This document shows, piece by piece, positions 1 to 64,000 of a stretch of 64,000 bases of DNA (position 1 is its first letter; each line of letters begins with the position of its first letter). The position numbers and the translations under genes are program-made. This DNA is from Gordius sp. MW1 (Eukaryota; Nematomorpha; Gordioida; Gordea; Gordiidae): positions 22,754,001-22,818,000 of the forward strand of contig OZ038526.1 of the NCBI GenBank assembly GCA_964036665.1. Reading direction: 5' to 3'. Below the pieces are notes generated by a model. That model was not told the origin of the DNA. It saw only the letters and a program-made list of their open reading frames with translations, and ran no database searches.

Positions 1-371
1 TCCTTTTCCAATGAATCGAAGAATATGTCTTTCTCTGATTCCATACACCCAATTTGGGGAGCATACGCGCACATAACGGTTAGGAGGCCACCTTGATCTG
101 CAATCTTCACCCACATTAGCCTGTTGGAACAACACTTGACATCCACCACCTTGTCCTTGAACGAATCGCTTAGAACGATACCGACCCCGTTTCTAAGACT
201 TGGTGACCCATTGTAGAAAAGCTTGTATCTTTCTCCTAATTCCCGAGCTTTCGTTCCGTTCCACCTTGTCTCTTGTAAGCAGGCGATGTGTACCTTTCTT
301 ATTTTTAGCATTTGTGCGACCTCGATGCTCTTCACCGTCAACGTTCCCACATTCCAGCACGTTATTCGCAT
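1..371 (-). CDS. RTE-type LINE endonuclease domain, partial at window edge
   Basis: An open frame runs leftward from an ATG at 371 off the left edge of the window, about 123 codons without a stop. It reads as the N-terminal half of an apurinic-like (EEP) endonuclease from a non-LTR retrotransposon. WNVGTLT lies near the start, LQETRW (holding the metal-binding Glu) about 40 residues in, NGVGIV about 75 residues in, and YAPQ near the edge. The protein nicks target DNA to prime reverse transcription; the reverse transcriptase would lie beyond the window. WNVGT and QETRW are typical of the RTE clade. The frame stays readable upstream to about 550 with one stop, so the true start is uncertain. 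It may belong to the same family as the 3' pieces at 27118-29078. Confidence 0.8.
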   Translation of the reverse strand, partial: MRITCWNVGTLTVKSIEVAQMLKIRKVHIACLQETRWNGTKARELGERYKLFYNGSPSLRNGVGIVLSDSFKDKVVDVKCCSNRLMWVKIADQGGLLTVMCAYAPQIGCMESEKDIFFDSLEK

Positions 372-649
372 TCTTTCCACAACTAATTTTCTTAACCTCC
401 TTCATTGTGAGTTGGGCAGTAACCCTAGTGTATTTTTCACATTGCACGGGCGGGGTATGTCGTTTGTGGAGGATGCCCTAGCTTTCTCTTGTAAAATCTT
501 GTTTAAAACCATCATGATTTTGGAGTTGGTTTTTATAGCCTCGACCTGGCTATTTATCAAGTACGAAATAAATAATCTCTGCTTTCATCTCCACTTCCTT
601 TGTTGAAATAAGAGGGAAGCAATAGTGAGATAAACGTTTTAGGTGTTTT

Positions 650-787
650 CATGGGCGTAGCCAGGTCTTGGATTAGGGGGGGGGGCGAAATCGTTTAAAG
701 TTCAATTAGGGGGGGGGGGCAAAACATAATTTTTTTTTAATTTTTTTTGTCATTTAGGTGGGGGGGGGGGGCTGGCTGCACCCATGA
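650..787. mobile_element. MITE with CATGGGCGTAGCCA ends, family A copy 1
   Basis: The element begins CATGGGCGTAGCCAGG and ends in a weaker GGCTGCACCCATG. It holds three long G runs separated by AT-rich segments. The inverted full copy at 2677-2847 and the partial copy at 63687-63829 share the interior order: a CCTAAATGACG block, a poly-A block, a C run, then a CTAATCCAAAACCTGG block. No coding potential is visible. Confidence 0.75.
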
Positions 788-1042
788 GTGTTTTAGAAAG
801 TATTATTTTTGTGACTTCTTACTAGGGGTTAAAATTGATTGTTTTCCTCACAAATTCTGATTGCCACTTTATGATAAAGGATTAAGTTTCCTGAAGATTC
901 TAGTTACTTTTTGTTTTGGAGTTTATAGTCTTGATTTTTTTCTTCAATATTTCATCAAGAATCTTATTAATGTAAAAATTCAAAATCTTAAGTTTATTTT
1001 CTTAGAAGAGATGTGATAAGGAAATTTCTGCAAAACGATTTT

Positions 1043-1777
1043 TCTGTGGCCTCGCCCGAGCCCGAAATTTTGAATAAAAAAATTCAGGCCCCGCCAGGGC
1101 CCGACTTTTGGCATTTTTAAAAATAAGGCTCTGGTCCGGCCCGAAATTTTAATAATTATAGAAAATTTTATGAAACTTAATTTTGGAAACTTTTATTGAA
1201 AAATGAGACTAATACAATTATAACTTAAAATGGAACTATTTTCATGCAAAAAGACCCAGGCATCAAATATGATTTAAATTAGTTCTTCGCTCTTCATAAA
1301 TGCGTTTTACAATTTCTCTAAATTTCCTTCCCTATTAAGCATTATTAAAACTAGCATAAATTAATCTGATGAGCAAGAATTGTATGATAACACATTCTTG
1401 CAACAAAATCCATTCTCTTACCCACACATATAAGAACTTTTTAATATTTCAATCATTCTTTTAAGGGTTTCTTATTTAAATTTTTTTTTGAAAATTTTCA
1501 GCTATAAGTATATTTCTATTTCCCCCATACTCAATAGTTGGCATATTAAAAATAACTCGAAAAGAATGAATGTTTAATAGTTTTATTACTTAATTAATTA
1601 ATTTTTGATAATGTGAGATATCATTTCAAATAGGACAAAGACTACTTAGACTACTATTTTTTTAATTATTTCGGGCATAAATTTTATAAATTAGGCCCGG
1701 CCCGAAATTTTAAACCCTCGAAATTCTTGGGCCTGGGCTTATCCGGGCCGGGCTTGGACAGCCCGTGCAGGTCTCTA
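1043..1777. mobile_element. hAT-like non-autonomous element with GCCCGA subterminal arrays
   Basis: Two clusters rich in GCCCGAGCCCG, at about 1049-1150 and 1684-1770, flank an AT-rich core. The right end reads GCCCGTGCAGGTCTCTA, the reverse complement of the left end of the copy at 10394 (TAGAGACCTGCACGGCCC). The exact left end is unclear. The design of a short terminal motif plus subterminal oligomer arrays resembles non-autonomous hAT elements, but I found no target duplication here. Confidence 0.5.
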
Positions 1778-2060
1778 TGTTTGAATTACAAATGGTCTTG
1801 TTAATCAGTTTTTGAAAATTGTGCAAGAAAATCGTCCTCAGAAAATGTGGAGGCAAGAGATGGCAAAAAGAACTTTACTCCTCCATGTGGAATCCAGAGG
1901 CATATTAATTTTGTAAATATTTTAGAGGTAACTGGCGATGAATTGGAGTTTGGTCTTGTGCCAATATTATCATTGAATTCTTTCATGTATCAACGAATTT
2001 TTAACAAATAAACTATAAAAAGTAATAATAAATTATATTTTTTATAGTGTATAGTATGAG

Positions 2061-2420
2061 TAGAGCCCTGCAAAATGAATTTTTTTCTGCCCGAGCCCGG
2101 CCCGAGCCCGGCCCGAGCCCGACGTCTCAGTTTTTATTTTGCCCGAGCCCGGCCCGAGCCCAAATTACTCTTTTATTTTTGGCCCGACCCGTAAAATTTT
2201 TGAAAATATACAAATGCATTAAATTGTTATTAATCGTAATTTACAACTAAGTTTGAAATTAAATTTTCATTTTCATTCGCTACAATTTATTCAGCCAATA
2301 ATTTAAAACTGGAAATCTAACTTTATAAAATATTTTATCTAACAGTTCCAAATAAAAAACTTTTAAAAAAATTTGTTTATTCAATTTCTAAAGCTAACCC
2401 TAGCTGAACAAAATAAAGTA
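2061..2420 (+). mobile_element. hAT-like element end, GCCCGA family (TAGAGCCCTGCA terminus)
   Basis: It starts with TAGAGCCCTGCA, followed within 130 bp by six or so CCCGAGCCCGG units and then an AT-rich segment. The segment at 62640-62947 is the same sequence family in opposite orientation, sharing the terminus, the G/C arrays and AT-rich blocks such as AGTTCCAAATAAAAAACTTT. The right end of this copy could not be found, so it is probably truncated. A 67-codon open frame over the array (2047-2250) is a by-product of the repeat. Confidence 0.6.
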
Positions 2421-2676
2421 ACAACCTTTTGGTCTGTTTTTCTAATATCGGCTAAACCTAAAGGTCGACTAAGAAAACAGACCAACAGACCTCAGGTCTT
2501 TCTGGAGATCAAACATTAGCCATAACCTGGTCGAAACCCCTTGCTTTTATTTACAACACTACTATCAACTATGTATATACGATTCTAGAGACGTGGTTTG
2601 CTTTCATAAATTGAGGTCACAATTGTAAACACTTAATATTACTTAACAATAATAGTTAGAATAAAAAGCATAAGAA

Positions 2677-2847
2677 CATGGGAGTAGCCAGGGGGGGCAG
2701 GGGCGGTCGGCCCCCCCCCTAAATGACGAAAAAAAAATTCATTGCAAAAACCATTACAAATTAAAAAAAATTAGGTTTCCCCCCCCCCTTGATTGAACTT
2801 TTAAACGTTTCGCCCCCCCCCTAATCCAAAACCTGGCTACGCCCATG
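2677..2847. mobile_element. MITE with CATGGGCGTAGCCA ends, family A copy 2
   Basis: The ends read CATGGGAGTAGCCAGG and CCTGGCTACGCCCATG, an inverted repeat of about 16 bp with one mismatch. The interior is that of the copy at 650-787 in reverse orientation, with poly-C tracts. It sits about 1 kb upstream of CAP1. Confidence 0.8.
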
Positions 2848-3820
2848 CATAAGAATAAGAAGTTTAAAAACCATAAGCCAAGAAAACAAAATTTTTAGCT
2901 CTCTATATAAAAGTGTTTCCCCCATCATCTTAATTTAATATATTATCTGTTATCCTTATCCGAAATTATATCCAGGACTAAATGGGCTATGAATGCCATA
3001 TTTTTCATATAGTAAATTCTGCATTTATATATATCTTCGCTGACATAGTTAAAAATGTTAGGTGAAGTAGATCTAATATACCAATTATTTAGAAAAATAA
3101 GCGCTGTCATTAATTCTAATTCATAAGACTTAAACTTTAAATATTTCATAGTAGCTCTAAAGTCTTAAAAATAGTTCTACTATAGATTTTTCATTTCTGC
3201 CTCTTCTATATTGTGCAAATAATTTTATTTTATATATTTAATTGCTAATAGCTTTCTTTGCTTATTTTTAATTAATTTGCCAATTTATTATAAAGATATT
3301 CAATGTACGTTTATTATTAAGGTAGAAAAAATGACACAACTTTTTAGAGTTATTGGATAATTTCTGCAGTCTGAGGTCATATCATCGAAATATTTATTTA
3401 AATATATGAAACCAGTAATTGAAAACAAATTAAATTCCAAATATAGTAGCTATATAATGCTTGACTTATAAATCATGGAAGCACAAAATAATTCTCGGCA
3501 AAAAATTTTGATAATTGCAGAGTGATAAATTAGTATTTTGTGTACTCTTTTTGCCATGTCTAGTATTAATAATTAAATCAAAGATTCATTATTTATTTAA
3601 TTGATTTTGCTAGATGACCTTCAGATTTACATCCTCATAAAACAAGGTTTTATTTCTCACCTGTGTCAATTAGGTCAATTGGCACACTGTATCCTATAAA
3701 TCTTGAAGTTTGTAGGAAAGAAAAAGTTTGAATATCATAATTTATTTTTTAAGACATGTAAGTTTATTTGTAAAATGACTGATAATATTATTTTTGTAAA
3801 GGGTTAATCTAATATCTTCA
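2848..3820. other. AT-rich upstream region of CAP1
   Basis: No exon, RNA gene or repeat recognised. The 68-codon frame at 2943-3149 (-) has no familiar motif. The stretch should hold the promoter of CAP1, but no promoter element stands out from the AT-rich background. Confidence 0.4.
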
Positions 3821-4965
3821 ATGACAATTTTGGTGCTCATAATGATTACTGTGCTTTCAAGTAAATATCATTTAAAAATTTTACAAATCATTACTTTTAT
3901 TATAATATAAAGAAATAAGTGAATTCAAAATTGCTGATCTCAAGTTGCAAAAGTCTATTCTTGACGCTCATAATAAGTACAGAGCAAATGTAAAACCGCC
4001 ATCTAACAATATGCTGAAACTGGTAGTCTTAGTATTTATTAAATATCGTATAGCATATATAGTGTCTCATTTTCCAATATGAACGAAATGATCGTTCTTA
4101 AATTTATTGCATACTTTTTTTTTCTAATAGACATGGAGTATGGACCAAGCGAAAAAAGCTGAAAATTTGGTTAAAAGCTGCCCTCAGTTTATTAAAAACA
4201 CCCCAAAATATTCGACTGAATTAGGTATTTTTTAAACATTCATTTATTTTAATATACAAATTTATTTTGTAAAAAACATATTATTTTAATTCATTGCAAT
4301 AGGATTATGGCATTTAAAATTAATTATATTTTAGCCACTCCAAATGCTGGTCAAAATTTTTTTGCCTATAATACCCGCGCATCTTGGCCAAACGTAATAA
4401 AGAATTGGGCTACAAGGGCCAAGGATTCTTTTGAATATAATGGAGCAGACTTTAAACCTACCAATAATGATAAACAATACGCTCAGGTATACAAAAAGTC
4501 ATTTGTTGCAACTATATAATATGGTCTTAGCTGGTGGCAGGAGCAACAAAATTCGTTGGCTGCGCCTCGAATATATGCAATGGATGGGGTGTATTTGCTT
4601 GCAATTACGATCCACAGTAATATATTTTTACATTATAAATTAATATGTAAACTTTTAATTTAGTTATTGCGGTTTTAAAGGTTAGGTATTCTTTGTGCTC
4701 TGGAGCCAAGTGAATGTCTCATGTTGGTTTTATTAATAAAAATAACATAGAAAAATCTAATTTTCAGCATATACTATTCAAGAAAATGTTGAATCACATT
4801 TTTATTTATATTCTTTATTTATTCAATATTTGTAGTTTAAATGAAGCTAATGTCGCTACTCCATATGAAGAAGGTGACGTACAATCATGTGATGGATGTA
4901 AAGCGAAACCCGTTTGTGGAACTAAAGGACCATTCGCTGGAAAACTGTTGATTTCCTGTGGATAA
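3821..4965 (+). CDS. CAP1, secreted CAP/SCP-superfamily protein, six exons
   Basis: Proposed exons are 3821-3860, 3913-4022, 4131-4224, 4335-4486, 4531-4616 and 4836-4965. They join in frame to 203 codons plus a stop, with every intron GT-AG. Exon 1 encodes a hydrophobic signal peptide (MTILVLIMITVLS). The mature protein shows CAP landmarks: ILDAHNKYR (helix 1), LTWSMDQAKKAENLVKSC, a GQNFFAY segment where most CAPs have GEN, NDKQYAQLV where most have HYTQ, then VGCASNIC and FACNYDP, and a C-terminal hinge-like region with SCDGCKAKPVC and a final SCG. The product is probably extracellular and disulphide-bonded. CAP proteins serve as sterol/lipid binders, allergens or secreted effectors; the role here is unknown. 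The usual cavity residues in GEN and HYTQ are Gln here. CAP2 at 14631-15730 has introns at the same places and phases, which strongly supports this model. Confidence 0.9.
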
Positions 4966-5468
4966 ACTGCTTTTAACTTTTCATTTTATTACTTTAAATA
5001 CTTTATTTGCATATAAATCAATCATATATCAACAAAATATTCACTTGATTAAAATTTTATATAATTAAAACAACTATGTTAATAACTATCCACTTCTCAC
5101 ATCATTGATAAGTAAAAAAAGCTAAAAAATATACAGATCTGTTATTCATAATTACATATATTTAATACATATGCTGTCTTAATAAAATGTATTTGACCAA
5201 TATTTTTTAAATACTAATGTTAACAAGTTTGGACCTATTGGCCCCAATCCAGAGTAATTAAAAAAAATCATGATATATTTTATACCAATTTCAAAATAAT
5301 TTATTTTATAAATTTAGTTTTAAAACATATACAACGATGGCTATAGATATAATTTGCAGTTTAATTAAAAAAATAGGTCTCATTCTAAAAAATTTTTTAA
5401 CTTAAATCTTCTTTTTATGGTTTTAGAGTTTATTGGCTAAAATGGGAGTAACATTGTAGGGTGGTAAG
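4966..5468. other. 3' flank of CAP1, AT-rich
   Basis: No gene recognised. No clear AATAAA follows the CAP1 stop within the first 100 bp; variants such as TATAAA at about 5010 exist but are not diagnostic. Confidence 0.35.
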
Positions 5469-5612
5469 TAGAGCCCTGCACGGGCTGAGTGAGGCTCGGA
5501 CACTCAGCCCGACTTGACATTGGGCCTGGCTCAGGTCTGAAGTTAATCGGGTTTCGGGCTGGGGTCGGACCTGATAGGTTGACCCGACCCGAGGCTTTAG
5601 CCCGGCCCGAGA
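5469..5612 (+). mobile_element. hAT-like element end, GCCCGA family
   Basis: It begins TAGAGCCCTGCACGGGC and continues with diverged GGCTCGG, GGGTCGG and CCCGACCCGAG blocks to about 5612. The other end was not identified. The terminus matches the copies at 2061, 60547 and 62947. Confidence 0.55.
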
Positions 5613-5879
5613 CAAAATCTAGCTAAAAGGTTTTACCAAATTTTAATATACAGCAAAGCCGTACTGGGACGATTGTAAATAGAGCTAATTTTTAATAAAG
5701 AACTTAAAGTCAGCATTGGTCGAAAATTTTTAATAGTGCTCTCAAACAATTGCTATTGCAAAACTAATTTTATTTAATTGTCAATGCAGGTTTCTTATAT
5801 TTTTTAAACCATCTTTAACAAAAAACCATTTCATAAATATTAGAATTTCATTTTTTTAAAGATTTTTTTTAATTTCTAA

Positions 5880-7610
5880 TTTCTCAAAAGGGTATAAAAT
5901 TTCGATTGTGGTTGCCACTACGGCAATGAATATTGTATCCGAGAGGAGGAATATTTAATAGTCTTTCTATTCTTTGCACTGACTATAAGGTCGCAAGAGG
6001 AGTTGGATGGGGCAAATATTTCGACCGTGGTAAAGTCCCAAGTGAGATTCAGTTCAAGGAACCAGAATGAGTGTGATGCCGTCTGGTTTTTTCTGTCAGT
6101 TGTGCTAAGGTCGACGGTTTAAGGTGTTTGAGAAGCCAGCCTTCCTAAGTTACTGGCCGATGATTTTTTTAAGGCCGTATGGGGTTGCACCCTTGCTGTA
6201 TTTGCAATGGAGGATATGATGTTTATTGGGTTGGACCGGTTGTTTGCAGAGATTGCTTATGAATGGGGATCTTATGTCACAGCCGAGCCTATGGCTATGC
6301 TTAAATCCTTCCCAGACATATGGAGTTCAAATTCCTGCTAAGAATTGCTTCGAGACATTATTAAGCTTTTTTGGAAGAGGCTTAATTGGAAAAGTTCCCT
6401 GAGATAATTCGTTCGAAGAATGATATGCTACGGAACGTGCTATCAGGGAAAGTTCCAATTCCTTTTGGGTCACTACGAATGGTCGTTCAAACGACTCTGG
6501 CTGTCCGCGTCCCACTTGTGGAGAGCCTCCTAGAAGTGCGGGTCTGGGAGGGATGTCATGCTAGAGATAATAAGGTCGATACTTATGCGCGCGAAGTTAT
6601 ACCAGCTAATGCCATCTGTTGCGGAGATATAACAGGGAGGGATGCTTGGAGCCATTGAACCATATTTAAGCAGGTTTCAAAAAAGTTTGAATGTTTCGTT
6701 TGATTAAATTTAGTTGCTCGGGGCAGCTAAAGATAGGTAATGCACGCAAGGTGATTTATTTTCGAGATTAGCAGAAAATTTCAGCCAAAAAGAAGGCATG
6801 GTGAGGGGTAGATTTTTGCAGGGTAGGTATGAAGGCCTCTATAGAAGTTAAAAATTTGGTCAAAATGCTGGGAGTTATGGGCCCCCAGAGGTGCGCCTAG
6901 TTGGCTGAACTGGTCAAGAGTGAGGACAGTAAAGGGTAGTTGAAGTATCCCTGCTGTATATTTTGCATTTTAGGTGATTGAGTTCGAGGCCTTATATTTC
7001 ATTTGCGGGGCCAACCAAAAATCGGTTGTCCATGTACGATAGGGTGCAAGAAAAGCGTCCTGTGATAGACAGTTTTTCGATGATCCCCTGTATGGTTAGG
7101 CAGAAAAGGGGTGGGCCTAAGAGATCTGCTGTATCCCGGGGGAGGGAATTAACTTGTCCCCAAGCAGAAATAATTATGGGGCTCCATAACTGTTGAGGGC
7201 GTATGAGTAAAATTCTGGGTATGTTTTAGGAAGGGTGCAGTGACGCTGTTAAAAACGTTTTTAAAGTCGAGTTTAACTAAAAGATCTGTCTGAGGTGATA
7301 ATTCGAAGAGGATTCGGGCCGTATGGGCGGCTGCATTACAACTTCCCTTAACTCCTAAACCAAATTGGTTGAGGAGAAAGGAACAAGCGCCAAAGAGGCG
7401 CGAATTTTGATCTTGATTAATTTGGAAGGCATTCCGCGTAAAACTCACCCTATAGCGATGAAACCTGAGTCGTCGGGTTTATTGGAGGCCAACAGAATTC
7501 CTCCAAAAAGAAGTTGGGATATTTCCAGAGGGAATTGGTCCCTTATTATAACATTGCAGAGATGTTTAAGATTCGTAAGTAGGCTTTGTGAACGCCTATA
7601 TATGACTTAA
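5880..7610 (-). mobile_element. Decayed LINE of R2-like layout, copy L1 (RT to C-terminus)
   Basis: Reading leftward: the palm region of a reverse transcriptase at 7149-7448, with QFGLGVKGSCNAA and motif A VKLDFKNVFN; a frameshifted motif B (GIQQ then PLGPPLF) near 7100; a motif C changed from YLDD to YMDN followed by FLVGPANE near 7040; and a C-terminal domain near 6000-6250 ending in WDFTTVEIFAP. The C-terminal part matches copy L5 (52560-53880) and L4 (35800-36930). RPDG...WD spacing plus a Cys/His cluster recalls the restriction-like endonuclease of R2-type LINEs. Stops and frameshifts throughout make it a pseudogene. The 3' tail shares TTGTGGTTGCCA with L6. Confidence 0.75.
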
Positions 7611-8457
7611 TTAGATCTTGCAGAAAAATTGGGCGGATACCATCTAGTGCTTGCAAAAAAATTTAAACTTATATAATTGTCGTATACGTGTATACGTGAA
7701 AGAAGAATAGTTAAATTTAGTATAACTTTTATTAGTATAATATTTTCTACATATTCTGTTATTGCTATAATTATGTAATTTAATATTGTAAACCAAATCC
7801 GAGTTGGTAATAACCATAAGTTTTTGTGATTATATCTTTCTAATTTTTCTTTGTTCCTTAGTTTCCCCACCCCGGCCTTAGCTAGTTATCAATAAAGTTT
7901 AGTTACCAACATATACTTCTCCTAATCTATAATATATCATTAATCATATCAATTCTGAACATATCTAGCTCTTGTTAATCATTAATTTCTTAGAGTATAT
8001 TATATCATCACATATTATTGTTCCTTAGGTATTTATAAATAATTTTTAAACTACTATCTATAAATAAATGATTTTTTACACAAGCATATAAGAGGCCTAA
8101 AACTCTGTTTAAAAATTGGTATGCGTTCCTTTATTTGTGTTAAAATTATGATCATTTTAAAATGGGGTCACTATACCCCACATCCACAATTCTGCTCAGG
8201 ATTGAGATTTTACAAGTATTTCCGAGATTTAATTTAATAAATATAGCTATATATTACCCTCTAGTACTATATATAGACTAGTTATAATAAGAGTGAGACT
8301 TTATAAAGACTTTGATGATTATGGATCATGTTAAAATGATATACTCTGTGTGAGTGTGAGTTTGTTTAAAAGAGTAATATGCATACGCATAGCATAGGGA
8401 TAAGGGAAAAGGGATCATTAAAAGGTGCGTGGGCAGGAAGTTAAGGTATAGGCATAC
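7611..8457. other. AT-rich stretch without recognised features
   Basis: No exons, RNA genes or element ends recognised on either strand. The 87-codon frame at 7607-7870 (-) has no known motif. Confidence 0.35.
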
Positions 8458-8465
8458 ATACAGAT

Positions 8466-9155
8466 TAGAGGTGTGCACGGATCAAATTTTTTTGATCCGA
8501 TCCGAGGGGTTTTTGAAAAATTATCCATCCGATCCGATCCGAGTTTTTTAAAATCTAAATCCGATCCGATCCGATTCGATCCGAGATTTTTAAATTAAAA
8601 TTTTACGAACAGAACTTTTTATTCATGATTTAATTCAAAATACATAAAAATAAGATATAGCAATTTTAATAGGCCCGAAATAATTATAAAATTTTATTTG
8701 ACTAATTCCATATTATCATATAAAAATAATAAAAAATCTAAATTTTCTGGTTTAATTCGCGTTCTTCTTTCTTCTAATGTTCTTTTAGCCACCGAGAAAT
8801 TTTTTTCCGAAGTGGTAGAGGTAGCAGGTATAGCCAAAACTTAATTTGCCAGCTTATAAAGCCTTGGCAGGACTGTTTGATATGAAACCCACCATTTCAG
8901 CAAATCTTTTTTTGAATCATATTTGCAATCTTCATTTCAAAGATAATTATGAAAAGGTATACTAAAAATTATTAATTTAATTAATTAGAACTTATTACTG
9001 TTTTTTTTAAACTTGAAAATCCGATCCAATCAGACTAAAATAAAATGTTGATCCGACCCGATCCGACTTCCAAAATTAAAATGTTGATCCGATCCGATTC
9101 GAGTTCGGACGGATCGGATCGGATGTCGGATCGGATTGATCCGTCCACACCTCTA
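8466..9155. mobile_element. hAT-like element with exact 8-bp target duplication and GATCCG arrays
   Basis: A 690-bp element begins TAGAGGTGTGCACGGATC and ends GATCCGTCCACACCTCTA, an imperfect inverted repeat of about 18 bp. It is flanked by identical 8-bp direct repeats ATACAGAT at 8458-8465 and 9156-9163. An 8-bp duplication is the hallmark of hAT transposition. Both subterminal zones hold many GATCCGATCCGA units, on the left to about 8585 and on the right from about 9020, probably transposase binding sites. There is no coding frame, so it is non-autonomous. The perfect duplication suggests fairly recent insertion. Confidence 0.9.
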
Positions 9156-9639
9156 ATACAGATACAAGGGGAGGAGGCTCAGGATTGATTAAAAGATTAT
9201 ATCAAACACGGTCCCTCTGCCATTCCCAAATTGTATTGCTCAAACAATCAAATATAAAAAGGTAAGTAAATTTCTTTTCTATACCAAAGGTAGATTGTTA
9301 TCTAAGTGGTTCAGTATATCCTTTTGCATTATTTTACAATTATCATTTTGATAGTGTTTTTTAAAATTAAAATTTTATTTTTGTTAAGATTTAAATATTA
9401 ATACTAATATAATGTTCACACGACTTTTTAGATAAAACCTTAATTATTTGATCGATTTAAAGTCCCACTAAATTATCAATTTAAAGTGTCAGGTCGTTCA
9501 TAAGCATCCATTCCCTAATGCTAATTTTAATTTTCAACTATACTCCGCTTTCGATCCGCATCTCGTCTACCTCGCCCTATGGCTGATCTCTTGCGAAGTG
9601 GGTTTATAAGATTGGTTTATTAAAACTAGGCTCTGGGAA

Positions 9640-11490
9640 ATATTCGAGATTCGATTCGGGATTCGGTTCGAATTCGGAATTGATTCGAAATTTCGAATCG
9701 AATCCCAAATTCAAATTCTTTTTAGTAAATTTTGAATCAAATAAATACTTGCTTAGATTCGAAAATCCGAATCGAATCTTCAAAAAGGATTCAAAAAATT
9801 ATTTACTTTAAATTTATTTTATACGAGACGAATATAATAGACTATTTTTATCTTTCCGCACATCAGTATTTTTCCTTAATAATTGAATATAAATTTTATA
9901 AGCATACACAAAATGTATTAAAATTGTTTTTAACATATGATATGACTTCAGCTTCCAGAAAATCTTCATTATATTTGCTAAAATTTTAGCTCAATCCTTA
10001 TTTATGTTTAATAACTTTTTTTTACTTATCCATTATATTTTAACATAAATTAGACTGGTCAACATATAATGGACTTATAAATTCAATCGGCAAAGTAGAG
10101 TTTTACGGAGAACAAAAATATATTTTTAGTTTTTCCCTATCAAATTTCTGAAATATTTGGTGATAGGGTTACTACGTCAATAAATTGCAAATTAATTGGT
10201 AGAAATTTAGGTTAATAAATCCGATTTAAAGGGGAGAGATCCATTAATAAAATTATTCTTACCTTAGCTCTATTAATTATTGATATATATTTATCTCAAT
10301 CTTTTTAAATTGAAAATTTTCCCAGACTTAAGGTCGCCCTCCTTCCCTTTAACACTAGTAATTAAGTGCGTGTTGTTGTTTATCGTCTACTACTAGAGAC
10401 CTGCACGGCCCGGTCCTCGAACGGCCTAAAAGCTGGGTCGGGCATAGAGGGGCTTCTGTTAAAATAATATAACTTAACGGGCTTGGGCCGAGTCTAGATA
10501 TACGTAAGGCTTATTAAAAGCCCTTTATATAATCAATTAGGTTTTTTTGTGTTTTATAAATTCTAAACAAAGGCTTGTTTTTATAATGTTCCAGTTTATA
10601 ATTATGGGATGTATATTAAATTAACAAGGATTCAATGGATTCCTCTCCCCTATAATTATAAATCAAATTTTTTAAATTTAAATGTTACCCATTATTTGCA
10701 AGTTATTGACTTTTAACAACGCTAATTTCACTGTTTTTAGCAACTTTGACAGCAAATATTTCAAACTCTTGACGTATAGAAAATAAATTAAAAATACTTG
10801 ATCACCACGAAAAACTCTACAAAATCTGCAATCAATTTGCCGGTCGATTTGTTGAACCGTGTTTTTAACTATTTATAATATATTTTGATATATATTAACC
10901 TTAAATGCCTAGATTTTATTTAAATGCATAACATTATAGTATAATAATTAAACAAGATAATAAGTTGCACGAGTACCCCAACGAAATAATAAGTAAACTC
11001 TGATTAACGCCATCTAGCCGAAATTTTTAACTAGTTACCATGTTAAATTTAGATAATTTCGATACAGAAGAAGAATTAGTTAATGGTTTTGGACCATTTC
11101 ACACATAATAAATTATCCAATTATGCTAATTGCGTTCATTGTAAAGGTTTTTTTTATCTAACAACCAAAATTGACTAAAAAACAATTCTTACTTTGTTTC
11201 AGAAATATCGGATATTTTATCCTTTTCGCTTTTAATGTTTTTATATTCAATCTATGTATTTTTATAAAAAAAAATGCTTTTAATGTATTAATAAATTAAT
11301 GCGATATTTAGGAATTGAAAAAATTTAAAAAAATTTCGAATCGAATTCGAATCTTAAATTTTTTTTCGAATCGAATTCGAATCTTAAAATTTTTTTCGAA
11401 TCGAATTCGAATTATTTTAAAATTCGACGAATCTTGAATCGAATATTTTTTTAAAGAAAATTTTCGATATTCGATTCGATTTGAAATCGG
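9640..11490. repeat. Pair of ATTCGATTCG subterminal arrays
   Basis: Clusters of ATTCGATTCG and CGAATCGAATTCGAATC variants lie at about 9640-9790 and 11330-11490, with AT-rich DNA between. The arrangement mirrors the GATCCG element at 8466-9155 and suggests the two ends of another non-autonomous DNA transposon. I could not fix the termini or a target duplication. The 85-codon frame at 9732-9989 (+) has no recognised motif. Confidence 0.5.
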
Positions 11491-11700
11491 CGTAATTAAA
11501 ACATTTTACTAATTTGTTTGTTGAGTAGGCTATTTAGAGGAGACCGAATATTTTTATGTTAAAGATGCGGGTGGGTTCTGAATAAATCATTTATAAATTT
11601 ACTCAAACACGTCAGGCTCGGGCTCGGGGCGGGCCTAAATAAAAAATAATTTCGGGCTCGGGTGGGGCTGGGGCAAAATATAAAAAAAAGTGTCGGTGTC
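10394..11700. repeat. GCCCGA-family hAT-like ends, interleaved with the ATTCG element
   Basis: A left terminus TAGAGACCTGCACGGCCC begins at 10394. A cluster of GGCTCGGGCTCGGGG lies at about 11605-11695 in the opposite sense. If these are two ends of one element, it overlaps the right array of the 9640-11490 element without nesting inside it. One of the two must therefore be truncated, or the clusters come from separate copies. No coding sequence seen. Confidence 0.4.
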
Positions 11701-11729
11701 GGACAATTATCCTAATTTATTTTTAATAT

Positions 11730-12559
11730 TTAAAGGTAAATTTTCCCATTTAGGTAATTCTCCATACGCCTCTGTGGGCTGTGTAACTTTTGAAAATAAT
11801 TTATTATACATTTTTATATACGAAAAGTTTCTATGTACTTAATACGTATAAGAAATTAAACTAAGTACTTATGTTTGTCTATAACAGGTGATTTATTACA
11901 GAATAAAGTTTATTTCATTTTTAAGATTTTAAATATCTACGAGTGTAATATAGAAATATATTGTCTAATATCAATTTTGAATACAGCTATTAAATAATTA
12001 CATATGAAGAATATGATATTAATTTCAAAATTAATAGAGTATTTTTTATTCATGCTTCTAACTCAATTATCATCTCCTATTTAAAATATAGATACCTAGG
12101 TATATTTCCAACATTTATAAATAGTTTTTCCAAAATCAACATAATATTTTATGGTTTTTAATATTATGCCATATAGCTTACCAAAGAATTGCTCGTTCCA
12201 GGTGTGTACCAAAACTAAAAATAAATAAAATTAGTAATCTTTTCTGTAATGAAGCGTTGTAAATTACTTTTTTTTCCTCCAATATCTTAAAAATAAAGCA
12301 ATTTTACAATTTTAACAAATTTTTTAAACTAAATGAGTATGTAAAAGCCAGTAAATATCTATTATAGTATCAATAGAAGTTGAGTATAATGCATGCAGAT
12401 TATAGTAAAAGAGAATAACGCTTATTTTATAAAACTGTGCCATGGTCCTTTAATCAAGTAATATTAATTTAATAAAAGAATCCTATAAAACTTTGTGTAA
12501 TGAGATGAGTTAAAAACCTTTACATTATATACCCAGTTGATTATATTGAATGGACCAAT
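11730..12559. other. AT-rich stretch without recognised features
   Basis: No exon, RNA gene or repeat end recognised. A second look at small exons is warranted because host exons here can be as short as 40 nt. Confidence 0.35.
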
Positions 12560-13019
12560 CATAGACTACATAGACTGCTCATCACGGTATAAAATGTGTG
12601 TGTTTTTTTCCGCCATTTTGAATAACACTACCGTCCTATACCACATAATGGCGTTTTGCGCTGTGCCGTTTTGTTCGAACAGGAGAGGTAAAGAAAAATG
12701 GTTTTGATTCCATAAATAAGTAAGATATTACAAAATATATTATATTTTTAAAAAATTTTAACATCATTACAGTTTTTACATTTTTAATTTTTATGAAATG
12801 TGTCAATAATAAATTTTTAAAAATATCATATATTTTGTAATATCTTACTTATTTATGGTATCAAAAAATTTTTTCTTTACCTCTCCTGTTCGAACAAAAC
12901 GGTACAGCGCAAAACGCCATTATGTGATATAGGACGGTAGTGTAATTTAAAATGGAGGCAAATTTCACACACAATTTGCCATATGGAACATATAACATGG
13001 GCAGTCTATGTAGTCTATG
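12560..13019. mobile_element. Palindromic element carrying a THAP start exon in each arm
   Basis: The 460-bp segment is a long imperfect inverted repeat. Both ends carry CATAGACTACATAGACTGC or its complement, and each arm is about 200 bp around an AT-rich centre near 12800. Each arm holds a 40-nt possible exon (12648-12687 on + and 12881-12920 on -) starting ATG and ending at a GTAAAG donor. It encodes MAFCAVPFCSNR, which fits the start of a THAP zinc finger (C-x4-C). THAP fingers are the DNA-binding domains of P-superfamily transposases and related host proteins. Flanking 8-mers GGACCAAT and GGAGTAAT agree at 6 of 8 positions, suggesting a decayed 8-bp target duplication. The rest of the transposase is absent. 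Confidence 0.7.
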
Positions 13020-14630
13020 GGAGTAATAGATTAATAGTTCTTCCTGTATTTTTAAAGTTTCAAAAGCTTTTGGAATATCCCTACCCAAGTTCATTTTTAA
13101 CAAGTCGACTTTTATTTAAGGCAATTTGATAAATAGTTTAAGCTTTTTAGAAACGATGTCATGATTGATGTTTTGTATGTACATTATTTTGAGGACTGGA
13201 AGAAATTTATAGATCTTGTAAAAATCTTTAAATGTTAGCTCTTTTATTATTAACTGAAAAAATATTTCCCCTTTATTAAAATAGCTTATATAAAACCTTA
13301 ATATGAAGGATAGCAAAATAATAATGAATATATGTTTACTGTTAATTCCAGTTTTATCTAAATATACGAAATCGTAAAAGGTTATTTTGTGTTAAGTGTA
13401 TATTTATATTTACTAAGGCCTAATATTGCTTTGTAAGATCGAGATAATTAGCAAAATTAACATTAGTGTGTAATGTAGAATCTACATTTGATTACATTAT
13501 TTAATTACCGGGTTATATATAATTTAAAAACTTAAATAGTCATTCTGTCTTTTGATAATAATGTGCTTGAAATTAATAAATTTTTCTTTAAATACTTTTA
13601 TTAAGCACTCTGAGTGATGAGCTATTAGTTTGGTGCGCCTTTCTCTTGTATATAATTTCAGCAATGCATACATTTTTATAAGATTTTTAAATAAACAAAA
13701 TATCTCGGAATATTTTGTAAATATCTATAACACTAATTTATTTATTTTACGAGGCTCTTATTAATAAATACTACTGTATTTTTCATATGATGATTGTATT
13801 AAAAACTTTAGAAATAGAGTTGATTTAAATTACCTCCTTGGTAACTTTAATTATCTACTTATTATACACAATCATTTAGAAATAAACGTCTCTTAGCAAA
13901 ATACTTACTATCGTTTTTTCTATCTGAAAAACAAATTTAAGGTTGGCAATACATTTTTTACAAATAGTTACAAACAGAAAAGCTTTTTTATGCTAAAATA
14001 TTTTTAAATGCGCCTTACTTTGGTCATTTCCTTCTTGCAAAGATTGATTGGAGCCTTAAAAAATGATGAGAAAAGGGTTAAATTTTACAATAAAGAAAGT
14101 GTAGCAAAATTGACAGAATCAAAATGTATTGTAGTAAATCTTTTAGTCATAATATAAATGATAAAAAATAGCTTTGAATTAAAAATTAACTTTGATTAAT
14201 GTAAAAATAGTTAATTCGTAGCAAACATAGCATCGTTAATATTACCTTGCATTGCACCTATAAAAATAATAATTAGTTAGAGAGAAGCAATAATGACTTA
14301 CCAAGTTATATTAATAATGCTAAATTTTTGCGCCATTTCTAGGTTTATTTATTTGCTAAGCTTTTGATCCATTCTTTATAATTAGATGGTTAGTTCTTAA
14401 GTTAAATATTTTGACATTTTCGATAAGAATATTTTTTATTTTCGGAAAAAGATAGCATTATTAAACTTGCTTATGCATGAGTTAAGACACAATTGCAGCC
14501 AATTCGACTATCAAAGGGTTTGATAGATTTTAAATAAGCTATAATATTTTTACAACATTTTTTTCCAATTCGACGATTCGCTAACTAATGCTACTATTAA
14601 CCAATAAGTTAAATATTGTCTTAATCCTCT
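13020..14630. other. AT-rich region downstream of CAP2
   Basis: Nothing recognised on either strand. Short open frames at 13116-13316 have no known motif. Confidence 0.35.
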
Positions 14631-15730
14631 TCATATCATATTATTATGAAACAATGTACCACAACTGGTTAGCAATAGTCCTGCAAATGGACCAGTGGTT
14701 TCACATATAGGCGATGTTTTGCATCCTGAGCAAGATTGTTTTGCTGATTTTGAGTAGGGGGTAGCTAATAAATTTTCCGGTATTCTAATAAATAAAAAAA
14801 ACCTAACATAGAACCGTTATATAATCAAAATGATATTATATTTTTGGCAAATTTAATTTAATTTTAAAAATGATTAGTGCTTTTGTATATCGTTTACGTC
14901 AATTTAGCGTGCATAATAAATGAGATAAAATTTGGGCTTAATTAAGCAATTTCATAAATGACGTTTTGCAGCCTTCTGATTAAAAGCCCGTCCCTTATGT
15001 CAAAAAAATATTTACGCCTTATCAAAGTTGCATGCATATATCCTCCACGTTCCACAGTAATTGCTCGAGCAACCAACTTTACCAGCGACTCCGTAAACTA
15101 ACTAAAATATAATGCACAATATAATTAATCTATTCATTTATTTTTAAGTTAATGTAAATAAACCTGAGCATATTGTTTATCGTTGGGGCTCATTTCATAG
15201 TCATTAACACCATATTCATAGGTTTGATTAGCCGATGTAGCCCAGGTTTTGATTAAAGTTGTCCATGAAATTTGGCCAAGGTAAGCCAAAAATATTTGCC
15301 CTGTTTGAGGGGACGCTGCATGTAATTGAGAGATTATATTTTTACTTAATATAGGGGATATATAGATTTAGGTAACAAATCATAGAGAATGCTATAAAAC
15401 TAACAAATTTGGGTAGAAATTTTGAGTTTGGGAACAAAAGAAGGACAGGAAGCGACAAGGCTGTCAGCAGCGACGGCTAATCTGCTACTCCATACCTACG
15501 AAGGAGTTAGTTATTTTTAAATTAAATTTACTAATTTCAGCATATTATTGGAGGGGGGAATGACAGTGGATCTGAACATATTTATTTTGTCCAATATGGT
15601 ATCAATCATTAAAGGATCCGGTAAAATGGCATGAGTTATACCTAATTAAATTTATAGCACAAAATATTATGGACGCTAAATTACTTGAACATAAGGATTG
15701 AGAGAGAATTATAAATATGAAAAAGTTCAT
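14631..15730 (-). CDS. CAP2, secreted CAP/SCP-superfamily protein, six exons, paralogue of CAP1
   Basis: Exons in coding order are 15685-15730, 15532-15641, 15405-15495, 15164-15315, 15016-15101 and 14631-14784. They join in frame to 212 codons plus a stop. Exon 1 encodes a signal peptide (MNFFIFIILSQSLCS). Exons 2, 4 and 5 have exactly the lengths of their CAP1 counterparts (110, 152 and 86 nt); exon 3 is one codon shorter; exon 6 is 24 nt longer, adding TLFHNNMI after SCG. Shared landmarks are PPSNNMLKL, NDKQYAQLV, VGCSSNYC, YACNFD, an SCSGCKTSPIC hinge and GPFAG. HNKYR of CAP1 is INMFR here, and GEN and HYTQ residues are replaced as in CAP1. All introns are GT-AG, 43, 36, 89, 62 and 231 nt long. 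It is probably a secreted protein of unknown role and an intact duplicate of CAP1. Confidence 0.9.
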
Positions 15731-17250
15731 TATGCAAGCCGAGTTATAGAATATTAGATTTAAGATTTTAAGCAATATATATACTCTTATATATGGGGTG
15801 AAGCCAAATTGGAATATATTTTGTGCTGATTCCAAATATATCAGTGAAATATTCAATTTTATTAATAGCCAATATTTTTTGCAACCACCTTAATTTACTT
15901 GGCGCCAACATTTTAGATGGGACCATAAAATTATTTATTAAAATTCTTTGGCAATACATTTTATTGATCATAAATAGAGTTGTTAAAGAAACTAGTTCTA
16001 AGTATTTAGCTCCTGGAACTAAGCATTATAAAAAGGAATTGACCTAATTTGTTTTCAAGTTAGGAACATAAAACTGTAATTAGATGCTTGTGGGGCAGAG
16101 ACACGGCCAATGTATCTAGCTGCTTTTTTCGAAAACTTCCTATTGAGGGTATTGCGTATTTGGTTTATTATACACGGGCAATAAGTAAATTGCTTATACA
16201 TTTTAATTTTAAAATAAACTAGGTAGTCTGAACCATTAACGCAGACTTTGTTGAAACAAAGCAATAATAGGTACTGATTTAGTTTGTTTGTTGGTTTTCG
16301 GGATATGGCACAAGACTATTAAATGTATCGCAAAAGTGAACCACTAAGTGCAGGGTAAAAAATAATAGCATCATTTTATTTTTAATTTTCTTTTGGACCT
16401 AGAATATATTAGATAAAAGGCATTCCTCAGGGGTGATTTCTGTTTTACATTAAATGTTAACGATGGTTTATTTGAAATTTTTTGGGATTGAAGTATAATA
16501 AATATTTTTAATTTTATACCCATAAATGTTTGACAATTTTAGTTCCAAACTAAGACTTCATATAAATAGCGCATTCAAATATTCGTTTAACATCACATAT
16601 TTCCATTTCCCCAAGTCAAAGAGAAAAGGAATCAAGGAAATATCCCAAAATCAAAGAATTTATACATGAGGCACACCGTAACTCATAGGAGTCCAGTGTA
16701 CTCCATCGTTCGGTATTGGCGCCTTAGCTAAGAAATTTTAGTCCGTACTATGCAATTATATTATTATATTTTAAACCCCTTTTTATTTTTGTCGGGTGTT
16801 ATCCTTAGCGACAATGGAACCACTTTGTTAACATTGAAACTAAAAAGCCTAAAATAAATGTCAATAACCCAAATGATTGCATTTATTCTAAACAAAATAT
16901 TGCTTTTTAAATGTAAGTGGCCGCTCTTATATAGATGCCGCTGTTTGATTATTTTATAAATAATTAAATTAACCAAAAATAAAGTCTTTAACAAAAATAA
17001 TCCGAGTTATAAATGTTAATAAATATTAAAATTTACTATCTTTAACTTAGAAAAAAGTGGCGTAGGAAGGGGGGGGGGGGGGAATGCCAAAAAAGATTAA
17101 GAAAAAATCCGAATTATATGGAAAAACTGAATGATATTAATGGGACTTTTGTTAGATTATGCTAATAGAAAAAATTAATTACCATAATTAAATCGATATT
17201 AGATAAAAATCAACTAATTTTAAGGCACAACAAATGTCCGTCCTTTTTGT
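15731..17250. other. Upstream region of CAP2, AT-rich
   Basis: No exon or repeat recognised. A run of 13 G at about 17070 resembles the homopolymers of the MITEs elsewhere but has no matching terminal repeats. Confidence 0.35.
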
Positions 17251-17699
17251 CTGAACCTCTAAAATAGAAGGAAAAGATGCAGTTGGCAAATTTATCATCC
17301 ATGACCCTCGTGATAACCATTGCCCATTATCAAACTCATCAACAATCTCCACCAACAATTATTTTAATAGTCACCACCCACAACACATCCTTCAAACACG
17401 TCTGACTTAACATGGGTTAGCCAAATAATAGGCCTCCTAAAACCTAATATCTTAAGTAGGATCCTTAGAGGTGCTCGGAATAGTTTTGCTACTCTCTTAA
17501 ACCAAATTATTAACTCATAACACACAACCCGGCTAATCCAAAAAATTGAAAAAGCCTCTTTACCTTGAGTTTTTACATTCTAACCATCCCCAACCCTGGT
17601 ACTAAGCATCTGTCAAAGGATTTAAAGCAATATTAGGATTTTGATCTACTTAATCCCCTAAAAACATTTTTAAAGCACAACCATCAGCCTTGACAAAAA

Positions 17700-18660
17700 G
17701 GCTAAAGGATATCCAACAATATCAACAACATGGAGATCTGTTCAATTCTCAAAATTCTGGAATCGGATGACTCAATAGCGCCAATAAATAATGTTGCCAT
17801 CGAACACCTCCAGCAAAATCATCCTGAAGATCATCCATTCCCGCCTAACCTCCTAAACGTCCCAGATATTCCTCTCATGGACTTACCACTCCAAGAAGTG
17901 ACCGAAGCTCTAAAAAACTTTTAGCCGGGGCCTAGATGGTATTGGGCTTTTATACCTCCATGACTTCATCCAATTGCAACTTAGCGGGACACATCTCCTA
18001 CAACAATAATGTAACATAATGAGGGGGGGGGACAAATCCCTCATGAAATAGTGCTGTCCTATTTGGTAAAAACTCATAGTTTTTGAAAAACCAGATGGAT
18101 CAATAATGTCGTTGGATCAAAAATATTCACTTGTCTAACGGTTTCTCTCCTCCCAAATCAACTTGGTTTTGGCCTTAAAGGAGGATGCTATGTTGCCTAC
18201 CACATAGCTCGAACATTTCTCGAGTCTTCCTCACCAAATGACTCCTGGTCAAACTCGATTTTAGAAACGCTTTTAACAACCTAAAACTAAAATTCTCGAA
18301 ATTCCATCAGTTTTTAAATAGCTATGGCAACTCTATTTATACTTTTTGGGGATCGAACAGTCATCCCAAGAAATCCAAAAAGGCGATCCCTTAGGCCCTA
18401 CCCTCTTCTATATGGCTTTATCATCGATAAACCCTCCTCTCTAGCTTTTCCTGTAATCTGTGGTATCTTGATGACGGATTTCTGGTCGGTCCAGCCGATG
18501 GTATGGAAAATCAAAGAGATTCTCAATTTCTACGCAGACTGAATATCACTCAGCCTCAAGGCTCCAAAATGTGAAATCTGATTGTTTTTATATTGGCAAA
18601 GAAAATTGCATTTAAAACCAGCAAACTAGCTCATTGCTAATTGCGTCCTTGGAAGAAATA
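17700..18660 (+). mobile_element. Decayed LINE reverse transcriptase, copy L2
   Basis: Frameshifted fragments of one reverse transcriptase appear in order. A pre-palm segment lies at 17730-17924 (HLQQNHPEDHPFPPN, then LQEVTEALKNF). NQLGFGLKGGCYVAYHIAR lies at about 18150, motif A VKLDFRNAFNNL at about 18250, motif B EIQKGDPLGPTLF at about 18370, and motif C WYLDDGFLVGP at about 18460. The catalytic DD pair is still present, but several frameshifts and stops separate the motifs. It belongs to the same family as L1 (5880-7610). No N-terminal zinc finger or C-terminal domain was found nearby. Confidence 0.75.
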
Positions 18661-19616
18661 CCATAGGCGGAGGGGCACAAAATTTAAATAATAACTGTTA
18701 ATGCTTTTTCTAAGTACAAACAAAATATAGAAATTATTATTAATACATTTTATATCAAAAAACTATCGTTTATATTAAATTTATATGATAATTTAAAATT
18801 TTTTTGACAGAGAATTAAGTTCCCCCCCCCCTACCCGCTTAAGCAATCCTGTACTGTTAGAACGCTTTAAATTAGCTAATTGTAATTGAAAACGATTTAG
18901 GACAATGTTTCAAAATTAGGTATTTAAGTTACTTAATGAAAATCTAAAAATTTTACAAATCAACATAGAAAATTGCAAATTTTATAGTTATATGTAATTG
19001 GCTGGTGAATATTTTGCCCAAAATAGAAAAATCAATAAACCAAATTGCCATTATCTATATTTGATACACAACTTTTGATCACATGGTATGTTATAATGTA
19101 AGCGCCAATTAAATTGCCGTTGATTTAAATATTGGCTGTTAATTAAATTAGCTGAATCAACATATAAGTTTGGAATCATCACACAAAATATTCCCTGGCT
19201 ATGCATATGGCCTGAAGCACTAATAGATTTTTTCTCGTGTTTTAGAATTTTTTAGGATTTATATAAGAATTTAAAATGTTAGTCATAGTCAATAGTTATT
19301 AAAAATTTATTACTCATTATTAATATAATTTTTAATGTATGTTTTATATTTTTTATAATTGGAGCTTTACATTTAGTTTATTCATTAATGTGGGTTGTTT
19401 TAAGCGGCCAGACTATCCAATCATATACTCTAGTTAATTGATTTATACGTTATTAACAATGTGGTAGAGAATAGATGCCTTGTGTAAATGGAAGATAGAA
19501 ACTGGAACTAGATATGTATCAGGCAGAAAAACGGCAGTCTAGTTCATTTTTTTCAAACTCATGCTTATACAGTTTTTTAATCGAATGTGATTTTGATGCT
19601 TTATTAAAATAGAATA
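18661..19616. other. AT-rich stretch without recognised features
   Basis: A poly-C run with CTACCCGC lies at about 18820-18838. No gene or element boundaries recognised. Confidence 0.35.
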
Positions 19617-20964
19617 CTAGCTGTGCCTGGCCAAGCGTTGCTTTGGCTTAGTTCTTATTTGGTTAAGTAATTGGTACGTATCAATAGGAAATATACGAAA
19701 GAATTTGGGTCAGCTTATTTCTAGAAAATACTATAAGTGTATGAGTATGTGGTTATGATTGAAATAAGAATGGAGCGTTGTGAAAATGTTGGCCTATAAA
19801 ATGACAATACACTTATAATATATTAATTTCATTCTTTATACCTATATATACATCAAATTATGACGATTAAAAAATAATTCATTATCAATCTCTAAGTGCG
19901 ATGAAGTATATGATATTTTTGGGTAGTCCGTCTTTAGTCAACACAAACAAACTGGATGATTTATCCACGCGAGAACATTCTACATATAGCTGTCCGTGAG
20001 AAAAGCATGGTGTGGCAAAATCTAAGCTACAAATAGACATTGTTTGGCCTTGCGCCTATTGATTGTCATCGCAAATGCCAACCTATTTGGAAATTTAATG
20101 CTTTTGAATTCAATCGGCACATATGTGGGAATCATAAGGATTCGTGGCAGCATACATGTTCACCTCGGAACTTGCCATTCAAAATGCTAACTTCGAGTTT
20201 TTCATTAAAATTTTAATGACACGGCCAATATGATGCCATTTTTGTTTCGTATCTCGGCGAGAATTATCGAAATAAGAAATGTTTGCCAGTTCCACCTGAT
20301 GCATCAAAAAAAAGAAACCCCATGTCCTGCCGAAACTTTTAGGATAATGCGGTCGTATGGTTTTTTGTTCATGAGTTAGTGGTGGGACATTGCGAGTAAC
20401 AATCGCTGCCATTTCTAAAGTATTGTACTACAGTTCAAGACTCATATTATTGTTGAGTAAATCAGATGTACATCGAATTTGTTAACTCATACCAAAATGA
20501 CTAATTTTAAAATTAGCAATGACTTACAAAGATCCTTTAGCTAAAATGCTTCATTATACATTACATCGCTGAATGATAACATTAGATTGTTGCCCTTGAA
20601 GGATGTAGATATGATCAGTCATTGAATCTTTGCTTATACTACAACTTTTGTGATCGGGGTTGGAAACATGCAGTCAACACTATAGCAAATAGTAGACGAA
20701 TTTGTGTTGTGTTCCTGTACAGCTTAATGCTGCTTTAGTAAGAATACTGTCCCGATGGTTGTCGTCTTCTAGCAAGCCTAATGTAAGGCATGCATTTTTA
20801 TACGCTAGATACTGTTGTCCATATATTTTACATATATCGTGAAATGACAATGAGCCGGTGTCAGGTTATATTGCTGATTCGTAAAAAGTTAAACAAGTCA
20901 ATCAGAATTTGATTGACGTATTTCTAAATTGACTGGTATTTTGAAATTTGTAAACAAACTATAA

Positions 20965-21425
20965 ATGGCTAATCTTGTGATGTTAATCTTATCTTATAGT
21001 TATATTTTATCCTTGGTGACTTGTGAATACATATAATACCCTAAAATTAGATTTATTTACAAATATAAATTTTTAATTTCTAAAACTAGATTTTTTGACT
21101 TATATATATTTTTTATGTTTATATTTGTTGACTTATGTATTTCTTTTGTTTTATTACTAAATTTGTTGACTTTATGTTAACTAGATTTGTTTACATATAA
21201 ATAATGAATCTTGTGATGTTAATCTAATAGTTATATTTTATGCTTGGTGACTGGTAAATACATATAATACCCTAAAATTAGATTTGTTTACAAATTTTTT
21301 AATTTCTAAAACTAGATTATTTGACTAATATATATTTTTAATGTTGAGATTTGTTGACTTATGTATTTCTTTTGTTTTATTACTAAATTTGTTGACTTTA
21401 TGTTAAATAGAAGATTTGTTTACTT
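20965..21425. repeat. Two-copy tandem repeat, unit about 238 bp
   Basis: A unit containing AATCTTGTGATGTTAATCT, CATATAATACCCTAAAATTA and TTGTTGACTTATGTATTTC occurs twice in direct orientation, with a few small gaps. It lies inside Helitron A, between the Rep and helicase fragments. Non-coding. Confidence 0.75.
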
Positions 21426-22520
21426 ATAGTTCATGTTCTAAAACTAGATTTGTTTAAGATATACATACATATAATAAATAAAATAAACACACTTAAATTT
21501 TATTTTTTATTGGTATATATTTATAACACATAGCAAAAGATTGTTGGAGGATAATTCATATAAAGACAAATTTTTGTTTGGGTAAATATAAAGACCAATT
21601 GTTATATTGTGTATTAGCTACATAAATGATTATACATAACAAACAAAATGTAGATGGAAATTGACCTATTTAGTAAGATGTTTAATTAAAGATAAATAAA
21701 CTTACTAGAATGGAATAAATACTGTATATATTCTGATATTAATACAAATATTCACCTATGTAAAGATTTTAGATAATTTATATATATTACGTATGGAGAT
21801 TGGAATGTTGGAGAATGGAACAATATCCAAATCCTATGTTGAGATTTATAATGGCCTTATTGACACAGAAATATCACGCGTTTTTTTACGCTTTAAATTT
21901 GGCGTTAGAACACTTTTAACCAATGGCTATCTGGCGAAAATCACGTGATCTTGTTTACTTTTACGCTTGTAGCCAATTCGTGCGCTTTATTGCTATGTTG
22001 AATTTTATTATTGTTGATTATATAACCTTACACCGGTGCCATTAACCAACAACAGTCGCAGTTGTAAGAACTCAATCTGCCCTGGATTTACTGTATATAC
22101 ACGACGGCGATGATCGATTAAATATCCACATGGACCATGATTATGTTTGTAGTAACAATATCAAACAATAATAATTTATCATGACACGGATTTAGAATTT
22201 CTGCATAAATTAAACTATCGATGTCTTCAGGAGGTATTTTATCGATGACTAAATCAAAATGTGAGCATGTGCTAATCCTCGCATTTGCCACTCATTCGAA
22301 TGCATCCAGCAACGTGCGGGGCCAAATATTATTGGTGATATGTTAATAAATAGAATACTTTAAATAAATAGAATACTTCATTTTATATATGAAAGACTAT
22401 TTACATTGTTGCATTTTACAGTATACCTGTATGACGTCATAAGGTTGCGTTTGTAGAGGCTCTTTCGCACGCTACTTTCCCTTGACCCCGTCTAGGCGAA
22501 TTCTAACACGTTACTTTATT

Positions 22521-22740
22521 TAATAGCCCCTCGTTTGTAGTTAACCATCACGTGATTTTTATTTTAATAGCCCCTCGCTTGTACTTAACCATCACGTGAT
22601 TTTTATTTTAATAGCCCCTCGCTTGTACTTAACCATCACGTGATTTTTATTTTAATAGCCCCTCGCTTGTACTTAACCATCACGTTATTTTTATTTTAAT
22701 AGCCCCTCGCTTGTATTCAATCATCGCCTGATTATTCAAA
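22521..22740. repeat. Five-copy 44-bp tandem repeat with ATCACGTGAT palindrome
   Basis: Units start at 22521, 22565, 22609, 22653 and 22697, each beginning TAATAGCCCCTCG and containing ATCACGTGAT or a one- or two-base variant. The first three copies keep the perfect palindrome and the CACGTG core; the fourth has CACGTTAT and the fifth is the most diverged. The array lies near the 5' end of Helitron A. Confidence 0.9.
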
Positions 22741-23046
22741 TGATAATGGGCTCGCGCAGCTAGATAAGCACAACCTTTAAAACTAACAGAATGATTATTC
22801 ATTTTTTTCGCATAAGTATCTCTTCTAAATAATGAAATAAAACACTTCATTTGGATTGGCATTTTATTAAGTGGCAAAACGTATAAAACAAAAAATAACT
22901 TGACCGTCTTATCACTTAAAGATTTATAATAAGTTTTCAGACCTACCAAATATTCGCAAAAATTTTCATAAAAATCGGTCAAGCCGTTTCGGAGAAGTTT
23001 AACTACAAACGCCGTGACACGAGAATTTTATATACTATATATTAGA

Positions 23047-24499
23047 CTAGCTGTGCCCGGCCAAGCGTTGCTTTGGCTCAGTCCTTAAGTGGTTAATTAA
23101 GTATAAGCTATTAATAAGACTTATCTAAAATGGGGTCATATATGAAATAATTTATAATGTGAAAGGTCCGAATGATTTTATGAACCCACTATTTTTAGTA
23201 TATATTTATATAATAAGACAAACCAAATGCAAATTCTGTTTTAGTCATCAAATCCGACTAAAATTAAATGTTTTTGAAAAAATTGCTTATTAATGCTGTT
23301 ACTTATTATACAATAATACCATTATTTTATTTTTCTAGTTAGCTGATTTATTTAAAATGCAATTTTCTTTAATATAATAAAATAATTAATTGAAGGATGG
23401 ATAATTATTAAAAATATGCTTCTATGATCGACCACGTGATAATAATGACAAAAACTGCATAATTTAAATTTTATTTATTTAATTTAAATAGTCTGTTAAA
23501 CCCCAATAATTTTAACCGTATACTGTAACATTTTTATTATACTTTTAAATATCTAATTCGAGAAAACTTCAGCTTTGTATGTATGACGTCATTATTGTAT
23601 ATGCTGCTATAAATGAAACTGGACGGGAATTGTCAGATATTTTTAAAACAAAAAGGTATTTTAGGAATCTGAAAAAGCTATTTTACCCCTGGCCTTTTCG
23701 CTCGAATCGGATCTGAAGTTTCAGAATTTAGCCCTTTTTTAAAACCAAAAGGCCGAGAAATGTCCGATATTTTTAAAGCTAAAAGGAATTTTAGCAACCC
23801 GAAAAAGCTATTTTACACCTGGCCGCCCTGAGAACCTACGGGTAAAGTTTCGCGCGAATCGGGCCGGTAGTTTCAGAATTTATTCTCATTTAAATATCTC
23901 ATTTAATAAAAATTAATGATAGATAAATAATGACATTTATATATAAATAGCATTTACTCAGAATAATCAACGTTGGACTATTTTATATTACATTTAAATT
24001 ATATATACTTTCATCTTTCTCATTTAAAATATCTCATTTAATGATAATGAGAAAAATTCATCTTCTTCACCTATATATTTTCTCAATTAATCTATAATTT
24101 TATTTATTTCAGGTTAATTCATAAATATTATATTGTCACCGTTAAGAAAAGATGACGTTTAAGAAATTTACAACATAAATTTTATGTTGTCACCGTTAAG
24201 AAAAGATTACGTTTTACTACAAACTACTATAAGTGATACACTTTTACTACAGAACTGTCTGTATATTCAAATTTTCGACGAACGCGAGGAGGTGCGTTTG
24301 ATTGACATTTTATTGAACGTCAAAACGTATAAAACCCAATATCTCGAAAATTAAAAGGAATTTTAGAAATTTGAAAAAGCTATTTTACCCCTGGCCGCCC
24401 TGGGAACCTAGGGGTAAATTTTGGCGCGAATCGGGCCGGTAGTTTCAGAGATTAGCCCTTACATACATATATACAAACACTTTACTTTATATATATAGA
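23047..24499 (-). mobile_element. Helitron B, non-autonomous, head-to-tail with Helitron A
   Basis: Reading leftward it starts TCTATATATATAAAGTAAAG at 24499 (an alternative start is 24505). It ends at 23047 with GCCAAAGCAACGCTTGGC, GGGCACAGCTAG, the same hairpin and CTAG terminus as Helitron A. The T after CTAG is the first base of the TC end of Helitron A. The 5' part shares a block (GAAACTACCGGCCCGATTCG; CCAGGGGTAAAATAGCTT) with the 5' end of Helitron C at 33180-33431, and repeats it internally near 23640-23880. No coding fragment recognised. Confidence 0.75.
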
Positions 24500-24509
24500 T
24501 ATAGATACA

Positions 24510-25650
24510 TCTTGATTTGCGGGCTGTGATTGAGATAACTACTATTATCAAAGCGAAAAAGGTGTGCTTGTCAAAATTTCAATATGATGGTGACAAAACC
24601 TATAAAAATATATACCACAAAATGACGAACACAAAAACACTTATAAGTAATTTCCAAAAAATTACGAAACATTTAAAGTCGGTCGCTAAACTACTAGCTT
24701 AAAAAGAACATTGCTTAGCAAATTGTGTGCCCCAATTTAAACAAACATAACTCATTTTTTAATTTAAAATCTTTCTTTTAATTAACAATGATTTTCAGAG
24801 GCAGATTCATCTTAGGAAAATTTACCTTGTAAAATGCCAATCTACAAAATACTGCGAAGAATACGTCAATTGCATCTATATAGAGTTATTTGAGAGACTA
24901 GTTTATGGAAGACCGGAAGTGAACCAAATATTTTAAAAGGAAAAACCAGGGAGTGGAATCAGATACCTCTCAAACAGCGGAACGGCCAAAAAACCTAATT
25001 GTTCTTGAGACAGACAGTTAAAAGCACAACAGCTGGAAACGTATGTGAAGTAACAGATGGATCCCATAGTTAAATATTTTAAAATTATTGGATTAAATTG
25101 AAGATATTTTCTAAACTCCTCACTTATGCGACGCGACGAGTGACATAAAGATCTACCATTTATTTTATCACGAGAAGTGCGAATTAAATTTATCTCATTA
25201 CTTCACAACATTTCATTGAAAGTCTTTTAAATTATACAACCTGTATGCAAGGCAATAAATTTTATGTAAGGTAATTGTGTTTGGCCTATTATATACAGAC
25301 AAAATATTATTAAAAAAATAAATCTATTGATAAATTCTAAATTTTGTAAACCATTAAAATAGGGTTAATTTCAAAAGAATTAATCTGTGAGTGTTTTGCT
25401 TTAGGGGTCTTATTGTGTGTTGTGATCTTCATGCCATGGAAAATGCCAAGGCTGTCACCTATCATCTAATCAAAAATTTCAGAAATGACCTTCTATTAAC
25501 TTAATGATATCCCAATGGCATAAATGTTTTAACAGAGTTTCATTTCAGACTAAAATTTAAAAATATACTACCAGAAATACGACTATAAAATTATAAATCT
25601 AATAACAAGAGTTTTATTTTAAGATTCTATATTTGAAATAAATATTATGA
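24510..25650. other. AT-rich stretch without recognised features
   Basis: The 61-codon frame at 24517-24702 (+) has no recognised motif. The segment at 25400-25500 has an unusual run without stops in one frame, but no family was recognised. Confidence 0.35.
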
Positions 25651-25655
25651 TAGGG

Positions 25656-26545
25656 AAGACCGGGGACTAAATGGCCATTATAAATTAAATTACGTTTTGA
25701 AAAAACTAATAACGTTTTTCATAATTATTTTTATTGGAATACTTTTTTATAGTCTATTATTAGTATAAGAAAAAAATGAGAAAAAGGTGCATAAAGTTTT
25801 TTCATAAATTGAGTTAAAAAAAAATCCTAGAAATCTTAAAAGTGCCCGGGGCTAGTTATAGCTCTGTTCAGGGGATAGATTAACCCTGACGTTTTCACTT
25901 CTTTATAGTGTATGCTAACTCAAATTAAAAAAAAGATTGTTACATTATAAAAAACTCAGAAAATGCAAATATAATATAATTGTATTTTATATAATATAAA
26001 TAAAAAAGGGGCAAGATTACAATCTGACTTAAGTACACTTAAAAGACAGATTTTGCAATGGAAAAAAACTTTTAGTCCTTTTTTAAATATAATCATAGTC
26101 TATATCTATTCTAAATTACACTAAGTAGGATTATAAACATTGTTTTTTAAATCTTGTCATTTGTACGACCCAATGAAAAATGGGCAGAACTAGCCCCTCT
26201 CACTAGCCCCGACCCCTATTTTTATTAACGATTATTAATTTAACATGTTATGTTGCGAATAAAAATTTAATCATTAGACGCTTCTTGTATAAAAAATATC
26301 CCTTTATAAGATAAAACTTAAATTAGTCCAAAATATACAGCCAAAAAAATTCTATGTGCAAAATACAAAATTTTGTCAAGACCACTAATAGCCGCGAAAG
26401 ATCGTTTTTCTTCTATAAAAAATTATTTGTAAACAATTTTTTTTACTAATACCTTATGAAAAAATACACGTATGGTTTAAATTTTAATTATATATCATTA
26501 TTATTTTAAAAACGATAATAGTAACCCTGGGCAGCCCCGGTCTCA
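25656..26545. repeat. Possible DNA element with AGACCGGGG ends
   Basis: The motif AGACCGGGG near 25660 and its complement CCCCGGTCT near 26540 face each other about 890 bp apart. Subterminal GGGGCTAG and CTAGCCCC words lie further inside. No target duplication was evident and the interior is AT-rich and non-coding. Weak support. Confidence 0.3.
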
Positions 26546-26934
26546 TCTATAATTAAACGTTGATTTTATAAAGTGCATTCTGAAAAGCTATACGAGTGTT
26601 TCCAGGAAAAATAATATTAAATACACATATTATAAGTTATATATGTTAAAAGAAAATTAAATGTAACAATGTGGTTCATTTTAAATTATACATACAAACA
26701 TTTTAAAAAAACTCGAAAAAGAAATATAATTTGAGCACTTGTCTTTTTAGACAATATGAAGTTGAAACTAAAGCATATTTTTTCGAAGAAAACAACGGTA
26801 AACTGAAACATTTTCTTTTTTAATAAAATTAACAACTTAATTAAAATCTAGACACTTCAATGATGCATTATTCAAGTGTATTTTTTATTATAAAAAATAT
26901 AATGAAAACATTTTAAACCATTATTGGCCAATAC

Positions 26935-27110
26935 CCTGTCACCTCATCAATAGCTTGGGTGTTAAGAGAGGATGTGAGCTTCAAACCATGCAGGTCGAAT
27001 CACCGTAAAAAATTTACTCCCCGACCACTGTCTAGTGAAACTTCACTAGTTCCCAGTTTAACAGTAATGTTTTATGCAATTTTTTAGAAGACTTTCCCCA
27101 ATACTCTTAA
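26935..27110 (+). mobile_element. Possible tRNA-derived SINE head
   Basis: TAGCTTGGGTG at about 26950 fits an RNA polymerase III A box, and GGTCGAATC about 40 bp later fits a B box. The spacing and order match a tRNA-derived SINE head, but the sequence does not fold convincingly into a tRNA by eye. It lies just upstream of an RTE LINE fragment, where a SINE sharing the LINE tail could be expected. Confidence 0.35.
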
Positions 27111-27117
27111 GGTGAAC

Positions 27118-27345
27118 GATCTAAAAACGGTATAAAGAAGATGAGCGTTACAGGTCTGTTGCTAGATGACCATCTATAGTACCCAAAAGTAGACAGATTT
27201 ACATACCTCGGCTCGATGTTATATTCAGAGGGAGATTAATCCTAAGAATTCAATGCACGGAACCAAAAAAAGATGGCTCAAAGGGCGAAGTTGTGTAATG
27301 TGCGAAAAGAAGATGCCAATATGCTAGTGTTGTGTTGGAGCGCGT
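27118..27345 (+). mobile_element. RTE-type LINE fragment, region after reverse transcriptase palm
   Basis: Translation gives KVDRFTYLGSMLYSEGD and then INARNQ-like and KLCNVRKED-like segments, with stops between. The FTYLGS block followed by an R/K-rich helix is the thumb-side region of RTE and related reverse transcriptases. The next part of the protein appears at 28742-29078, with about 1.4 kb of unrelated DNA between. Confidence 0.6.
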
Positions 27346-27780
27346 CACTTTAGATTAGCGCTTTAAAAGGAGAAAACATACTAAGTACCATCACCATTAT
27401 AAGGGTCCATCGCGAGATGCGCTTCCCTAGTGTAAGGTCCCTTTTATTACTAATTCCCTCCCCCATGGTCCTAAATGGTAAATAAAATTTGATGAAAAAA
27501 ATAAGGCGTGAGGGGGAGGGGGTACTTTGTGCTATGTACTTTCTTTTAACATAAAATAGCAACACTGTGGATAAATAAATGTTTATTTGATTTATATTTG
27601 AATATTAACAAATAATTTATCGGAAAAGAGACAACGATAATTTGGCGTTAACAATATAAAAGAGTTTAACAAATAACTACAATATCAGGATATCCGCCCA
27701 ATCTGCTGAGAACAATTACATAAGAACGCTAGTCCCAACAGGTATCTGAAGTGTATGTCCGGTACCTTCTATTTTAAACA

Positions 27781-27947
27781 CATTGGCGTAGCCAGCATTG
27801 GAATTAAAGGGGGGCAATAATGATTTAGGGAGGGGCAAAATGTTCATTTTTTATAATTTTATCCACAATTTTAATTAATTTTAACCAATGGATTTAGAGG
27901 GGGCAGCCGCCCTTCTTTGCCCCCCCCCCTTATTGGCTACGCCCATG
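27781..27947. mobile_element. MITE with GGCGTAGCCA ends, family B copy 1
   Basis: The ends read CATTGGCGTAGCCAGCATTG and TTGGCTACGCCCATG. The interior has GGGGCAATA, GGGAGGGGCAAAATG, an AT-rich block, then GCAGCCGCCCTTC and a C run. The copy at 54348-54512 has the same order. It shares only the outermost terminus with family A. Confidence 0.75.
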
Positions 27948-28741
27948 TGTAAACATCTTTGTAAAAATTCGTCATTAATATTAAATTTAGAACCTTAAAT
28001 GTAAATCTACACCTATCACAGGCATTATAGGCTGTCAAGTTGAAAAGGAGAAATAACTGAAAAGAATTTTCTAGAGAAAATTCATGTTAGTTTTAAAGGC
28101 GGGTATTTATTATCGAGATAATTTGGTTTTTTAATTAAGGAGACTTTACGTCAACATATTAATGTGTTGCTAAACTTTTTTAATACCAAATTAGATTTTT
28201 ATATTCTCATCTTCTTTACATAAGCCTTACTTAATAGAATGTAAAATCTAAATTTGGCTAGACAAACTCAAATGGATGCTACATTATGTATATAAATCTT
28301 TAATCAAATTGCAAAATTTTATTTTTTTTATATAAATTTATTTGATATTTGAAAAAAAATTTGAACCCCCCCCCCCAAAAAAAAAAAATCTTGGCTTAAT
28401 TGTTATAAGAAGATTAAGAGTTTAATTTCCGGTACCTTTTATTGTATTAACTTTAACAGAGTCTTAGTAAATATCAGTTTAAACTTTACAGGTAACTTAG
28501 ATTATTATTCTTGACTGCACGCACAGCACACACCGTGTTGATGACAATAACAACTAGCTAACACCCCCTACTAATGGTCCATCAGGATCTCTATGAAAAA
28601 ATAAAACACTAGTGGGTTTGCATCACACCCACACTGTATGTCTTTACAAAAAAAGGAGACTAACAATGTGGGTGTGGCTCTTTTGATTAAGACTACAATA
28701 ATACCTTAGCAGACCGTAGGGCGAGCCCTCTAGCGCGCCAA
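27948..28741. other. AT-rich stretch between RTE fragments
   Basis: It holds a C run next to an A run at about 28365-28390. No gene recognised. Together with the MITE it may be DNA inserted into the RTE copy. Confidence 0.35.
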
Positions 28742-29078
28742 TCATAACACTACAATATGGTTGAAGAGCAAAGCTGAAACGCTGCGACTCAATGAAAGTG
28801 AAACATGGGCATTAAACACCGAAGAAGAAAGACGAATGACGGTTATCAGCCGATGGCGAGATTAAGCAAAATTGGCTAAGGTGGTATGGTCACAAATGAA
28901 ATTAATCGAAAAGTATTGGACATGGAGGTCCCGGAAAAGATATGAAGAAGAAGACTCATGTCATGTGGAAAGGGAAAAGAGACTAAGTTATGATAACTAA
29001 GAAGATAAATCAGGACATGGTTCTTACCCGATTAAGATGGAGATACTTATCCAAACAAAACCCCCAACGCTGGGACCT
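28742..29078 (+). mobile_element. RTE-type LINE C-terminal fragment
   Basis: Frameshifted translation gives SETWALNTEEERRM, then a WYGHK-like segment, DMEVPGK and a closing TRLRWRYLS-like segment. This order is the C-terminal region that follows the reverse transcriptase in RTE elements (ETW, RW.GH, VPGKR). Multiple stops and frameshifts; pseudogene. Confidence 0.6.
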
Positions 29079-29263
29079 AATATATGATAAAGAAGAATAA
29101 ATTATAAATGATAATTGCATAAAAGGAAATTATCAAATAAGTTTTAAATTTTATTTTAGTTTTAAGTGATAGTACAATTTATTTTAGGTAGGTTTTATTT
29201 GTTTAATAGTTTAATATGTAAATAAGAAAACCTCAACTATTATTATTAATTTAAAAAACTTAA

Positions 29264-29540
29264 GTAACATTTGTGGTTTTACCCTCCGGCGCGAAAATAA
29301 ACAGGTTGCTAGGTGTACCTACACGGGAGCAGGCTATATATAGTTGGCCATGCGAAAAGCATGGATTTTCTAGATTTAAGCCAACGACCTTGCATAAGTT
29401 ATGTAATAACAATGTACATTATAAGAACGTAATATTTAAAAAGATACAAATGTCACACGTATGGGGGCGATGTGGGATCCATCATTCGGATAATCAGGGA
29501 TGGGAAGGCGAGGAGATAAAACGTGGCCTAGGCTAGTGAC
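29264..29540. repeat. Rearranged extra copy of Helitron C 3' region
   Basis: Bases 29270-29387 repeat 30116-30232 (helicase C-terminal coding end). Bases 29385-29540 repeat 29705-29866 (downstream region) with few differences. The roughly 250 bp between those two blocks in Helitron C are missing here, so this is a deletion copy lying in the same orientation next to the parent. Confidence 0.75.
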
Positions 29541-30083
29541 CTATAAATATTTTTAAAAAATATTTAAAAAAAATTAAAAAATTTAAATAAGAAAATTTAA
29601 AACTACCAAAAATAATTTAAAAACTCAACTAATAAAACTGGCAACAAAATTAATGAGCTGCCATTATTATCACATGGCCATAGAAGCATGTAATTTATTT
29701 AGGGACACGACCTTGCATAAGTTATGTAATAACAATGTACATTATAAGAACGTATTATACAAAAAGATACAAATGTCACACGTATGAGGGCGATGTGGGA
29801 TCCATATTTCGGGTAATCAGGGATGGGAAGGCGAGAAGGAAAAACGTGGCCTAGGCTAGTGACGGTTTTCCCCGGAGGACCGTGTGAGTGAAAGCTGGGT
29901 AAAAATATTTTAGTGGATTGGAGAGATAAATACTGATGGTAGTTTCCAATACGGGACTCTGAGAATATGCATTTAGATGTCGCAAAAAATATAACGGGAA
30001 AGGTACCTAGTGCCGCCGGGTATGGAACGAAGGAGCGGATCCTTGGTTCAAGTGGTAATATGGCATCAAATGCCATCTCCGGA

Positions 30084-31440
30084 TCATTGCAAGGCCATAG
30101 GATATACAAAATTTGTGGTTTTACCCTTCGGCGCGAAAATAAACAGCTTCCTCGGTGTACCTACACGGGAGCAGGCTACATATAGTTGGCCATGCGAAAA
30201 GCATGGATTTTCTAGATTTAAGCCAACAACAGTTAATGATTGTCCCTGGGCTTTATTGATTGTCATTGCGAATGCTAGGCGTACAGGAAACTGTACGCGC
30301 TTGAATTCAAAGGGCACATCGGTGGGGATCATGGGGATGCGTGGGATCATCACGTCCTCGCCTTTATACGTTCCGCTGATTATAGTAGCCGCAATAACGT
30401 TTGGACGCAGTTGTTTTACGGCAAGTCTGGTGCCATTACACAACCTCGGGGGATGTAAGTTACGCAGGAGTATTATAGGGCACCCAGGTTTAAAGGTTAA
30501 TTTATGTGGTGAAGACCCGAAGGTGTTAACGAATTCAACACCTGAATAATTTACAGTTTGATCGGTTTCTATAACCGTATCAATAGAGCTGTAAGTAAAG
30601 GGATCACCTGGAATGTGCACTTGAATACGATCATTCATACGGGTGACAGCTGCATTTGTTGGCGCTACTATTGCGCGTTCCCGGAGCCATGTGTGATCGG
30701 TGTAGTGCGTTGCAATGTCGGGGAACACCATAGTTTCAACAGCCTCAGGCGATGGCAGTAGGTGACAAAAGGTTGTTGGAAAGGTACTTTCCCTTGGAGA
30801 CGCGGTAAATGGAAAGGTACCGTTCCCCACAGCTATGAGTTGTTGTGCAAATAAAGACGTATCCGGGAGTGAATGCACGCGCATGTTCGTAGTAAGCGTG
30901 AAGATCGTAAACTTCCACCAAAGATGTGACGCCTTCAGGCAGGCATCCAGCTCATCAGCCGATGTTGCTCTTAGGATAACAGGTAATGTTTGTCGAAAAT
31001 CACCGGCTAGCAACAATAAGACCCCCCCATAGGGAAGTCAATTTTCCGCAAATCTCTGAGAGTACGACCTAGTGCCTCGAGCGCTTTTTTATGCGCCATC
31101 GTACATTCATCCCAAATTATGATTAAGCATGTCTTTAGGACTGTCCCAATTCCCGAGTTACGACTGATATTAGAGGTAGGTTTTTCAATCTGATGCAAAT
31201 TTAGGGGGAGCTGGAAAGTAGAATGCGCCGTGCGGCCTCCATCGAGTATCGTCGCCGCTATCTGCGATGATGCGACAGCTAGGGCTAGCTCGTTATTGGC
31301 GCGAAATTTTGCCAGTACAAGATTAAGGAGAAAAGTTTTACCACTGGAGCATCAAGGAAAAGCAGACCGCCGTTACCGGTTGAGGCGTACTGCAGTACGG
31401 TGTCGTACGCGGTTTTCTGGTCGACGGTAAAATTTACTTC
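30084..31440 (-). pseudogene. Helitron Pif1-family helicase, frameshifted
   Basis: Order of motifs reading leftward: VDQKTAYDTVLQYA; GLLFLDAP then SGKTFLLN (Walker A, with part of the usual GGTGKT loop lost and the frame shifted); IIIWDECTMAHK (Walker B) at about 31110; a frameshift at a G7 run near 31025; LLAGDFRQTLPVI (motif III); LTTNMRV; then LTFKPGCPIILLRNL, GTRLAVKQL, RLAFAMTINKAQGQSL (motif V), LYVACSRV (motif VI) and a stop at 30084. This is a 5'-to-3' SF1B helicase that unwinds DNA during rolling-circle transposition. From 31016 to 30084 the frame is intact (310 codons). The C-terminal portion is matched by the Helitron A fragment near 20000. Confidence 0.88.
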
Positions 31441-31491
31441 GCCTTTCTGTATAATGCTGCGCTGATGGGTAACATCGTATTGCAGTTCGAG

Positions 31492-32797
31492 CTATACGTC
31501 TTTCGGTTGTACATCATGGCTGGTGCAGAGGGGTTCAGGTAAACCAAATTGGCATAGCATTTTATTGCTTATGGACATACATTGGTCCTCCAATAATATA
31601 AGAGCACGGTTGAAGATGTCATCGGAATAGGAAATATCTAATACCGGATTTGCTCTCCGAAGGCGCAAAAGAACGTCCTCGCTGAGGCTTTCCTTGTGCC
31701 GGTGCAACGCGGTGACTATATCACGGCGGATAACGGTATGCATCCCGCACCGTTGATCAATTCCAGCATCGCCCATGAAATATATTTGAAAAAAGCCGTG
31801 GGCAGCATCAGGTACCGGGAGAAGGGACCCGATTAAGTGGGAAATTTGCCCTTGTACTCTAAACGTGGGCATGAAACCACGCGTTGCTCCAAACGATGTC
31901 ATTTGAAAGCAAGCGTTGTATTGGCGAATGTGTTCGAGAAAGTGTTTGGACACAGGAGTAGCCCCAGAAACATAATTTAACAGCGGTTCCGGTGGCTCTA
32001 GAGGTGATAAATTGACCTTCCCATTCAAAAAACACATTCCATCCGGTTCTGTGCGAAACCGTAGAGCCTGACAATGTACACACAGTGTGTTCATTCTGCC
32101 AATTTTAAACGATGTCATTTGAAAACAAGCGTTGTATTGGCGAATGTTCGAGAAAGTGTTTAGACACAGGAGTAGCCCCAGAAACATAACTGGTTCCGAT
32201 GGCTCTTCTAGAGGTTGTAAATTCACCTTTTCATTCAAACAACAGATTCCATCCGGTTCTGTGCGGAATTGTAGAGCCTGACAATGTACACACAGTGTAT
32301 CCATTCTGCCAATTGTGACGGAGGGATGAAGTTTGTAATCATACACCGAATCATACGCGAAAGCGGCTAAGGTTTGGCTCCTTGGCTATTTCGTGTAAGC
32401 CTGGCTCGCTTCCGAAGGTGGCCAGCCGAGCTTTGCGCTTTCCGCCAGTTTCAGCTGCTCTCGACGTGGAGGCTCGTTTTCAAAGGGCGGCAAGAAGTGC
32501 GTTGCGCTTTTCGCCAGTTTCAGCTGCTCTCGCCGTGGAGGATCGATTCCGCTTTTTGGCCAGCCGGGCGTTGTGCTTTCTGCCAGTTTCAGCTGCTCTC
32601 GACGTGGAGGCTCGGTTCCGAAGGGCGGCAAGCCGGGCGTTGCGCTTTTTGCCAGTTTCAGCTGTTCTCGACGTGGAGGCTCGGCGAAGGGCGGCAAGCC
32701 GGGCGTTGCGCTTTTTGCCAGTTTTAGCTACTCTGGTCCTATTTGCGGTCTTTGTAGTACGTAGAATTTTTGTTAAAGTTTTTTTCCTCCGGGGCAT
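31492..32797 (-). pseudogene. Helitron N-terminal domain with repeated Arg-rich head
   Basis: From ATG at 32797 the product opens with MPRRKKTLTKILR, then four to five repeats of a roughly 20-residue Arg/Ala-rich unit (containing AETGKKRNARLAALR). That fits the basic repeat head of many Helitron proteins. After a frameshift near 32400 follows the helitron-like N domain: DTLCVHCQAL, FRTEPDG, then YNACFQMTSFGA, VQGQISH and FFQIYFMGDAG. A 216-bp segment is duplicated in frame. The frame then jumps from RRDIVTALH to a helicase-proximal segment (LILLEDQCMSISNKMLCQFG), skipping the whole Rep domain. Lowered AT content contrasts with flanking DNA. Confidence 0.8.
31891..32322. repeat. 216-bp in-frame tandem duplication in Helitron N domain
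   Basis: The block starting AAACGATGTCATTTGAAA at 31891 recurs at 32107, exactly 216 bp (72 codons) later, with small indels in the second copy. Both encode the YNACFQMTSF and LCVHCQAL segments. Confidence 0.85.
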
Positions 32798-33179
32798 ATG
32801 AGGCTGTTGGTTATAATGGGGTAAAGCAAAAGTAAAATAAAGTTTGTTTAGCATTTGGGGGGGGGGGGGGGCTTAAAACGAAACAGTAGTAAAGTAGGCA
32901 CCCGCTTTTAGACTTAGAACCATTGTAACGACATAATTAGTTAAATAAGTTATTAAACTAAGCTACCATAGAGATGTTTATCTTCGAATGTGTGTCGTAC
33001 CGTTGTATTACATGTCAAAGCTTCCACAAACTGGCATTAACATGTAGATGAGATGGCGAATGTCAGTAAGAAATGAAGGTCGATTCGATATAAGCGTGTT
33101 TCTACCTCTCATTATGGTGAAAGGAAACAAAAACGTTAAAGTAAATGTGTAACGATATACATTTAAAACAATACTAAAA

Positions 33180-33431
33180 ATAATCATTCGAGAATACTTC
33201 AGCTTTGTATGTATGACGTCATTATTGTATATGATGCTATAAATGAAACTAGCCGGGAAATGTCCGATATTTTTAAAACGAAAAGGTATTTTAGGGATCT
33301 GAAGAAGCTATTTTACCCCTGGTCGCCATGGGAACCTACGGGTAAAGTTTCATGCAAATCGGGCCGGTAGTTTCAGAATTTAGCCCTTACATACATACAC
33401 ACATACATACACTTTACTTTATATATATAGA
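33180..33431 (-). repeat. 5' end of Helitron C, shared with Helitron B
   Basis: This segment, ending in CACTTTACTTTATATATATA on the plus strand, matches 23560-23720 and 24350-24499. It includes GTATGACGTCATTATTG and GGCCGGTAGTTTCAGA. It marks the 5' TC end of a Helitron read leftward. Confidence 0.75.
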
Positions 33432-33479
33432 TGGATCCTCACTTGGTGTAATTAATCGTTAGATTAAAATATGGGCGGA

Positions 33480-34650
33480 TTTATATGAAGAGATGAAGGC
33501 TGCCAATAAGATTGAGGTAGCTGGGCGTATGCCTAAGCCGCCCGCTTTAGTAGGTAATGAGGCTTGGAGCCACGAAGAAGTGCTGAATGTAATGTTAAGG
33601 ATTGCTTATAGAGTGTTTCTCATAAAGCTATCATAACTTTTTAAAATCATGGGCAGTAAAAAAGCTGATGAGGAACGGAAGCAGTGTTGAATTATGGAGA
33701 TATTAAAATATTGTCCATAATGTAAAATGCGTGATGTTTGGGGGAAGGGGGTATTGAGAATTTCGAGGTTAGGGTTGATAAGTGACTATGCAGAAACTTT
33801 ATTAAGGCGAGTTGGCCACCTATTGGAGAGCCTAGATGAGTAAAACTCTTTATTTCATTAAAAAAGGTGTAAAAATGCGAAATAGGTCGGTATCCGGGCA
33901 CGAAAATATCTCACATTTAGAGAAATTCAATTACAGGGGAACCGGTTAAAGGAGCTCATCAGAAAAGGAGCACACTGCTCAGGCTGAATTTAACAAATTG
34001 TCTTAGCACAAAATATTTTATATTAACATGTCCTAGTGATATCATAACAAGTAAATACATGGGTTAGGGTAAGTATTAGGGCCAGGGTTAAGGTTAGGGT
34101 TATAATAACAAAGTGTGCTCCTTTCCTGATGAGCTCTGATGTGCTCCTTTGACCCCCCACTCAATTACAGGTTTAGGACGGCTTCATAATCTCGGATTAA
34201 AAGTATGGCCTTGGAAATTTCTTCCGGAGGGCCGCATATGGTAGCATCGTCTAGGTATCAGACGTTTAATGATAAAGAGCATTGGTTAGAGAGCGATTTG
34301 ATTAATTTTTGATCCCTAGGCGAAACAAAGACAAACCTAGGGGGTCACCCTGTTGAATACCTTCTGCCGATTCAATTGAAAAGTCCCCAAACTTTAGTTT
34401 TGATAGACAACCGTAACTTAAACCGATGTATAAAAACTTTGGGAACTCATCAAAGAAGGAATTTACTATCGTTTTTTGGTGAATATCATGTATAATTGTG
34501 ATAAATAAAAATTGCTTTGCTGGAAGCAAACTCTTTGCATTATCTAATGGAAAAGTAATGGGAACTAAAACAAATAAAATATTACAATGCTTTTTGTTGC
34601 AAATAAAACAGGTACTGACAAAAAACATTTGGTAAACATAAAAATCCTGT
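33480..34650 (-). mobile_element. Decayed LINE reverse transcriptase, copy L3, split by a MITE
   Basis: Reading leftward: a segment at 34628-34302 with LYIGLSYGCLSKL and motif B GIQQGDPLG; motif C YLDDATICGPPEE at 34257-34225; an inserted MITE at 33937-34160; then THLGSPIGG at about 33840. The YLDD pair is intact but stops and frameshifts interrupt the frame. The C-terminal domain is not recognisable beyond 33480. Same broad family as L1, L2, L4 and L5. Confidence 0.75.
33937..34160. mobile_element. Mutator-like MITE inside LINE L3
   Basis: Direct repeats TCAATTACAG at 33927-33936 and 34161-34170 flank a 224-bp insert. Its ends form an imperfect inverted repeat of about 40 bp: GGGGAACCGGTTAAAGGAGC on the left against GTGCTCCTTTGACCCCCC on the right, both followed inwards by a CTGATGAGCTC block. 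The flanks rejoin to continue the reverse transcriptase reading. A 9-11 bp duplication with long terminal repeats suits a Mutator-type element. The interior includes telomere-like GGGTTAGGG variants at 34061-34105. Confidence 0.8.
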
Positions 34651-35799
34651 AAACTAAAAATCGTGCATCAACAGATTAAGGAGGCAATTAAACAAAGGGA
34701 CTAAAGGCTTAATAAAAATATAGTCTAGAAAAATGACAATGCAAATTGTTATAAAATAGCCATCAGACCAAATTGTATTTTTTTCAAGAATTTGTTGAAG
34801 ATCCAAATTATTGTGCTTGTGTAGTGAAATAGAACTTGTGCAGGAAATTAGGATAAAAGCGTAAATGAGATTTTTGCAGAAGCTAAATGTGTATGCATGT
34901 TTTTTAAGATCGGAAAATTTAGATATTTGTAATATTTTGAAGATAATTTAAAAGCTCACTGAGTTGGCATACAAAATATGTTAAAAACTTACATTTTATT
35001 CATGTGCATTAGAAAATTTTTTTATTAAGGCCCCGAATTCGCGATTTAATACGAAATTTTATTTTATAATTAGAGTTGTTAAAATAACACTCCAGTAGCT
35101 CCTGGACTGAATACGGTTTTTTGATATAATGCTACTTAACTTGATACCTAAGAAAATAAGGAATTGGAGCTAGGCATAAAAACGGATTTGTATCTAGTTT
35201 GTTTGGTTAAAAGGAAAATCATGGAAGGTGAAAAACATATGTTTAGGCTTATTATACACTGAAATTAGGTCTACTGTCTATAGGTCTAATCTAAAACACT
35301 AGGTGGTGTGAACTATATAACACATTTATTTTGCAACTAAACGTTTTATAGTTTAATGGGTCAATAAAACACTCAATTTTTCTCAAAAATCCCACCTTTT
35401 TATATATACACATCTTAAATAATATGGGCAGTCTATAAACCAATTTTGTGCTATTTTTAGGGATATTTTTTAATTTTTGAATAAATGAATAACACGTTAT
35501 TAAGATTCAATTTTTCAAATCTTTTATTAACATCTGCTTAAAAAGGGATAAATTAAATATGTTATAGAATCATTTATTATTTTTATAAAAAAATACATAT
35601 TTTGTAAAGGTGAGATAAATAAATTAGGAAGTTAAGCATTATAAATATTCGGAAAACATTCCGCTATGGCTAATGAATTATATTTACAGATAGTTATGTT
35701 TCTGTCGTATAAAAAACGATTCGGATTATCATGGGATAGGAAAGAGATTTGTTTCCCGATTTTTTTATTAATTTGCAAGGCTTGGGGGCCAAAGGTTGT
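34651..35799. other. AT-rich stretch without recognised features
   Basis: No gene recognised. The part from about 35640 onward probably belongs to the 3' tail of LINE copy L4. Confidence 0.35.
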
Positions 35800-36930
35800 T
35801 AGGGTGGTTGTCGCAATGGGACAAAAAAATTATAATAGTATTGTTAATGTCAGAGTATTTTGAAATTTTCAGAGCCTCCGCTGAAGAGGGGTTCTTTGTA
35901 GTGATTAGATGGGGCAAATACGTCAGTACATGTATAGTACCATGCTAAACTGAGTCCTTTTTCCCAAGCGCCTATAGTTTGGCCATCGGGTCGTTTGTTA
36001 TTCACAGAGCCTTTTAAGTTCGAACGAGGGATATCAGCTTTGGGAAAATAGTTACGTATGAGTTTGTTAACTGCGGTATGTCGAAGGTACCGGGCTTTGT
36101 TGCAATTACAGTTTAGGCAATGATGGCCATTTGATTTTATGTAATTGTTACAAAGTGAACAAGTGGAGCGGTCTATTAAAGGATTTGATGTTTCTAGAAG
36201 GTAGGCTGGACGCAAGCCGTAAAGCCCTGCTCCTGTCGAAGAGCGCTTAAAAGTACCAATATTAACAAGACTTCTGAAGTGGAGAAGTTCTGATGGGCCT
36301 GCTGAATTGGATTTGGTAAAGGCAGGTTTGGCCTTATTGGATGTTTGGCTATTAGTGATTCTAGGGTATCTTTGTTGTCTGGTGATATTTTATTATCAGA
36401 GGAAGCGATGTGAATGGCACCTTAAATGTCGCAATCATTGATTTGTGCGGTCACTATTTTTCCCCTGTATTAAGGGATAAAAGAATTTGCACTTCCTGGG
36501 TATCATAAGTTATTGGTTGACTGAATCATTGCCACTTTTAAGATTTGTTTTTACCCAACTTATAAGAAATCCAGTATATGATTTGGATGGCCTTGAAAGA
36601 ACAAGAGATGCAAAGTAAAGGAAGTTTTCAACCTCCATAATTGTTTACATTATTAGTGATTAAATGGCCTCAGAAAGTGTCTGCGATACTAGGTATCTTG
36701 CACCGTTAGGAATACGTTTTATTATTTTATTAAGGGGAAGGCTTCGAAAATTTGTTAATGTGATGTTTGAGGGGGTGTCTCTTTTGGGGATGGCTATCGG
36801 TTCCAAAATTATAGGTTTGGAGGTTTTACCTGGTTTTTCTGACCCTTTGCATCGTGCTTTATGAGATCCATGCAAGTGAATAAGTCCTGATTGTGTAAGG
36901 GAGACGTTCCTAAGGCATATAGGACAGGTT
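35800..36930 (-). mobile_element. LINE copy L4: N-terminal zinc finger plus C-terminal domain, RT deleted
   Basis: Reading leftward, a C2H2-type finger at 36928-36845 (CPICLRNVSLTQSGLIHLHG, ending SH) is followed by about 200 residues of decayed sequence. A C-terminal domain follows at 36215-35850: CSLCNNYIKSNGHHCLNC, then TAVNKLIRNYF, KRPDGQTIGAW and TCTDVFAPSN. An N-terminal C2H2 finger with a C-terminal Cys/His cluster and a PD...D nuclease-like motif is the R2-type layout. The WD of the PDG...WD pair is WY here. The entire reverse transcriptase is missing, so this is an internal deletion copy. Three tandem repeats precede it at 37020-37480. Confidence 0.75.
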
Positions 36931-37019
36931 GTTAAAAAATACGTTTTGTAAGCCTAGTCATGATCTGAGTTCTAGGCGGGATTTAAAGGTTATTTTAAAA
37001 TGTTGTAAGACCTTCAACA

Positions 37020-37480
37020 GAAGTAGGGAATGTTTAAATGTATTGGCTGTGGTATTGATTTAATAAATATATAGGAATTGTTTTGACTAAGTGGTTTTCA
37101 AAAGAAGAGATTTTACAGTTTTGTCAAGTTAACTTATTATATTTAAGTTATAAAAGGTAAGTGGTTAATTGACCTTCATCAGAATTGGGGATGTTTGAGA
37201 ATATTGGCTGTGAGATAGATTTACTGGAAATATTCAGGAATTCTTTTGAATAAGTGGTTTTTAAACAGATTACTTTTAAAGATTTTGTAAAGTTGATTAA
37301 CAATACTTTGAGCCTTAAAGAACTTAAGGTTTAAAAGCCAGTGATAATAAGTAGGGGATGTTTGAGGATATTGGCTGTGAGGTTGATTTACTTGGAATAT
37401 AGAAGGATTGTTTTGGATGAATGGTTTTTAAAATGTAAGATTACAAAAGTTTTGTAAGGTTGATCAGTACTTTGTACTAA
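37020..37480. repeat. Three tandem units of about 165 bp, probable LINE 5' UTR monomers
   Basis: Units beginning near 37022, 37186 and 37352 share GGGATGTTTGAG, ATATTGGCTGTGAG, TTGATTTACT and GTGGTTTTTAAA-like words at similar spacing. They lie immediately upstream, in the minus-strand sense, of the zinc-finger start of LINE L4, so they may be its 5' untranslated monomers. Confidence 0.7.
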
Positions 37481-38049
37481 AAAAATCTTGTCTTGTAATA
37501 ATTATATAAGTTTAAATTTTCTGTCTTCAGAGTCTGGAAATATTTGAACAAGCTACATTGGGATTTGAAAGGCTCCATACGCTCATATATTTATATTGTA
37601 CAAATTGAATATGCTTCTATTAAGTCTTGTTTGTATTTGTTATATAGGATTGAATAATCGTATGATGATAAAAGTTGACATTATTATTTCATTTGAATGT
37701 TTTAATTGATTCTCATTAATTTAAGGTTGTTATCGAATTGTAAGGTCCTTAAGGTTTGATAAAAAAAAAGCTTATAGCAAAATACAGCGGCTGCTAGTTT
37801 CCTCTTGCATTAAACACGTATAAAAATTACAAACAAAAAGATACACAATTTATATGTGAATTTTTAAATAAATTAACAGGCTTAATACAATTATCCCTGC
37901 CCATACCTCTTATTTTAACGGTTTTTTAGAAAATTTGGCGATTATCTGATATTCACATTATTGAATCTTGCTTTTTTACATTACAAGGTACTCTTATGCA
38001 CCAACTTCATTGTAAATTTTAAATTAATTTATAACCAAAGTTTTATCAA
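37481..38049. other. Upstream region of MRPL12
   Basis: AT-rich, no exon or repeat recognised; presumably holds the MRPL12 promoter. Confidence 0.35.
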
Positions 38050-38711
38050 ATGGCATATTTGCTTAAAAACACAAGACTTTTTCAAAGGTTAAAGGTCAAT
38101 ATTTTTGTCAACGAATATGTAACAGAAGCGTTACCCCTTCCCACCGCTGATAACGAAATTAAAAACTACACGCCAAAAATTATTGAAATAGTAAAGGAAA
38201 TTACAAAATTAAATTTAGTTGAAGTTTCTGATCTTAATTCTTTATTAAAAGTAATTTTTATTTTGACATAAAAATAATTGTAAAAGAAAACATTAAATAT
38301 AAAAGACACGCCTTTTGCTACCTTTGCCCAAACACCACTTAGCCAAAATTCTGCTAAGGTTTTTATAATGGTAGATATATAATAATGACTATAGGAATCA
38401 GAAGAAGCACCACAATCTCAAAAAACATCATTTACTGTTAAGTTAACACAATTTGATGAGAGCAAGAAAATTGGGATAATCAAGGAAATTAAAAACATTG
38501 TTGAAGGACTAAATTTAGTTCAAGTATATTTTTATAAGTTATTAATAAAATTCTACCAATTTGTTAAAAATTGATAATATTTTTTATAATTTAGGCCAAA
38601 AAATTTGTAGAATCCTTGCCCCAAGTAGTTAAAGCTGATTTAGGTAAAGATGAAGCTGAAAAATTAAAAGAACATTTAACCAAATTAGGAGCCACTATAT
38701 TAATTGAATAG
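38050..38711 (+). CDS. MRPL12: Mitochondrial ribosomal protein bL12m, four exons
   Basis: Exons 38050-38250, 38287-38358, 38395-38523 and 38595-38711 join to 172 codons plus a stop; all introns are phase 0 and GT-AG, only 36, 36 and 71 nt long. The N-terminal part (EIVKEITKLNLVEVSDLNSL, then LK) is the L12 dimerisation domain. KTLNIKDTP and a Pro/Ser/Gln-rich stretch form the hinge. SFTVKLTQFDESKKIGIIKE, then LNLVQAKKFVESLPQVVKAD and EAEKLKEHLTKLGATILIE, form the C-terminal factor-binding domain. bL12m forms the stalk of the mitochondrial large ribosomal subunit and recruits elongation factors. The N-terminus is basic and short of acidic residues, fitting a mitochondrial targeting sequence. 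Length is slightly below the human protein. The stretch ending at 38271 is read-through into intron 1. NUDT2 lies convergently downstream. Confidence 0.95.
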
Positions 38712-38732
38712 CTTTTTATATTAACATGTGCT

Positions 38733-38738
38733 AATAAA
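38733..38738 (+). terminator. AATAAA polyadenylation signal of MRPL12
   Basis: AATAAA lies 21 bp after the MRPL12 stop codon. In such an AT-rich sequence the hexamer is common, but the position suits a compact 3' UTR. Confidence 0.5.
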
Positions 38739-40530
38739 AATGAAATATCAATTATTCAATATATTTCTCTATTATTTTAATATTTATGCTGATAAACATG
38801 TTTCTCAGAATATTCATTACCTTAATTTTCAGGCTTTCTTTTGTCGCCTCCTTTCCTATGGCATATTTTTCTAGGATATGTTTGTTTTTCTAATTGGTGT
38901 AGCACTAAGAATTTTATATATAGTTTATAAATTTTTTTATATATAAGCCTAAATAACAATCAAGCTTATGTAAATTTATAAATCAGAGGTATAAACTATA
39001 TTTTAAATGTTATAAAGGAATATCAGTATTAATTAATTTTTGGTCACATCTATCAGTGTTATCCCAGATGTCTCACTCAATTGAATTCCAATAATCTCTC
39101 AGATTCACTTTAATACAATTTGTGTATTATTGCAAGTTTAACAGTCATTTATTAGGATATGATTGGCACACATAAATTAGCCATATTCAGAAGCAATTCT
39201 AAAGCATAATTTAAGATTATATGAAGGTTTATAATGTTGTTCTTTTTGTCCCTGGTAGTCGTTATATTTAGAATGTGAAACTGCCTTAAAAAACTTATTT
39301 AAGATAAGTTTCTTGTTTTATACAGACTAAGTAGGCTTTATTTTTTAACAAAAAACATACCTTTATTGAATAAAATTTGATTAATTGATGAGCTGGCATA
39401 GATATTGATCCAGATTGTATTTGATTTAAAAATGTATATAAAAATCTTTCATTACTTTATGCTCCTTTAAATATAATAATTCTATAATAGCTACATGGGA
39501 AGATTTTTTTATGTCTATACTATATTTTACGTCATCAAAAATATAATTCATTATCATAAATGTAATATTTTTTTATTTCTGTTAAGATATTATAACTTAG
39601 TCTATGATTATAACGGAGTATTTATAATAGGTTCAAAACAAATATGTAATTTATAAAAATAAAACCAAGCCTATAAATATAATATTACATGTAATTGATA
39701 AATATACAATATAACAAGTGGTACAAAAAAATTGTAAACATACACATTTATATATGTAAAAGCTTTAAATAAATAAATTAATATATATAGCAACATCAAA
39801 AAAATGTTAACATCATTCAGATAGTTAAAATATTTTGTAGGGTAATTTATTATCTAAATCCTTATGCTGATCATTTTTGTTTTATGATAGTTAAAAATAT
39901 GTCTTAGCTCATGCACCAATATTGGTATATAGGTTACAAAAATTAAATTAATATGAATAAAATTATAATAGCCATTAAAAAATTTTATTTTATAACTCTA
40001 CATCTGTATAATGAAAGTATAAACAATTATACATGTATCTTAAACTATCATCTGAGCAAATTTTAAGGATAAATTTTTGCTTAAATATACTTTTGATAAT
40101 GCAAAAAAGTTAATTTTAGGAAATATATTCCATTTGAATTAATTAGTCTTTTAGCTATATTGATTGAAAATATGATTTTTATCCAATCATACAAATTTGA
40201 TTATATCATCCACAACTCATTAGTTTATTAAAAATTTAAAAAATATGAATTATAATGCACAGCCTGCATCAAAAATTATCAAAGCCAATTTCAAGGATAG
40301 GGGATTGGGAGCAAAATATGCTAAAAGAATTAATTTTTTAGTGAAGAAAGTAGGCAGTTGTTCATAATTTTACCCTTTACTGTATATACAATTTTTGTTT
40401 TTTGAATTAACATTTTTAACACATTATTGTTACTATAAATTTTCATATAGATCAAAGTACATATCAAATCAAGATAACGCTATAAATATTAAGATCCATT
40501 GTGTTGCAAAAAATGTGTACAGGTTTAAAA
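38739..40530. other. Intergenic region between convergent MRPL12 and NUDT2
   Basis: 1.8 kb of AT-rich DNA without recognised exons, RNA genes or element ends. Part of it must be the NUDT2 3' UTR. Confidence 0.4.
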
Positions 40531-41046
40531 TCACACTGAACATAGTTTATTTATATATTCATTTGCCTCCTGTAATAATTGTTGCATATCCTTGAATTTA
40601 GCCAGTCTTTGAGCATCACCTAAATTTAGCCATTTATAATCTGTATGTTCTTGAGATAACGTAATAGCTTTTGTAGGATTCAAAAGATAAACAAGCCAAT
40701 AAGAAACACTTTTATCTGATCTACCCAAATTAAAAGAAGTTGGCATCACACTATAGTTTAGAACTCGACAAAACTCTTTATGCAACTTAAGATCACTGGC
40801 TTTTAACCCTGTTTCCTCTAATGTTTCTCTAAATGCTGTTTCAAATTTATCTTCTCCTTTATCCACGTGGCCTTAATAAATTTATTATGTTTACGTTGTT
40901 AATTTTAGTAGATTAAAGACATAAAAATATATTTAACCTTTTGGAGGAGTCCATAAGCCTTTTTTATAACTAGCCTCTAACAAAAGGTATTCTAAAACTT
41001 GTTCATTTTTTCGATAAACTATAAAACCAGCTGCCTCGAGCTTCAT
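40531..41046 (-). CDS. NUDT2: Nudix hydrolase, Ap4A hydrolase (NUDT2-like), two exons
   Basis: Exon 1 is 40938-41046 and exon 2 is 40531-40871, joined in frame across a 66-nt GT-AG intron to 149 codons plus a stop, close to the usual length of this family. The start MKLEAAGFIVYRKN and GLWTPPKGHV are typical of Ap4A hydrolases. The Nudix box GX5EX7REUXEEXGU is complete (GHVDKGEDKFETAFRETLEE, then TGL), split by the intron after its first base. VSYWLVYLLN and SQEHTDYKWLNLGDAQ match the substrate-binding half. The enzyme cleaves diadenosine tetraphosphate asymmetrically to ATP and AMP in the cytosol. The start codon lies 36 bp from a MITE (41082-41444), so core promoter or 5' UTR may be MITE-derived. 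A fragment starting at 40866 is only exon 2. Confidence 0.95.
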
Positions 41047-41081
41047 TTATTAGATTTGGGTCCAGTTGCAACGGGGAATCC

Positions 41082-41444
41082 AGTCAACTGAGAAACATAC
41101 AACTGAACAAAAACCACCAAATCTCACCAAACTATATCACTTCATCGTTTAAATTGACTTTAAAAGCTAACATAATAAAAAGCTATAAATAGCAAAATAT
41201 TAAACTACTTAAAGATAATGCATGAATGTGATAGATTATTTTATATTAGAGTATAAATGGATAATATTGTATTTTCTTTGTAAGGTAATAATGGCACAAT
41301 ATATATTACTCTAAGATATAAGAACTTAATAGAATATTGTATATTAGATTGTAAATTGTATAATATGTTAGCTTTTAAAGTCAATTTGATAGAGTTTGGT
41401 GAGATTAGGTGGTTTTTGTTCAGTTGTATGTTTCTCAGTTGACT
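41082..41444. mobile_element. MITE with about 85-bp inverted repeats at the NUDT2 promoter
   Basis: The left end AGTCAACTGAGAAACATACA and following 65 bp recur inverted at 41365-41444 with few differences (shared words include ACTGAACAAAAACCACC and AATCTCACCAAACT). The 363-bp element has an AT-rich centre and no coding frame. I could not identify a clear target duplication. It lies just 36 bp upstream of the NUDT2 start codon. Confidence 0.85.
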
Positions 41445-41652
41445 TTAAAGGAAACACTATAGATCACGATGCATGAATCTATCGAATAGCCGTCAAAGCA
41501 GAATGATGAAAAAGGTGCAGAAAAATATTTTTTTAGATAATGAAGATATGAGAATTAAATCTCAAATGGGGAGGGAATTTCTGATGTATTCTTAACCCTA
41601 AACCTATACTGCATAATTATAGGTTAAAACTTAAATTCTATGTTAAATCCTG

Positions 41653-41675
41653 TGTTGCGAGCTGCATTTTCATAT
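41653..41675 (+). repeat. Probable remnant of the 5' edge of a CsRn1-type LTR
   Basis: TGTTGCGAGCTGCATT and the following TTCATAT match the start of the 3' LTR at 50908 (TGTGGCGAGCTGCATTG, TTCATAT) apart from one substitution and one missing base. The right part of the same LTR appears at 46916-47010, beyond the foldback-like element. About 190 bp of LTR between the two pieces are missing. Confidence 0.55.
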
Positions 41676-42149
41676 TAGTGTTGTAAAAACGGCTGGCTGG
41701 TTTTTCCCAGCGTATTGCTAAGCTTAATTGTTGGCGTTTTTTTTCACCCAACCTTTTCAGTGTTAGGTGAATTTTCTTGGGAGGCTTTGGCGTTTTCGTA
41801 AAAAACACCCAGTTTTTTTGGGGGCACCTGGCGTTTAGGTTTGGGTGTATTAAACGGCTAAAGGGTTTGTGTGGATACTATTATTGACCTTTTGGTTTGG
41901 TTTTGGTCGTTTTGGGTTGGGCATGCAAATATACCAATTTGTTTATATTGTTCATCATATTTGTGTATTTAGATTTAGGTAATAACTTTTAATTTAAGAA
42001 AATAAAAATAATTGTATCATTACGTCACTGAGTTAAAACTTTTCCCATTGTGACGTCATAATGAAAAGTTTTATAAAATTATAGTTAATTATTATGCATT
42101 ATAGAAGTAGGTAGTGAATTAATATGTTTTATTTATAAAAAAAAAATTT

Positions 42150-42995
42150 GTGAAGATTTGCCCCCCCCCCCTTATTTTTTACCCTCTTTCTCACCTGGGG
42201 AGGAACGGCGGGCAGGTGGGGTGTTTGCCCCCCCCCCCTAATTTTTTACCCTCTTTCTGATGCGAGGGAGTAGGGGGCAGGGGGGTGTTTTGCCCCCCTC
42301 CCCCTAAATTTTTACCCTCTTTTTGATGCGAGGGAGAGGGGGGTGTTTTGTTCCTCCCCCCTTATTATTTACCCTCTTTCTGATGCGAGGGAGAGAGGGG
42401 GGGCAGGGGGTGTTTTGCCCCCCCCCTAAATTTTTATCCTCTTTCTGATGCGAGGGAGAGGGGGGGGGGCAGAGGGTGTTTTGCCCCCCCCCCCTAATTT
42501 TTTACCCTCTTTCTCACCTGGGGAGGAACGGCGGGCAGGTAGGGTGTTTGCCCCCCCCCCCCCTAATTTTTTACCCTCTTTCTGATGCGAGGGAGTAGGG
42601 GGCAGGGGGGCGTTTTGCCCCCCCCCCCCCTAATTTTTTACCCTCTTTCTGATGCGGGGGAGAGGGGGGGGGCAGGGGGGTGTTTTGCCCCCCTCCCCCC
42701 TAAATTTTTACCCTCTTTCTGATGCGAGGGAGAGGGGGGTGTTTTGCCCCCCCCCCTTATATTTTACCCTCTTTCTGATGCGAGGAAGAGGGGGGGCAGG
42801 GGGTGTTTTGCCCCCCCCCCCCCCTAATTTTTTACCCTCTTTCTCACCCGGGGAGGGGGGGGGGCATGGGGGGTGTTGTGCCCCCCCCCCTTATTTTTAC
42901 CCTCTTTTTGATGCCGGGGAGAGGGGGGGTGAACCGCCCCTCTTCTTATTTTTTACTCTCTTTCTCACCCGGGGGGGGGGGCGAAAGCCCTTTTT
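42150..42995 (+). repeat. Left G/C-run minisatellite of the foldback-like element
   Basis: About 13 units of 57-74 bp, each with TACCCTCTTTCTGATGCGAG (or CTCACCTGGGGAG), a G run, GTGTTTTGCC and a C run. Unit ends are homogeneous and the runs vary in length. Frames through this array (for example 42652-43098) are repeat artefacts. Confidence 0.9.
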
Positions 42996-43009
42996 AACCC
43001 TTTCAAAAT

Positions 43010-43290
43010 ATTTTGTGAATTTTTGCGGTCACAGTGGTGACAAATGTTATAATCAACATTTTCTATTGTTTTTTTTTGAAAATAGACTTATTATATGAAA
43101 GATGTTCTACTATTATAAAAAATATTTTGGGAAGATTTGCGGTCACAGTGGTGACAAATGTCTTAATCAACATTTTCTTTTGAAATTTATTTTTTTTTTG
43201 AAAATTGATTTATTATATGACAAAGATTTTCTAATATTCGAAAAAATATTTTTGAAGATTTGCGGTCAGCAATTGTTTTAATATACCATA
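43010..43290 (+). repeat. Three diverged units of about 120 bp
   Basis: The block GATTTGCGGTCACAGTGGTG, followed by ACAAATG, ATCAACATTTTCT and a TTATTATATGA block, starts near 43016, 43132 and 43255, the third shortened. It borders the left minisatellite on its inner side. Confidence 0.7.
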
Positions 43291-43502
43291 TCTAAATTTT
43301 TTTAATTTAACTTCATTTAAGAAATAAGCTGTATTATTAAATATAATTTTAATATGAAATTTTACCAATTTAAAAAAATTTGCCATCATGGGTAAGTAAG
43401 TTTTACTATTTAAGTTATCTGGGCATTTAATGGAAAAACTTAAGGTTTTCCAAAAAGCATATCCTTCTATTAATTACTATGCTTTCACAAGGCACACACA
43501 CT

Positions 43503-44833
43503 CAGGGTTTCTTTCAGGGGGGAGCCCGGGGGGGGGCCCCCCGGGCAATTTCAAATACCCCCCGGAGAGTTTTGATTGAAGGAAGCATGTACTCAAGTTC
43601 CATCATGAAGTCATAAATTATATTAATAGGTTTAAATTGAAATTCAATAAAGTATTTTAATTTGTTAATAAAAAATAAAATATTGGCGAAATTAAATTTT
43701 TATTACAAATCAGGTGGAAATCATTCATAGACATCATTTTTTAACATCTGTAAATCCTAATTTACAATCTTGAAAGTTACAAATTATCTCTAATTAAAAA
43801 ATATCAATAGGTAAATAAACATAAATAAATGCTTTTAGAATTATTAAATCACTATCTTACTTATAAACTTAAAAAGAATTATTATTAAAAATAGATTCTA
43901 TTGTTTGTTTTTTATTGATATAATATGCTTATTTTGAATTGCAGATGTCTGGTAAATAAAAAAGTACACTTTTACACTACTTTAGTAAAAAGGAAAAGCC
44001 TAATAAAAAAGATAGTAAATATGATTTAATTTGGAATAATTTTAATTATGTATGGGTATTTGTGTATATATAATAAGACACGAATATGTTTGTTTGTAAT
44101 AGGTAAAGATGGGACTGAATTAAAAAAACTCTTGTTTGATCCCTTACTATAGGAAATCATGGTAATTATTTTTAAGCATTAGATATTTTAAATATATATA
44201 AGTTAAAGGCAGATATTATTCTGCTTCCAGCAGTGAAATTCACATGAACTTTGAAAGAGGCAAGAAAGATTTTGGTTTTAATATAGAAGTATTATATATA
44301 TTTTCATGTTTTAGGTCAAGATGAAAATTGTAATTCTGCTGGAGTGGGGAAAACTGTCTCTTCTTTTTCTTATGATAAAAATGCTGGTAATTAAAATTAT
44401 GCAAGTTGTTTTTATTTTATTAATATATATTGATAAAAATGAGTGTATTGGCAGCTCTACTAATTGCTCAGTCTCTGAAAGTGAAAAACATGGGCAAGAT
44501 TTAAAACTTAAACCATCATATAAATTTATGATTTCATGGACATCTAAATACAAATGGCTAATTTTTGATGAAGCATTAGGTTGGGCTTTATGCTCTGTCT
44601 GTTCTCTTTACAACATACGTTTTTAAAAGAACACTTGCCCGTTAAAATATTACATGTATTTATTTAATGATTATGCGTGTATGCATCTATTTATATATCA
44701 CTTATATTACCAATAAAAATCCGTAAATATTATACAAAATGGTTTAGCAATTAAAAAAAACTTTTACCCCCCCCCCCGGAAGTTGAAAATACCCCCCCCC
44801 CCCCCCGGAGCATATTTTCTGAATAAAACCCTG
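43503..44833 (+). mobile_element. hAT relic nested in the foldback-like element
   Basis: The ends CAGGGTTTCTTTCAG and CTGAATAAAACCCTG are inverted repeats, each followed inwards by C/G runs and CCCCCGGAG-like blocks. Flanking 8-mers (CACACACT and CCAACACT) agree at 6 of 8 positions. Inside, 43945-44626 encodes pieces of a hAT transposase N-terminus. Confidence 0.65.
43945..44626 (+). pseudogene. hAT transposase N-terminal fragment with zinc finger
   Basis: From the ATG at 43945, MSGK, an in-frame TAA, then KSTLLHYFSKKEKPNKK, the Ser/Lys-rich start typical of many hAT transposases. A spliced-like segment follows near 44315 (QDENCNSAGVGKTVSS). The frame at 44440-44626 then gives PSYKFMISWTSKYKWLIFDE and ALCSVC, the start of a TTF/BED-like zinc finger (W...Y.WL..D....CSVC). 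The catalytic domain is missing, so this is a broken relic. Confidence 0.6.
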
Positions 44834-45159
44834 CCAACACTCTACGTCCTGTTGACTTAGACCTAGCGTTTACAATGCTTATAAGGATCATAAAAAATAT
44901 CGGACTTTTCTGAGTAACAAAAATGAGTTAAGCATCTTAATTTAAATTATTGCTCATTATTTAATAAGAAACTTAATTTTCTAATTGCTTATGACTTAAT
45001 TAGTAGTTGACATAATAAAAAAAAAGTTTAATTTTCATTTAATTCATTTATAATAATATGATTCGCAACTTCTACATACCTTGATATGTTGTACGTTAAA
45101 AAAGAAATGAATGTAAAATGATGTAATAAAGAGCCTAGCCAGCCCACGCCACACAATGC

Positions 45160-45219
45160 CCCCTCTCTCTCCCTTCTCGTATTGCGCATGCATTGCAATG
45201 AGAGAAGGGAGAGAGAGGG
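45160..45219. repeat. CT/AG-rich hairpin
   Basis: CCCTCTCTCTCCCTTCTC and, 24 bp later, GAGAAGGGAGAGAGAGGG form an 18-bp perfect stem, with a partly paired TATTGCGCATGCATTGCA loop. It lies in the centre of the foldback-like element. Origin unknown. Confidence 0.75.
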
Positions 45220-45569
45220 TGGATTAGTACATGAACATGTACATGCTACATGGGAGTGGTGATATGTCGAGTCGCGCGGGATGTCGTTCTCTGATATTGA
45301 AAATATAGTTTAAATATAAAATAAAAGGGACATTATATAATTAATAAGTCTTTATCTTTTACAAGAGGCGAGAAATTCAAAATATATTTGAAATTAAATT
45401 TTGTGATTAAAATTGCTATTGCCGGGAATATTTAGAGGGAGATCTGTTAGCTGTCATTAATTTAGAATGAATTAAAATATTAATTTTTAATTGAAGGATT
45501 GAATTCAAAATCTGCTCTCGAATGGCCAGATAAATCTCACTTTTTAATCGTTTTCTTTTTATTGAAAAC
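45220..45569. other. Inner unique segment of the foldback-like element
   Basis: AT-rich, no coding motif recognised; separates the hairpin from the right minisatellite. Confidence 0.35.
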
Positions 45570-46605
45570 ACCCCACCTGCACCCCTCTCCCCCGCATCAG
45601 AAAGAGGGTAAAAAATTAGGGGGGGGGGGCAAAACTACCCCCATGCCCCCCCTCTCTTCCGCATTAGAAAGAGGGTAAAAAATTAGGGGGGGGGGGGCAA
45701 AACACCCCCTGCCCCCCTTCTCCCTCGCATCAGAAAGAGGGAAAAAAATTGGGGGGGGGGAGGGCAAATCACCCCCCATGCCCCCCTTCTCCCTTGCATC
45801 AGAAAGAGGGTAAAAAATTGGGGGGGGGGCAAAACAGCCCCCATGCCCCCCCTCTCCCCCACATTAGAAAGAGGGTATAAAATAAGGGGGGGGGAGCAAA
45901 ACACCCCCATGCCCCCCTCTCCCCCACATCAGAAAGAGGGTAAAAAATTAAGGGGGGGGGGCAAAACACCCCCCTCTCCCTCGCATCAGAAAGAGGGTAA
46001 AAAATTAGGGGGGGGGCAAAACACCCTTTATGCCCCCCCCCTCTTCCCCACATCAGAAAGAGGGTAAAAAATAAGGGGGTGGGGCAAAACACCCCCTATG
46101 CCCCCCCCCTCCTCCGGATCAGAAAGAGGGTAAAAAATTAGGGGGGGGGCAAAACACCCCCCATGCCCTCTTCTCCCCCGCATTAAAAAGAGGGTAAAAA
46201 ATTAGGGGGGGGGGCAAAACACCCTCTGCCCCCCCTCTCCCTAGCATCAGAAAGAGGGTAAAAAATTAGGGGAGGGGGCAAAACACCCCCTGCCCCCCCC
46301 CCTCTTCCTCGCATCAGAAAGAGGGTAAAAAATAGGGGGGGGGCAAAACACCCCCCTCTCCCTCGCATCAGAAAGAGGGTAAAAATTTAGAGGGGAGGGG
46401 GGCAAAACACCCCCTGCCCCCCCCCCCCTCTCCCCCGCATCAGAAAGAGGGTAAAAAATTAGGGGGGGGGGCAAAACACCCCCCTGCCCCCTACTCCCTC
46501 GCATCAGAAAGAGGGTAAAAAATTAGGGGGGGGGGGCAAACACCCCACCTGCCCGCCGTTCCTCCCTAGGTGAGAAAGAGGGTAAAAAATAAGGGGGGGG
46601 GCAAA
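45570..46605 (-). repeat. Right G/C-run minisatellite of the foldback-like element
   Basis: About 15 units, the reverse complement of the left array (CAGAAAGAGGGTAAAAAATT, G run, CAAAACACCCCC, C run, CTCTCCCTCGCAT). The last unit with CCTAGGTGAGAAAGAGGG corresponds to the CTCACCTGGGGAGG units at the outer edge of the left array. Frames on both strands here are repeat artefacts. Confidence 0.9.
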
Positions 46606-46915
46606 TCTTCACAAATTTTTTTTCATAAATAAAACATATTAATTCACTACCTACTAATACATTTATTTTTATTTTCTTAAATTAAAAGTTCATTACCTAA
46701 ATCTAAATACACAAATATGGTGTACAATATAAACAAATTGATATATTTGCATGCCCAACCCAAAACGACCAAAACCAAACCAAAAGGTTAATAATATTAT
46801 CCACCCAAACCCTTTAGCTGTTTAATACACCCAAACCTAAACGCCAAAGGTGCCCCAAAAAAAACACCCAAAACGCTTTGGGTGTTTTTTACGAAAACGC
46901 CAAACGCCAAAGCCC

Positions 46916-47010
46916 TTTTAACTCGCCAACCCTAAATATCTTGTGTTTCGCAATTTTAAATAAACCAATTCATATTCAACAAAGTTCAAGGAATGACTAA
47001 AAATGGACAT
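46916..47010 (+). repeat. Right part of the 5' LTR of the CsRn1-type element
   Basis: TTTTAACTCGCC, then GCAATTTTAAATAAACCAAT, TCATATTCAACAAAGTTCAA and GACTAAAAATGGACA match the end of the 3' LTR (51104-51198) with few differences. AATAAA inside may be the LTR polyadenylation signal. Confidence 0.85.
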
Positions 47011-47018
47011 CCCCAAAG

Positions 47019-47034
47019 TGGTGACCCCGACGTG
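47019..47034 (+). other. Primer-binding site complementary to tRNA-Trp
   Basis: TGGTGACCCCGACGTG starts with TGG (pairing with the tRNA CCA end) and continues with the complement of a tRNA-Trp acceptor/T-arm end. Use of tRNA-Trp is a known trait of the CsRn1/Kabuki clade of Ty3/gypsy elements. It lies 8 bp after the apparent LTR end. Confidence 0.7.
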
Positions 47035-50000
47035 ATTTTTAAGCTTCCTGATATTGACGCTGATAATTCCAGAAACATTATTCCGTCTGCGCAAAGTAAG
47101 CAATCCTTCGAATAAGTTGGCCCTGCTACTTGAGGCATTACCTCAAAACGTTTGTACAGAAGTACAAGATCTCTTCGAGGACATTACCAAAGATGACGCC
47201 TTGAGCAAATAAAATCAGCTATCATTCGCCGTACTTCAAACTCCGATCAACAACAATTAAATCTTTTAAATAATTTGGAATTAGGGGATCAACGCCCCTC
47301 GCAGTTACTGCGACAGATGAAACAGCTGTTGGGAAACTATACCATGGACGACGAGATTTTTAAGCAGATGTGGCTTAATAAATTGCCTATTTCACCAACA
47401 TTCTCGCAGTGTTCGCTGCTGAACAATGTACGTCAAAATTAGCTGAAACGGCTGAATCGCCGAGGCAAATCAGGGCAACGCCATACATAGCTTATCTACT
47501 AACAATGAAATTTCGAATCTAAAAGAGATGGTGGAAAAATTATCACTGGAAGTCCAAAAACTAACGGCAAATTCTGCCAGGTCCCCTACTCGCCAGTGTT
47601 TCCCCCCCCCTAGAACTCACGTCGCTCCCTTTCCCCTAATGGTAATAACGCCAGCGACGTGTGCTGGTACCACAAAAAATTTCAAAAACAACGCCAAAAA
47701 ATGTACCCCTCCCTGCTCTTTCACGTCCCGATTTTCGACAAACGCCTAGACCAGCCGGGAAAGGCGACGCCCGAGCTCGGTCATGTTCATCGTAGTCGCC
47801 TATTTTATATCATCGACAAACTTTCCAGACACCGTTGGCTCGTCGACCGGCGCGGACATCAGCGTCCTGCCAGCTAAATCAAATCAACGTTCCCTACCTG
47901 CCCCCTTTCAATTACAAGCTGCCAATAACAGCTGTATCAAAACCTAAGGTCAAATTCCTTTATCGCTTGATCTCGGTTTGCAAAAAACGTTCAGGTGGAT
48001 ATTTACGATCGCAGACGTGAAAACACCCATTTTAGGGGCGGATTTCCTCGATTTCTTCAATCTCATAGTAGATTTAAGAAGGAAAAGGTTGATAGACCCA
48101 CAAACAGCGACAATATCAAATGGTGTACCAACCTCAACGACATCTTTAAGAATTCAGTCTTGCTCCCAACCGTTAGAGAATAAATTCACAAGTTTATTAA
48201 ATGAATTCCCCGAAATAATGAAGCCTCCGGACTACAGAAAACAGACGCATGGGGCCGTGCATCACATTCCCACTAAAGTACCGGCATCTTACGCCAAACC
48301 TCGGCGATTAAACCTGGAAAAGCTTAAAATTGCAAAGGAGGAGTTCGCACATATGTTGGATCTTGGAATTATTCGACCATCACAAAGCAGCTGGGCCTCT
48401 CCTTGGCACATGGTTCCAAAAAAGACTCAGGGTGATTGGCGGCCTGTGGAGATTATTGGAAGACAATTCCGGATCGTTATCCCCTACCCCACATCCATGA
48501 TTTCTCGATGAACCTAGCTGGTACCACAATATTTAGCAAGCTTGATTTAATACGGGCGTATCATCAGATCTCCGTTGCCCCCAAGACATTCACAAAACGG
48601 CGGTAATAACGCCGTTTGGACTCTATGATTTTTTGAGGATGCCATTCGGTTTACGGAATGCGGCTCAGACGTTCCAGCGTTTCATAGACCAAGCATTCCG
48701 AGGATTCCCTTTTACGTTTGCATACCTGGATGATGTTTTGATCGCAAGTAAGTCTAGGGAGGAGCATATTCATCATCTCCGTCAGGTATTCACGCGACTA
48801 AAACAATATGACCTAAAGATCAACGCTAGCAAATGCTAGTGGGGACTAAATACGATAGACTTTTTGGGGCACAATGTTTATACGACGGGTTTAACTCCGC
48901 TTCCCAGAGAAAGTTATAACGAGAAAAAAAATTTCTATTCCTAGATCTATGACGCAACTTAGAAGGTTTATAGGCATGTTAAATTTTTACCGGCGTTTCA
49001 TTCCCCAGTGTGCTCACCTGCTCAAACCCCTAACCGACTTATTGCACGATAAGAAAAGGCCAATCGTCATGACGAAAGACTCTATAGATGCTTTTGAGAA
49101 AGCGAAAGAAGCTCTTGATGACGTTACTCATTTGGCACACCTTGAGGAAGGCGCAATTCTTTCTTTGACAACAGACGCTTCAAATTCAGCTGTCGGAGCC
49201 GTTCTCAATCAAACGAAATGTGGTGAAACTAGTCCTATAGCTTTTTTTCGCAAAACCTTACACCGGCACAAGGTCGTTACAGCACATTTGGACGAGAGCT
49301 ACTTGCCATTTATTTATCGATAAAAGATTTTAGGCATCTGCTTGAAGGTCGTGACTTTACAGTTTACCGACCATAAGCCTTTGACCCATGCCTTGCTTTC
49401 CAGACCTGACAAGTATTCCCCCCGAGAATCTAGACATCTAGATTCTAGATTACATATCGCAATTTACGTCAGATATTAGGTTTATCAGTGGCCATACTTA
49501 TGTCGTAGCCGGCACTTTGTCCCGCGTTGACATAGACACCATTCACCTTGAAAGTATATCCTCAGAGCAGATAGCTAGATCACAAGAATTAAAATTTTAC
49601 AGCCCCGACCAACTTTCGTCGCTTAACATTTTAGATTTTCCTATTCCCGGTTCAAATTTGGCGATTAAATGTGACACCTCCTGCGCCTCACCACGCCCGG
49701 TTGTACCTACTTCAATGACGCGAAAGGTGTTCGACCTCATACATAGCCTCGCTCACCCCGGAATCCGTGGAACCCTTAAGCTGGTGGCTAAACGATTCGT
49801 ATGGCCACAGATGAATAAAGACGTACGGTCATGGGCAAGACGATGCCTTCAATGTTAAAAGTGTAAGGTCAACAAACACACTATCACAACCCCTGGTAGT
49901 TTTGCTAATCCTGATGCACGTTTCATGTGCATCTTGATTTAGTCGGCCCTTTACCACCTGCTAACGGCTATACCTACTTGCTTACTGCTGTCGACAGATT

Positions 50001-50880
50001 TACACGTTGGCCAATTGCAGTACCCATATCTAAAATTACCGCTGAACATGTGGCTTAAGAGTTTGTTAAACACTGGATATCAAACTATGGAGTTCCAGTA
50101 ACAATTACTACTGATAGGGGGGGTGCAATTTGAGTCTAGACTTTTTTCCGAGTTGGCGCGTCTTTTGGGTTTCCATCACAGTAGGACTACTGCTTATCAC
50201 CTCAATCTAATGAAATGGCGAACGTTTTCAAAGGCAGCTTAAGGTAGCCTTAAAGCCCAAGGCGATATAACGAAATGGGATGAACTAATTCCACTGGTTA
50301 TGTTAGGGATTAGGTCGGCTATCAAACAAGATATTGGTTGTTAAGCGGCTGAGCTGGTTTACGGGACAATGTTGCGTCTTCCAGGCGAATTCTTCGAGCG
50401 ATCGAAAAAGACCATCGATATCCCCGAATACATTAATCGTCTTAAAGATCATTTTGCTCACCTACCATTTCATCCAACTCGCCCTCAAGCTACCACTCCA
50501 AATTTACCGAATGCTTAAACAAGTAATTTCGTTTTTATACGGAACGATGAATCCCGCAAAGGTTTGTACGTTGATTTCAATGGGCCTTTCGTGCTTAAGA
50601 GGTATGATAGATATTATGTAGTGGAGAAGAATGGTAAGGCTGAGACCTTTTCAATCGACAGGATAAAGCCAGCACATTTAGACTCCGACCCGGACGTTAG
50701 TTCATCATCATCTGCGTCGCAATCGAGCAAGGCGGAAGCTGTTTCAGCCGGGATGTCTAAATCGAATGGTTCGGTTTCTAATTCAGACACTAGTTCATCA
50801 GCATCCCCCCGGCAAATTAAGTACACTAGTAAAAGTGGTCGAAACGTTCTTTGGCCAAAGAAACTATCCGAATTCATCTA
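47035..50880 (+). pseudogene. CsRn1-type Ty3/gypsy gag-pol, frameshifted
   Basis: Domains in order: gag capsid region (NNLELGDQRPSQLLRQMKQL, MWLNKLP) at about 47270-47400; a CWYHKKF...C...C Cys-His box of CHCC type near 47660-47730; protease near 47790-47880, broken at its active site (WLVD then a 2-nt deletion, then GADISVLPA in another frame); reverse transcriptase from about 48180 with AYHQISV, MPFGLRNAAQTFQRF and YLDDVLIAS; RNase H with TTDASNSAVGAVL near 49170; integrase with HPGIRGTLKLVAKRFVWP and a Cys pair near 49750-49860, then DLVGPLPP and a TTDRG region; a C-terminal region ending SGRNVLWPKKLSEF before the stop at 50879. Several frameshifts and stops make it inactive. Encodes nucleocapsid and replication enzymes of a retrotransposon. 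Confidence 0.88.
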
Positions 50881-50894
50881 ACACTCCGTGTTTA

Positions 50895-50907
50895 GGAAGG
50901 GGAGTAA
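50895..50907 (+). other. Polypurine tract of the CsRn1-type element
   Basis: AGGAAGGGGAG followed by TAA lies directly before the TG of the 3' LTR, the usual plus-strand primer site. Confidence 0.7.
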
Positions 50908-51198
50908 TGTGGCGAGCTGCATTGTTCATATATGTATAATCGCGACGTTTATTATGTAACTTCTATATTCCTGGTGCTACACCAGCTGTTAATTTCATTA
51001 CTTACTTCCTTGGCATTATTATTCACCAATTCACCAATTATCATCACTTTTTACTTCTTTCGCGTTATCACCACACCAACAACCATTTTATCATCACTAC
51101 ATAATTTTAACTCGCCTATCCTTAACATCTTGTGTTTTGCAATTTTAAATAAACCAATTCATATTCAACAAAGTTCAAGCAATGACTAAAAATGGACA
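50908..51198 (+). repeat. 3' LTR of the CsRn1-type element
   Basis: 291 bp from TGTGGCGAGCTGC to AAAAATGGACA (TG...CA). The last 95 bp match 46916-47010 and the first 23 bp match 41653-41675. No flanking target duplication was evident between 41648-41652 and 51199-51203, so the left junction may have been rearranged. Confidence 0.8.
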
Positions 51199-51949
51199 GC
51201 GTCCTCAAACCTGACCAATCTTGATGAATTCTGACCAATTTGGCTGCTATTTTTCTGCTACTTTGACCGGGTGCCAATCTATCGTATGTTTACCTAGACT
51301 AATTATGTTTATATATAAAAGTAAATATTTACAAAGATGACATAGTGTATATCTTATTAATGATTATTGATGTATATAGTTTAATTATCTAAACAAGTTT
51401 AGAGTGAGATTAAACATTAAAAACAACTAATATCACAAGACGTTATATACTAAAAGTAGATCTTAAATATGTACGCTAGCTATATATGAACAATTCTATC
51501 GTAAATAAAAATTAACAAGTGCAAAGTGCGATATATACCTTTATATTTATTAATAAACGAATATAACTAATTATGGATTGCTATAAATAAATGATATTTA
51601 AAGTTTGAATACAAAACGTTATTACACAATATTTAGTGAGCAAATTAGATTTTATAGTGAATCTATAATAAAAAGAGGTATGAACAAATAGAGATTTTTG
51701 ATTAACACAATTCATATAAATAATTACAAAATCATAGATAAAACAGACTATATCCATCACAAATTTACCCACACCTATACGTTCAGATGATTTTAGAAAT
51801 TTAAATCTTCTTTCTTAGGCCAAATATTAACACATCTTTATTCTTATTAAATATTTTAATGCAATTACTTTTACTATTACTCATTTAATGTAACCTATAA
51901 TAACATTATTATTCATGTTCATAATCCCTTCATTGTTTTGTCCCGTTGG
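51199..51949. other. AT-rich stretch without recognised features
   Basis: No gene, RNA or element end recognised. Confidence 0.35.
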
Positions 51950-52036
51950 TTTGCCCCCCCCCCCCTTTTTCACCCGGGAGGGACCCCTCCCTCTTTTTTT
52001 AACCCGGTTAAAAAGGGGGAAGGGAGGGGGGCAAAG
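51950..52036. repeat. Short palindromic G/C-run element
   Basis: TTTGCCCCCC ... CACCCGGGAGGGACCCCTCC, a T run, AACCCGGTT, then AAAAAGGGGGAAGGGAGGGG and GGCAAAG. The two halves are an imperfect inverted repeat. It resembles a minimal copy of the G/C-run units at 42150-42995 but without tandem repetition. Confidence 0.6.
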
Positions 52037-52360
52037 TTTTTCATTTATTGTATATTTTTAATTTTTTATCACCATTTTTCGATTAATATATGATTGAAAA
52101 AATATTGATTAGCATTTATGGATAAATTATTAAGTATAGCCAGCTCCCCACTATACTAGTACGCTTTAATTAAATTTGCTAAAAACCATGTTTAGTTTCA
52201 AACAACCTTGCTCGATACTAGGTTTGTTTCAATCCACTCTGCTAAATGCCCGGTTAGTTTCTCACTCAACCATTAGCCATAACAACTTTAATCTGCCAAT
52301 GCTTGTAACCGGGTTGTTAAGCAGCATGTGCGCGTTACGCTTAACGGGAATGGCGTGAGA

Positions 52361-52421
52361 TATTTGCTACAACCTAGGTTATGGTTGTAGCAAATAAGCA
52401 AATAACACTAGTGCTTATTTG
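52361..52421. repeat. Two overlapping hairpins
   Basis: TATTTGCTACAACC pairs with GGTTGTAGCAAATA (52361-52396), and CAAATAAGCA pairs with TGCTTATTTG (52391-52421). They share about six bases, so the two stems are mutually exclusive in a transcript. Loops contain CCTAGG and ACTAGT palindromes. No adjoining gene gives a context. Confidence 0.6.
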
Positions 52422-52559
52422 TGTGATTTTTCCCGCATTTTTTGATTTTTTAATATGTCTAATCTTTAGAAGTGCAGTATTTTTGATAGTTTTTTATTAA
52501 TAAAAAGCTATGATTATTGAGATAGTTAATTGCAATCAATAATAACTAAATTAGATAAT

Positions 52560-53880
52560 TCATTTTGTCTTCTTACTTTATTATAACTAAATTGTATGAA
52601 TATCACAACCTAGATTGCGAAATATACAGCAGGGATACTTCAATAGATCCCTCAACACTTCTCTTTCCTGTCCTCAATCTTGACCAGTTCAGCCACTTAG
52701 ACGCACCGCTGGTTGGGCCCATATCTTCCCAACGCTTTTTGACCACATTTTTAATTTTAAGGCCCTTAAACGTACCCTGCAAAAACTTACCCCTCACCAT
52801 GCCTCTTTTTGGCTAAAAGTTTTTTTGCTAATGTCGATAATAAATCACGCCTTATGCACATCACCTAACTTTGGCTGCCCCGAGCAACTAAATTTAATCG
52901 AACGACACATAAAGTTTACTCCAGTCCAATGGCTCCAAACATCCCTCCCTTCTAAGAGTGGGGGAATACTATTAGATCTTCGCGACAGGTAGCATTAGCG
53001 TGTTTTATATCTTCGCGCATGAGTACCGACCCCCTTATCTCTGACATGACATCCCTCCCAGACGGGCACCTTTAGGAGGCTCTCCACAGGTGGGATGCGA
53101 CAAGCTAGAGTCGGTCCAAAGACCATTCGGTTTCGGAGTGACCCAAAAGGAATGGGACCTTCCTCTGATACACGTTCCTTAGCTTATCTTTCTTCGAACG
53201 AACTATCTCAGGGAAATCGCCTTTTCAATCGGGCCTTTTCCAAGAGCGGTTACAAATGGCTCGAAGCAATCCCGAGCAGGAATTTTGGACTTCATATATT
53301 CGGGGAGGACTTACGCATTGCCATAGGCCTCCGTCTCGGCTGTGGCATCCTTTTCCATTTCGTATGCGATCTCTGCCAGCCGGTCCAACCCAATGGACAT
53401 CATCCCCTCCATTGCAAGTACAGCAAAGGCCGCAACCCCAGGCACACGGCGATCAACAAAATCATCGGCCAGTACCTTAAGAAGGCTGGCTATCCAATCA
53501 CCTTGGAGCCTGTCGGCCTTAGCACAACCGACGGGAAAATACCAGACGGCGTCACACACCTTCCATGGTCCCGTGGGACCCAAGGTCGACATATTTGCCC
53601 ATCCAACTCCTCTCCCGACCGTGAGTGCAGAGAATAGAAAGACAACCAATTATTCCTTCGTCGCTGACATAATATTTATTCCCGTAGTGGCAACCGCAAT
53701 CGGAAATTTAGGCACTGAAGCTCTCGCTCTCTTGAAACAAAAGTGAAAAAGCGATCTCTAGCCCCTCATTAGATTTGAAAGAGTACTTTTTTTATCAGGT
53801 AAAAGATCACAATGGAAATCGTCAAATTCAACATGATTTCCATACACGGATAAATGCCATCCGTTTCGTTTTAGCGCGTT
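52560..53880 (+). mobile_element. LINE copy L5, C-terminal region and 3' UTR
   Basis: The best preserved C-terminal domain of the LINE family. The open frame 53095-53637 reads SSNELSQGNRLFNRAFSKSG, then a FGLHIFGEDLRIAIGLRLG segment, the Cys/His cluster CDLCQPVQPNGHHPLHC, RNPRHTAINKIIGQYLKKAG and KIPDGVTHLPWSRG. The last is the PDG half of a PD...D nuclease-like motif. The following WD block is lost to a small deletion and shift. Upstream pieces at 52565-52870 match 6690-6900 of copy L1. The 3' UTR (53690-53880) includes GTAGTGGCAACCGCAATCGG and TTTCCATACACGGA, which recur inverted in L6. Confidence 0.75.
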
Positions 53881-54347
53881 TATTTAGTTTTTTAGTCCTG
53901 AATGTAATTTTGTATATACTGTTTTAATCACTTAATCTAATTACACTTTATTATTCAGCATCTCCACTACTAACCGATCAGGTTCTATCAAGAAACTCGC
54001 AGTTCATGGATAAAATCTAAAGTTAAATTAACAAATGCTATTATTGTTAAATTACACTATTTTTGATAATTAAATAATTTTTGTTCAATTTAGACGATTA
54101 TTATTAATTTGCTAGCCTATTCTTGGTAATATATTGGATATCATTCATTTTGATTTATTTAATGAATTTCTTATCATTGTTTTGTGTTTTATTGGCAAAA
54201 AAATGGTATACGTTTGAGAGGTGCAATATTTTTGTTTTATAATAGGTTTTCGTGAAATCCTTTTACAACAACTAATCCCTCAATGAATTCTTCACATGTA
54301 GTGTTTGGAGGCTGTGTAGTTAGAACATACTTCCCTTCAACAGTATT
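53881..54347. other. AT-rich stretch without recognised features
   Basis: Nothing recognised. Confidence 0.3.
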
Positions 54348-54512
54348 CATAGGCGTAGCCAGCATTAGAACTAGAGGGCGGCAATACTGATTCAGGGAGG
54401 GACAAAATGAATTTTTTTTGAAATTTTAGCCTTAATAAATTATAACAGATTTTTGGATCTAAAGGGAAGCGGCCGTCCTTCCTGCCCCCCCCCCCCTTTG
54501 TTTACGCCCATG
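54348..54512. mobile_element. MITE with GGCGTAGCCA ends, family B copy 2
   Basis: The ends read CATAGGCGTAGCCAGCATT and TTTACGCCCATG. The interior matches 27781-27947 in order: GGCGGCAATA, GGGAGGGACAAAATG, an AT block, AAGCGGCCGTCCTTC and a C run. Confidence 0.75.
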
Positions 54513-55440
54513 ACAATATTTTTTCAGATCCTGGAGCAACTCCTGTCTCACCCTTAATCACAACATAATCATCAAAATAGAAATCATAATGATAGCCAAG
54601 AAAAATGAAAAAAAGACATGAAAAATATAACTTCCAAAGAAATAGATAAAATAAAGAATAACCAACCCCTTAATGTATTCATCATTTGATTTATTCTTAT
54701 AAATTTGCTATTTCTTATTTAATTTTGTGAATAAAGTCAACTTTACTAGGCTAGGATGTTGTTATAAGCCTTTAGTTTCTTATCAAAATTTAACATTTAT
54801 TCTGAGCATTTTAATATGATAGGCTGTTGCTTCATATCATATTAAAAAAAATCATGTTCAGCAAAAATTGGTGAAAACTTTTAATTTTATCTAAAAGTTA
54901 TATATTTCATTGTTAATAAACTTTTCCAATCTACAATAATAAACTTTTCAAACCTACAATTAACTTAATCTATCATTTTTCTAAAATTCTTATACACTGA
55001 CTTTAAAAAAAATTTTATAAATATTTTTGCTAGGTAACATGGGTGTATAAATTGTTGATACATGTAGTCTTTTAAAGATGATAAATACCCCATTTAAGAG
55101 TGCCAAAATAACTTAAAAGTGCAATCTAATAGCGCCATCTATAGGCAATTTTAATTAAAGACTAATTTGACTATTTATATCCCTACCATTTTTAGCTTGT
55201 AACTCGAAAATGATAATAGCATATAACGTTTTCGCTGTTATTAGAGCTCATCAATATGCCTTAGTTCATTCTCTAGTCACATTCTAAGCGAAGGCATTAG
55301 ATTCAACACATTCTTTGGTAGTTAAGGAAAAACCCTCATAATTATGGTAGATATAGATATTAATTATTTTGTTATATTCATCTTCTTGAAATTATTAATA
55401 CACCCGCAATTTATTAATTAATTTCAAATGTTATCGGTTA
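54513..55440. other. AT-rich stretch without recognised features
   Basis: No exon recognised. CATTTAAGAGTGCCAAAATAAC near 55092 weakly resembles CATTTAGAAGTGCCGCAGATAA near 57222, hinting at an old dispersed repeat. Confidence 0.3.
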
Positions 55441-55449
55441 CTATAACTC

Positions 55450-57960
55450 TGGGCAGTCCCAATCGCGCAACGCCTTGATAATTTCGGGCGAATGTATGGA
55501 ATTTTACCTCAGACTATTTTGAATAACCTTCGACTAAAACCAGCCAATATTAGCAGTTTATAGGTCCTGCCAAATCAATATGAATGCGATCCATTGGTTC
55601 CTCTGTAGTAGGCCATTGATATTAGGGAGATTCTAACATATTAGGTCGGTTTTGTTGACAACCTTGACATTTTTGGACAAAATTCTTAATATCTTCCCTG
55701 GTCTTGGACCACCAATAATAGATTGCTCGATCAATCACTCCAGATATACCCGGGTGTCCGGTATGAGCTAACAATTGAAAATTATTTAATATTGGCAAAA
55801 TCGGTTAGTAGTTCCAGGAAAGTTAAACCTGGTTTTGCTAGAATCCTTCTTCAGGTGATCTTCGAATAGTTGCATCATTGATAGGTTTGCTCCAATTACA
55901 ACGAATCAAATCAATAACATAATCAACCTTCGGCCTTTTCTTGTTTAATCCACTAACGTTTTCCTAGGAAACTTTAAATCTTCAATTATGTATATGTGGA
56001 TGTCTTCATTACTCTCTCCAAAGGTAGTTAATCGCGATTATTTATCTGCGATTTAATTTGTCTTTTTAGAACTATACTAAATCTTAAAGTCAAAGGCCAT
56101 TAATTTAGTATTCCATCTTTGTAACCGCATGCAATTATAGTGAGGTCCGTCTCGCCCAAAATGTTTTATAACGGTCGGTGATCTGTTTTTAATATGAATG
56201 TCCTCCCATGAATATATTAACAAAATTTATTAACAGTATAAATAAGACCCAAAGTTTCCTTGTCATTCGTGGAATACTACTTTTCTGCTTGACTTAAAAC
56301 TCTTGATGCATAGGCAATAGGCCTTTCTTGTCCATCCGACTCCACGTGCATTAACAGCGCCCTCAAACCTGTTTCACGTTTATATACAGAACATAGGCTT
56401 GCGTCACAAATGTGGAATAACGCTATCTTTATTTCGTTGGTTGAATACCTTGAAAACTTTTTTTGTGACCTAAATAAACAACACAGTCTTGGAGATATTT
56501 TATTTTGTTCGGCGTTATGGTAATTCCTACCTCTTCAAATCGTTTCAATACTTCTTTAATATTTGAGATGTGTTGTTCGCCATTAAGTCCCCTTATAATA
56601 ATAGCATCAATGAACATGGTTGTATTTGGAAGTTCAGATAATAGATTAATGATATAACTTTTAATAATCAATGGAGCCACCTTGATTCCAAATGGTAGCC
56701 AACGATAACGAAATAATCCTACGCGTGCAGATATTGTAAGTCGTTTTGCACTTTTCTCTGACAGTTTTATTGTAAAATAGCTTCTCGCAGGTCGATACAT
56801 GTGAATTTATGGCCTCCGAGAAGTTTAGATGTTATGTCTCCAAAGGTAGGCATCCCCAATATTACAGAGGTAATCATTTAACGTGGATTTAAAATCCACG
56901 CATATTCTAATGGATTTGTTTTTCTTAAAGCGATTGTCAGTAAGTATACACCACTGAGTTTCAATGTTAAGTTCACTTTTTCGATTACTTGCACCTCCAA
57001 AAGTCTTTTTATTTAAGATTCGATAGCCTCCCTTATCGAAATAGGTATTCCTCTTGGTGGTAAACCTATAGGCTTAAAGTGTGTTTTATTAGGCAAATTT
57101 GCAAAAAAATTGTCAATTTGCTTATAGGGAACTGCTCAATTAAATTTTATAACTAGATTATGTTTTAAATTAATTAATAAAGTGGGGTTTGTTAATATTT
57201 AGAAGAAGATAATAATAACCTCATTTAGAAGTGCCGCAGATAACTTAAGTTATAATGTTTTTAGATAAATTCGAACATTTCTGGTAATCCTATTTATTAA
57301 ATCCCCTTCATTAAATACTAACAAAAGAATGTCCAAACATTTATTAATTGAGCTTTTGCTAAACACTTGCCTTAAATTTTGACACTAAAATTCCCCTAAC
57401 TTAATATACTTGGACACTTTCTTAACTCCGGCTTACTAATTTCCATCCAAGTCTGCTTATCTATAGCAGTAGCCTGAGTTCAGTGTCAAACTTGAAATTA
57501 TAATATTCATCATTCAATATTTTTCTATTTTATTTAATTGAAATTAAATATGGTATAAAAAAATTACATTCACGACTAAAAAACCATAAAAACGACGTAA
57601 AATTAAACGGATGGCATTGGTCCGTGTATGGAAATCGTGTTGGATTTAACGATTTCCATTAGTATTTTTTAAATCTAATGAAACATTAGAGATCGCTTTT
57701 CCAATTTGTTTCAAGAGAGCGAGAGCTTCAATGCCTAAATTTTTGATTGTGGTTGCCAATACGGTCACTTTAACCAATGCTTTATTACTTTTTTCACTTT
57801 AACGCAATTTATATTGTTTATTTTATTCGTAATTGCTATTTGTGTTAAATTTATAATAATCATTGTTTTTGTTTAAATAACAAAATCTAGCCAAATGGCC
57901 TTTCTTTTTGCAATTAAAACATACTAGGTCTGCATAGTTGTTTTTGCTATATGACTTTTT
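55450..57960 (-). pseudogene. Ty3/gypsy retrotransposon relic, gag knuckle to integrase
   Basis: Reading leftward: a gag zinc knuckle (CFNCKKKGHLARFC, CX2CX4HX4C) at about 57940-57890; sequence before the palm (GLPPRGIPISIREAIESKIK) near 57050; a reverse transcriptase at 56800-56429 with LFRYRWLPFGIK and FIDAIII where YLDDIIV is usual, so one catalytic Asp is lost; RNase H with PIAYASRVL and LKTDHRPL at about 56330-56130; integrase His/Cys finger (HTGHPGISGVI, YYWWSKTREDIKNF, CQGCQQ) at about 55770-55650 and the start of the core (PMDRIHIDLAGPI). Stops and a LINE 3' fragment (57590-57765) interrupt it. It has a CCHC knuckle and a different integrase from the CsRn1-type copy, so it is another clade. 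No LTRs found. Confidence 0.8.
57590..57765 (-). mobile_element. LINE 3' fragment L6 inserted in the gypsy relic
   Basis: Reverse complement of 53690-53880 (end of L5): GGTTGCCAATACGG, GAAGCTCTCGCTCTCTTGAA, AAAAGCGATCTCTAATG and ATTTCCATACACGGACC-type words occur in the same order. A 5'-truncated LINE insertion is the simplest explanation. Confidence 0.65.
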
Positions 57961-58171
57961 GTATTTGTTATAGGCATTTTTATTCGTGTATTTTATCAAA
58001 TATATTTTAGTTTGGCAGGGGAGAGTGCATAATGTATATATCTATTTTCGGGGTGAGGGGGAGAGTGGATAAAATATTTTTGATTTTTGGTAGCTAACTT
58101 TCATTGTGTGTGGCAGATGTTTAGCCACATTTTAAGTTTAAAGATGTGAGAGAGTTAATTATTGCGAGTAA

Positions 58172-58621
58172 CCCCGCGTTCGTGATGACGCGCGAAGCGA
58201 AAAAAAGCGAAGTGAATTTTTGTGCTAATTTATCAAACTTTTCATTGTTTTTCTATCTTATATTCATCCTGAATTTTATCATATATCACGAAAATAACAA
58301 TTGTAAATATGAGGTGTTCATAATGAAACCGCAGACGACTATTTTCGCCTGCGGCAAAAAGCGAACGTAAATTTTTTTTAACCATTGCGCGAAAAGTACA
58401 AAATGATTTGTATCTTAATATTCGTTCGCTTTTTGCCGCAGGCGAAAATAATCGTCTGCGGTTTCACTATGAAAACCTCATATTTACAATTGTTATTTTC
58501 GTGATATATGATAAAATTCACGATGAATATAAGATAATAAGAAAAATAATGAAAAGTTTGATAAATTAGCACAAAAATTCACTTCGCTTTTTTCGCTTCG
58601 CGCGTCATCACGAACGCGGGG
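58172..58621. mobile_element. Hairpin MITE, Harbinger-like, with TAA target duplication
   Basis: The 450-bp element consists of two nearly identical inverted arms of about 195-200 bp (58172-58368 and 58424-58621) around a spacer of about 55 bp. The ends are CCCCGCGTTCGTGATGACGC and its complement. TAA flanks both sides (58169-58171 and 58622-58624), the 3-bp duplication typical of PIF/Harbinger elements. Open frames at 58146-58370 (+) and 58378-58572 (-) mirror each other because they lie in the two arms; neither shows a known motif. High arm identity suggests youth. Confidence 0.85.
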
Positions 58622-58624
58622 TAA

Positions 58625-59382
58625 GATAAAAAGGGGTAAGTGGTACTGGCCGCTAGTACCTAGTTAATAAAACAATAAAAGATACGCGATATTACAATTA
58701 ATGTATATGGAGGGGGGGGGTCCGTATATACGACCACAATTTCTGTATGTAGGAAGAGGTGGGGGGATCCGTATATACCACATTTTATTAATATCTTCAT
58801 GTAATTTCTAAATCTTTATCTACCGTTTTATTTGAAGCTCTCTCAAAGCTAAGCGTCAATTAAAATACAGTTTTAAATTTTAACTTTCCATTTCCATCTT
58901 TACCGGGAAATCTCTTATTTCATTTTCTAATCTAATATGATTTAACCCTAACAAAAATCCATCCTAATATCTTATCTTCCTCCCTATACTCACACCTAAT
59001 AACTAATGCCTTTAATTTTTGTGAAAAATTTCAACTGATTCAAACCTTAATGTGATGTTTGTTATATAAATAGGCATACTTATGCTACTTTTTATATATA
59101 CTCTCAATGCCAGCTAAAATACTTATTGAATAAAACAAAATAAATGCTTAGATAAAAACAGACAATTTTATGGTGCAAGATCACTACTAATTGTAAAAAT
59201 TATAAAAACTTCAAAAATGTTGTAATGTTAACTTTTAACTAATATACCTATAAATACTGATTTAACTTTTCCCATATTATCTCCTTTATGTAATATTCAA
59301 TAACAAAACACATTTAAAGGTATGAGTCCTAAATCTTTTATATTTATTTCCTTATATTTATGCGCAGTAAACATATTACATA
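58625..59382. other. AT-rich stretch without recognised features
   Basis: Contains two short GTCCGTATATAC blocks with G runs at about 58708-58780. No gene recognised. Confidence 0.3.
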
Positions 59383-60000
59383 TCTAATATATAAAATCCT
59401 TGTGTCATAGTGTTTGTAACCAAACTCCTCAGAAACGGTTTGACAGATTTTTATGAAAATTTTTGTGCACATTTCGTAGGTCCGAGAATAGGTCGTAAAC
59501 TATTTTTTAATCCCCTAAGTAATAAATCGGTCCATTAGATTTGTTTTTTTGTTTGTTTTGACACTTAATTAAATGTCAATCACGCGCAACTTCGCCATAC
59601 AGATATATTGTCATATGCGGCAATTTTACTTTCATATAAAAGGCTGACGTGCTCTATTTATAAAAAAAATCCTTCGACATGTTGAATATTACGCTCATCC
59701 CAAGGTGGCCATTGGTACTATGGACACTGTATGTTAGCATTGTCTTGCACTTAAATTTAAAAGTTAGCCAGCCGGGATGTGTTGTGTTAGGAATAAAGCA
59801 ACTAACGTATATTGAAACACCACCTGAATCATTGCAAGGTTTACTTATCCGTACGGATCCTGATTCTAGCCTGTTCTTGTGGTCAATTTGCACATTTAAT
59901 TCATGCTTCCAGATGACATCGCTCGGAGCAAAAGAAATAGTTCAGAATAATGCTGCAAACGGTCAAAAATTTCATTCAACGTTCAATCAAAGATAAATGA
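59383..60000 (+). mobile_element. Helitron D, 5' end and N-domain fragment
   Basis: Starts TCTAATATATAAAATCCTTG at 59383 after a host A. The next 100 bp (AAACGGTTTGACAGATTTTT, ATGAAAATTTTTG) match the 5' end of Helitron A read in reverse at 22940-23046. The frame 59679-59996 contains ETPPESLQG and FNSCFQMTSLGAKEIVQNNA, the N-domain segment that in Helitron C reads YNACFQMTSFGA. The frame closes after FHSTFN, and the helicase and 3' end are absent, so this is a truncated copy. Coding direction agrees with the 5' terminus. Confidence 0.75.
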
Positions 60001-60119
60001 TACCTTTTGCAACAACTTTTTACTTCTCATTTGTAATTGTTTTTCGGTCGCTTTACTGTGTGAGTTTTTGTTGGTTTAAGCAGTTAACTCTTAGGCTAGC
60101 AATGTATATATTTCTCTGA

Positions 60120-60990
60120 CTCCCTGCTTGACCTTTGCCCCTCTCCCTCAAAGGCATTCTCAATCCTTTCTCTCTATCTCGCGCATAAATTGCATGGCAA
60201 ATGTGCTACATTTATACGAAGTATAGATGGGTTTTGTACAAACAATACATTAAAACAAGGCGATTACCAAAACGAACTCCAAATCAGACCCTCGGCGGGG
60301 TGTTAGGGGCGCAGCCCAAAACGCATCTCCCCCAGGAAGCCTCTGGTTTATATGTATATTAAATGCTATACAATTTATGGGCTCGCTTTTGTTTGTCCGT
60401 CCGTCCGTCCTGTCCAATTTGCAATTTTTCAATAATTGCTGTGGATTAATGGCTGTGGACATATGCTTCTGTAAAAGACTTTTATTTTGTTTTCGCAAAC
60501 AGACTAGCTAATGAGCGCTGGTTAGTTTCAATTTTTTACCCTCGCCTAGAGCCCTGCCCGATTGGGTTTTGGACAGAATTTTATAAAGTAATCGGGGCTC
60601 GGGTCGGACCTGATGCGGCAGGCGGCCCGAATTAACCTAAAGCAAATTAATGTTTTCTAAAATAGGATTTAAATAAAAAAACTCAACTCAATATTGAATA
60701 ATTATTTTCGCACAACGTACATTATGTAGCTTCTAAACTTCAGCTTTTCCCTTGTCTATTAGAATATAACTGACCTGAATTGCAAATCTTATTATAGTAA
60801 ACTCGGGCCTTCGGCCCTCGTGGGAAGGGGGAGAGAGAAGGGGAGGGGAGAAGGGAAGGGGGGACGACTCATCTTTACTTCGTATAAATGTATCATATTT
60901 GCTATGCAATTTATGGGCGAGAAAGGTGGGAAGGGGCGAGAATGCCTATAGGGGGGTATTAAATGCCTAATGATTAATTAATTATTTATA
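60120..60990. repeat. Inverted repeat pair around CATAAATTGCATRGCAAAT
   Basis: GCGCATAAATTGCATGGCAAATGT and CATTTATACGAAGTA at 60180-60225 recur inverted at about 60875-60925, both next to C/T- or G/A-rich tracts and a GGCATTCTC or GAGAATGCC word. A further inverted match of TTTATGGGCTCG and (GTCC)n at 60375-60412 lies at 62560-62612. These look like ends of one or two related DNA elements whose boundaries I cannot fix. Confidence 0.55.
60547..60650 (+). mobile_element. hAT-like element end, GCCCGA family
   Basis: TAGAGCCCTGCCCGATTGGG, then GGGGCTCGGGTCGGACCTGA and GGCGGCCCGAATTAA. The other end was not identified with confidence; 62947 has the matching inverted terminus 2.4 kb away. Confidence 0.55.
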
Positions 60991-61208
60991 CAAATTGTCC
61001 ATTTATAGGCAAAATGTAATATAGGCAAGGGTTAGGGTTAGATTTAGTGTTTGCATCTAGTTGCGTATTAAATTAGTTTTTACGGCCTTTAGTGATTATG
61101 GGTCTAACAAACATTATATTATAAAACATCACAATGTTAAGAATTTGCAGAATTGTTGGGAGAAATTTTTGTTGAATTTGAACAATTTTTAATTAAAAAA
61201 ATCAAAAA

Positions 61209-62275
61209 TTTGGCGAATGGTCATTTTTTCTCCATTGGTCAGTACCAACAGATACTCTATAAGTCAATAATAGCCAAAAAAACGGAAAAAAAATTTTGAT
61301 GCTCACTTTGGCCAATGGTCATTTTTTTCCATCGGTCAGCAGCCAGCACACGGTAAAAATAGATATAAATTCATAAGAGTAAAAAAAACGAAAAAAAAAT
61401 TTTTGAATCACATTTTGGCCAATGGTCATTTTATTCCATTGGTCAGCAGCCAGGACACGGTAAAAGTGGATATAAATTCATAATAGTCAAAAAAAAACGA
61501 AAAAAAAATTTTCGAATAACATTTTGGCCAATGGTCATTTTATTCCATTGGTCAGCAGCCAGCGGACGGCCAAAAAGTCATAATAGCAATGGTAGGAACA
61601 GGAACAATCATAATAGTCAAAAAAACACGAAAAAAATAATTTCGATTCACATTTTGGCCAATGGTCATTTTTTCCATCGGTCAGGAGCCAGCGGACGGCC
61701 AAAAAGTCATAATAGCAATGGTAGTAACAGGAATAATCATAATAGTCAAAAATAAACGAAAAAATAAACTCGGATTCACATTTTGGCCAATGGTTATTTT
61801 TATCATTGGTCAGCAGCCAGCGGACGGCCAAAAAGTCATAATAGCAATGGTAGTAACAGGAACAATCATAATAATCAAAAAAAAACGGAAAAATAAACTT
61901 GGATTCACATTTTGGCCAATGGTCATTTTTTCATTGGTCAGCAGCCAGCAGACGGGCAAAAAGTCATAATAGCAATGGTAGTAACAGGAACAATCATAAT
62001 AAACAAAAAAAAACGAAAAAATAAACTTGGATTCACATTTTGGCCAATGGTCATTTTTTCTTTGGTCAGCAGCCAGTGGACGGCCGAAAAGTCGTATTAG
62101 CAATGGTAGTAACAGGAACAATCATAATAGTAAAAAAAAAAGAAAAAATAAACTTGGATTCACATTTTGGCCAATGGTCATTTTTTTCATTGGTCAGCAG
62201 CCAGCGGACGGCCAAAAAGTCTTATTATCAATGGTAGTAACAAGAACAATCATAAAAGTCTAAAAAAACTCCGAG
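61209..62275. repeat. Nine-unit tandem repeat with two unit lengths
   Basis: Units start with TTTGGCCAATGGTCATTTTT at about 61209, 61308, 61415, 61524, 61654, 61783, 61912, 62039 and 62167. The first three are about 99-109 bp apart; from 61524 onward spacing is 127-130 bp because each unit gains a block with GCCAAAAAGTCATAATAGCA and ATGGTAGTAACAGGAACAAT. The longer period is not a multiple of three, so the open frames on both strands here are not credible genes. Confidence 0.9.
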
Positions 62276-62639
62276 ATTCTAACCCAAACCCTTGTAGTGG
62301 AGGGCATAGGGTAATTATAGCAATTAATATCAATGTTACCCAATTCAAAAACGAATAGATATACTTATGCATTAATTTAACGTAGCAATTAAAACCCGAC
62401 CCCGCCCGAAAGCGAGGGGGATAGAGATGAGGGGTGGGGCACCTCTTAATTTAAAAAATAACACAGCGAAGGAGATAGAGATGAGGGGTGGGGCACCTCT
62501 TTCTCATGCATTATTTTAAAAAATCGATAACCTAATATACCCAATGCAAATAGATAGGGATGGACGGACGGACGGACAACCAAAAAACGAGCCCATAAAT
62601 TGCATAGCAATTAATTATAGAATCATAGTAGCTGTTACA

Positions 62640-62947
62640 ACTTTAGAAATAAGTAACTATTTTAAAAAGTTTTTTATTTGGAACTGTTAAAAATATATTA
62701 TGATTAGCTGAATAAACTGTAACGAGTGAAAACGGATTTTATATTTCAAACTTGTCCTCGTTGTAATTTAAGAGTAATAACCTAATGCATTTTATCTCAA
62801 TGGTGAAAAAATGTTCGATAATATATTTCTTCGAAAAATTTTTTTGGACAATCGGGTCGGGCCGGGCTCGGGCCGAGCTGGGGCAAATTAAAAATTGAGA
62901 AGTCGGGCTCGGGTCGGGCAGAAGAAATTTTATTTTGCAGGGCTCTA
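62640..62947 (-). mobile_element. hAT-like element end, GCCCGA family, inverted copy
   Basis: Ends in TTTGCAGGGCTCTA at 62947, preceded by GTCGGGCTCGGGTCGGGCAG and GGGTCGGGCCGGGCTCGGGC. The AT-rich remainder matches 2061-2420 in reverse orientation over about 300 bp. Confidence 0.65.
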
Positions 62948-63686
62948 CCCTCACCCGAGTCCAATATCCATTAGCCCGACTGATCACCTTTATAGATAAA
63001 TTTCTTTGGGGGGATTTGTCTAGATTGTTGCTCTATAACGGCTGATTGCGAAACTGGCTAAATAATTCCCTGCAAAATAATGATGACCGTTGCTTACTTT
63101 TACTTTATCTGACCCCTGCCAAAGGCCAAAATTCTGATTAATTCCTATTATTTCCTGCTTAGTGCATTTCTTTTGCCAATATGTCTAGGATGTTTCTTTA
63201 CACCGGCTGATTGCAGAATTGGCCAAATAATTCCCTGCAAATTAATGCTGACCGTTGCTTACCCCCTAGCTAAACCACAGTGATCTTTACTGACTTTTCA
63301 CTTGATGAGGCGTTTACCATGCGCGTCGTTTGAAGAGAACGCCCTATCTTTTTCATTGTTTTTTACTTGTATACTTTCTTATAGAGAATTGTAAGGGTGA
63401 CGCTCAGCTATCCAGACCTGGTAGATTTTTACGATTTGATATATTCCAACTTTTGTAATTAAGTGCCATATGGATTTCAAAGCAATCTCTTGATTCGTAT
63501 AGACAAAGCCTATACAACTATGCCCCCACGCCCTAGATTAGTAAGAATAAGAATATAGTATACCTAACAAGGGATTATTTAGCATTTTATCCACTAATGT
63601 GTTTATTGACACACATTACGAGAGCTAATAAGATAGAATCATTTAAATATGGTGAGAATATCTATTTTTAGGTAAAGTTGTTTAAA
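62948..63686. repeat. Direct repeat pair of about 70 bp within AT-rich DNA
   Basis: CGGCTGATTGCGAAACTGGC, then AAATAATTCCCTGCAAA and TGACCGTTGCTTAC at 63040-63102 recur at 63203-63264 with a few changes, about 163 bp apart. Nothing else recognised in this stretch. Confidence 0.55.
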
Positions 63687-63829
63687 AGGCCCCCCCCTAA
63701 ATGACGAGAAAAAAAAATTCAATGCGAAAACCCTTAAAAATTAAAAAAAATTTATGTTTTGCCCCTCCCTAATTAAACTTTTAAACGATTTGCCCCCCCC
63801 CCCTAATCCAAAACTTGGCTACGCCCATG
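63687..63829. mobile_element. MITE with GGCGTAGCCA end, family A copy 3
   Basis: CCCCCCCTAAATGACG, an A-rich block, TTTTGCCCCTCCC, AAACTTTTAAACGATTTG, a C run and CTAATCCAAAACTTGGCTAC then GCCCATG. This is the orientation of copy 2. The left terminus is missing. Confidence 0.75.
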
Positions 63830-64000
63830 GTTGCGTCCAATGAAGTTATGTCTTTTTCTAAATTTTTCTATCGAGTGCATATATCTACATCTTACAATAT
63901 TAAGACTTTTTATAACGTTTTCAAAACAATTAAGGATAGCAAGATACGCGATATTTATATCGTTCTGAGCCCGAATGGTATTTTATTGGTTATTATTTTC

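Follow-up and report, generated by a model that had tools for sequence, protein, structure and literature searches.

Two convergent six-exon genes of Gordius sp. MW1 very probably belong to an old, dispersed CAP gene family

Results

Gene models of g1 and g2

The window, that is, the whole stretch of 64,000 nucleotides analysed here (C8:22754001-22818000, in a genome of 211.8 Mb and 12 contigs), carries two convergent genes, g1 and g2, which were rebuilt from the raw sequence. g1 was placed on the + strand at 3821-4965 with six exons encoding 203 amino acid residues, and g2 was placed on the - strand at 15730-14631 with six exons encoding 212 residues. The exons of g1, with lengths of 40, 110, 94, 152, 86, and 130 nt, are located at 3821-3860 (hydrophobic leader), 3913-4022 (containing the motif HNKYR), 4131-4224, 4335-4486 (ending in KQYAQ at the CAP1 position), 4531-4616, and 4836-4965 (containing the stop codon and the last four cysteines), respectively. 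Those of g2, with lengths of 46, 110, 91, 152, 86, and 154 nt, are located at 15685-15730 (hydrophobic leader), 15532-15641 (isoleucine in place of the HNxxR histidine), 15405-15495, 15164-15315, 15016-15101, and 14631-14784 (stop codon included), respectively.

The splicing of both genes is predicted: GT-AG borders were found at all ten introns, the intron phases were 1, 0, 1, 0, and 2 in g1 and in g2, and exons 2, 4, and 5 had the same lengths in the two genes. The proteins were 46.8% identical over 201 amino acid residues (E = 7e-68). Exon 1 was strongly hydrophobic in both genes, and secretion is predicted from this hydrophobicity. The original prediction had described two convergent six-exon genes with the same phases, products of 203 and 212 residues, and equal lengths of exons 2, 4, and 5, and every number that it gave was reproduced in the rebuilt models. 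It had also held that ORF scanning misses these genes; neither was present as such in the list of window ORFs of at least 90 amino acids, although a 95-amino-acid ORF on the - strand (15602-15889) merely crosses exon 1 of g2. A scan of the window against Rfam at gathering scores yielded no match.

Sequence similarity to CAP proteins

Both proteins scored above the curated cut-off (21.1 bits) of the Pfam CAP (CRISP/antigen 5/PR-1) profile PF00188, with 49.3 bits (E = 1e-12) for g1 and 39.7 bits (E = 1e-9) for g2, in agreement with the CAP identity previously assigned to them. Snake CRISPs (pseudecin 2ddb, pseudechetoxin 2dda, and natrin 1xta/1xx5) were the best sequence matches among solved structures, with alignments extending from the CAP domain into the beginning of the C-terminal part. 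The best structure for g1 was pseudecin (E = 6.7e-16), with further matches to SmVAL4 (4p27, E = 2.5e-8), GLIPR1, and Ves v 5, and nine distinct sequences in total were matched at E 0.001. A profile of 11 family members matched 23 distinct PDB sequences, of which the best was a snake CRISP (E = 4e-34); 5wee (Venom Allergen like Protein 4) matched this profile with an E value of 7e-7.

The CAP3 and CAP4 motifs have been defined as HNxxR and G(EQ)N(ILV), respectively (PMC4118828). The CAP3 sequence of g1, HNKYR, fits this definition, whereas that of g2, INMFR, does not, and both proteins have near misses at CAP4, with GQNF in g1 and GQIF in g2. g1 has none of the sequences HS, GEN or GES, WYDE or WHDE, and GHYTQ that were present in the snake CRISPs among the alignments listed for it. 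The cysteine-rich C-terminal domain that marks the CRISP subfamily was not found in g1 or g2: exons 2-6 encode eight cysteines in each (the leader of g2 contains one additional cysteine), compared with 16 cysteines in all in CRISPs, including those of snakes.

The gene family across the genome

Exon searches of the genome with three family members (g1, g2, and one other) as queries yielded matches on C2 to C8 and weak matches on C1 (E of 0.05 to 0.4), and the counts derived from these searches are lower bounds. We read 19 loci: the two window genes g1 and g2, together with 17 retrieved stretches. These family loci are distributed over seven contigs, with six on C8, five on C4, three on C6, two on C7, and one each on C2, C3, and C5; the C1 matches and one match at C8:25.75 Mb were left out of this count. 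On C8, the family forms a loose array, in which g0 and g1 on the + strand are followed by g2 and g3 on the - strand, and g3 is located 49 kb beyond g2, outside the window. As separate observations on the contigs, C8 does not follow the size order of the contigs and might for that reason be a sex chromosome, and C12 (14,798 b) is a mitochondrial contig with matches, under code 5, to COX1, NADH dehydrogenase 1, and the C-terminal part of cytochrome b, as well as to large-subunit rRNA.

Gene models were obtained for 17 of the 19 loci, and 13 of them had complete exons 2-6, GT-AG introns, and the same phases. The family phases were imposed in this model search over 17 loci. A free-phase search was performed for 14 loci, around the existing models, with scoring against g1 and g2 only and with exons 2-5 covered. 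The family phases ranked best at all 14 loci for exon 4 and likewise at all 14 for exon 5, compared with 7 of 12 loci for exon 2 and 9 of 14 for exon 3. All five misfits of exon 2 occurred at its variable start, and its end agreed; among the five misfits of exon 3, four occurred at the exon end and one at the start. When a leader exon was sought, good-scoring hydrophobic candidates with a phase-1 donor were present at g0, g1, g2, and several further loci, and no convincing one at g3, L035, L036, and C2_L037. Because the gene structure recurs through the family, the matching intron phases of g1 and g2 look like family inheritance and are no indication of a recent event.

Metal site and cysteines in the two clades

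The family tree was split into two clades at 100/99 with 17 rows and again with 14 rows. Clade 1 comprises 9 of the 17 rows, from C3, C4, C5, and C6, and all nine have His, Glu, and His at three of the tetrad columns, with the first Glu replaced by Gln. Clade 2 comprises g0, g1, g2, g3, L035, L036, C2_L037, and C7_L048, and six of its eight modelled rows are on C8, forming two clusters. The first His is absent from all eight rows as aligned, a loss that is alignment-dependent in L035 and L036, which have a nearby His (CPKH). Among the seven clade 2 rows with exon 4, the second Glu is absent from all seven (six substitutions and one gap) and the last His from five, being kept in g3 and C7_L048. 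At the columns aligned with the tetrad His-Glu-Glu-His, g1 has K-Q-R-Q and g2 has P-Q-S-Q. The eight cysteine columns were conserved in every covering row (17 of 17 or 16 of 16).

The tree is unrooted; since other CAP families carry the metal tetrad, we read the difference between the clades as loss rather than gain. From these sequences, the CAP fold has probably been kept and the cation site has probably gone in g1 and g2.

The tandem copy g0 and the origin of g1 and g2

A third intact-looking copy, g0, is located on the + strand, like g1, just upstream of the window, and ends 6.5 kb upstream of g1. Over exons 2-6, the g1 protein was 89% identical to g0, 51% to g2, and 50% to C2_L037, which is on another contig. 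A tandem unit on the + strand at 2562-5503 matched the g0 unit (L033:2466-5883) in four blocks, flanks included, with 88-89% DNA identity over about 3 kb. The g0/g1 pair is of tandem origin. Such identity, extending beyond the genes, might also be expected if g0 and g1 were two haplotypes of one gene placed in tandem by an assembly error, but this is highly improbable: when L033 was compared with window positions 1-17000 (matches of at least 60 bp), the homology ended at the unit border, at L033:5883 and window 5503, which argues against false haplotype duplication, and the dS of 0.18 is high for alleles.

Between the g1 and g2 regions, the sole DNA matches (blastn, word size 7, E 0.001) were 54 bp and 26 bp long, lying in exons 2 and 4 and reaching 3 and 5 bp into introns. 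The best tree of 14 rows placed g0, g1, and g2 together with support of 58/32. Constraining g0, g1, and C2_L037 to group together cost 0.65 log-likelihood units (p-AU 0.42), and the groupings of g2 with C2_L037 and of all five C8 rows each had a p-AU of 0.23; none of the three was rejected.

The local inverted duplication by which the original prediction had explained g1 and g2 is not borne out by these results, because the closest copy of g1 is g0 on the same strand, the DNA of g1 and g2 is nearly unshared, and their common phases are family-wide. An old event of this kind, in which one local inverted duplication produced g2 and either g1 or the common ancestor of g0 and g1, the flanks having decayed since, seems rather unlikely. 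It would agree with the opposite orientation of the two neighbours, with g1/g0 as the top pairwise match of g2, and with their union in the best tree; however, that union has support of just 58/32, neither of the two groupings with C2_L037 was rejected, C2_L037 is as near to g1 as g2 is, and there is almost no DNA homology outside the exons. The results suggest that g1 and g2 are, in family and in origin, very probably two intact genes from a CAP family that is old and dispersed.

Selection and intactness

The comparison of g0 with g1 gave 22 silent differences over 136 sites and 24 replacement differences over 473 sites, for a dN/dS of 0.29 (Fisher p = 7e-5), which we read as purifying selection on this pair. 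A dN/dS of 0.32 was obtained for exons 3-6 of the C6 pair. For g1 and g2, dS was about 2, with silent sites saturated, and the ratio of 0.28 is unreliable; the main evidence of constraint on g2 is therefore that its frame is open and its cysteines are retained. The earlier proposal that both copies are functional, for which dN/dS between the two was named as a check, is supported as likely by the g0/g1 ratio and not by that of g1 and g2.

A recent silencing of g1 or g2, leaving a pseudogene with its frame still open, is improbable. The family does include damaged-looking copies, namely L036, in which the exon 4 donor typical of the family lies out of phase while an earlier donor is in phase, and L047, for which placement succeeded for exons 5 and 6 only, and the DNA identity of g0 and g1 in exons (0.90-0.97) is barely above that in introns (0.89-0.94), so that the exons are not clearly more alike. 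However, g1 and g2 have intact splice sites at all ten introns and uninterrupted full-length frames, both have kept eight of eight family cysteines, and replacement changes between g0 and g1 are rarer per site than silent ones.

Discussion

CAP multigene families with common intron phases have already been described, for example the group 1 SmVALs of Schistosoma mansoni (PMC2270263). These proteins are described there as mostly having signal peptides and as being encoded by genes with intron positions and phases common to all members, a sharing of phases that resembles the present family, but the group 1 SmVAL genes have five exons and four introns with phases 0/2/0/2 (PMC2270263), whereas g1 and g2 have six exons with phases 1/0/1/0/2. 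CAP proteins without the metal tetrad are also already known. SmVAL4 (PMC4118828) and HpVAL-4 (PMC5893428) lack the metal-binding histidines and are reported to bind sterol, and SmVAL4 is described as retaining just one of the four tetrad residues (PMC4118828), so that the tetrad is typical of the CAP superfamily but not required for it. For yeast Pry1, sterol binding with Mg2+ has been reported (PMC4921858). The sequence similarity of SmVAL4 and HpVAL-4 to g1 and g2 is weaker than that of the snake CRISPs.

An aromatic pattern of the caveolin type, present in g1 and g2, was considered as lipid evidence and rejected: it appeared in 337 and 262 of 2000 shuffles, respectively, and is absent from g0.

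g1 and g2 would each encode a secreted, disulphide-braced protein of the CAP fold. With most of the His/Glu tetrad missing from clade 2, these proteins would most likely operate without a divalent cation, and their CAP scaffold may bind lipid or a partner protein. By analogy with SmVAL4 and HpVAL-4, in which sterol is bound although the metal histidines are missing, our best guess for g1 and g2 is a cation-free binder of lipid or protein; lipid binding as such is a tentative candidate for their mechanism. It is doubtful whether clade 2 represents a lineage-specific secreted group whose expansion took place mainly on C8 and which acquired a new function independent of cations, for example in reproduction or gland secretion.

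The outcome is mainly one of annotation, providing gene models for two short-exon genes and placing them in their array. In addition, in one animal genome some CAP paralogues have most of the metal site and others lack most of it, on a common gene structure, and such a set would help in studies of the function of that site.

CAP gene copies on the same contig and elsewhere

A third CAP copy with an intact appearance, g0, was located immediately upstream of the window in tandem with g1, the plus-strand gene (L033:3821-5334, corresponding to C8:22749820-22751333, where C8 is contig OZ038526.1). A fourth copy, g3, lies on the minus strand of C8 immediately past the window end (L034:2839-5277); it retains the last His of the metal tetrad (His-Glu-Glu-His) in the aligned family rows, and a search of L034 for its leader exon gave no convincing candidate.

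Among the altered-looking family copies, the one in L036 (C8) closely resembles that of L035, from which it is separated by about 47 kb. In L036, the exon 4 donor of the family type is out of phase, and an earlier donor is in phase. The copy in L047 (C7, 4.26 Mb), which resembles the copies on contig C6, looks decayed because none of its exons other than 5 and 6 could be located.

Other features of the window and contigs

PIF1 helicase pieces on the minus strand of the window (30084-31351) were read by us as Helitron-like. Retroelement pieces (reverse transcriptase and RNase H) were observed at 48546-49323 (plus strand) and 56429-56806 (minus strand), and an endonuclease-family match scoring under the cut-off of its family (3-401, minus strand) was grouped with them. 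Two candidate inverted-end elements, 8470-9160 and 12573-13020, were noted by eye between g1 and the minus-strand gene g2. A NUDIX domain exon on the minus strand (40531-40872) is presumably NUDT2-like.

In the mitochondrial contig C12, translations revealed a short tandem repeat array in the ND1-COX1 interval, at about 635-1000 of L051 (C12:3001-6000).

C8, at 37.4 Mb, breaks the size order of the contigs, coming after C2-C7 (21-27 Mb), and might be a sex chromosome.
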